A DNA stretch of 37,638 bases from an uncultured Geobacteraceae bacterium (GTDB taxonomy: Bacteria > Desulfobacterota > Desulfuromonadia > Geobacterales > Pseudopelobacteraceae), in contig CAIRBT010000065.1 of assembly GCA_903876875.1 (NCBI GenBank), positions 1 through 37,638 on the forward strand, given 5' to 3'. How positions within the stretch are numbered: position 1 is the first letter of the stretch; each line of letters starts with the position of its first letter. Below the pieces are notes generated by a model. That model was given only the letters and a program-made list of their open reading frames with translations. It ran no database searches and was not told where the DNA came from. Below, piece after piece: positions 1 through 37,638 of this stretch. Both the position numbers and the translations under genes were made by a program.

Positions 1-19
1 CGAAGAATCTGCCGAATAA
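1..19 (+). CDS. 3' end of an upstream gene, probably rpsF (ribosomal protein S6)
   Basis: Only the last codons are inside the window: Glu-Glu-Ser-Ala-Glu followed by TAA at 17-19. The identity as rpsF is inferred from the following genes (rpsR, DUF2232 gene, rplI), since rpsF normally heads this cluster, and from the acidic tail common at the S6 C-terminus. The sequence itself is too short to prove it. Confidence 0.5.
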
Positions 20-40
20 ATTACTGGAGGAGATATACTC

Positions 41-394
41 ATGAGTGACGAAAGACCAGCAACTTCATCGTATCAACGTCCTGCCGGTGCCGGACAGCGT
101 CCAGCAGGCGGACCGGGACAGCGTCCCGCAGGCGGTCCTGGTGGACAGGGTGGTCCACGCAAGCGCCGTCCTTTTCAGCGTCGTAAGGTTTGCCGCTTCT
201 GTGCAGAAAAAAACCTGACCATCGATTATAAAGAGCCACGTACCCTTCGTTTCTTCATCACCGAACGGGGCAAGATTGTGCCACGCAGAATCTCCGGAAA
301 CTGCGCAGCCCATCAGCGTCACATTACCGAAGCAATCAAGCGGGCACGCAATATCGCCCTGCTGCCGATTGCCGCTAATCACGCAGTCAGCTAA
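41..394 (+). CDS. rpsR: Small-subunit ribosomal protein S18 with long N-terminal extension
   Basis: S18 is a 30S subunit protein that binds 16S rRNA on the platform next to S6. The conserved core is at residues 45-110: a CRFC pair, then [21 protein letters not shown] and a C-AAHQRH segment, so the four-ligand zinc-type (C+) form appears intact. The core is usually about 75 residues; this protein has 117 because of a roughly 40-residue Gly/Pro/Ala/Gln-rich extension containing two copies of GQRPAGGP. The start at 41 is supported by GGAGGAG at 26-32. It follows the upstream gene by 21 bases and precedes the DUF2232 gene by 11, in an operon that ends at the terminator behind rplI. Confidence 0.97.
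92..139 (+). repeat. Two tandem 24-bp repeats inside rpsR
   Basis: Positions 92-115 and 116-139 are near-identical 24-base units starting GGACAGCG. Each encodes GQRPAGGP in the S18 N-terminal extension, and a weaker related unit (QRPAGA) lies just before them. In-frame tandem units of this kind can change number by slippage without breaking the frame. Confidence 0.8.
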
Positions 395-405
395 CCAGAC
401 CGGCA

Positions 406-1368
406 ATGAAGCAAAAAACTGCAGCCGGCCACGAAATTCAGTCACGCCTCACCGCGTCTCTGCTTGGAGTGGTCGGTTCTTTTGTACTGTTTGCCGCCTA
501 CTTGGCCGTACCACCTCTCGGAATTTTTTCCGGGCTACTGGCTCCCTTTCCAGTGGCGTATAATCGCTTGGTTCATGGTCGTACCGCTGCACTTATTGTG
601 CTACTCGGCTCGACTACAGCGGTCACTGCGCTCTTTGGAATTTTTGCCGGCTCCCTCTACCTCGGGTTATGTGCCATGACCGGGTTATTCATGCCCGAGC
701 TACTGGCACACCAGGTCACCGCCAGCCGTGCCCTCTTCTGGACAACGGCAGCTAACCTGCTGATTTTCTTAATTGCAGTCATCTGCTACGGAGCACTGTC
801 CGGCACTAATCTGCAACAGGTATTGTCGGCAGAAGTAACAGAGAGTCTGAAGCAGGCGGTGAGCCTCTACGAAAAGGGGGGGGTCTCCGGGGAAGAGCTC
901 GATGTTGTCAAACGTTCCATGACAACGGCAGCCGAGTTATTGCAGCGTCTTTACCCGCTTTGCATTACCACACTGTTTCTGGTCATAGCCGGATGTAATC
1001 TGCTACTCATCCGCAAGAGTTCAGCCGCACTTTCTCTGAAACTGCCAATAGAGGAGTTTAAGACGTTCAGAAGTCCGGATCTGCTGGTATGGCCGCTGAT
1101 TCTCACCGGTTTTGCCCTGCTGATGCCCGACTCCATACTGACCGTACCGGCACTTAATCTGCTGTTGGTGATATGCCTGGCCTATTTTTTCCAGGGCATG
1201 GCGGTGGTCTCGGCAATGACCGCAAAAAATTCCGTTCCGTCACTGTTACGGGTCATTTTGTATGCACTACTCATTATTCAACCGTATCTGGTGGCACTGA
1301 TCACCGGCATCGGTCTCTTTGATCTCTGGGTTGATTTCAGAACCCCAAAAACACAGGAAAACCTGTAA
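406..1368 (+). CDS. DUF2232 (YybS-like) multi-pass membrane protein
   Basis: A 320-residue hydrophobic protein with about eight predicted membrane segments: near residues 15-45, 55-100 (two or three), 115-140, 180-205, 225-290 (two) and 290-315. A hydrophilic stretch at about 145-180 contains the charged segment SLYEKGGVSGEELDVVKRS. DUF2232/YybS proteins are often found between rpsR and rplI, as here; their biochemical role is not established. The start at 406 is 11 bases after the rpsR stop, with only a weak ribosome binding site, which fits coupled translation. The family call rests on topology plus position. Confidence 0.8.
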   Translation: MKQKTAAGHEIQSRLTASLLGVVGSFVLFAAYLAVPPLGIFSGLLAPFPVAYNRLVHGRTAALIVLLGSTTAVTALFGIFAGSLYLGLCAMTGLFMPELLAHQVTASRALFWTTAANLLIFLIAVICYGALSGTNLQQVLSAEVTESLKQAVSLYEKGGVSGEELDVVKRSMTTAAELLQRLYPLCITTLFLVIAGCNLLLIRKSSAALSLKLPIEEFKTFRSPDLLVWPLILTGFALLMPDSILTVPALNLLLVICLAYFFQGMAVVSAMTAKNSVPSLLRVILYALLIIQPYLVALITGIGLFDLWVDFRTPKTQENL

Positions 1369-1397
1369 CTACCTGACAGGCTCGAAAGGAGAGCAAC

Positions 1398-1841
1398 ATG
1401 AAAGTAATCCTGAATGAAAACATTGAAACATTAGGTCACATCGGTGACATCGTCAAGGTAGCCCCCGGCTATGCCCGTAACTACCTGCTCCCCAAGAAAC
1501 TTGCCGTATTGGCCACAGAAGGCAATGCGAAGGCTCTTGAGCACACCAAACGCCAGATGGAGTACAAGAAGAACAAGGCACTTGAGGCTGCAAAAAATCT
1601 CAGCACAAAACTTGAGGCACTGGCAATTACACTGACCCACAAAGCGGGCGAAGAGGGCAAACTGTTCGGTTCGGTTACCAATATGGAAATCGCTACCTTC
1701 CTGAAAGCCAACGGCTTCGACATCGACCGCAAAAGCATCGTGCTTCCCGATGCCATCAAGCATACCGGTGAATATTCAGTTCCGGTCAAGATTCATCCAG
1801 AAGTCACCACAACTCTGAAAGTTACCGTATCTGCTGCCTAA
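1398..1841 (+). CDS. rplI: Large-subunit ribosomal protein L9
   Basis: L9 binds 23S rRNA at the base of the L1 stalk and projects from the ribosome. The 147 residues match the usual length. The N-terminal domain begins MKVILNENIETLGHIGDIVKV followed by the conserved PGYARNYLLPKKLA; a long helix covers about residues 41-75, and the C-terminal domain contains GKLFGSVTNMEIATFL and a final IHPEVTTTLKV strand. AAGGAGAG lies at 1386-1393, five bases before the ATG. It is the last gene of the rpsR operon, ending 16 bases before a perfect hairpin terminator. Confidence 0.98.
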   Translation: MKVILNENIETLGHIGDIVKVAPGYARNYLLPKKLAVLATEGNAKALEHTKRQMEYKKNKALEAAKNLSTKLEALAITLTHKAGEEGKLFGSVTNMEIATFLKANGFDIDRKSIVLPDAIKHTGEYSVPVKIHPEVTTTLKVTVSAA

Positions 1842-1857
1842 ATTTCTGTTTCAGTGA

Positions 1858-1900
1858 GTAACAAAAAACCCGCAGATTTCGTCTGCGGGTTTTTTGTTAC
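1858..1900. terminator. Bidirectional intrinsic terminator between rplI and ferritin-like gene
   Basis: Arms 1858-1876 and 1882-1900 are perfect 19-base complements around the 5-base loop TTTCG. The stem core is CCCGCAGA/TCTGCGGG, flanked by A6 on the left and T6 on the right, so both converging transcripts end with a GC stem followed by a U run. Confidence 0.95.
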
Positions 1901-1935
1901 TCTGCCACCGGAGGCGACAACGGAACCCTCCCCCG

Positions 1936-2427
1936 CTACTCCCTGACGAAGGTATCAATATCACTCTCGTGAACCATTCCCATAAGACGGGCATATTCGG
2001 ATTCAATCAGCTGGTAGTGGTTACGGGTTTCCTTGGCATTTGACTCGTAGACCGCTTTGATTTCCGGATCTTCGATTTTAGCAGCGGTTTCCAGCAACGT
2101 TTCTTCAAGGTTTTTTTCCCGTTCAAGAGCCAGCTCCAGTGCTTTCTGCTCGCTGAAATCTGCCGAAATCAAGCGTGCAATGGTGGATACCCAGCTTGAC
2201 TCATTGTCCGGCGGAGTATCAAGGAACTCATCCAGTGAAGCAATTTCACTCCCTTGATAAATGGTGAAGAAGTGTGCTGCATGCTCCCGCTCCTCTTTTG
2301 CCAAGAGCTCAAAGGTGCGACGGGCATCCGGATTGCTCATGTTCTGGGCACCAAGTTGGTAAAAATTCATGGCGTTTTTTTCTGTCTGAAGTGAGCGTTT
2401 GATAGCTTCCTGAACATTAATACTCAT
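1936..2427 (-). CDS. Ferritin-like / rubrerythrin-type di-iron protein
   Basis: A 163-residue, probably all-helical four-helix-bundle protein. Likely di-iron ligands are in the expected order: Glu in SLQTEKNAMNFYQ (helix 1), KEEREHAAHF (helix 2, ExxH), EREKNLEETLLE (helix 3) and NAKETRNHYQLIESEY (helix 4). It lacks the C-terminal rubredoxin CxxC domain of classical rubrerythrin, so it is a short ferritin-family protein. Such proteins in anaerobes are linked to peroxide reduction or iron handling; the substrate cannot be read from sequence. AGGA lies nine bases before the ATG, and a TTGACA/TATTAT promoter is just upstream. It is monocistronic and converges on rplI. Confidence 0.85.
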   Translation of the reverse strand: MSINVQEAIKRSLQTEKNAMNFYQLGAQNMSNPDARRTFELLAKEEREHAAHFFTIYQGSEIASLDEFLDTPPDNESSWVSTIARLISADFSEQKALELALEREKNLEETLLETAAKIEDPEIKAVYESNAKETRNHYQLIESEYARLMGMVHESDIDTFVRE

Positions 2428-2463
2428 TAGTGTGTTTCCTTTCTCAATGGCGAAGTGGTGGCG

Positions 2464-2491
2464 ATAATATCAGTTACCCCCCGATTGTCAA
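2464..2491 (-). promoter_or_regulatory. Sigma-70 type promoter for the ferritin-like gene
   Basis: On the - strand, TTGACA (2491-2486) and TATTAT (2469-2464) are separated by 16 bases. The predicted start near 2457 gives a leader of about 30 bases before the ATG at 2427. Confidence 0.6.
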
Positions 2492-2519
2492 GTGCCAATG
2501 AAAACAACTATCCAAAGCA

Positions 2520-2549
2520 TTGACATATAAAGGAGGGAACGTGTATTAC
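2520..2549 (+). promoter_or_regulatory. Possible sigma-70 promoter upstream of ettA
   Basis: TTGACA (2520-2525) is a perfect -35 box, and TATTAC (2544-2549, four of six matches) follows after 18 bases. The -10 box overlaps a small Tyr-rich reading frame at 2541-2570, so the two readings compete. Confidence 0.45.
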
Positions 2550-2570
2550 TACGGTATATATTTACCATAG
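2541..2570 (+). other. Possible 9-codon Tyr-rich upstream reading frame before ettA
   Basis: AGGAGG at 2531-2536 lies four bases before a GTG that opens a nine-codon frame (reading as MYYYGIYLP), closed by TAG at 2568-2570, 17 bases before the ettA ATG. Four of nine codons are Tyr. The strong Shine-Dalgarno is visible; a leader-peptide function is speculative, and the TAT/TAC codons could instead be part of a -10 element. Confidence 0.25.
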
Positions 2571-2587
2571 GCACCGGAGGCTGAACA

Positions 2588-4267
2588 ATGGCTCTAGATC
2601 CACACAAGATTATTTATTCGATGATGCGTGTCAGCAAACTGTATGACAAGAAACCGGTTATTAAAGACATCTCTCTTTCCTATTTTTATGGTGCTAAAAT
2701 CGGCGTCCTTGGCTTGAATGGCTCCGGAAAATCATCCCTGCTCCGTATTATGGCCGGCGTGGACAAGGATTTTAACGGTCAGGCGGTGCTGTCGGCAGGC
2801 TATACCGTCGGCTACCTTGAGCAGGAACCACGCCTGGATGAAGCAAAAACCGTCCGTCAAATTGTTGAGGAGGGGGTGCAGGAAACGGTTGATCTGCTGG
2901 CAGAATTTAATGCCATTACCGACAAGTTTTCCGAGCCGGATGCTGACTTTGAGAAACTCTGCGACCGTCAAGCCGTTCTGCAGGAAAAACTTGACCATCT
3001 TGACGCCTGGGATCTTGACTCACGGCTCGAAATGGCCATGGATGCACTTCGTTGTCCCGAGTCCGATACGCTGGTCAAGGTGCTGTCGGGGGGAGAAAAG
3101 CGTCGAGTGGCTCTCTGCCGGTTGCTGCTGAAAAAACCGGACATTCTGCTACTTGACGAACCGACCAACCATCTGGATGCCGAAACCGTTGCCTGGTTGG
3201 AGCACCATCTGCACGGCTATCCTGGCACCGTTATCGCCGTCACCCATGATCGTTATTTCCTCGATAACGTGGCGGGTTGGATACTGGAGCTTGATCGGGG
3301 TGAAGGAATCCCCTGGAAAGGCAATTATTCCTCATGGCTGGAACAGAAGCAGAATCGTCTGGCACTTGAGGAAAAACAGGAGTCTGACCGACAGAAGACC
3401 CTGCAACGGGAGCTTGAATGGATCAAAATGTCCCCCAAGGGGCGTCATGCCAAGTCCCAGGCCCGTATCTCCGCCTATGAAGATCTGGTTAGTTCAGAAA
3501 GCGAACGGCACGCCCGCGATCTGGAAATTTACCTCCCCCCCGGCCCACGCCTGGGTGACATCGTCATTGAAGCTGATGCGGTTGCCAAGGCCTATGGTGA
3601 CCGACTGCTGGTGGAGGGCATGACCTTCCGTCTCCCCCGTGGCGGTATTGTCGGCATCATCGGGCCCAACGGTGCCGGTAAAACCACCCTTTTCAAAATG
3701 ATTACCGGTCAGGAAACCGCCGATGCCGGGTCTTTTAGAATCGGTGACACCGTGCAACTGGCCTATGTTGACCAGAGCCGTGATGCGCTCAACCCTGACA
3801 AGACCATCTGGGAGACCATTTCCGAAGGTCAGGAGATAATTCAATTGGGTAAAGTTGCCGTTAATTCGCGGGCCTATGTATCACGCTATAATTTTTCCGG
3901 CAGCGATCAGCAGAAAAAGGTCGGCTCACTTTCGGGGGGTGAGCGTAACAGAGTCCATCTGTCACGCATGCTCAAAAGCGGCGCCAACGTCATACTGCTT
4001 GACGAACCGACCAACGACCTTGATGTCAATACCATGCGGGCATTGGAAGAGGCTTTGGAAAATTTTGCCGGTTGTGCGGTGGTCATCAGCCATGACCGCT
4101 GGTTCCTTGACCGGATTGCCACCCATATTCTGGCCTTCGAGGGTGATTCAAAGGTCGTCTGGTTTGAGGGGAATTATTCTGAATATGAAGAGGATCGTAA
4201 AAAACGGCTCGGCAATGCGGCTGATATCCCGCACCGTATCAAGTACCGACAATTAACGCGATCATAG
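2588..4267 (+). CDS. ettA: ABC-F translation factor, energy-dependent translational throttle EttA
   Basis: A soluble ABC-F ATPase that binds the ribosomal E site and gates entry into elongation according to the ATP/ADP ratio. The 559 residues are close to E. coli EttA. Two ATPase domains are complete: Walker A GLNGSGKSS (from residue 42), signature LSGGEKRR (166), Walker B LLLDEPTNHLD (about 190); second copies GPNGAGKTT (from 359), LSGGERNR and ILLDEPTNDLD. The linker between them carries LEWIKMSPKGRHAKSQARI, the basic tRNA-interacting segment typical of EttA, which separates it from Uup and antibiotic-resistance members. There are no membrane segments. GGAGG lies at 2576-2580 before the ATG. 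Confidence 0.95.
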   Translation: MALDPHKIIYSMMRVSKLYDKKPVIKDISLSYFYGAKIGVLGLNGSGKSSLLRIMAGVDKDFNGQAVLSAGYTVGYLEQEPRLDEAKTVRQIVEEGVQETVDLLAEFNAITDKFSEPDADFEKLCDRQAVLQEKLDHLDAWDLDSRLEMAMDALRCPESDTLVKVLSGGEKRRVALCRLLLKKPDILLLDEPTNHLDAETVAWLEHHLHGYPGTVIAVTHDRYFLDNVAGWILELDRGEGIPWKGNYSSWLEQKQNRLALEEKQESDRQKTLQRELEWIKMSPKGRHAKSQARISAYEDLVSSESERHARDLEIYLPPGPRLGDIVIEADAVAKAYGDRLLVEGMTFRLPRGGIVGIIGPNGAGKTTLFKMITGQETADAGSFRIGDTVQLAYVDQSRDALNPDKTIWETISEGQEIIQLGKVAVNSRAYVSRYNFSGSDQQKKVGSLSGGERNRVHLSRMLKSGANVILLDEPTNDLDVNTMRALEEALENFAGCAVVISHDRWFLDRIATHILAFEGDSKVVWFEGNYSEYEEDRKKRLGNAADIPHRIKYRQLTRS

Positions 4268-4279
4268 GTTTGCAGAGAA

Positions 4280-4307
4280 AACGGGCAGTGATAACTCACT
4301 GCCCGTT
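4280..4307 (-). terminator. Hairpin terminator between ettA and the DUF721 gene
   Basis: Perfect 12-base arms 4280-4291 and 4296-4307 around the loop TAAC. On the - strand the stem is followed by TTTTCTC, so it best serves the DUF721 transcript, whose TGA lies inside the stem. On the + strand there is no T run, so ettA termination here is less certain. Confidence 0.75.
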
Positions 4308-4778
4308 CGGCTGGCGTTGCAACGTGGCACACATCAACTCATAGAATGCCATGCGGGTTTCAGGATCCATAATGGCGGCAGCTTCCGCTTCAATACGCTC
4401 ACGTATTTCGGGAGTCAGTGGTGCGGGAGGCAGCGGTTCGGCCTCCTCGGTGGTTAATGGGAGCTGCACTCTCCCGGTCTTCAGCACGATTTCCCGGACA
4501 ACCTCTGAGCCCAACCGCTCATTAAGTTTTTCCTTCATCATGGTGGTCATGAAGCGGAGTTCCTGCATCCAGGGGGCACTGGAAACGGCCACCGTGAGGG
4601 TTCCATTAATAATTCTCAGCGGCTGGGCTCGTCCGGCAACGGGAGCCCCCACCACATCGGGCCAGATTCGCCAGATTTCTGTTTCACGGAGCCGATCACC
4701 TAAGGGGGTACCAACGACACTCTCCCCCATCAGGCCGAACAACGACCGGGGATATGCCATCCTAGGGCGCTTTGACAT
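4296..4778 (-). CDS. DUF721 / DciA-like protein
   Basis: A 160-residue soluble protein. The DUF721 region is at about residues 10-105: LGDRLRETEIWRIWPDVVG, then a strand-rich part with the conserved LTVAVSSAPWMQELRF and a helix KEKLNERLGSEVVREIVLK. The C-terminal third is Pro/Glu-rich. DciA proteins of this fold help load the replicative helicase DnaB; whether this one does is inference from the family. The start at 4778 has GGAGA seven bases upstream; an internal Met7 lacks a well-placed site. The gene overlaps the preceding small membrane protein gene by 17 bases. Confidence 0.8.
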   Translation of the reverse strand: MSKRPRMAYPRSLFGLMGESVVGTPLGDRLRETEIWRIWPDVVGAPVAGRAQPLRIINGTLTVAVSSAPWMQELRFMTTMMKEKLNERLGSEVVREIVLKTGRVQLPLTTEEAEPLPPAPLTPEIRERIEAEAAAIMDPETRMAFYELMCATLQRQPNGQ

Positions 4779-5028
4779 TGCGCTTTCTCCGGCGATTCAC
4801 CATGCCGCCAAGTAATTGTCCGGCAACGGAACTGCCAAGGGTCAGGGGAATGAAATGCCAGTTGAGTCCGGCTTTCATCCGGAGTACAACAATTATGGGA
4901 ATCGGCAGATGAATGAGAACCCACCAGAGTATTGAGTATTTTCGTATATTTTCTCGGACATAACCGCAGGGAAAACTTATGATCAATGCCAGAGTAACCA
5001 AACCAATAATGGGTAATGCATTCTGCAT
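4762..5028 (-). CDS. Small conserved-looking membrane protein, function unknown
   Basis: An 88-residue protein with three hydrophobic stretches (about residues 4-22, 32-52 and 58-75) and a basic tail NRRRKRN. No family with known function is recognised. The start is taken at 5028 rather than 5049: AAAGGAG sits six bases before the 5028 ATG, while the 5049 ATG has no ribosome binding site and overlaps the predicted -10 box. Its 3' end overlaps the start of the DUF721 gene, so the two are probably translated together. Confidence 0.75.
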   Translation of the reverse strand: MQNALPIIGLVTLALIISFPCGYVRENIRKYSILWWVLIHLPIPIIVVLRMKAGLNWHFIPLTLGSSVAGQLLGGMVNRRRKRNVKAP

Positions 5029-5047
5029 GTAATGCTCCTTTTGATGC

Positions 5048-5076
5048 ATAGTAGAAACTCATGCGGTTTTTGTCAA
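5048..5076 (-). promoter_or_regulatory. Sigma-70 type promoter for the small membrane protein/DUF721 pair
   Basis: On the - strand, TTGACA (5076-5071) is followed after 17 bases by TACTAT (5053-5048). The predicted start near 5041 leaves a short leader containing the AAAGGAG site. Confidence 0.6.
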
Positions 5077-5126
5077 TTCATTACGCTTTCATCATGTACT
5101 AATCTCACATAACAGGAGCTCAACCG

Positions 5127-5414
5127 GTGCCTCACCACACTCTTTATTTTGCCGTTTTCAACTCCGCCCACCGCGTTATGAAAGCAGAAGCTGTCCTCAA
5201 ACGTGCCGGTATACCGATCATGCTGGTTCCAGCCCCCCGCGCGCTGGCCACCGACTGCGGTCTGGCTATCCGCTACACATCAGACAGTAACGACCTGGTA
5301 CTTCAGACACTCAGTGCCGGCGAGACCATTCCGGAAACAATTTATAACCAGCTTGACCCGACCCGTTATGAAGCAATCTGGACGGGAGACTCTCCAGCGG
5401 CGACAGCGGAGTAA
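5127..5414 (+). CDS. DUF3343 protein (putative Se/S carrier-like)
   Basis: A 95-residue protein whose N-terminal 65 residues match the DUF3343 pattern: FNSAHRVMKAEAVLKRAGI, then LVPAPRALATDCGLAIRY with one conserved Cys. Proteins of this family are described as putative selenium/sulfur carrier-like, but a direct role is not established. The GTG start at 5127 is preceded by AGGAG (5114-5118). The frame ends 57 bases before the ffh promoter and is probably a separate transcript; no selenium gene is visible nearby. Confidence 0.75.
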   Translation: MPHHTLYFAVFNSAHRVMKAEAVLKRAGIPIMLVPAPRALATDCGLAIRYTSDSNDLVLQTLSAGETIPETIYNQLDPTRYEAIWTGDSPAATAE

Positions 5415-5471
5415 ACCGCTCTGCGGAGGGTGAAATATCAGCTTAAATAGAGCTTTAAAAACAATTGGTTC

Positions 5472-5500
5472 TTGACATCAGAGCCATTCCACTTTATAGT
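5472..5500 (+). promoter_or_regulatory. Strong sigma-70 type promoter for ffh and the ribosomal cluster
   Basis: TTGACA (5472-5477), 17-base spacer, TATAGT (5495-5500). The predicted start near 5507 gives a leader of about 40 bases to the ffh ATG at 5546. This is the best promoter match in the window. Confidence 0.75.
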
Positions 5501-5545
5501 GACCCTCTTTTAGAATATTTCAGCTTTCGGGATAATTTATCACCA

Positions 5546-6910
5546 ATGTTTGACAGCCTATCGGATAAACTGGAATCAGTCTTCAAGAAGCTCCGCGGTC
5601 AGGGAGTCATGTCTGAGGACAACATCAAGGAAGCCCTGCGTGAAGTCCGCCTGGCACTCCTTGAAGCCGACGTTAATTTCAAGGTTGTCAAGGATTTCGT
5701 TGAAAATGTCCGGACAAAAGCGGTTGGCACCGAGGTTCTTGCAAGCCTGTCACCGGGTCAGCAGGTCATCAGAATCGTCCATGACGAACTGGTGGCTATC
5801 ATGGGGGGTAATGACGGGGATAACACGCTCGACCTCGCTGCAAAGCCACCGGTAGCCATTATGATGGTCGGCCTCCAGGGTGCCGGTAAAACCACCACCT
5901 GCGGTAAATTGGGTAACCTGCTCAAGAAGCAGAAGCGACGCCCCCTGCTGGTGCCGGCTGACGTATACCGCCCCGCAGCAATTGAACAGTTGAAAACCGT
6001 TGGCCGTCAGCTCGGCTTGGAGGTATTTTCCTCAACAGCCGACCAAAAGCCACTCGATATATGTAAAAAAGCCCTCGCGTTTGCCGAGTTGAACGGTTAC
6101 GACACCGTCATTCTCGATACGGCCGGTCGTCATCAGATAGATGATTATCTGATGAATGAACTAACCGAAATCAAAGAGGCCGTGCAACCACGGGAAATTC
6201 TGCTGGTAGCGGATGCCATGACCGGTCAGGAAGCGGTGACCATTGCCGTTGGCTTTAACGACCGACTTGCCATCACTGGGGTGGTGCTTTCCAAACTCGA
6301 TGGTGATGCAAAAGGTGGTGCCGCCCTTTCCATCAAAGCGGTTACCGGCAAACCGATCAAGTTCGTCGGACTGGGAGAAAAACTCGACGCGCTGGAAGTG
6401 TTCCATCCTGACCGTCTCGTTTCCCGTATTCTTGGCATGGGAGACGTACTGACGCTGGTTGAAAAGGCTCAGTCGCTGTTCGACGAAAAGGACACGGTTC
6501 TCCTTCAGGAAAAGTTAAAAAAGAATCAATTTGATCTGGAAGATTTCCTCGCCCAGATGCAGCAGATAAAAAAACTTGGCTCCATGGAATCAATCATGGG
6601 AATGATTCCGGGCATGGGCAAGGCCATGAAGCAGATGAAAGGTGCCCAGCCCAGTGAAAATGAGATCAAGCGCATTGAGGCCATCATACGTTCCATGACG
6701 CCTGGTGAACGTGCCAACCATGGCATTATCAACGGCAGCCGTCGACTCCGCATCGCAAAAGGGAGCGGTACCAGCGTCCAGGAGGTTAACCTTCTCCTCA
6801 AACGCTTTACGGAAGCCCAGAAAATGATGAAAATGATGCAGAAACTTGGTCCGAAAGGGCTGCTCAAAGGCTTGGGTGGTCTCGGCAAAAGCATGCCACA
6901 GTTCCGATAA
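5546..6910 (+). CDS. ffh: Signal recognition particle GTPase Ffh
   Basis: Ffh with 4.5S RNA binds signal sequences on ribosomes and hands them to FtsY. The 454 residues show the N domain (FDSLSDKLESVFKKLRG), the G domain with P-loop GLQGAGKTTT (109-118), DTAGRHQIDD, LSKLDGDAKGGAALS and the closing VGLGEKLDALEVFHPDRL, then a Met-rich M domain (MGMIPGMGKAMKQMKG and a basic SRRLRIAKGSGTSVQEV RNA-binding helix). The start is placed at 5546 because family members begin MFDSLS; an in-frame TTG at 5465 would put the promoter inside the gene. The ribosome binding site is weak (GGGA about 5529). It is the first gene of the cluster leading to rplS. Confidence 0.97.
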   Translation: MFDSLSDKLESVFKKLRGQGVMSEDNIKEALREVRLALLEADVNFKVVKDFVENVRTKAVGTEVLASLSPGQQVIRIVHDELVAIMGGNDGDNTLDLAAKPPVAIMMVGLQGAGKTTTCGKLGNLLKKQKRRPLLVPADVYRPAAIEQLKTVGRQLGLEVFSSTADQKPLDICKKALAFAELNGYDTVILDTAGRHQIDDYLMNELTEIKEAVQPREILLVADAMTGQEAVTIAVGFNDRLAITGVVLSKLDGDAKGGAALSIKAVTGKPIKFVGLGEKLDALEVFHPDRLVSRILGMGDVLTLVEKAQSLFDEKDTVLLQEKLKKNQFDLEDFLAQMQQIKKLGSMESIMGMIPGMGKAMKQMKGAQPSENEIKRIEAIIRSMTPGERANHGIINGSRRLRIAKGSGTSVQEVNLLLKRFTEAQKMMKMMQKLGPKGLLKGLGGLGKSMPQFR

Positions 6911-6975
6911 CAAGGAAATTACATAACTCGCAGTAGACACTATTTCAGAGAAGCATCACATCAGGAGGAATATCA

Positions 6976-7242
6976 ATGGCAACAAAAATCAGACTTGCTC
7001 GCGCTGGCGCAAAAAAAAGACCGTTCTATCAAATAGTAGTTGCAGACGGGCGCAGTCGTAGAGACGGCAGCTTCATCGAAAACGTCGGTACCTATGATCC
7101 GACCAAAAGCCCGGCCGTTGTGAAACTTAATGCAGAAAAAACAGTAGCCTGGCTTGAAAAAGGTGCTCAGCCGACCGATACGGTTCGCCAGCTCCTGAAA
7201 AATGCCGGACTTCTTCACAAGGTGGCAGCAGTCACCGCATAA
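6976..7242 (+). CDS. rpsP: Small-subunit ribosomal protein S16
   Basis: S16 is a 30S assembly protein binding 16S rRNA. The 88 residues are typical. The conserved start is [20 protein letters not shown], followed by [22 protein letters not shown] and [25 protein letters not shown] at 6963-6968 lies seven bases before the ATG. It lies 65 bases downstream of ffh and 57 upstream of the KH-domain gene, in the common rpsP-khpA-rimM-trmD-rplS order. Confidence 0.98.
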
Positions 7243-7299
7243 TGCTTCCAGCACCTCCGGTTCGCCGGCCACTCTCGATGAGCAGCAGAGGTTACCGCT

Positions 7300-7530
7300 A
7301 TGAAGACTCTTGTTGAAAGCATTGCTAAAGCACTGGTTGATGACCCGACTCACGTAAATGCCACTGAAGAGACCGAAGAAGGTACACTAGTTATCAGCTT
7401 GTCCGTTGCAAAAGAGGATATGGGACGTATTATCGGTAAAGAGGGGCGCACTGCCAAGGCGATTCGCACTATCCTCAATGCCGTTTCAACCAAGGGTAAC
7501 TCAAAAGCAGTACTAAAGATTGTTGAATAA
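7300..7530 (+). CDS. khpA: KH-domain RNA-binding protein KhpA
   Basis: A 76-residue protein consisting of one KH domain. The RNA-binding GxxG loop is visible as MGRIIGKEGRTAKAIRTIL at about residues 45-63. Family members (KhpA/YlqC, first annotated only by position behind rpsP) bind small and messenger RNAs, often as a heterodimer with a Jag/KhpB protein, which is not in this window. The stop codon (7528-7530) directly abuts the rimM ATG, so the two are translationally linked. Confidence 0.92.
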   Translation: MKTLVESIAKALVDDPTHVNATEETEEGTLVISLSVAKEDMGRIIGKEGRTAKAIRTILNAVSTKGNSKAVLKIVE

Positions 7531-8052
7531 ATGACTGATTTGGAAGAACAAATCCCGGTAGGGAAAATTATCGGTACCCACGGCATTAAAGGGGTAGTGC
7601 GAGTTTTTTCCTATTCGGGAAACATTGAAAGTTTGCAGTGCGCTTCGACCGTATCCCTCACCGGAGTTGGCAATCGGGTATCGGAGTACGGAGTGAAAGG
7701 GGTATCCACCCATGGCACGGTTTTTTTGCTCACTCTGGATGGCTTTTCAGACATTAATGAAGTTCTTCCGCTAGTCGGTGCTGAAATCTGCCTGAAGCGA
7801 AGTCAGTTTCCGGCAACGGAAGAAGATGAGTATTACTGGAGAGACCTCATAGGGCTTTCCGTGTTCACCGATCAGGGACTGCTACTCGGCACTCTGATTG
7901 ATATTTTTGAAACCGGCAGTAGCGACATTTATGTGGTCAAAGGTGGGGAAAGGGAGTATTTAATTCCTGCCATTGCGGATGTTATTTCCCACGTTGATAT
8001 TTCAGGGAAACGCATGGTTATCACCCCCCTTGACGGCTTACTTGACCTATGA
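7531..8052 (+). CDS. rimM: 16S rRNA processing factor RimM
   Basis: RimM binds S19 and helps mature the 30S head. The 173 residues cover both expected domains: an N-terminal beta-barrel with [20 protein letters not shown] (residues 9-28), and a C-terminal PRC-barrel from about residue 92 with [17 protein letters not shown], a GSSDIYVV strand and [11 protein letters not shown], ending GLLDL. It abuts the KH gene and overlaps trmD by ATGA. Confidence 0.95.
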
Positions 8053-8795
8053 AGTTTGACATATTGACCCTCTTTCCGGGGATGTTTTCGGGGCCGTTTG
8101 ACGAAAGCATCATCAAAAGAGCACAAGAAAAACAGCTCATTGACATTTCGTTGCACAATATCCGTTCGTGGGCAACCGATCGCCATCAGACTGCCGACGA
8201 CTCTCCCTATGGAGGCGGTGCCGGCATGGTCATGAAACCGGAACCGCTTGCCGCCTGCATAGAGACGGTAAAGGGGGACAATCCCCATTCCCGCGTTGTA
8301 CTGACCTCCCCCCAGGGAAGAAGACTAACCCATGGGGTAGCAGAGGAACTGTCCAACCTGTCCGGTTTAATACTGGTTTGTGGTCGCTATGAAGGGATCG
8401 ATGAACGGATTCGGATTCTCTATGCCGATGACGATATTTCCCTGGGTGATTTTGTTCTATCGGGGGGTGAGATTGCTGCCATGGCAATTGTCGATGCCAT
8501 TACCCGCTTGATACCGGGTGCCCTCGGCAGTGAGGAATCGGCTCGCTCAGACTCCTTCAGTGATGGACTTTTAGAATATCCTCAGTATACCCGTCCGGCC
8601 GATTTCAATGGCCATACGGTTCCTGAAGCACTGCTGTCGGGCAACCATGAACTGATCAGAAAATGGCGACGCAAAGAGTCCCTGAGAAAGACCCTGTCTT
8701 TGCGTCCCGATTTACTTAATCAGATCACCCTCACGGGAGAGGATCATAAACTTCTGAAGGAGATTCAGCGGGAGGTATCCATTGGCGACGAGTAA
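8049..8795 (+). CDS. trmD: tRNA (guanine-N1)-methyltransferase TrmD
   Basis: TrmD methylates G37 of tRNAs with S-adenosylmethionine, preventing +1 frameshifts. It is a knotted SPOUT enzyme working as a dimer. At 248 residues it is full length. Motifs: [13 protein letters not shown] at the start, [29 protein letters not shown], and the knot/SAM-binding segment [20 protein letters not shown], then a C-terminal domain with [11 protein letters not shown] and [19 protein letters not shown]. The ATG shares ATGA with the rimM stop, and the 3' end overlaps the next gene by 14 bases. Confidence 0.98.
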
Positions 8796-9345
8796 CCTTG
8801 CCATAGCATTAGTGCATTATCCGGTGTACAACAAACACCGTGAGATCGTCACCTCGGCTCTGACTAACCTGGATCAACACGATATTGCCCGCTCCTCTCG
8901 TACGTACGGGCTCAATCGTTTTTATATTGTCACCCCCGCCGTCGAACAGCAGAAACTGGCCGAACGGATTAGTGGCCATTGGCAGCAGGGGTGGGGAGCA
9001 GAGTATAATCCGGATCGGCGGGAAGCACTGGACATCGTGCGGGTTATACCAACCATTGCCCATGCCATTACCGATTTCCAGACTGGCTTTACTAAGCCGG
9101 TCACAACGGTGGTAACCGGTGCAGCTGCTCGGGATAATACCTTAACCTTCGCCTCATTCAGGGCACTGCTCGAAAAAGAGGATCACCCCTATCTGTTGCT
9201 GCTGGGAACCGGGTGGGGACTGACCGACGAATGTTTTGCAACGGCAGACAAAATACTCGAACCGATTTGCGGCAATGGTTCCTATAACCATCTTTCGGTT
9301 CGTTCTGCAGCGGCTATCATGCTTGACAGACTTACCGGAAATTAA
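8782..9345 (+). CDS. SPOUT-fold RNA methyltransferase (Methyltrn_RNA_4-type)
   Basis: A 187-residue predicted S-adenosylmethionine-dependent RNA methyltransferase of the family annotated only as RNA methyltransferase (PF09936 type). Visible landmarks: [24 protein letters not shown] N-terminus, [29 protein letters not shown], and a knot-like SAM site [14 protein letters not shown] followed by [20 protein letters not shown]. The target base is not known. It begins with TTG at 8782, supported by GGGAGGT at 8770-8776 and by the 14-base overlap with trmD. Placement between trmD and rplS suggests a tRNA or rRNA substrate, which is inference. Confidence 0.88.
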
Positions 9346-9401
9346 TGCAGAAATAGACTACCAACACACACAAGCAGCATCATACAGGAGGAAGGTACCC
9401 A

Positions 9402-9761
9402 ATGAATACCATCGATTTTCTTGAATTTGACCAAATGAAAAAAAACGTAATCCCTTTCAAAGTAGGGGATACCGTAAAAGTACATGTTAAAATTGTTGAG
9501 GGTGACAAGCAGCGTATCCAGGCATATCAGGGCGTCTGCATTGCCCGTCAGAACGGTGGCATTCGTGAAACCTTTACTGTACGTAAAATTTCTAACGGTA
9601 TCGGCGTGGAAAGAACCTTCCCGCTCCACTCCCCTAACATCGAAACCATCGAAGTCATGGTACGCGGTCATGTCCGTCGTGCCAAACTGTACTACCTCCG
9701 CAAATTGCGCGGTAAAGCAGCCAGGATTCGTGAGAAAAAATACGTACCGGTTGCCAAGTAG
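9402..9761 (+). CDS. rplS: Large-subunit ribosomal protein L19
   Basis: L19 lies at the 30S-50S interface. The 119 residues are the usual length. Landmarks: [36 protein letters not shown], the conserved [30 protein letters not shown] and [27 protein letters not shown] (9386-9391) lies ten bases before the ATG. It is the last ribosomal gene of the ffh cluster and is followed four bases later by a hairpin terminator. Confidence 0.98.
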
Positions 9762-9765
9762 CCCC

Positions 9766-9795
9766 AAAAGCCCCGCCTATGCGGGGCTTTTTTTA
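9766..9795 (+). terminator. Intrinsic terminator after rplS
   Basis: Arms 9766-9776 and 9781-9791 (AAAAGCCCCGC / GCGGGGCTTTT) around the loop CTAT, followed by a T run to 9794. It lies in the 52-base gap before rnhB, so rnhB needs read-through or a promoter inside the upstream genes. Confidence 0.9.
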
Positions 9796-9813
9796 CGTTA
9801 CCACGGAGCCCCC

Positions 9814-10467
9814 ATGCCGAAACAACAGTGCAAACTTTTCCCACCTCCCCCCCGCGACACCCTCGCCTTTGAAAAAGCGGCCGGGCTGAACGGCTACTCT
9901 GCTATTACCGGCATTGACGAAGCGGGACGGGGGCCACTGGCCGGCCCGGTCACGGCGGCGGCGGTCATACTGCCGGTCGGGCTTATGCTTACCGGAGTTG
10001 ACGATTCTAAGAAACTTACCCCGGAAAAACGGGAGGCACTCTACTCTCTCATCATGAACCACGCCATTTCAGTCGGTGTGGCCTCCGTTCCCCCGGCTGA
10101 AATTGACCGTATCAACATTCTTCAGGCAACCCGCCTGGCCATGCTGACAGCGGTAGAACAACTGTCACCCACGCCTGACTTACTGCTTATTGATGGTATT
10201 TCAACAATAGAATCACCGCTCCCCCAGCGAACCATCAAAAAAGGGGATTCCCTCAGCCTGTCAATAGCCGCCGCTTCCATTATCGCCAAAGTCACCCGTG
10301 ACCGTTATATGATCGAAATGGATTCTGTCTATCCGGGGTATGGCTTTTCCCGACACAAGGGGTACGGAAGCACCGTCCATCTGGAAGCAATCAAACGTCT
10401 CGGTCCCTGCCCCATCCATCGCCTGACCTTTGCCGGTGTCAAAGAATGGTTACCCCCCCTTGTCTAA
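9814..10467 (+). CDS. rnhB: Ribonuclease HII
   Basis: RNase HII removes RNA, including single ribonucleotides, from RNA-DNA hybrids. The 217 residues contain the catalytic Asp-Glu start motif GIDEAGRGPLAGPV (about residues 34-47), VDDSKKLTPEKRE, a third Asp in LLIDGI, and the helix SIAAASIIAKVTRD with YGFSRHKGYGS. The start at 9814 is chosen over a longer frame that would overlap all of rplS; GGAG at 9805-9808 fits. It directly follows the rplS terminator and may be expressed by read-through. Confidence 0.96.
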   Translation: MPKQQCKLFPPPPRDTLAFEKAAGLNGYSAITGIDEAGRGPLAGPVTAAAVILPVGLMLTGVDDSKKLTPEKREALYSLIMNHAISVGVASVPPAEIDRINILQATRLAMLTAVEQLSPTPDLLLIDGISTIESPLPQRTIKKGDSLSLSIAAASIIAKVTRDRYMIEMDSVYPGYGFSRHKGYGSTVHLEAIKRLGPCPIHRLTFAGVKEWLPPLV

Positions 10468-10476
10468 AAAAATGCA

Positions 10477-10505
10477 TTGCAAACTTCTAAAGTTAATCTT
10501 ATAAC
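10477..10505 (+). promoter_or_regulatory. Possible promoter for the GspE-like/HDOD pair
   Basis: TTGCAA (10477-10482), 17-base spacer, TATAAC (10500-10505, five of six). The predicted start falls at about 10512, on the first ATG, and no clear ribosome binding site is present, so translation could be leaderless or begin elsewhere. Confidence 0.35.
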
Positions 10506-10511
10506 ATCACC

Positions 10512-12440
10512 ATGGAATATATGAATCCTCTTCAACAAAGTGCTCCACCCTCCCCCTCCCCCTCTCCGGCCACTTCGAGTGAGGCGGGAATAATCGCATT
10601 AGTTCTCCTTGAACAGCAGATTATTTCTCTGGAGCAGGTTACGTATGCACTCCGTGTTCGCAAAAAGATTGCTACTCCGAAAACCATGCTGCAAACGCTG
10701 GTTGACCTGGGCTATGTTACCAATGAGAAGGCCAAGGAGACGCTCAGATCAACAAAGCTCAATATCCGTCTTGGGGATCTGCTTTTAGAGCTTGGCTATA
10801 TCTCGGAGAATGATCTTCGTCAGGCACTTGGCATGCAGAAGGAGCTGGGAGACAGCAAACGACTCGGGGAAGTCCTCATTGAGGGGGGCTTCATTGAAGA
10901 GCGACGGTTCCTGGAAACCCTCTCCTATCAGGTCGGATTCCCGGTTGTTACCGTCAATTTCAGCAAGCTCGACAAATCGCTTTTCAGCATTATTCCCGAA
11001 TCTGTCTGTGAAGAATTCGACATAATGCCGCTTAACAAAGAAGATGGCAGAATTGTCGTCGCCTTTGCCGACCCCCTTGACCACAAAGCAATTAGTGCCG
11101 CAGAGCGTTTTTTTGGCAAGAACTACCAACCGGTGATCGTTTCAAAATCCTCGATCAAGGAGATTCTGGCCGCTCGCCAGCAGAGTGCCGAACCGGTTGC
11201 AAATGCCTCGGACGACACGACCATCATTGGAATTATCAACACGCTCTTTGATGATGCCATTCAGGAGGGGGCAAGCGACATCCATATTGAACCGATGCTT
11301 GACCGCCTCAGGGTTCGTTTCAGACGTGACGGAGTCATGCAACATCACAAGGACTTTCCAAAGGTGCTTGCTCCGCCGATTGCCTCCCGTATCAAGATTA
11401 TGGGACAGGCCGATATTACGGAAAAACGGCGCCATCAAGATGCCCGTATTCTTTTTCCAAGCAGGAAGCATGGCATCAGCCTGGATTTACGCGTATCATT
11501 TTTTGTCACTATCTATGGAGAAACCATTGTCCTGCGACTCTTGAGCAGCAAGACGACCCTGCTGGATCTGAAAGAGATCGGCATGGCTCCCACCATGCTG
11601 GAGCGGTTTATCTATGAAGCCGTGGACTCCCCCACCGGTGTCATGATCATTACCGGCCCCACGGGAAGTGGCAAGACCAATACCCTCTACAGCTGCGTCG
11701 ACTATTTGAATGATATCCATACCAGTATTATTACGGCCGAAGATCCGGTGGAAATCGTCATTGACGGCATCTGTCAATGCTCGATAAATCCCAAAATTGG
11801 CGTTACCTTTGAAGAGACACTCCGCCATATTGTCCGTCAGGATCCGGATGTTATCGTACTCGGAGAAGTGCGGGACAGGTTTTCTGCCGAAACCGCCATT
11901 GAAGCGGCCCTCACTGGCCACAAAGTTCTTACCACATTCCATACGGAAGACAGTATCGGTGCCCTGGTTCGCCTGCTCACCATGCAGATAGAGTCGTTCC
12001 TGATTGCCTCCACCCTAACCTGTGTGGTCGCACAGCGCCTTCTGCGCAGGGTATGTCATACCTGTGCGGAGCCTTACACCCCCACCCCCCTCGAGTTGAG
12101 CAGAATGTACGTGACGTCAATGGATGTTGCCGGTGCCAATTTTATGCAGGGACGAGGGTGCAAAGCCTGCCGTTTCAGCGGCTACAGCGGCCGTATCGGC
12201 GTTTTTGAATTATTAATCCTCAATGAATCACTCAGACAGGCCATCCTTGAGAACAAGAGCTCCCTTGAAATTCGTAAGATGGCTATTGAATCCGCAGGAT
12301 TGATCTCACTGTTCGAAGATGGGCTCGTCAAGGCATCCCAGGGAAAGGTTTCCGTACAGGAAATCATTACTGACCTGCCTAAACTCGGCAAACCCCGTCC
12401 GTTGGGAGAGTTGCGACGAATATTAGGAGTAGTTGAATGA
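10512..12440 (+). CDS. GspE/PilB-family secretion ATPase with MshEN c-di-GMP-binding domain
   Basis: A cytoplasmic hexameric-type ATPase of type II secretion/type IV pilus systems, 642 residues. The N-terminal region has two back-to-back MshEN motifs: residues 86-109 (RLG, LL, G, YI, L, L, Q in register) and 117-140 (RLG, VL, G, FI, L, L, Q). The ATPase domain has SDIHIEPMLDRLRVRFR (from about residue 255), Walker A GPTGSGKTN (about 383), an Asp box AEDPVE, Walker B DVIVLGEVRD, a His box TTFHTED, and a zinc CxxC...CxxC pair (VCHTC, GCKAC). No pilC, pilT or pilus genes are nearby, so the machine it drives is unknown. An ATG at 10521 is an alternative start. It overlaps the HDOD gene by four bases. 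Confidence 0.92.
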   Translation: MEYMNPLQQSAPPSPSPSPATSSEAGIIALVLLEQQIISLEQVTYALRVRKKIATPKTMLQTLVDLGYVTNEKAKETLRSTKLNIRLGDLLLELGYISENDLRQALGMQKELGDSKRLGEVLIEGGFIEERRFLETLSYQVGFPVVTVNFSKLDKSLFSIIPESVCEEFDIMPLNKEDGRIVVAFADPLDHKAISAAERFFGKNYQPVIVSKSSIKEILAARQQSAEPVANASDDTTIIGIINTLFDDAIQEGASDIHIEPMLDRLRVRFRRDGVMQHHKDFPKVLAPPIASRIKIMGQADITEKRRHQDARILFPSRKHGISLDLRVSFFVTIYGETIVLRLLSSKTTLLDLKEIGMAPTMLERFIYEAVDSPTGVMIITGPTGSGKTNTLYSCVDYLNDIHTSIITAEDPVEIVIDGICQCSINPKIGVTFEETLRHIVRQDPDVIVLGEVRDRFSAETAIEAALTGHKVLTTFHTEDSIGALVRLLTMQIESFLIASTLTCVVAQRLLRRVCHTCAEPYTPTPLELSRMYVTSMDVAGANFMQGRGCKACRFSGYSGRIGVFELLILNESLRQAILENKSSLEIRKMAIESAGLISLFEDGLVKASQGKVSVQEIITDLPKLGKPRPLGELRRILGVVE

Positions 12441-13279
12441 AAGCGGAAAAACCGATTATCACCCTCATTCAGGATCGACTTGCCGGTGATCTCTCAAACC
12501 TGCCGGTTTTTAATTCGGTGGCGGTGCGTCTCCAGCAAACACTTTCCGGTGGTAACTTCAGTATTGACACCATCATTGAACTTATCAGCGAAGACCAATC
12601 CCTCGCCAGTAAGATCCTTAAAGTTGCCAACTCCAGCTACTACGCCGGTCTTTCAAAGGTTGCCGTCATCAAAGATGCCATCGTGCGTTTGGGTGCCCAG
12701 GAAATCGCCAACATGGCAATGATGGCATCCCAGTATGAAAGTTACCAGTCGGCAAACGAAGTACTAAACCAGAAAATGATGGCACTCTGGGGTCATGCGC
12801 TTTCGTGTGCTGTGGGAGCAAAATGGGTTGCACGCAAGGCAGGCTATCCGGCAATTGGCTCCGAAGCGTTCATGGGGGGATTGCTCCATGACATCGGCAA
12901 ACTGGCACTGCTAAAGGTCATGGATGATATTGTCCGGTCGAAGGAAACCAGCATGAGACTGACCGAACCGTTGGTTGATGAGATTCTTCAGACGCTCCAC
13001 GAAAAGGTGGGCTATAACCTGATGCGTTCCTGGAATCTCCCGGAAAGCTATTCCTCCATCGCCATGGAACATCATAAAGAGGATTTTGACATCACGAACA
13101 TTCTGCTGGTTACCGTACGTTTGGCTAATGTGACCTGTAAGAAAGTTGGCAAGTCCCTTATACCCGACCCGGATATTTCACTGGTGCTCCTGCCGGAGGT
13201 ACAGGCTTTGGGGCTGAAGGAAATTACTCTGGCAGAGTTGGAAATTGTTATCGAAGATGCGGGAGATGTTACCCAATAG
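12437..13279 (+). CDS. HDOD-domain signalling protein
   Basis: A 280-residue protein nearly filled by an HDOD domain: LSNLPVFNSVAVRLQQTL at the N-terminus, EDQSLASKILKVANSSYY, KDAIVRLGAQEIANMAMM, and an HD-type GLLHDIGKLALL at about residues 149-160, then AMEHHKEDFDI. HDOD proteins are regulators linked to chemotaxis, c-di-GMP signalling and motility, with little evidence of catalysis. Its ATG overlaps the TGA of the GspE-like gene (ATGA), so the two are co-translated, suggesting it acts on the same secretion or pilus apparatus. Confidence 0.9.
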   Translation: MKAEKPIITLIQDRLAGDLSNLPVFNSVAVRLQQTLSGGNFSIDTIIELISEDQSLASKILKVANSSYYAGLSKVAVIKDAIVRLGAQEIANMAMMASQYESYQSANEVLNQKMMALWGHALSCAVGAKWVARKAGYPAIGSEAFMGGLLHDIGKLALLKVMDDIVRSKETSMRLTEPLVDEILQTLHEKVGYNLMRSWNLPESYSSIAMEHHKEDFDITNILLVTVRLANVTCKKVGKSLIPDPDISLVLLPEVQALGLKEITLAELEIVIEDAGDVTQ

Positions 13280-13285
13280 ACCGTT

Positions 13286-14254
13286 TCAGTTTTTCAGGTA
13301 ATTACGCACGGCCCGGTTATGTTCATCAAGGGTGAGGGAAAAATAGTGGGTGCCATCCTGCCGGGCCACGAAATAATAATAATCACTTTTTGCCGGATTC
13401 AGTACCGCCCGAATGGCATCAATCCCCGGATTGCCAATGGGGCCGGGGGGTAACCCTTTTATTACATAGGTATTGTATGGTGATTTCCGCACCACATCGG
13501 CCTTAGTCACCTTGCCGCCAAAGGCTCGCATTCCATATACGGCCGTAGGATCACTTTGGAGCGGCATGCCAACCTTGAGGCGGTTCAGAAATACCGAAGC
13601 GATCAGTGGTCTCTCAGCGGGAGTGACCGCTTCCTTTTCAATGAGGGAGGCCAAGGTCACCACTTCCTGTCGGGAGAGCCCACCACCACCGTTCCCCGTT
13701 GCCCATTCTCCTGAGACCTTTCTGAACTGGCTGACCATCTGCTCGATCAGCTGTTCTTCGCTGACGTTTCTGACGATGTTATAGGTGGCAGGGTAGAGAT
13801 ACCCCTCAACACTGTCCGCCCCGATAGCCAGCCGCAACAGGAGTGCTTTGTCACGGCATTTTTTAAGAAATTTTTCTTTATCCACATACCCCTTCTGCCC
13901 CAGCAGTTCGGCAACCTGATAGATGGAATACCCTTCAGGAAGGGCAAATTTCCGGAAATCCACATCTCCGGCGACAATTTTACCGAGAATTTTATCCGGT
14001 GCCATGCCGTCGGTAAAACGGTACTCCCCCGCTTTAAGTCGATGGGCATCACCACGAAGCCGGGTCAATATAAAGAAATGCCAGGAACTCCGGATGACCC
14101 CCTTCCCCTTCAGTTCAGCGGCGAGCCGACGAATGCCGCTCCCCGGGGGAAAGGAGACATCACTGACCACGGATCCATCACCGGGGGGGACGAAAAGACA
14201 AAACAGGTACCAGAGGAGCAGTGACGCCAGAAGAAGACGGACGGCAGCAACCAT
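13286..14254 (-). CDS. mltG: Endolytic murein transglycosylase MltG
   Basis: MltG is an inner-membrane enzyme that cuts nascent glycan strands and sets their length. The 322 residues start with a membrane anchor (about residues 3-22), then a LysM-like segment with VSFPPGSGIRRLAAELKGKGVI, PEGYSIYQVAELL and EGYLYPATYNI, and the YceG catalytic region LASLIEKEA with the likely catalytic Glu206, VFLNRLKVGMPLQSDPT and SPYNTYVIKGLPPGPI. The start codon overlaps the apgM stop by one base (TAATG), so apgM-mltG form an operon. Confidence 0.95.
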   Translation of the reverse strand: MVAAVRLLLASLLLWYLFCLFVPPGDGSVVSDVSFPPGSGIRRLAAELKGKGVIRSSWHFFILTRLRGDAHRLKAGEYRFTDGMAPDKILGKIVAGDVDFRKFALPEGYSIYQVAELLGQKGYVDKEKFLKKCRDKALLLRLAIGADSVEGYLYPATYNIVRNVSEEQLIEQMVSQFRKVSGEWATGNGGGGLSRQEVVTLASLIEKEAVTPAERPLIASVFLNRLKVGMPLQSDPTAVYGMRAFGGKVTKADVVRKSPYNTYVIKGLPPGPIGNPGIDAIRAVLNPAKSDYYYFVARQDGTHYFSLTLDEHNRAVRNYLKN

Positions 14255-15447
14255 TAACTAATCAACAGCGGCAGCAGTGCGTGCCCCTCAACCAGCAACC
14301 CGGTTCCTTTTGCATCTATTTCACTGTAGGCAGCCGCGCCATTACCGGTAGCCGTGTCACTCCGAAAAAGAGCAAAGGGAACCGGATCGGAGGTGTGGGT
14401 CATCAGCTTGACCGGAGTCGGATGATCCGGCATGCAAAGGATCCGGTAATCGGCATATTTTTTCATCCCTTCGAGCACCGTTCCGACTACCTGGCGATCA
14501 AAATCTTCGATGGCTTTCAGCTTGTGTTCCATATTACCGGCGTGTGACGCCTCGTCCGGTGCCTCAACATGAACATAGACAAAGTCGTGCACTTCAAGGG
14601 CTGTCAGAGCCGCCTCCGCCTTACCCTGGTAGTTGGTATCGATATAGCCGGTGGCACCTTCCACAGAGATACTTTCAAGACCGGCACAGATCCCTATCCC
14701 CTTGATCAGATCCACCGCCGAGATAACCGCACCGCTCAAGGAAAACTTTTCTTTAAAGTTTTGAATACGAGGTACCGTACCATGGCCCCATAACCAGACC
14801 GAGTTGGCCGGCAGAGCACCCCGCTCTTTCCGTTGTTGGTTAACCGGATGGGCGTGAAGCACCATCTGCGCATGGTTCATTATATTATTCAAACGGTCAG
14901 CACCGTCACCGGTGGGGAGTGCATCAACAACCGACTTTCCGGTTATATCATGGGGCGGTATGGTGCGCATGCCATCTTTTCCGCGGCGCCAGACCATCAG
15001 ATGCCGATAACCGACACCGGGATAGAACTCAATCTCTTCATTTCCCAGCTCTCTCTGTAAGGTTTCAACCAGCTCCCTGGCTTCGGGGGAAGAGATATGA
15101 CCGGCAGAGAAATCCTGCATATAGATGGCACTCCCTTGTGGTTTAAGGGTCACCAGATTCATGCGGAACGCCACATCGTCGGGGCCAAGGGTGACCCCCA
15201 TGCTGATGGCCTCCAAGGGAGAACGACCGGTATAGCAGCTCCTCGGGTCATAGCCGAACACCGAAAGATTGGCCACATCGCTGCCGGGAGGGAGTCCCTC
15301 GGGAACCGTATGTGCCAGACCAACCTGGCCATGGCGAGCCATAAAATCCATATTGGGTGTTGTGGCATACTGGAGTGGTGTTTTGTTACCAAGCTGACTA
15401 TAGGAAATATCTGACATGCCATCGCCAAGCAGTATGAGAACCTTCAT
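14254..15447 (-). CDS. apgM: Cofactor-independent phosphoglycerate mutase, archaeal-type (ApgM)
   Basis: Interconverts 3- and 2-phosphoglycerate in glycolysis/gluconeogenesis using two metal ions and a phosphoserine intermediate. The 397 residues match the ApgM family rather than the 510-residue GpmI. Motifs: LLGDGMSD (metal Asp, residues 5-12), PPGSDVANLSVFGYDP with the nucleophilic Ser about residue 56, EAPDEASHAGNMEHKLKAIE, and MPDHPTPVKLMTHTSDPVPF near the C-terminus. Some relatives are named homoserine kinase in old annotation. A TTGACA promoter lies upstream; AAAGG precedes the ATG. Confidence 0.94.
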   Translation of the reverse strand: MKVLILLGDGMSDISYSQLGNKTPLQYATTPNMDFMARHGQVGLAHTVPEGLPPGSDVANLSVFGYDPRSCYTGRSPLEAISMGVTLGPDDVAFRMNLVTLKPQGSAIYMQDFSAGHISSPEARELVETLQRELGNEEIEFYPGVGYRHLMVWRRGKDGMRTIPPHDITGKSVVDALPTGDGADRLNNIMNHAQMVLHAHPVNQQRKERGALPANSVWLWGHGTVPRIQNFKEKFSLSGAVISAVDLIKGIGICAGLESISVEGATGYIDTNYQGKAEAALTALEVHDFVYVHVEAPDEASHAGNMEHKLKAIEDFDRQVVGTVLEGMKKYADYRILCMPDHPTPVKLMTHTSDPVPFALFRSDTATGNGAAAYSEIDAKGTGLLVEGHALLPLLIS

Positions 15448-15484
15448 AAAAACCTTTCAAAGTAAAAATAGAGTTACCAGCCAC

Positions 15485-15514
15485 ATATTAGTTGCCATCG
15501 GTACCGTTTGTCAA
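15485..15514 (-). promoter_or_regulatory. Sigma-70 type promoter for apgM-mltG
   Basis: On the - strand, TTGACA (15514-15509) is followed after 18 bases by TAATAT (15490-15485). It lies about 40 bases upstream of the apgM ATG. Confidence 0.5.
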
Positions 15515-15530
15515 TGTAATCACGCACTGT

Positions 15531-16166
15531 TTATGCTTGATTGTGGGTGGAAACAGACAGACTTTCTCCATACTGTTCCGGAAGCACCACGCCGCCGGAC
15601 ACCACAAACTTTACCGCATCCTCAACGGTCATTCCACTCTCATACACCTCATGTTCCTGAAACCAGAGCGCAAAACCGGACGTGGGGTTCGGCATGGTTG
15701 GTACATAGACAATCAGGTACTTCGTGCCATCGTGAACCACCCCGGCGGTGACAAAACCGATGGCTCTGACACCGGGACGGGGCCACTCCACAAATACCGC
15801 ACGCCGATAGGAGGCTCCCCCCTCACTGAATACCTTGGTTAACTGTTTGCTCGAGGAGTAAATTGACTTTACCAGGGGGATCCGTGACAGAAAATTGTCA
15901 CCCATTATCAGCATTCGCTTACCAATTACATTGGTAGCAAAAAGACCGGTCAGATAGATGACCAGAAAAGCCGTAATCATGCCGATACCGGGGATGTGCC
16001 CGATATTTCTGCCGGACAGTTCCATGAGGTTGTCCAGTGGGCTTCCCAGTATTCCATCCGCAAAGTTAAAGAGGAATTTCAGAATAAAAATAGTGATACC
16101 AAAGGGAATGACGATGAATATTCCCGGTAGAAATGTTCCCTTGAGATGCTTTATCATACCCTTCAT
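15531..16166 (-). CDS. DUF502 membrane protein
   Basis: A 211-residue protein of the DUF502 family, common in bacteria and of unknown function. It has two membrane segments (about residues 10-33 and 56-80), the conserved GxxIxxPxxIT-like segment LPGIFIVIPFGITI, the linker IPLVKSIYSSSKQL, and a soluble beta-rich part with VPTMPNPTSGFALWF. GGAGA precedes both an ATG at 16166 and a GTG at 16169; the ATG is taken here. It reads in the same direction as apgM-mltG but is separated from them by 83 bases carrying the apgM promoter. Confidence 0.88.
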   Translation of the reverse strand: MKGMIKHLKGTFLPGIFIVIPFGITIFILKFLFNFADGILGSPLDNLMELSGRNIGHIPGIGMITAFLVIYLTGLFATNVIGKRMLIMGDNFLSRIPLVKSIYSSSKQLTKVFSEGGASYRRAVFVEWPRPGVRAIGFVTAGVVHDGTKYLIVYVPTMPNPTSGFALWFQEHEVYESGMTVEDAVKFVVSGGVVLPEQYGESLSVSTHNQA

Positions 16167-16276
16167 CACACGTTCTCCAGTGGAGTTGCACTGCTTCCCT
16201 TATTTCGTTCCTTGCGTAAATACAATATAATCTGTAGTATCAATACACCAAAAACCCCTCGCCTGTCACGGCGGTA

Positions 16277-16927
16277 ATGCAAGTGACCCCAAAAAGAGCA
16301 TCGCTTATGACTAACATCCTCACACGGACTATTCTCTTTCTGATGGTACTCTTCGGTATTTCCGGGATATCACCGACCGCCCACGGGGGGAGCAGGGAGG
16401 AAAACCGGCTAACCGGAGCGGCCGACCTCCTGCCGACTCAGCATCTTTACTTCATTGCCTCCATCCCCACACCGGACAAATCAGCGGCCGAATCCATCCT
16501 CATGCAGATGCAAAGCGACCTGCCCCGGGTAGAGATAATTCAAAGGGACAGAGGCACACTCTATTATCGGGTGATTACCCGCTGTTTTGAAACACCCACT
16601 CCGGCAAAACAGTTCCGGAGTGAATTGGCTCAGCAGAGCACAGCCCCCTTTATCGTGCTGATTCCCCCCCACTACTGTGTGGTTGCCAGCTCCCATGACA
16701 CACAAGCTGCAGCGGAAAACGAGCAAAAGCGACTGGCTGAAAACCAGATCGCTTCATCGGTCACTACGGTCAAAATTCCGATTCCCCACTGGCAGGTCAT
16801 CAGTATTGACAATTTTGAATTAAGAGAAGCCCTGCTTCTCACCAGCATATTTCAGGCCCACGGCGTTGCCACCACCATAGAACAACTGGACCCATTCCGT
16901 TTTTCGTCACAGCCGCTTCGCCGGTAA
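16277..16927 (+). CDS. Secreted protein with two SPOR-like repeats
   Basis: A 216-residue protein with a signal peptide (hydrophobic core about residues 15-30, likely cleavage after AHG). The mature part contains two similar alpha/beta units, about residues 55-125 and 130-205, each with a strand (YFIASIP / YCVVASS), an Ala/Glu-rich helix, and a second strand-helix (YYRVITR...; WQVISID...). This resembles SPOR peptidoglycan-binding folds, but the match is weak and the function unknown. An ATG at 16307 is an alternative start. A TATAAT element lies at 16226-16231 without a good -35 box. Confidence 0.65.
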   Translation: MQVTPKRASLMTNILTRTILFLMVLFGISGISPTAHGGSREENRLTGAADLLPTQHLYFIASIPTPDKSAAESILMQMQSDLPRVEIIQRDRGTLYYRVITRCFETPTPAKQFRSELAQQSTAPFIVLIPPHYCVVASSHDTQAAAENEQKRLAENQIASSVTTVKIPIPHWQVISIDNFELREALLLTSIFQAHGVATTIEQLDPFRFSSQPLRR

Positions 16928-16958
16928 CAAAACCCAAAACCTTCTCACCATTAAAACA

Positions 16959-16990
16959 GCCCGCCGGAATAATTCCGGCGGGCCGCCTTT
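16959..16990. terminator. Hairpin terminator between the SPOR-like gene and acnB
   Basis: Arms 16959-16970 and 16972-16983 (GCCCGCCGGAAT / ATTCCGGCGGGC) form a perfect stem. On the - strand it is followed by TGTTTTAA, serving acnB; on the + strand a short CCTTTT run follows. Confidence 0.8.
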
Positions 16991-17010
16991 TGCTACCTGT
17001 CAAACACGAA

Positions 17011-19542
17011 TTATTTATATTCGCACATCTCGTCAAACTGGAGATACTTGTAGATCTTCTCGCTGTTTGGCGCAATCTTGGCATTGAAGATTTCCAGGAA
17101 TTCTGCCGGTGTGGGGAGTTTTCCGAGCAGTGCTGCCACGGCACCCAGTTCGGCGGAACCGAGGAATACTTTTGCTCCGTTGCCGATACGATCATCGAAG
17201 TTACGGGTAGAGGTGGAGAACATGCTAACACCATCGGGTACGCGGGCCTGATTACCCATGCAAAGTGAACAACCGGCGATTTCGATACGGGCTCCGAAGG
17301 CACTGTAGACGGAGAAATATGCTTCGTCTTTCAGTTTCTGCTGATCCATACGGGTCGGCGGGCAGATCCAGGTACGGACGGCCGGATTGAACTTCTGACC
17401 GCGCCAGATCTCAGCGGCAGCACGGAAGTGACCGATGTTGGTCATGCAGGAACCAAGGAAGACGTCTTCAATTTTCGTTCCGGCAACTTCGGAGAGCAGC
17501 TTCACATCATCTGGATCGTTGGGGCAGGCGAGAATCGGCTCAGTGATTTCGGCAAGGTCGATCTCGATAACCGCAGCATATTCGGCATTGGCGTCAGCCT
17601 CAAGCAGCGAGGGGTTCTTCAGCCACTCATTGGCGGCATCAATACGATTCTGCAGGGTCTGGGCGTCCTGGTACCCTTCTGCAATCATCTTCGTCATGAG
17701 TGCCACGTTGGAACGGAGATAGGTTGCTACGGACTCTTCGGAAAGCTTGATGCACCCGGCAGCGGCAGAACGTTCTGCGGCAGCATCGGTCAATTCGAAT
17801 GCCTGTTCAACGGAAAGATTCGGCAAACCTTCCATTTCAAGGATACGGCCATTAAAGATGTTTTTCTTGTTTTTCTTCGGTACGGTCAACAGTCCCTGCT
17901 TGATAGCCCAGTAGGGAATGGCGTTGACGGCGTCACGGAGGGTAATGCCGGGATTGAGAGCCCCTTTGAAACGTACCAGCACTGATTCGGGCATATCGAG
18001 CGGCATGAAGCCCATGGCACCGGCAAAGGCCACCAGACCCGAACCGGCCGGGAAGGAGATGCCGATGGGGAAACGGGTGTGGGAGTCACCACCGGTTCCA
18101 ACCGTATCGGGAAGCAGCAGACGGTTCAGCCATGAGTGAATAACGCCGTCGCCCGGCTTGAGAGGTACCCCGCCCCGCTCGGTGATGAACTGGGGAAGTG
18201 ATTTGTGCATTTTTACGTCGGCCGGTTTCGGATAGGCGGCCGTATGGCAGAAGGACTGCATGAACATGGGGGAAAGGAACTTCAGACAGGCAAGCTCTTT
18301 CAGTTCGTCGGCGGTCATGGGACCGGTGGTATCCTGTGAACCAACGGTGGTCATTTTTGGTTCGCAGGCGGTACCGGGGAGAATACCTGCCACGCCGCAG
18401 GCCTGACCAACCATTTTCTGCGCTTGGGAATATCCCTGACCGGCTTTGGGTACCGGATTGACCGGCAGGGTGAAAATGTCGGTGGCACCAAGACCTAAGG
18501 CAGCACGGGCACGATCAGTTACGGCACGGCCAATGATCAGCGGAATACGGCCACCGGCGCGGAATTCGTCGGCGACAGTATTGGGAGCGATCTGGAACGT
18601 GGAAAGCAATTCGCCCGCTTCGGAGGTAATTTCACCCTTGGCGGTGTTGATGACAATAACGTCACCGGTATTCATTTTGGTAACATCCGCCTTGAGGGGG
18701 AGTGCACCGGAATCCTGAGCGGTATTGAAGAAGATCGGAGCGATAACGCTACCGATGATGACGCCGGCGGTTTTTTTGTTCGGCACGCAGGGGATTTCCT
18801 GCCCGATACACCAGAGCACCGAGTTACAGGCGGATTTACGGGAAGAACCGGTACCGACCACATCGCCGACAAAGGCAACCTGGAAACCATCTTCACGGAA
18901 TTTGGCAATGGTGGCCAGACCATCGGGGAAACGGGTTTTACCCATTGCCAAGGCATGGAGTGGAATGTCAGGGCGGCTCCAGGCATCGCCTGCCGGTGAG
19001 AAGTCGTCGGTATTGATTTCACCTTCAACTTTGTAGACCTTGACCTTGATGATTTCAGCAAGGCTCGGCTTGTTGGTAAACCAGTCGGCATCGGCCCAGG
19101 ACTGAAGAACCCGCTTGGCGGCAGCATTGGTTGCGGAAAGCTCTACAACACGATCAAAACCGTCATAGACAAGGGTCATACCGCAAAGGGCGGTGGCGGC
19201 ATCATCTGCCAGCACGGGGTTACTCAGGGCATCAACAAGTGGTGCCACGTTGTAACCACCCATCATGGTTCCCAGCATACGAATGGCATCAACCGGCGTT
19301 ACCAGTGGTGATGTTTTGGTACCGGCAACGAGTTCGGCAAGGAATGCGGCTTTAACTTCGGCGGCCGGATCAACACCGGGAGAGACCCGTTCCTTAATGA
19401 GACCAAGCAGAAAAGCTTCCTGGCCCGCCGGTGGAGTCACCAGCAGATCGCATAAAGCGGCAGTTTGTTCAGGAGTCAGCGGGAGTGCGGGAATACCCTG
19501 GGCTCCCCTCTCTTTTTCATGTGCTAAATAGGCTTCAATCAT
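17011..19542 (-). CDS. acnB: Aconitate hydratase B
   Basis: Converts citrate to isocitrate in the TCA cycle through a [4Fe-4S] cluster; the apo form of family members also binds mRNA. The 843 residues are close to E. coli AcnB. Order: an N-terminal HEAT-like domain (MIEAYLAHEKERGAQGIP), the swivel domain from about residue 165 (DFSPAGDAWSRPDIPLHA), then the catalytic core. Cluster ligands are Cys699 (FLGSCMTNIGHF), Cys758 and Cys761 (GCSLCMGNQ), the same spacing as in E. coli. The start at 19542 has GAGGAGG upstream; a further 21 in-frame codons lack family similarity. It is monocistronic, with its own promoter and terminator. Confidence 0.97.
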   Translation of the reverse strand: MIEAYLAHEKERGAQGIPALPLTPEQTAALCDLLVTPPAGQEAFLLGLIKERVSPGVDPAAEVKAAFLAELVAGTKTSPLVTPVDAIRMLGTMMGGYNVAPLVDALSNPVLADDAATALCGMTLVYDGFDRVVELSATNAAAKRVLQSWADADWFTNKPSLAEIIKVKVYKVEGEINTDDFSPAGDAWSRPDIPLHALAMGKTRFPDGLATIAKFREDGFQVAFVGDVVGTGSSRKSACNSVLWCIGQEIPCVPNKKTAGVIIGSVIAPIFFNTAQDSGALPLKADVTKMNTGDVIVINTAKGEITSEAGELLSTFQIAPNTVADEFRAGGRIPLIIGRAVTDRARAALGLGATDIFTLPVNPVPKAGQGYSQAQKMVGQACGVAGILPGTACEPKMTTVGSQDTTGPMTADELKELACLKFLSPMFMQSFCHTAAYPKPADVKMHKSLPQFITERGGVPLKPGDGVIHSWLNRLLLPDTVGTGGDSHTRFPIGISFPAGSGLVAFAGAMGFMPLDMPESVLVRFKGALNPGITLRDAVNAIPYWAIKQGLLTVPKKNKKNIFNGRILEMEGLPNLSVEQAFELTDAAAERSAAAGCIKLSEESVATYLRSNVALMTKMIAEGYQDAQTLQNRIDAANEWLKNPSLLEADANAEYAAVIEIDLAEITEPILACPNDPDDVKLLSEVAGTKIEDVFLGSCMTNIGHFRAAAEIWRGQKFNPAVRTWICPPTRMDQQKLKDEAYFSVYSAFGARIEIAGCSLCMGNQARVPDGVSMFSTSTRNFDDRIGNGAKVFLGSAELGAVAALLGKLPTPAEFLEIFNAKIAPNSEKIYKYLQFDEMCEYK

Positions 19543-19614
19543 CGTAACATCCTCCTCTTTCTGGGTATATTCTACGGTATGGCAAGATGGTGAAAACAGC
19601 GTCAAAACCTATTC

Positions 19615-19644
19615 TGTATACACTTCTCACCCTGTGATTGTCAA
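19615..19644 (-). promoter_or_regulatory. Sigma-70 type promoter for acnB
   Basis: On the - strand, TTGACA (19644-19639), 18-base spacer, TATACA (19620-19615, four of six). The transcript would start near 19608, giving a leader of about 65 bases. Confidence 0.5.
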
Positions 19645-19690
19645 ATCATAATCTGCGTAAAGTCAATCTGTCTGCCATAGCTAAAATTCA

Positions 19691-20563
19691 TTATTTCATT
19701 TTTAAATATCGCTGAAAACGGCTGTCAACATGGGCCTGTTTTGCGTAATCAGGATAGGTGGCCAACTGGGCCTTCAGACGGGCAATCCGTTCCGCCAGCG
19801 GCGGATGGGTGGAGAACCACGAACCGTTCTTCTCCTTACTCGTATTCTCCAGTTTCTGCAGTTTTTCAAGGACTCTGATAAAGGCCGCCGGATCATATCC
19901 GGTGCGGTAGGCCGTCTCCATGGCTGCCAGATCGGCCTCATATTCCATATCCTTATCAAGCCCCTTGTCAAAGAGTACTGTCTGCATACTGCCGATGGTG
20001 TCAGCCAGCTTTTTTCCCTGCCCTCCCCCCACACTGGCGGCGGTGATGGTGCCCGCCCCCTGGAGTAACTGGGCCCGCTGGGTGCTTTTCAGTGCATGTT
20101 TTGCCGCAACATGGCCAAGTTCATGGGCCAGTACCCCGGCAAGTTCGGCCTCGTTGTCCAATATGCCAAAAAGTGCCCGGCTGATAAAAATTACCCCTCC
20201 CGGGACGGCAAAGGCATTCTGCACCGGGCTATCCAGCACCGCAAAGGAGTAGGTGATGGTTGAACGTTTGCAGTTAGCTGCCAGGGCGGTTCCAACCAGA
20301 TTGACATACTGCTGCAGCTGTTCGTTGTTCACCGGGTTACCAAAGCGGGTTAAACCATCCAGCGCCAATCCCTCACCGATGGTTTTCTCGGTTTTGTAAT
20401 CAATGTCCCGGGAGCTTGCAAACATCTGGGTAGCACCGGCCAGAATTTTTCCCTCCTTGGAATCGGGCTTGACAATACTTTGAATGGCACTAAAAAAATC
20501 GGCCGACACCGGCAACGGCGAGCAGATCAACAGGGCAATGGCCAGGATAAGATAATGTTTCAT
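19691..20563 (-). CDS. M48-family zinc metallopeptidase, periplasmic
   Basis: A 290-residue secreted zinc protease. A signal peptide covers about residues 1-21 (cleavage likely after VSA). The peptidase domain carries the zinc motif HELGH (His147-His151) and the downstream EYEAD (207-211) with the third ligand, plus the family motifs AVPGGVIFISRAL and THPPLAERIARL. Relatives such as BepA and LoiP control outer-membrane protein quality; no TPR tail is present, so this is the short LoiP-like type. It is the last gene of the five-gene - strand operon; its ATG overlaps the SH3 gene stop by four bases (ATGA). Confidence 0.93.
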   Translation of the reverse strand: MKHYLILAIALLICSPLPVSADFFSAIQSIVKPDSKEGKILAGATQMFASSRDIDYKTEKTIGEGLALDGLTRFGNPVNNEQLQQYVNLVGTALAANCKRSTITYSFAVLDSPVQNAFAVPGGVIFISRALFGILDNEAELAGVLAHELGHVAAKHALKSTQRAQLLQGAGTITAASVGGGQGKKLADTIGSMQTVLFDKGLDKDMEYEADLAAMETAYRTGYDPAAFIRVLEKLQKLENTSKEKNGSWFSTHPPLAERIARLKAQLATYPDYAKQAHVDSRFQRYLKMK

Positions 20564-21108
20564 TGGTTACCCCCCGTCATCTGAGCATATTCACCAAGCT
20601 TCCCCTCTTTCAAAAAGGACTTCAACTCGGTGGGCGATACCTTCCGCCCCATGATTTTTTCCAGTGATTTTTTAGATAGCTCAGAGGTGCCCCGGGATTT
20701 TGCATAGGCAGCCGTTTCGGGAGACAGTCCCCGAATACTTCGGGCACTGTCGGCCTTGGCAGTGGTAATCTGGCTCTTTTTCATACTGTCACCAAAGAGC
20801 GGATCGTCGGAGCCCGTAACTTCGGCTACCGGCTTGGTTTCGGCAAGACGCCCGGCATACACCCAACCGTTCACTCCGGCCGCACTGCGCACCATCAGCC
20901 AGCGTCCCCCCGTTTCAACAACCGTTACCTCCGCCCCCACCGGTAGCTCGGCCACATTTTCCGACGTGGCCGAAGCCTCGGCCTTGAGTGTGGTACCGGC
21001 ACTCGATACCCACCGGATTTCCTCCCCCCACGCAAGCGAAGTACACATCAGGACAACCGCACATATCCCCACTTTGATTCCCATAGGTTCCCCTTTCATC
21101 CCTCTCAT
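20560..21108 (-). CDS. Secreted SH3-domain protein
   Basis: A 182-residue protein with a signal sequence and one bacterial SH3 domain at about residues 31-90 (WVSSAGTTLKAEASATSENV, VGAEVTVVETGGRWLMVRS, NGWVYAGRL). The rest is a Lys/Ser-rich helical tail with SPETAAYAKSRGTSELSKKS. SH3b domains usually bind peptidoglycan or peptides; this may place the neighbouring protease at the wall, which is inference. The ATG at 21108 overlaps the CHAT gene stop (ATGA); an internal ATG at 21084 with AGGGGA upstream begins a tidier signal peptide and is an alternative start. Confidence 0.8.
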   Translation of the reverse strand: MRGMKGEPMGIKVGICAVVLMCTSLAWGEEIRWVSSAGTTLKAEASATSENVAELPVGAEVTVVETGGRWLMVRSAAGVNGWVYAGRLAETKPVAEVTGSDDPLFGDSMKKSQITTAKADSARSIRGLSPETAAYAKSRGTSELSKKSLEKIMGRKVSPTELKSFLKEGKLGEYAQMTGGNQ

Positions 21109-24100
21109 TTATAATCTCCCGTCAGCACAAACGCCCCCCAGTATCCCGGATGCGGATAGCGGTTTTTCACCTGTTGCATGGCTTTCGCCAGACTTTCTGC
21201 CGTACCCGAAGCCAGAAAGTTCCGATAGAACTGTTTCATCAGAATAGCCGTGGAGACATCACTGACCCGCCACAAGCTTGAGATCAGTGCATGGGTGCCG
21301 GCAAACATGAATGCCCGGTTCATCCCCACCACATCATCGCCACTTTTGATATCACCAAGCCCGGTCTGGCAGGCACTCAATACCACCAAATCTGCCCGGA
21401 TATCCAGACCAAAGATTTCATCGGCCTGCAATCTCCCGTCGGCCTTATCATCCTTTGCCAATCTAACGGCGGAGAACAACGGATTCAGCGGGTCAAATTC
21501 ACCGTGTGAGGCCAGATGAATCACGCCAAATTCGCTGATATGCTCCCGCACCCAGCTCTCCGTTGCCCGCTCCCGGGTCAGAAACGTCACATCGGGATAA
21601 TTCCAGTGTATGGTACCGGCTTCTCGCTCGGCAAAGGGGAGATCAAGGGTGGAATTACCCAAGTCCGGATTACCAATGGCCAGAACATGACGTTTTCTCT
21701 CCGCACTACGACGCCCCATGGTGTATTTCAGCACCGAAGCGGCGGGGAGATAGAAGAGTTTCTGGCGATCCACCAGATAATCCTTCCCGTCATGCAACGT
21801 GGCAAAAGAAAGATAATGGAGGCTGCCATGGGGAATGATGCCCACGGACCGATATGCCGTCCCGTCAGACAGTTGGGAGCCGATCAGCAGCTCATACAAC
21901 TCCCGTGACTGTTTTTCCAGCGGTTCCAGATTTTGCAACATTCGCCGGTATGAGGCTATTTTTGTTGACAGCTGGGAAGCCGTCACCGGCTGAACCGACA
22001 GGGTGGATCGCTCCCGTTCGATGCGCCAGACGAGCAGGCAATTGGGCAACTGATAGTAGGAGAGCAGCACCACACCCGGTTCAAGTTGGGCTTTGATCTC
22101 TGCGAGGGTCGTCGGCTTCACCTTCACCAAGGCTAACAGCTCCGGCCTCTTTCTCTCAAGGTCAATCAGCAAATCCTGATAGGCTCCCCGCAACCGCTCC
22201 AATGCCTGCTCGTAACGCTGTTTTTCCTTTGGATTGGTTGCCTGGAGCAAAAGGGTCTCCTGTTCCAACAGCTCGTTTTTCAGCCGCAGTTGCCGATCAT
22301 ACAGTTCCTGATCAACCGAGCCGGCAAGGGACAGACGCTGCCGCCCCAGCATATCAATCAGGTTGCGGGAACGTGAACGTTCCGCCACGGCAAAGGCTTC
22401 GTCAGGTCGGTTCAGCTCAACGAGCACCCCCACCAGTTCTCCATAGACAGCCATTTTATCGGCAAGAAAGCCGTCTTTCAACTGGTCAAGTTTTATCTCT
22501 GCCCTCAAGTCCTCGACGGTATCAAGCGCCTGCCGGTAGAGCTGTACAGCCGTTTCAGTGTGACCTGCCCCCTTCTGCACACGGGCCAGGCCATACAATG
22601 CCCGCCAACGGACCTCCCGCAGCAGCAGTTGATCGGCACTTTCCAATGCCCCCCGATAACTGGTTTCGGCAGCGGTCATCTGTTGCAGAGCCATTTCGGC
22701 ATCACCACGGGCCAGGAGAATTTTGGCACCATTAACCTTGTCACCTATGGCGGTGGCAAGGGAGGCGGCCTCTGAAAACTGTGCTACGGCGGCAGTCGGA
22801 TCCCCCATTTTCAAGCGGGTCTGCCCCAGATTACGCAAATCATAGGCCAGTGCCCACCGGGAACCGAGTTGCCGGTCAATGGCCAGTGCCCGCTCCAGGG
22901 TGGTAACGGCTGCAGTATAGTCACCGGACTCACGCTGTACCAGCCCCATATTATTGAGAGTCGTCGCCACTTCATCACGTCGTACCGCAAGCTGTTCGGC
23001 CTGTTCCAGAGCCCCCCGCAGTTCTGTCATTGCCCGCTTATTGTCCCCAAGGGTCCACCAGATGAGCCCGCCACTGTTTTTGGCCATCACCTGTTCCAGA
23101 GGCCATTTTTCCGCCGTGGCCCGTTTTTCTACTCGTTCCCGCAGGTCAAAGGCCTCCTGATAGCGCCCCTGAAACCAGGCATTATTGGCCTGTTCAAGAA
23201 GGATACGCATTGTGGTACGGGGGGTGGCGTCACCGACCTTTGCGAGAGCCTCCCGATAGAACTGGTCGGCAGCGGTAAAATTGCCGAGCAACCGCTGGCA
23301 GCGCCCCCGTTCCAGCAGGGTTTCCGCCTCCAGCCCCGTGTTACCAAGCCGGGCGTAGAGGACTCCGGCCCGGGCATACTGCTGTTCGGCAACAACGTAC
23401 TGGTTGAGGCGCAGATCGTAAATCCGGCCAATATTCCGGTACTGTTCGGCCAGTGAATCATCATCTTTTAATGTTTGCCGTAAGGTCGCCGCATCTTCAA
23501 ACAACGAACGGGCCGCAGTGAAATTGACGGAATTCTCCATCACTATGCCGAAATCAGCAAGGGCGGACGCCTGTTCTTTGACCAGCCCCAGGTCGGCAAA
23601 CATCCCCACCCCCTCCTTCAAGGCGGCGGCGGCCTCCGTAAACCGTTCGGCATTTCCTAACAGCAGCCCGAGGCGGAGCAGGGCATCGGCATGGTCTGCC
23701 GAATACGGTTTTTCTAGTGCCATCCCCTTCACCACCGCCTCTCCATGGAAGATGGCCCGTTCCAGCAGACCGGCAGAAAAGGCACTTTCCCGCCCATAGC
23801 GGTGTAAGGTGGACGCCTGTTTTGCCAAGGTCGGATTTTCGGCAACAATAGTCAGAGCATTTTCAAAGAGGGAGAGTGCCCGCTGATAGGAACCGGCGTT
23901 GTGCGCTTTGACTCCCCCCTTGGCATAATCGGCAAAGCGGCTTTTCCCGAGACGCACCGCCTCTGCCCCATCCACCCCCCGATCGCCGATCAGCAGCCAG
24001 CCGGGAGCCAGCAGGGAACCGGCATCGGCAAGGGAACTGCTGCCATAGGCATGGACAAAGGGTGCCGAGTCACCGGCTCCACCGGCACTATGTACCAACA

Positions 24101-27100
24101 GGGAAGGTACCCCGAGAAGCGTAACCAACTGTGCGGAGAGTGCAGAAGCGGCTCCCCCCCCGGCCGGTGCCACCACCAGCGACAGATTTTCACCGGCCAC
24201 CAGTTCGAACAGGGAGTGACGAATCCCCGCTTCATCCTCCCATTCCGGGAGTGCATACCCACCGCCACCGCTGCGGGACGGCACCTTCGGCAGCAGACCG
24301 AATCTACCCGGTAACACCAGGGTCTGGCCATCGGCAATCCGCCCGGTCACCGGCACCGACGGCAATTTGAGAAACGGCTCTCCCCCCTGCCACCAGCCGG
24401 ATGGGTCGATAACCTGACGACGAAACGGCTTGCGCTGGGCAAGTGCCTGCACCAACTGAGCGCCATTCACCCCCCAGCTCACCGCCGGGATCGACGGAAA
24501 ACGGGAGGGATCTTCAACGATGGCATACGCAGGCCGACTGACCGTCAAACGCTCCGTAAGCTCGGACGTGAGGACTGTTTCGGCGGAAAGCTTACCGGTG
24601 GGTGCAATGGTAAACAGTAACCAGCGGGAGTCGCCCACGGGGGTAAAGCGCAGCACTTTTTTCCCGGGGAGCGCTTCCTGAATGTCGATCAACTCAGTCG
24701 ACTGTGCCACGATCAGACGGCACAAACGCCCCGCCGCCGTATGGCATTCCCGATCAAAAGCCTGCTGCAGAGCGGCCAACCGTTCCCCTGCCGCCCGCCG
24801 CTGCACCGGGTCACCATCGGGGAGGAGAGAGCTATAGACCACTGAGGCTGCCGCCAGTCGCACCGCCCCGTCACCGGCCAGGGCATAAAAGCGGGGAATC
24901 CGTTCACGCTGTACACCGAGCAGGTCGTCAATAACCGATCGTTCTTGTCCGAGGCGGAGTGTCAGGTACTCCCTCTCCACCACAGTAGCACCAGAGAGTT
25001 GTCCCGCCAGCCGATCTATCTCCACAAGGTGCGGTGCTGCGACCCGCAATTGTTCAACGGTAGCCGGATCATCAAGGCCGAGTGCCCCCCGGCCAAGCAG
25101 TTGCACCCGCTCGATTTCGCTCAGTTTTTCCAGTAAATTGAAGGCTTGTTCCGGATTTTTGGCGGCACGCGCCTCCAGAACCGATGAAAAGCGTTCCAGC
25201 ACTTCACCCTGCTGTGCATCATAGTCGGTCAGCGGCAGCCGTTCCAACAGGGCAACCGCCTCGTCATAACGACCAAGGGTGGCCAGTGCCCGCCATTCCA
25301 GAGAGAGAGTCCCCCCCGCCCGTGCTTCTTCCAGGGCGGCTGTTGCCGCAGCAGTGGCGGTTTCTGATAACCCCAGTGCGGTCAGCACGGCAGCACGATT
25401 CAGCTGTACCGTCCCACGTTGGCGTCGCCGCTGTGTGGTCACCTCACCAGGAGCGCTCTCGGCTGCGGCAAATAGTGCCCGATCCCATTTTTCCAGAGCT
25501 TTATAAAGCAGTGCCTGCCGTTCCCCCGACAGGGGTGCCGTTTGGGATAGACGTACCAACAGGGCACCGCTGTCATTGAGGTACCGTATGACAGTTCGAG
25601 AAGACACCCGTCCACGGAGACTGTCTGCAAGCCGTGAGACCCGTGCCTCAAGGGCAAGGAAATCGGCACGTTCCCCCTCCGTTTTCCCCGCCAGCAGGGA
25701 ACCCCAGTTGACCAGATTGAGCATGGCACTCACCGGATTTGCGGCCCGCAGTGCCAATTCCGTTGACCGGCGGAAGTCCGCAGCCCCACGAGCCACGTCC
25801 CCTTGGGCATATTCGATATGGGCGGTGCGATGTGACAGCAGGGACACCCCAAACAGATCACGTTCAGCAACCGCTCCGACATCGGCGGGATAGCGCTCCA
25901 GCTGTTTTTTCAGCAAGGCTCCCCCCCCCTTCAGATCACCAAGCTCGGCAAGAATCCGAGCCAGATAGCTCTCTGCAAGCCGTTTTTCCTGTTCTGCAGA
26001 AAAACCGAAGGCTGCATCGGTGGTGTCCCCTTTATCGAGGGCAAGCTGGGCAGCAATACCGAGGAGACCGCCACTCCGTTCGGCTGGTTTTTTTGGGTGA
26101 GGTGGATGAACCACCAATAGTTCAAGCAGTTGGACAAAGCCATCCCGGCTGGCCTTGAGAAGCCGTTGCTGTTCTTCACCTGAGGCGGCCTCTGCTTCCC
26201 GATAGGCGGCTATACTGGCTGAACGCCGATTTGCCGCAAGATTGCCAAAGAGGCCGAGCCCCCGGCTGAGGGTAAACGCCGCCTCAAATTGCTCACGGGC
26301 TGCGGCATACTTATCCGCTTCAAAAAAGGCAAGGGCAAGTCGATCATGAATTTCGGCGGCGGTTTCCGTCAGGCGGGGTACGGCTTCAAGCTCCGTTGCC
26401 ACGGCTGCTGCCAGGGAGGATAATTCGGTGCTACTGGCCACTGCAGCCGCACCATTCCAGTCGCCTGCAGAGGTAATGAGCCCCCGCTGCCGCTCCAACA
26501 GCAGGGTCATGGTGGCGGAAAAACGCTCCCACCCGGACGAAGGGGGTGCCTCGGGAGGGGTGGCACCGAGCCGTTCCAGTTCGGCTATGATTGCCTGATG
26601 TTCCAACAGTGCCCTTTCCCACGGTTTACTCCGCATGCTTTCGGTAAACAGTCGTTCCGTCACGCGCCGTGATAGACGGCCAAAGAGATCGAGGGAGCGG
26701 GAAGGCTTCAGACGCTCACTCACCAACTGCAGTGCCCGCTGATAGCCGGTAATCGGTGCCATCTTTTCACCCATCTGAAAGGCCGCGGCGGCGGAGCGTT
26801 GCTGAAAAATCAGCTCCGTATCGACATTGTCAAAGGGGATGCGAGAAGCCAGCCGCTGGGAGTAAAATTTCCAGGCGGTTGCCTTGCTCCCCAGCAGATA
26901 GGCACTGTTACCGATGTTCAGAGTAAGGTTAGCGCGATTTTCCGGTTGTTCAAGGGGGTTGTTGAGTAACCAGGCACGACGGTACAGAGCAAGGGAACGT
27001 TCCAAACCACCCCGTTCCCCGTACACGGTCTCCCTGATTTCTGCAATATACCCCCTGGTCTGGGGGGGATACTCGGACGACGGCAGCCGATCAGCTGCCC

Positions 27101-29378
27101 GTGCTATCAGTGCATCCGCCTCATCCAGAGCCCCCTTTCCCGGCAGGTAGGTCAGGGTAAGACCGGTCGCGTAGAGCAACACCGGATCTTCCGGGTATGA
27201 TGCCAGCTGTTTTCGATACAGCGCAAGCAGCTCCCCAGCCTGCCCCATGGCAGCCACGGCTTTGATATAGCCACGATGGGCCTCAATGCTGCTGCCGTCA
27301 GAGCGAATCAGATCCAGAAACAACGAGCGAGCCGCCGCCATTTCCCCCATACGATAGAGATTTTCGCCGGCGGCAACGGTTTTACGGACAGCAGCAGAGC
27401 GGGCAAGTTGGTAGAGCGGTGTCTCCTCCGGCTGCTCATTCATTTCCGTTTCATAGAGCCCTTTGGCTTCGGCATACCGTTCTTCCCGATAAAGCAGTTC
27501 GGCCAGGGCAAAACGCGCCGCCGCCGTGGCCGAGGCCACCACCGGAAACTTTTCCAGCACTGTGCGGTACGCATCTTTGGCAGCGGTCCATTCACCGGCA
27601 CCATAGGCCACATCACCCTGCCGGTTCCAGGCTCCCATGGCCAAACGGGGCAGCCGGGTCCGGTACCGCTCCGCCAGAGCTGAGAGTGCCGCAATATCAG
27701 CATGATCCCGGGGGGATATAAGATCGACAACGGCGGTTATGGCGGCATCGGCCCACTCTTCCTGATCGTCGAACGCCAGGGCAACATCAGCCAGTGCGGC
27801 AACGGCTCCCTCCCCTTTTTCCAGCCGGGACAACAGCAGGGCACGCCGGAATGCGGCCTCTGCCTTGAGGGGACGACCGGCACCACTCAGAGCGGCAACG
27901 GCCTCCAGACGGGCAACGGCTGAAAGCTGGTCGGCCGCACCGCCTCCATACCCGGCAAGAAGAAAGGCCATGTCTATCTGGAAGCGTGCCCGTGCATCGT
28001 CTCCCCCCCGGTCAGCGACCGTTTTCAGAGAGCGTTCCGCTTCTGCAAGAATTTCCTGACGTCGTTGCAGCAGAACCGCCTCGTTGCACCGTTGTACTGT
28101 TTTCAACCTGAGGCCGGCGATCTCCGCCAAGGCTCGTTCCCGGGGGAATTGCACGGAGCGACGTGCCACCCGGTCATACTGTTCAACGGCAGAGCCCGTT
28201 TCCCTCGCCTGCTCCATCAAAGTGGCCAACGCCAGACCGGCACGGGCACCCTCAACAGTCGGCTCCGTTTCCCGGGCAAGCACCCGGGCTGCTGCCAACC
28301 GGCCATGGGCCGGATCGGGCGGTTGCCGCTCCAAGATAATCCGGGCCACTCCCCACTGGTCACGGGAAGTCGGTTGGTCAGGAATTTCGCCGGAAACCGG
28401 CAGGGTCATCACCTGACCTCCCCCCGCTCCCCCCGCCACAAAAGAGAAGTGGTCTCCCGCCGGAACGGGTGCCACCGCCATCAGCGACAGTGCCGTCAGT
28501 GGCGAGAGAAAGGGAAACCCGTCTTCACCCTCCCGGCGGAGTTGTATCCTGAATATCTGCCCCATTTCCCGGGCGGCATCGTCACCTGCTACCGTCTGCC
28601 GGGTAAAGAGAATGTCCTCTGCCGTTTCCCACACCGGATAGAGATCCCGCCCCCCCCCCTGGGTCAACCGGGTGAGCTGTCCGTTACTGCTGTCCCAGAG
28701 CCAGATATTGCCGTTTCTCTGTGACGAGCGGGACACAAACAGCCACCGTTTTCCATCCGGCGCAGGAGCCGGAAAGGCGGCATCTATGGTGATCGGTAGC
28801 AGTTCACTGCGCTTTTCTTGTAAAGTAAGCCGCACCAGTTCACGGCGCTCCGCTCCGGGGAGCTGACGGTGATAGACCAGAGCGGAGCCATCAACCGTAA
28901 ACACCGGTGCATCATCGGCAGACTCCCGTCCGGTCAAGCGGGTCGGAACGGCACCCGCTTTTGTCGTGTCGAGAAGCCAGATGTCCCCCTTCACATCATC
29001 CTGGGCATCAACATAGGCAACCAGTGAGCCATCAGCGTTAAGTGCCGGTGCGGCAAGCCGCACCGGACTGCTCAGGAGCAGACGGGGCAGTTCGGCCACG
29101 GCAGAAAAAGCATAGAGCCAGAGTTCATCCCCCCGGTCCCCCCGCTCCACCGTAACCATGCGGCTGCCATTGGCGGCGCGGGCGGCATAGAGCACCGGTC
29201 GGGAGCTGAAGATGACCGGGCGGGGAACAATTTCTGGTCGGGAGCGAGGTGTGGGACGGGGGACTGCCGGTGCCAGCAGCTCATCACCTAGTGGCGCAGC
29301 GGGGGCAGCGGAAGGCGCCGTCAGCAGGAGGAGCAACAGCCCCAGACAGAGTATTCTCACCGGCCGGAGCGGCTTCAT
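21105..29378 (-). CDS. Giant secreted TolB-propeller/TPR/CHAT-domain protein
   Basis: 2757 residues. Order: signal peptide (about 1-27, very Leu-rich); TolB/WD40-like beta-propeller (50-340, repeated DGSLVAYVD, DGSALVYHR, DGKRWLFVS, GDIWLLD blades); first TPR array (370-1540); a degenerate CHAT-like domain (1560-1810); second, canonical TPR array (1815-2345, with GDYTAAVTTLERALAID); coiled coil (2350-2430); C-terminal CHAT domain (2433-2757). The C-terminal domain keeps the caspase-like pair His2625 (HLASHGEF) and Cys2670 (SACQTGLG), plus SSLWRVSD. The internal copy has Pro1690 and Ala1739 at these places. The start is ATG 29378, overlapping the lipoprotein stop as ATGA; a GTG at 29390 is possible. 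Runs of 8-10 G occur in the coding strand. Substrate unknown. Confidence 0.9.
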   Translation of the reverse strand: MKPLRPVRILCLGLLLLLLTAPSAAPAAPLGDELLAPAVPRPTPRSRPEIVPRPVIFSSRPVLYAARAANGSRMVTVERGDRGDELWLYAFSAVAELPRLLLSSPVRLAAPALNADGSLVAYVDAQDDVKGDIWLLDTTKAGAVPTRLTGRESADDAPVFTVDGSALVYHRQLPGAERRELVRLTLQEKRSELLPITIDAAFPAPAPDGKRWLFVSRSSQRNGNIWLWDSSNGQLTRLTQGGGRDLYPVWETAEDILFTRQTVAGDDAAREMGQIFRIQLRREGEDGFPFLSPLTALSLMAVAPVPAGDHFSFVAGGAGGGQVMTLPVSGEIPDQPTSRDQWGVARIILERQPPDPAHGRLAAARVLARETEPTVEGARAGLALATLMEQARETGSAVEQYDRVARRSVQFPRERALAEIAGLRLKTVQRCNEAVLLQRRQEILAEAERSLKTVADRGGDDARARFQIDMAFLLAGYGGGAADQLSAVARLEAVAALSGAGRPLKAEAAFRRALLLSRLEKGEGAVAALADVALAFDDQEEWADAAITAVVDLISPRDHADIAALSALAERYRTRLPRLAMGAWNRQGDVAYGAGEWTAAKDAYRTVLEKFPVVASATAAARFALAELLYREERYAEAKGLYETEMNEQPEETPLYQLARSAAVRKTVAAGENLYRMGEMAAARSLFLDLIRSDGSSIEAHRGYIKAVAAMGQAGELLALYRKQLASYPEDPVLLYATGLTLTYLPGKGALDEADALIARAADRLPSSEYPPQTRGYIAEIRETVYGERGGLERSLALYRRAWLLNNPLEQPENRANLTLNIGNSAYLLGSKATAWKFYSQRLASRIPFDNVDTELIFQQRSAAAAFQMGEKMAPITGYQRALQLVSERLKPSRSLDLFGRLSRRVTERLFTESMRSKPWERALLEHQAIIAELERLGATPPEAPPSSGWERFSATMTLLLERQRGLITSAGDWNGAAAVASSTELSSLAAAVATELEAVPRLTETAAEIHDRLALAFFEADKYAAAREQFEAAFTLSRGLGLFGNLAANRRSASIAAYREAEAASGEEQQRLLKASRDGFVQLLELLVVHPPHPKKPAERSGGLLGIAAQLALDKGDTTDAAFGFSAEQEKRLAESYLARILAELGDLKGGGALLKKQLERYPADVGAVAERDLFGVSLLSHRTAHIEYAQGDVARGAADFRRSTELALRAANPVSAMLNLVNWGSLLAGKTEGERADFLALEARVSRLADSLRGRVSSRTVIRYLNDSGALLVRLSQTAPLSGERQALLYKALEKWDRALFAAAESAPGEVTTQRRRQRGTVQLNRAAVLTALGLSETATAAATAALEEARAGGTLSLEWRALATLGRYDEAVALLERLPLTDYDAQQGEVLERFSSVLEARAAKNPEQAFNLLEKLSEIERVQLLGRGALGLDDPATVEQLRVAAPHLVEIDRLAGQLSGATVVEREYLTLRLGQERSVIDDLLGVQRERIPRFYALAGDGAVRLAAASVVYSSLLPDGDPVQRRAAGERLAALQQAFDRECHTAAGRLCRLIVAQSTELIDIQEALPGKKVLRFTPVGDSRWLLFTIAPTGKLSAETVLTSELTERLTVSRPAYAIVEDPSRFPSIPAVSWGVNGAQLVQALAQRKPFRRQVIDPSGWWQGGEPFLKLPSVPVTGRIADGQTLVLPGRFGLLPKVPSRSGGGGYALPEWEDEAGIRHSLFELVAGENLSLVVAPAGGGAASALSAQLVTLLGVPSLLVHSAGGAGDSAPFVHAYGSSSLADAGSLLAPGWLLIGDRGVDGAEAVRLGKSRFADYAKGGVKAHNAGSYQRALSLFENALTIVAENPTLAKQASTLHRYGRESAFSAGLLERAIFHGEAVVKGMALEKPYSADHADALLRLGLLLGNAERFTEAAAALKEGVGMFADLGLVKEQASALADFGIVMENSVNFTAARSLFEDAATLRQTLKDDDSLAEQYRNIGRIYDLRLNQYVVAEQQYARAGVLYARLGNTGLEAETLLERGRCQRLLGNFTAADQFYREALAKVGDATPRTTMRILLEQANNAWFQGRYQEAFDLRERVEKRATAEKWPLEQVMAKNSGGLIWWTLGDNKRAMTELRGALEQAEQLAVRRDEVATTLNNMGLVQRESGDYTAAVTTLERALAIDRQLGSRWALAYDLRNLGQTRLKMGDPTAAVAQFSEAASLATAIGDKVNGAKILLARGDAEMALQQMTAAETSYRGALESADQLLLREVRWRALYGLARVQKGAGHTETAVQLYRQALDTVEDLRAEIKLDQLKDGFLADKMAVYGELVGVLVELNRPDEAFAVAERSRSRNLIDMLGRQRLSLAGSVDQELYDRQLRLKNELLEQETLLLQATNPKEKQRYEQALERLRGAYQDLLIDLERKRPELLALVKVKPTTLAEIKAQLEPGVVLLSYYQLPNCLLVWRIERERSTLSVQPVTASQLSTKIASYRRMLQNLEPLEKQSRELYELLIGSQLSDGTAYRSVGIIPHGSLHYLSFATLHDGKDYLVDRQKLFYLPAASVLKYTMGRRSAERKRHVLAIGNPDLGNSTLDLPFAEREAGTIHWNYPDVTFLTRERATESWVREHISEFGVIHLASHGEFDPLNPLFSAVRLAKDDKADGRLQADEIFGLDIRADLVVLSACQTGLGDIKSGDDVVGMNRAFMFAGTHALISSLWRVSDVSTAILMKQFYRNFLASGTAESLAKAMQQVKNRYPHPGYWGAFVLTGDYK

Positions 29379-29980
29379 AGCGTCCGCCACCGACCATCGG
29401 CATCTTGAACCCTGGAGCCGGGAACGGAATTTTGCCGGTTAATGCGGGCAAATACCGTGCGAATAGCCGGAAGATCCTTACTGGTAAAGTTTTCATTGGT
29501 CTGTACCACCCGCCGCATCAGGAGATCCCGCGCCTGGTTAACCTCCCCAATTACCTGCTGAAATTCGGCATCGCTGTAATGTGCAGCAAAAGCTTTTTGA
29601 TCATCGGTAGAAATTTTTGCGGTATCCCGGGCAAACGGAGTCAAGAGCCCCTCACTATTTTCGCCGATCCAGCCAAACCGTTTAAATAGCTCCACATCAT
29701 CGGCATGGAAGGCAATCGTCTCCAGAGCCTTCGTGCCATCAAGCTGCTCGGGGGAATGGTGCCGGGGTGCCTCAATGGCCCCGGTGGGGGACACCCCCCG
29801 CACCGATGCGACGAGAAGCATATCCTCACTCAAACTGTTATAGCTCCCCAACACCTGATTTTCCAAAGAGGTCCGTTCACTGACCACCGTCACGTCAACC
29901 TTGGCAAGGGTACATCCTCCGACCGCCAGAGCACAGGCCACCACAAGGGCCATGGCAGAGACCGCTGATTTATTGTGCAT
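29375..29980 (-). CDS. DUF1318 (YdbL-like) lipoprotein
   Basis: A 201-residue lipoprotein with a lipobox ending at Cys23 (AVGGC). After a short segment LAKVDVTVVSERTSLENQ and a middle part with HADDVELFKRFGWIGE, the C-terminal 60 residues match the YdbL/DUF1318 pattern: VNQARDLLMRRVVQTNENFT, DLPAIRTVFARIN, VPGSRVQDADGRW. In E. coli, YdbL is the periplasmic partner of the YnbE lipoprotein and the AsmA-like YdbH; here the lipid anchor and DUF1318 part are one protein. GGAGG lies five bases before the ATG. It overlaps the AsmA-like gene by 11 bases and the CHAT gene by four. Confidence 0.85.
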   Translation of the reverse strand: MHNKSAVSAMALVVACALAVGGCTLAKVDVTVVSERTSLENQVLGSYNSLSEDMLLVASVRGVSPTGAIEAPRHHSPEQLDGTKALETIAFHADDVELFKRFGWIGENSEGLLTPFARDTAKISTDDQKAFAAHYSDAEFQQVIGEVNQARDLLMRRVVQTNENFTSKDLPAIRTVFARINRQNSVPGSRVQDADGRWRTL

Positions 29981-32900
29981 AATTCCTCCGTTTCAATACA
30001 ATGTCACCACGTTGACCGATAACCAGCGTATCTGCCCGCACCACATCAAGAAACGAGCGTAACGCCATAATACTCGTCCGGTTGGCAGCAGTCTCCTGCC
30101 GATGGGCCAGTTCGGAGATGCGAAGACGCTCCACCTTCGGCAGCTGAACGGTAACCCCCTTGATCTGTGCCTCCCCCTCAAGACTGAAGGCACCATCAGC
30201 CGCTATGGCACGGAGCCCCTTGAGACTCCCCATCCGCAACAGTTTGAGCTGCGCAACCATCTGCTCGTTACTTTCAGAGGGATCCAAAGCATAAAACAGC
30301 TGTTCAAGGGTCTGTGTACCAATGGTGCGAATGGTCACCCCCAACGTGAGCTGTTCAAAAAGATCACGCTGCTCCGGTGTCACCGGTGCGGTCAGGGTGA
30401 CGTCTCCGGAAATCTCTGCCTCATCGGGAGTAACCATTTTCCCCCGGGGCTTACCCTGCATGCGGGATAGATCCAGATGGGAAAACGAGCCCGATGCCGA
30501 AATCACCGGCATTTCCGGTACCAGATCCACCACGCCATGGGCCACAATGGTTCCACCCAACAGATCGGCCTGAAAAAAGCCTAACCCACTCTTTTCCCGG
30601 CTGAACAGCAGGTCACCTTCCAGTGAGGTCAGCTCCAACGGTGCTCCAGCCACTTTGGTTGAAACCCGGCGGATTGTGAACGAGCGGGAACCACTAACAT
30701 CGCCACGGAGATCGCTCCGAATGCGCCCCCGCAGATCCGCCGCACCTGCCACGGCTGAAGATACCGGTGGCGGACGGACAAGGGAGGCCGAAAGTGGCAC
30801 CCGGTTGTCCTTTTGTACTCTTTGAACCAATTCGTACAACCGATTGACAACAACATCAGCATGGATTCCCTCGACAAGCGTGCCGTTGGCAAGCCGCGCC
30901 CCGAAATCCTCCGCTTTCACGGCACCTCCGAAGGCGACGTCACGACCGCCATTTACATCAATACGGATGTTTCCGGAAGCGTGCCCCGCCAGATCAAGAC
31001 CGGGCAGCACCGGTGTAAGCAACGGTGAAAACGTCCCGTCAAAGGTCGTAAACAGGATAGCATCGAGCCGACGGGCGAGCGTGGCGGTGGCAAACGGTTC
31101 CTGTTCATCAAACAGGGAGTCAATACGACTGACGTTCAGCTCCCCCTCCTGCCGCACAGCAAAGGGTTCCAGCAGTATCTCCTCACGGATGTTCAATTCC
31201 TTCCAGCTTTGCAGCTGCCCCGCCAGATGCACCATACCATGCTGAGCATCAAATTTACCACCGGTTCGGGCACGGCTCTGCAACTCATCAAAACCTATAG
31301 TTCCCCCAAACGTAAGCCGCTCATCCTGAGAGGACGCAACAAAGCGCACCGGCGAAGTGGTGTGCAGGCCGGAAACCTTGATCTCTCCGGTGGCGGTGGG
31401 GATTACGGCCGATACGGCATCCAGCGTAAAACCACAAGCAACGGCTTCAAACTGCGAAAGAAGATTCCGGACTTTTTGCAACGGATTATTCCCGGAGACA
31501 GGGGACGTTTTTGTCAACGGTGCCGCCAGACTCCACTCAGCGGTAACGTTCCCCTCCCCCCCTACGCCGACCGGAACAAACGGAGCGATAAGCGGCAACA
31601 GCCGCTTCAGATCAGCATGTATGATCCCATGGGAGGCAACGGCATCCGGTGACCTGGCCGTGCGACTCCCCTCTCCGGTGAAGCGAACGGCATCCCCCCC
31701 CCACACATCGGCAGTAACCCGCTCCACCGTCGGCGGCACCCCCGGCACGGCAGAAAAAGTCACACCAAGCGCACTGAAAGCAGCCGACACAGGTACCGAC
31801 ACAGTTTTTTTCCCCGGAGTATTCACCTGAAGGGAGGCTGCCGTCAGCAGAAACTCCGGTATAGCGACAAGCAGTTCCCCCCGGGGGGTGGCGTGGAGAG
31901 TCAGACGTACCTGTTCATGTAACGTCCGCACCGACGAAGCGCGTCCCACGGAGCCACGGTCAAGGTCAAACTTTTGGGTCACTGCCACGGTGGCAGCCAC
32001 ATGACGGGGTGACGTACTTTTAACATTCACATCGGTGGCGTTTACGGACATAGTCCCCCCCGCCCCCTGGAGCGTCAACGGTTCTTTACCCGCAAGCAGG
32101 GCCTGCGTGACCCGCCAGCGCAGCTCTGCGCCCCCCCCCACCGGCAGGGCGGCAGAAAGCGGAAATGTGCCACTCTCAAGGGCAACAAACAGGTCCTCTA
32201 CCCGGGATACCCCCGCAGCCGTCTTGAACTCCAACCGGGGTAATTTGACAGCCAGATCCTTTACTGTCAGCTCCCCCTTGTTCTCCGTTCCGGCAAGGCG
32301 CAATTGCAAGGAGCGAAGTGACAGCAGGCCGGTCACATCGGTGACCGGCAGAGTGGGAGGAAACAAGGGTTCCAGGAGGGTAGCGACCGAGCCAATATCA
32401 AGCGTTGCGGGGCCAACCATCACTTCCAGTGCACGGCCGGGCGCGGCAGGATGGTCAACAAAGGCATGCCATGGCACATCAAGCACTCCGGGAAGCTGGA
32501 GTCGTCCGTCGGGAAAATCAACATGCTGGCTCCCCTGTTTGATGGTGAACCGCTGCTGTAACGTCCCGTTGAGCGGACCAATTGGCTCTGAGTGGGGTCG
32601 ATAGCCCGTGACCAAGAGGGCCTTCCCATCGATCAAAAGCGATGCCTGCAAATTCCGTTGGGCATCCACCTTGCCATGCAGCGTCACCGCAAGCTCCCCC
32701 CCCATTTTTGGAGAGTGTGCCGACAGAAAGGGAGCTAACACACCCTGTAGCAGCGGCAGATTAAAGGCACCATGGGCAACAAACCCCTCCGGCCGCCCCA
32801 TACTGCCGGACAGAGTGAGGGAAGTTCCCGGTGCCAGGCTCGTGACGGCAAGCTCCGCCCCGGTAAAACTCACCCGCTCTGTGCCGCTCACCAGATTACT

Positions 32901-33566
32901 GACCTTGGCACGGCACTCCACCAGTTCCCCCGGTCGGCCGTTCACGACAACCATACCGGTAAGAGAAGCCGTGACCGGACTGGCAACAAGTGACGGCATG
33001 GCCAGATGGAATGAAAAATGATTAAACCGAACCTCACGGTCCGGTTCTGCCGTCCGATAGCGGAGGGTGACCGGTTCCAGATCGACCGTCATCCGGATAT
33101 CAACCGGCAGGTGAAGGTCAAATGCTTGAATACTCCGAAGGGTCTCCGCCAGACGGGTCAACGGATCCCTGACCAACGGCAGTGGTGGTGGCGGCGGCCC
33201 GGGTGCCATCTCAGCCCGGATGTCCCGCGCCCGCAGCGCCAACCCCACACCGAAACGACCGCCGGCATCACGCCCCAGCGACGGAATCAGTTCAAGGTGC
33301 CCCACCTCCGATGAAAGGAGGGGAGCAGACCCCGCACCAAGCTTCAGACCACTCACGTCCACACCATTACGCCACCCCACAGACAGGGCACTCCACGTGA
33401 CCTGCCGTCCCAGTGAGCGAGACAGGATCTGTTTCAATGAATCCTGGATCACGGGGGAACCACACACCGTGGGAAGCAGAGTAACCAGAAGCACAACACC
33501 AAGCAAGCAGACAGTAGCTATCAGTGCCGATAACTTGAGGAGATATTTTAAATGTATGTTAGCCAT
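29970..33566 (-). CDS. AsmA/YdbH-like membrane-anchored protein
   Basis: A 1198-residue protein with one N-terminal transmembrane helix (about residues 10-33) and a long periplasmic part rich in beta strands. Early AsmA-type features: ILSRSLGRQVTWSALSVGW and SGLKLGAGSAPLLSSEVGHLEL. The C-terminal third shows the AsmA-like repeat style (DVSGSRSFTIRRVSTKVAG, FFQADLLGGTIVAHGVVDL, ISASGSFSHLDLSRM) and LQLPKVERLRISEL-type closing strands. YdbH, TamB and YhdP of this superfamily move phospholipids across the periplasm; the DUF1318 partner downstream favours a YdbH-like role. It is the first gene of the operon. A poly-Pro stretch PPPPPLPLV lies at about residues 124-132. Confidence 0.82.
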   Translation of the reverse strand: MANIHLKYLLKLSALIATVCLLGVVLLVTLLPTVCGSPVIQDSLKQILSRSLGRQVTWSALSVGWRNGVDVSGLKLGAGSAPLLSSEVGHLELIPSLGRDAGGRFGVGLALRARDIRAEMAPGPPPPPLPLVRDPLTRLAETLRSIQAFDLHLPVDIRMTVDLEPVTLRYRTAEPDREVRFNHFSFHLAMPSLVASPVTASLTGMVVVNGRPGELVECRAKVSNLVSGTERVSFTGAELAVTSLAPGTSLTLSGSMGRPEGFVAHGAFNLPLLQGVLAPFLSAHSPKMGGELAVTLHGKVDAQRNLQASLLIDGKALLVTGYRPHSEPIGPLNGTLQQRFTIKQGSQHVDFPDGRLQLPGVLDVPWHAFVDHPAAPGRALEVMVGPATLDIGSVATLLEPLFPPTLPVTDVTGLLSLRSLQLRLAGTENKGELTVKDLAVKLPRLEFKTAAGVSRVEDLFVALESGTFPLSAALPVGGGAELRWRVTQALLAGKEPLTLQGAGGTMSVNATDVNVKSTSPRHVAATVAVTQKFDLDRGSVGRASSVRTLHEQVRLTLHATPRGELLVAIPEFLLTAASLQVNTPGKKTVSVPVSAAFSALGVTFSAVPGVPPTVERVTADVWGGDAVRFTGEGSRTARSPDAVASHGIIHADLKRLLPLIAPFVPVGVGGEGNVTAEWSLAAPLTKTSPVSGNNPLQKVRNLLSQFEAVACGFTLDAVSAVIPTATGEIKVSGLHTTSPVRFVASSQDERLTFGGTIGFDELQSRARTGGKFDAQHGMVHLAGQLQSWKELNIREEILLEPFAVRQEGELNVSRIDSLFDEQEPFATATLARRLDAILFTTFDGTFSPLLTPVLPGLDLAGHASGNIRIDVNGGRDVAFGGAVKAEDFGARLANGTLVEGIHADVVVNRLYELVQRVQKDNRVPLSASLVRPPPVSSAVAGAADLRGRIRSDLRGDVSGSRSFTIRRVSTKVAGAPLELTSLEGDLLFSREKSGLGFFQADLLGGTIVAHGVVDLVPEMPVISASGSFSHLDLSRMQGKPRGKMVTPDEAEISGDVTLTAPVTPEQRDLFEQLTLGVTIRTIGTQTLEQLFYALDPSESNEQMVAQLKLLRMGSLKGLRAIAADGAFSLEGEAQIKGVTVQLPKVERLRISELAHRQETAANRTSIMALRSFLDVVRADTLVIGQRGDIVLKRRNYAQ

Positions 33567-33581
33567 TATGAGTACTCATAA
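33566..33581. repeat. 16-bp perfect palindrome at the AsmA-like gene start
   Basis: TTATGAGTACTCATAA (33566-33581) is its own reverse complement. It ends at the first base of the AsmA-like start codon, in a 168-base region between divergent genes, so it could be an operator or an RNA hairpin over the start site. Confidence 0.6.
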
Positions 33582-33628
33582 CCATCATCCGTAATATGGT
33601 AACGTACCTTAATTTCATCTCCCCGTGC

Positions 33629-33678
33629 AACGTCAATTGTCAGGAGCAGCATTTAATGCACACTTTTTTATTGACGTT
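33629..33678. promoter_or_regulatory. 9-bp inverted repeat between divergent genes, possible regulator site
   Basis: AACGTCAAT (33629-33637) and ATTGACGTT (33670-33678) are perfect complements 32 bases apart, about 57 bases before the S8 protease ATG. The right copy contains TTGACG, a possible -35 box, but no convincing -10 box lies at the right distance. Confidence 0.35.
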
Positions 33679-33734
33679 TATTCACGATAAGTTCAGCATG
33701 TTCACTGTATACATGTGTTATGTGGGAGAATGGC

Positions 33735-36260
33735 ATGAAAATACGTATGGGAATATTTTTAGCGGCTCTCGTGTTAGCAGGGTGCGGCAATGTTGAGACC
33801 GGCAGCAATTCGCTTTCAACCGGTTCAACGGCATCTGTGACAGAGGTGGCACCGTCTGGGCCGCCGGTAGAGGTGGTTCCCGGTGAATTGATTGTCATAT
33901 ACAAACCATCGGTTGGAAAAGCGGTACATAAATCGGTAGAAAGTATTGTGAGCGGCTCAACCGTTCTTCAGGATTTTTCCGGCCTCGGCATTGCCCACAT
34001 CAAGATACCTGCAGGTATGACCGATGCTGAGGCAACCCAGATGTACCTTGATTCGGGGACAGTAAGTTCTGTAGAACCGAATACCATCATCAGAATCCAC
34101 ACCCCTGCCACCCTGCAAAACCCCAACGACCAGTATTACACGAACAGTGAATGGAATATGCCGATGATTTCGGCGCCAACCGCCTGGGAGACAACAACCG
34201 GCTCAAGCAGTGTCATTATCGGCATCATTGATTCCGGCATTGAATCCGTCCACCCTGACCTTGCGGCCAACTGGTCAGGCTACTGGTACAATGCTATAAC
34301 CAGTTCCAGCACCACAGCCCCCCTGGATGACAACAGCCATGGCACCCATGTAGCCGGCATCATCGGAGCCAAAGGTAACAACAGTATCGGAGTGAGCGGT
34401 GTCAACTGGAACACCAAAATTGCCGCCTGCAAGTTCATCGGCTCCAACGGCGTCGGCACCACTGCCAATGCCATCGCCTGCGTCAACTATTTTAATAAAT
34501 TACGTTCACAAGGGGTGAATATCGTAGCAGTTAACAACAGCTGGGGCTCCCCTTCCTATTCCCAGGCACTGGCTGCTGCCATGACAGCCGAACCCCGTAT
34601 TCTCCACATTGCCGCCGCCGGCAACAGCACTCTGGACAACGACGCCTCCCCCAACTACCCGGCCTCCTACCAGATTCCCAATATGATCAGTGTGGCGGCG
34701 ACCAGCAAGAACGACACTCTCTCTGTGTATTCGGACTGGGGACGCCGGTCGGTGTCAGTGGGGGCACCCGGTGACTCAATTCTCAGCACGGTACCGGGCA
34801 AAACCTACAATGTCAAATCAGGCACCTCAATGGCCTCCCCCCATGTTGCCGGCATTGTCGGACTGCTCTACGCAGCAAACCCCGCCATGACAGCAACGAT
34901 GGCACGCAACCTGTTACTTTCCTCCGGCGACACCAACGCCGCCCTGACCGGCAGCACCATCACAGGTAAACGGGTCAACGTAGCTTCGGCTCTGGCGTGC
35001 AGTGATAAACAGTCCTTTTCCGTAATTAAAACGCCCGCATCCCTGACATCGGGCACCCCGGCCACCTTCACCGTACTGAGTGTGAAATGTGCCGAGCCGG
35101 TTAGTCCCATTACCGTAACCTCAAGTATTCAGAACACAACGTACACGGTCGCCAACAGTGACGGCCTGGCAACGTTCACCTACACCCCAACCTCCACCAG
35201 CGATACCCTGACCTTTTCTTCCGCCGCCGGTAGTGATGCTGTCACTATTTCCCCTCTCCTCTTAACATCCCCACTCCCCTCAGCATTCACTAAGGGGCAG
35301 CTTGTCGCAACCCAGTTAACCGGTTCGGGTGGTACCGCACCCTATACCTTTACTGCAGCGTCGCTCCCCACCGGACTTACTCTGTCAACGGCAGGTAAGT
35401 TGTCCGGCACAGCGACCACCACCGGCACCTTTAACTCAACCTATATAATCACCGATTCCCGAGCGGTTCAGGTCAAGAAATCACTGACCGTTACGGTCAA
35501 TCCAGCACCGTCAATCACCACCAGCTCCCTTGCCTCAGGTAATGTGGGCATGGCTTACAGCCAGACAGTGGCCGCCACCGGCGGGACCACCCCTCTCACC
35601 TGGAAATCAACTTCAACAGTCAGCGGGTTGTCGCTCAGTTCGGCAGGCATACTATCCGGCACCCCCGCCACGGCCGGAACGACCTCCTACAACATCACCG
35701 TCACCGATGCAAATGGTATAGTTGCAACCAAATCCGTCTCGCTGATAGTTCTTACCAAGCCTACCATCACAACAGCACTCACCACCTATGAACAGGGGCA
35801 GACCATTACCCTCCAGCTTACCGGCTCCGGCGGCAGCTCCCCCTACAAATTCTCCGGCACGCAACCGCCAGGGTTAACCATGACAGCTGGCGGGTTGATT
35901 ACGGGAACATTTACCTCTTCAGGCATCGTAACAAGTAACATAACCCTCACCGACGCAAAGGGGGTTGTGATTACAAAGCCATACACCTTCACCATAGCAA
36001 TGGCTCCCAAAATCACCACCACGTCACTGGTTGCAGGTAAAATTGCCACCGCCTACACAACAACCTTCGCGGTTTCCGGCGGCACAGCTGCCTATAAATG
36101 GACCTCCACCAGCAAGGTACCCGGTTTGGCTCTCAGCTCAGCAGGAGTACTTTCCGGTAAGCCCCTCACGGCAGGTTCCTATTCCTACATAATTAAAGTA
36201 ACCGATGCCAAGGGGGTGAGTGCAACGGTCACCCTGCCGATAACCATCACCAAGACGTAG
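33735..36260 (+). CDS. Subtilisin-family (S8) lipoprotein protease with four Ig-like repeats
   Basis: An 841-residue exported serine protease. A lipobox ends at Cys17 (LVLAGC). Residues 45-120 resemble an I9 inhibitor propeptide (VVPGELIVIYKP ... VSSVEPNTIIRI). The S8 domain (125-420) has Asp166 (GIIDSGIESVHPDL), His202 (NSHGTHVAG), oxyanion Asn297 (AAAGN) and Ser365 (SGTSMASPHVAG). A linker domain follows, then four He_PIG-type Ig-like repeats from about 510 to the end, each with a GLxLSxAGxLSG core. Export and adhesion or substrate binding at the cell surface are inferred. The ATG at 33735 has GGGAG at 33724-33728 and gives a better lipoprotein signal than the ATG at 33720. The gene stands alone, divergent from the CHAT operon. 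Confidence 0.93.
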   Translation: MKIRMGIFLAALVLAGCGNVETGSNSLSTGSTASVTEVAPSGPPVEVVPGELIVIYKPSVGKAVHKSVESIVSGSTVLQDFSGLGIAHIKIPAGMTDAEATQMYLDSGTVSSVEPNTIIRIHTPATLQNPNDQYYTNSEWNMPMISAPTAWETTTGSSSVIIGIIDSGIESVHPDLAANWSGYWYNAITSSSTTAPLDDNSHGTHVAGIIGAKGNNSIGVSGVNWNTKIAACKFIGSNGVGTTANAIACVNYFNKLRSQGVNIVAVNNSWGSPSYSQALAAAMTAEPRILHIAAAGNSTLDNDASPNYPASYQIPNMISVAATSKNDTLSVYSDWGRRSVSVGAPGDSILSTVPGKTYNVKSGTSMASPHVAGIVGLLYAANPAMTATMARNLLLSSGDTNAALTGSTITGKRVNVASALACSDKQSFSVIKTPASLTSGTPATFTVLSVKCAEPVSPITVTSSIQNTTYTVANSDGLATFTYTPTSTSDTLTFSSAAGSDAVTISPLLLTSPLPSAFTKGQLVATQLTGSGGTAPYTFTAASLPTGLTLSTAGKLSGTATTTGTFNSTYIITDSRAVQVKKSLTVTVNPAPSITTSSLASGNVGMAYSQTVAATGGTTPLTWKSTSTVSGLSLSSAGILSGTPATAGTTSYNITVTDANGIVATKSVSLIVLTKPTITTALTTYEQGQTITLQLTGSGGSSPYKFSGTQPPGLTMTAGGLITGTFTSSGIVTSNITLTDAKGVVITKPYTFTIAMAPKITTTSLVAGKIATAYTTTFAVSGGTAAYKWTSTSKVPGLALSSAGVLSGKPLTAGSYSYIIKVTDAKGVSATVTLPITITKT

Positions 36261-36475
36261 CAGCCCCATACGTACGTTGTAACATCAAAACTTTCACACA
36301 AGACCCCTCCCCCCTTATCAAGGGAGGCTCAAAGGCCTCCTCCTTGACGCGCTCTCGCCATTCGATGAATGCCCCTGTTGTGACGTTAGTGTTCGCCCTG
36401 AAATCATAATATGTTAAACCTGCGACTTCACGTACAGCACCCCCCCGCTGTCCTCCACATTAATGGTGAAAAATA
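36261..36475. other. Intergenic region with two competing hairpins
   Basis: No gene is seen in these 215 bases. GGGAGG (36322-36327) can pair with CCTCCC (36306-36311), while GGAGG (36323-36327) can instead pair with CCTCC (36336-36340); the two folds exclude each other. No T run follows either, so termination of the protease transcript here is unproven. Confidence 0.45.
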
Positions 36476-37498
36476 TTATGCGAAAACCCTGTTTCCACCT
36501 TGATTCGGGTTGGCGAGCAGTTTGAACTGCCGTACCAAACGCTGAAGTTCTTCGGCGTTACCATTCAGTTGTGCTGCCGCCGTGGCCGATTCGCTTGCTC
36601 CCTGTGCGGTCTGCCGTACAACATCGGTTATCTGCTGCATGTTGCTCGATATCTCGCTGGTTGTGGCGGTCTGCTCTTCTGCGGCGGTAGCAATCCGATT
36701 AACCTGTATGGTGACGTCGTTGACTTGCAGCAAAATATCGCGCAGCGCCTCGCCGGAACGGGCTGCCTCAGCAGTACCTGCTTCCACCTCACGGACTCCC
36801 TGTTCCATCGCGGTCACAGCGCCTTTAGTCTCCTTCTGGATCGCTTTTATCATTTCACCGATCTCTTTGGTGGCTCTGGTCGTACGATCAGCAAGCGCCC
36901 GTACCTCATCGGCAACAACAGTAAAACCACGGCCCTGCTCGCCAGCACGGGCTGCTTCAATAGCTGCGTTCAATGCCAGTAGATTGGTTTGGTCAGCAAT
37001 CTCTTCGATTGTACCGATAATGGCTCCGATCTGGTCAGAGCACTGCCCAAGGCTTTCCACCGTCAAGGCAGATTCCTGCACTCGTGCGTTAATCTGACTC
37101 ATGACAACCACCGTACTGTCAACAACTGCGGAGCCTTTTTTTGCTGCCTGCGAAGCCCGATCTGCGCCATCGGCGGCCAACTGGCAGTTGCGAGCGATAT
37201 CGCTTGAGGTCGCAGACATCTCTTCACCTGCGGTGGCAACGGTTCCTGACTGGGCGGCAACTTCTTCAGCACCGGTGGCGATCTGCCCGGCGGTAGAATT
37301 AAGTTGATTGGAAGCGGCAGCAACCTGATCCGATGTGCTGGATATCTGGCTGATGATGCCGTGGAGCTTATCAATAAAGGTATTGAACCAACGGCTGACC
37401 TCACCCAGTTCGTCCTTTGCGCTGGCATCGAGACGTTTAGTGAGATCGCCTTCACCTTCGGCGATATCCTGGATCATTACGCGCATTCGGTTATGGTC
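36476..37498 (-). pseudogene. 5'-truncated methyl-accepting chemotaxis protein
   Basis: The open frame holds only the cytoplasmic part of a chemoreceptor: HAMP second half ([17 protein letters not shown], then [18 protein letters not shown]) and the full signalling coiled coil with the conserved tip [16 protein letters not shown] (about residues 170-185 from the 37486 ATG). The sensor domain and membrane helices are missing. Similarity begins at Asn-Arg-Met (about 37492), and an in-frame TAA lies at 37501-37499. No ribosome binding site precedes the ATG at 37486. The junction abuts transposase-like coding sequence on the opposite strand, so the gene was probably broken by an insertion or deletion. 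A soluble receptor fragment is a less likely alternative. Confidence 0.8.
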
Positions 37499-37500
37499 TT

Positions 37501-37638
37501 ATGGTTCAGCTACTTGGTGGCCTCATCACGTACCTTTTACTTGCCATCTATTGCAGAGAGCAGCACAAAGAGCCTGTCAGTATCACCAGAGTTCGTGAAT
37601 TACGCAATCAGATTGCTAATGAAGCAACAGAAGAACTA
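37501..37638 (+). mobile_element. Partial IS4-like transposase, C-terminal end
   Basis: Forty-six codons without a stop run off the window. The translation includes LLGGLITYLLLAIYCREQ, then VSITRVRELRNQI, resembling from memory the C-terminal end of IS4-family (DDE) transposases. The catalytic DDE region is not present: upstream sequence is the chemoreceptor gene on the other strand. This looks like a deletion remnant of an insertion sequence; the family name needs a search. Confidence 0.55.

Follow-up and report, generated by a model that had tools for sequence, protein, structure and literature searches.

We examined five consecutive genes in the window, the 37,638-nucleotide stretch of DNA that was analysed, which encode an AsmA-like protein, a DUF1318 lipoprotein, a giant TPR-CHAT protein, an SH3 protein and an M48 metallopeptidase (Table 1). 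The initial annotation had assigned five minus-strand reading frames to these families, and both the ORF coordinates and the matches to Pfam and to relatives agree with it. Its length of 2757 aa for the CHAT protein holds for an ATG start, four codons downstream of a GTG that gives 2761 aa; its description as TPR-CHAT was accurate as far as it went, as the protein also contains a TolB-like propeller and a degenerate second CHAT domain. It had further stated that every junction overlaps. This is true of the window (11, 4, 4 and 4 bases, the second being 16 if the GTG start is used), but the CHAT-SH3 overlap, which hinges on the choice of an upstream SH3 start, is not conserved: counted from longest-ORF starts, it is found in 5/44 loci, and the other three junctions overlap in 48/63, 57/68 and 25/35 loci.

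Export signals were scored by hydrophobicity and lipobox or AxA patterns, without a trained predictor. These pattern-based calls, together with the helix in the AF2 model of the AsmA-like protein, agree with the earlier claim that all five products have a signal peptide, lipobox or membrane anchor. Among relatives, with start codons uncertain, an export pattern was found in 46/78 CHAT, 55/67 DUF1318 (lipobox), 37/44 SH3 and 34/43 M48 proteins.

Table 1. Genes and domains of the five-gene locus, by position in the window
Feature	Position	Strand	Details
AsmA-superfamily protein	29970..33566	-	1198 aa; predicted helix 4-36, beta strands about 60-1149
DUF1318 lipoprotein	29375..29980	-	201 aa; lipobox to Cys23, C-terminal YdbL-like domain 96-201
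Giant TolB-propeller/TPR/pseudo-CHAT/TPR/CHAT protein	21105..29390	-	signal peptide; dyad His2629/Cys2674 (GTG numbering)
Degenerate second CHAT domain	23781..24773	-	residues about 1540-1870; from hhalign and model
Catalytic CHAT domain (predicted)	21114..21911	-	Pfam match 2494-2759
SH3 protein	20560..21108	-	182 aa, signal peptide; SH3_3 32.1 bits (Pfam)
M48 metallopeptidase	19691..20563	-	290 aa, signal peptide; HELGH intact; M48 118.3 bits (Pfam)

Domains and predicted folds

The AsmA-like protein of the window gave no Pfam match. Among the 10 members of the alignment of its relatives (A3), DUF748 was found in 5 (best 2.4e-13), AsmA in 4 (best 1.3e-9) and YhdP in 4 (best 9.3e-9). The AF2 model has an N-terminal membrane helix followed by a long, repeating beta groove, the two features that we used as the criterion for the AsmA/bridge-like superfamily. 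Against solved structures the model matched LPD-3 (E 9.2e-8); against solved bridges it reached a TM of 0.16, and beta barrels ranked above bridges in VIA-align. Based on the relatives' profile matches and the predicted fold, rather than on similarity to YdbH, we assign the protein to the AsmA superfamily and consider it a probable trans-periplasmic lipid bridge. The name "YdbH-like" in the initial annotation was too specific: PF11739, a model that finds E. coli YdbH at 3e-291, was listed for none of the 10 alignment members at E ≤ 1, and hhalign gave a probability of 3.5% against the single E. coli YdbH sequence.

The window's DUF1318 protein scores 25.7 bits, just under the Pfam cut-off of 27, and the family (PF07027) was found at E ≤ 1 in 10/10 members of its alignment (A2), the window's included (best 1.6e-9). 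Comparison of this alignment with E. coli YdbL (hhalign E 3.9e-7) indicates that the lipoprotein carries a YdbL-like domain; its N-terminal stretch VDV.VVSERTSLENQVLGSYN is conserved. YnbE (PF13617) was absent among the 9 families listed for A2 members, and its hhalign probability was 4.9%, covering the signal-peptide region only; a very short strand may still be common to both. Other DUF1318 lipoproteins of the phylum, which differ in their N-terminal stretch (CVTVNIYFPAA and similar) and have no adjoining CHAT gene, follow a large gene whose product is hydrophobic near its N terminus in 5/5 loci inspected; an AsmA profile matched 1/5 of these large proteins (9.6e-5) and DUF748, weakly, 1/4 scanned (0.029).

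The C-terminal CHAT domain of the giant protein scores 200.7 bits with Pfam, and its His-Cys dyad is invariant in 62/62 CHAT proteins, the window's included. From domain, dyad and fold we predict a separase-like protease domain. The second CHAT domain aligned with the C-terminal one at an hhalign P of 1.1e-9, against P > 0.07 for every control (the reversed alignment, five with shuffled columns and seven further ones). It is modeled as an alpha/beta fold (model residues 1-240), and the His-Cys pair was not seen, by eye, at its aligned positions. The propeller scores 39.9 bits with TIGR02800 (cut-off 343); the resemblance to TolB is limited to the propeller and the protein is not a TolB equivalog.

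The SH3 protein has a conserved ADSARSIRGLSPE motif C-terminal to the SH3 fold, and in 8 loci it is fused with M48 into a single gene. HExxH is kept in 35/35 separate M48 proteins of loci L110-L189, and missing in 3/8 fusions and in one unlinked M48 (L267); M48 proteolysis therefore appears dispensable in some cases. Among solved structures, the M48 protein best matched PDB 3c37, which we take to be a Geobacter protein (E 2.1e-32), followed by BepA (1.4e-17). It shares the M48 metallopeptidase fold family with 3c37, BepA and LoiP, but scores far below the cut-offs for BepA (82.2 vs 570 bits) and LoiP (64.7 vs 365 bits) and is too short for a C-terminal TPR such as that of BepA; it also has an SH3 partner gene.

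Gene order and co-occurrence

A search of gene neighbourhoods, the check proposed with the initial annotation, found the order AsmA-like, DUF1318, giant TPR-CHAT, SH3, M48 in 40/50 testable loci, including 20/29 outside the window's genus. AsmA and DUF1318 lie upstream of CHAT in 59/70 loci; SH3 and M48 lie downstream in 42/56 and do not adjoin it in 14/56. Scattered CHAT, SH3 and M48 genes never standing beside the AsmA/DUF1318 pair, the pattern named as counting against a system, was not what we saw: outside the genus, AsmA and DUF1318 adjoin CHAT in 33/44 testable loci, and SH3 and M48 do so in 22/35. The five genes are kept adjacent in many sulfate- and metal-reducing bacteria, and we regard their linkage as well supported.

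Two culturable carriers, Geobacter sp. OR-1 and Desulfonema magnum, are among the loci. The cluster is scattered in some relatives, such as D. magnum and Nitrospina; genomes of the Nitrospina type have CHAT, DUF1318 and SH3-M48 at separate sites, and DUF1318 has no adjoining AsmA gene there. DUF1318 was not seen beside CHAT in 12 genomes and is present elsewhere in 11/12 (one of these 11, G465, probably reflects a contig break). Likewise, SH3 was not seen beside CHAT in 20 genomes and is present elsewhere in 16/20 at E ≤ 1.2e-23. Since DUF1318 and SH3 are retained when apart from CHAT, we divide the locus into three modules: AsmA with DUF1318, CHAT, and SH3 with M48. Aconitase B lies near SH3-M48 in the window and also at L260, where SH3-M48 is unlinked from CHAT, so this pair has a genomic address of its own. 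SH3-M48 pairs also occur without this CHAT type.

Within the window's genus (39 genomes), CHAT was found in 29, AsmA in 30, SH3 in 28 and DUF1318 in 27, with all four missing in 9; the parts are gained or lost jointly. In a draw of 395 genomes from the phylum, the long CHAT type occurred in 14, strong SH3 in 12 and strong DUF1318 in 12, all of the latter two falling inside the 14 long-CHAT genomes and the three occurring together in 11. These co-occurrence counts, like those above, are uncorrected for phylogeny.

A possible envelope system and its alternatives

We suggest, at somewhat under even confidence, that the locus encodes a three-module system for envelope homeostasis, in which a lipid bridge is coupled to a pair of periplasmic proteases. 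The suggestion builds on domain content, the conserved dyad and the predicted folds, and on the order of the genes, the SH3-M48 fusion, their joint absence and their co-occurrence; we infer periplasmic export, the cargo, which protein cuts which, and the signal. In such a system, the AsmA-like protein and the YdbL-like DUF1318 lipoprotein would form a lipid bridge from inner to outer membrane. The giant exported CHAT protein would act as a separase-like protease and may sense or scaffold partners through its helical repeats and its inactive CHAT domain, and SH3-M48 would be a periplasmic quality-control protease whose SH3 subunit probably binds the cell wall or a partner. The giant protein would read the state of the bridge or outer membrane, and its site-specific cuts would adjust M48 proteolysis and bridge assembly. 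The initial annotation had likewise wired the proteases to a lipid bridge, which they might cut or license under envelope stress; the genetic tie to an AsmA/YdbL-like pair stands (order, fusion, joint absence, unlinked co-occurrence), but strict YdbH likeness found no support and no YnbE was recognised.

E. coli YdbH-YnbE-YdbL is an intermembrane phospholipid system with which the locus shares an AsmA-superfamily gene followed by a DUF1318/YdbL-domain gene, and a lipoprotein partner. The locus differs in that its proteins match neither YdbH (PF11739) nor YnbE (PF13617) in sequence and in that the lipoprotein itself carries the YdbL domain; CHAT, SH3 and M48 genes are not annotated in the E. 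coli stretches examined. The proposed working resembles that of NlpI-Prc and LbcA-CtpA, which respond to AsmA-linked phospholipid flow. Their proteases and lipoproteins are unrelated to those of the window, and we know of no operon that they have in common with a bridge. Each pairs a TPR lipoprotein with a periplasmic protease and is influenced by AsmA phospholipid bridges, and in P. aeruginosa the level of a CtpA substrate rises when TamB, YhdP or YdbH is overproduced (PMC12569750).

A more specific version is a periplasmic caspase-like cascade, in which the separase-like CHAT protein would cut the SH3 protein after the conserved arginine of D-S-x-R-S, turning M48 on or off and thereby gating the AsmA bridge. 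The motif fits the separase consensus, D/E-x-x-R; we consider the cascade rather doubtful. If true, lipid traffic between the membranes of a bacterium would pass a checkpoint that works by proteolysis, and we know of no description of a system of this kind. Targeted, limited-depth literature searches (CHAT, DUF1318, YdbH/AsmA-type proteins) gave no description of the five-gene system, in line with the initial annotation; it looks like an undescribed system linking outer-membrane building to controlled protein cutting. Even for E. coli, we know of no settled account of how AsmA-type lipid bridges are controlled. The CHAT and M48 proteases, co-inherited with such a protein in many genomes both inside and outside one phylum, are candidate regulators of such a bridge. 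The locus would also put a separase-like protease whose catalytic pair is conserved into the bacterial envelope, beyond CRISPR and cytoplasmic conflict systems.

The AsmA-like protein could instead help to assemble outer-membrane proteins or surface lipoproteins, as a factor of the TamB or GspN type and not a lipid bridge, with CHAT and M48 degrading stalled or incoming clients. The M48 relatives BepA and LoiP act at the outer membrane, and BepA follows the unnamed M48 structure 3c37 among the structural matches. Lipoprotein transport has also been reported for GspN (PMC12802150). However, no Omp85/TamA-like gene is among the five, and the YdbL-like nature of the DUF1318 partner points toward the YdbH-YnbE-YdbL lipid system; we hold this alternative to be unlikely, though deserving of some weight. 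An improbable alternative is that the giant protein is a periplasmic TPR-CHAT stress sensor whose cut signals to gene expression, with the lipid genes as targets. Its second-best structural match is the transmembrane anti-sigma factor DdvA (PDB 8rot, 8rw5; E 1.4e-16), which has a periplasmic TPR-CHAT part joined by a membrane helix to an anti-sigma part in the cytoplasm. Against a DdvA-type factor, the giant protein of the window has a short signal peptide at its start and then the propeller region, with no cytoplasmic anti-sigma domain or membrane helix seen ahead of its TPR-CHAT part, no anti-sigma model is among its profile matches, and no sigma factor is among the five genes; the dyad is invariant in its family, whereas the DdvA active site is incomplete.

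CHAT proteases are known from Craspase and other conflict systems, and Csx29 is a strong structural match of the giant protein, which could be a protease for defence or cell suicide, of the Csx29 or gasdermin-activating type, that only shares its transcript with envelope genes. We find this very improbable. The protein does not reach the curated score for type III-E CRISPR Csx29 (42.9 bits vs cut-off 300), and the only PADLOC matches were to a generic model for TPR (2.5e-12) and, weakly, to BovA (0.0021). Unlike separase and Csx29 (Craspase TPR-CHAT), it has a signal peptide, a TolB-like propeller, envelope gene neighbours and a second, degenerate CHAT with a TPR block on either side; its relatives often carry a signal peptide or lipobox pattern, and CHAT is co-inherited with DUF1318 and SH3 even where unlinked. 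That the five are neighbours by operon convenience, without common function, fits the broken clusters and the two SH3-M48 sites near aconitase B, yet seems to us the remotest of these readings in view of the joint absence in 9/39 genus genomes, the unlinked co-occurrence, the SH3-M48 fusion and the order kept outside the genus.

Gene order around the CHAT gene

Scanning named genomes with A1, an alignment of CHAT relatives without their last part, we found at least 80 loci, and the window's own genus supplies 26 of the 80 listed. The initial annotation had proposed that the five genes form one system, and the gene-neighbourhood check supports this: all five are present in 40 of the 50 listed loci with both flanks. 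Among the 70 listed loci with enough DNA upstream of CHAT, 59 carry AsmA and DUF1318, two carry DUF1318 only and nine carry neither; among the 56 with enough DNA downstream, 42 carry SH3 and M48 and 14 carry neither. Outside the window's genus, the upstream pair was found in 33/44 listed loci, the downstream pair in 22/35, and all five genes in 20/29. The taxa represented are Geobacteraceae, Desulfuromonadaceae, Desulfobacterales, Desulfovibrionales (Humidesulfovibrio, Desulfocurvus), Deferrisomatales, Nitrospina, and Nitrospirae; most of those found carrying listed CHAT loci belong to the phylum Desulfobacterota.

The TPR-CHAT protein of the window has 2757-2761 residues, and with an ATG start for its gene all four junctions overlap there, as had been claimed. 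Among relatives, using longest-ORF starts, three of the four junctions overlap in 48/63, 57/68, and 25/35 cases, and the CHAT-SH3 junction mostly lacks overlap (5/44, same starts). In at least one genus member (L109) this gap exists because small genes resembling a toxin-antitoxin module occupy it; by eye, such pairs lie right behind CHAT at L109 and L102. Frames are split in two for AsmA in L127 and L158 and for CHAT in L189. These splits, put down to assembly error or decay, were kept uncorrected.

Coordinates of the operon, its neighbours in the window, and features at related loci
Feature	Locus	Coordinates	Strand
Five-ORF cluster: AsmA-like, DUF1318 lipoprotein, TPR-CHAT, SH3 protein, M48 peptidase	window	33566 down to 19691	-
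Subtilase (S8) with putative Ig domains, divergent, immediately upstream of operon	window	33720-36260	
Aconitase B, downstream of SH3-M48	window	17011-19605	
Toxin-antitoxin-like small gene pair	L109	18798-19332	
Toxin-antitoxin-like small gene pair	L102	14430-14983	
Longest CHAT frame, beginning within AsmA/DUF1318	L165	9143-18679	

Co-inheritance in intact and broken clusters

Our survey of the window's genus (39 genomes) scored CHAT, AsmA, SH3, and DUF1318, with M48 left out because of its paralogues. CHAT is present in 29 genomes, SH3 in 28, and DUF1318 in 27 (raw counts, kinship ignored); G035 and G042, whose proteins match CHAT by the C-terminal end only, were excluded from the CHAT count. 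AsmA occurs in the same 29 genomes and in G018, a 78% complete genome in which it reaches the contig end. All four are missing from nine of the 39, six of these being at least 90% complete. The 37 genomes of the rest of the family contain no AsmA relatives at E <= 1e-5.

An even draw of 395 genomes from the phylum gave CHAT matches in 31 (E <= 1e-60). The long type occurs in 14 of these, spread over 10 families, and may be undercounted, as only the two best candidates were scored per genome. Twelve of the 14 have open frames of at least 2685 aa; the others are G385, with CHAT in two pieces, and G170, whose contig-cut CHAT was included on E-value and genus. We dropped 17 shorter CHAT proteins (frames <= 1188 aa) from this count. 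Strong SH3 (E <= 3.1e-45) and strong DUF1318 (E <= 1e-54) matches each occur in 12/395 genomes, in both cases all within the 14 long-CHAT genomes, and all three components coincide in 11 (raw counts, kinship ignored). The weaker matches, to SH3 in 83 genomes and to DUF1318 in 36, are taken as other subfamilies.

Twenty genomes were chosen from the listed CHAT loci for a missing neighbour. This type of DUF1318 is present in 19, adjoining CHAT in eight (L125, L144, L154, L168, L169, L177, L181, L189) and found in 11 of the 12 where it does not. Among those 11, a contig break probably separates the two genes in G465, and in G467 a CHAT N-terminal fragment adjoins DUF1318. DUF1318 lies apart from CHAT yet adjoins AsmA at L212 and L214-L217; AsmA is not adjacent at L213, L225, or in Nitrospina-type genomes (L218-L222). 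At L213, a strong AsmA match (3.5e-213) does occur in the same genome, on a separate contig, and eight of nine genomes of Nitrospina and similar type plus G466 have AsmA-profile matches (E <= 1e-5), the weaker of which could be other AsmA paralogues. SH3 adjoins CHAT in none of the 20 genomes, as far as contigs reach; it lies elsewhere in 16 (E <= 1.2e-23), and the remaining four matches are weaker, one being a contig-edge fragment. In all 19 inspected regions away from CHAT, unlinked SH3 is followed by M48 (at L265 the SH3 frame is masked by frame choice, yet present at the searched position), and HExxH is kept in 18/19 of these M48 proteins, L267 being the exception.

A conserved SH3 motif and a possible coupling

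C-terminal to the fold, the SH3 subfamily of the CHAT system carries the motif A-D-[ST]-[AS]-R-S-I-R-G-L-S-P-E. Across 64 distinct sequences the second Arg is conserved in 63 (one gap), the first in 56, and the Asp in 50. The motif patterns are absent from all eight SH3 proteins inspected outside the system, a contrast that is partly by construction, the set having been collected with a motif-containing profile. D-x-x-R matches the separase cleavage consensus; this is at most a lead towards a less likely reading, in which CHAT would cut SH3 at this site.

Every single part is of a known kind. Literature searches returned no description of the combination and its broad co-inherited distribution, which is not proof of absence. 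PMC12569750 reports that in P. aeruginosa a CtpA substrate becomes more abundant when AsmA-family proteins are overproduced, and ties E. coli NlpI-Prc to the movement of phospholipid to the outer membrane; PMC11784454 has YnbE acting with YdbH in glycerophospholipid delivery there. By analogy, we propose that the same coupling is hard-wired here, through joint inheritance of a putative bridge, a putative TPR-protease sensor, and a metalloprotease.

Bridge and SH3-M48 modules beyond the operon

An AF2 model of the AsmA-like protein (pLDDT 82.1, pTM 0.55) has a single membrane-length N-terminal helix followed by an extended series of beta strands, and residues 96-201 of the DUF1318 protein are homologous to YdbL. 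Five CHAT-free DUF1318 lipoproteins of the phylum are each preceded by a gene for a large, membrane-anchored protein, but only one of the five large proteins matches the AsmA profile (9.6e-5), and one of four scanned has a weak DUF748 match (0.029). A putative bridge pair that predates the association with CHAT is therefore likely. Since another AsmA-family protein is encoded in the window's genome, the operon's putative bridge is probably not the sole one. Among the AsmA-flank loci L031-L060, the subtilase lies within the 1.5 kb flank only in the window locus and its closest relative, L032.

SH3 and M48 are fused as one ORF in eight listed loci (L143, L150, L156, L157, L164, L165, L166, L178), the four of assignable taxon being Desulfovibrionales. 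HExxH is missing from three of the eight fusions, was not seen in its usual context in two more (L157, L165), and is intact in 35/35 unfused M48 proteins. The fusion-bearing genomes G114 and G367 additionally hold an intact unlinked pair (L272, L273). SH3-M48 pairing also occurs outside the CHAT system, in all eight weak-family loci inspected; among their genomes, G307 and G348 have a shorter CHAT protein, and G013 also has the five-gene system. By eye, some non-CHAT pairs (L290-L294) adjoin genes with CHASE2-like products, suggesting another use for the pair. Aconitase B lies downstream of the pair in the window; it follows at a distance of one gene in G011 (L108), and of two genes from the unlinked pair at L260 (N-terminus, by eye); its vicinity may therefore be the ancestral site of the pair.
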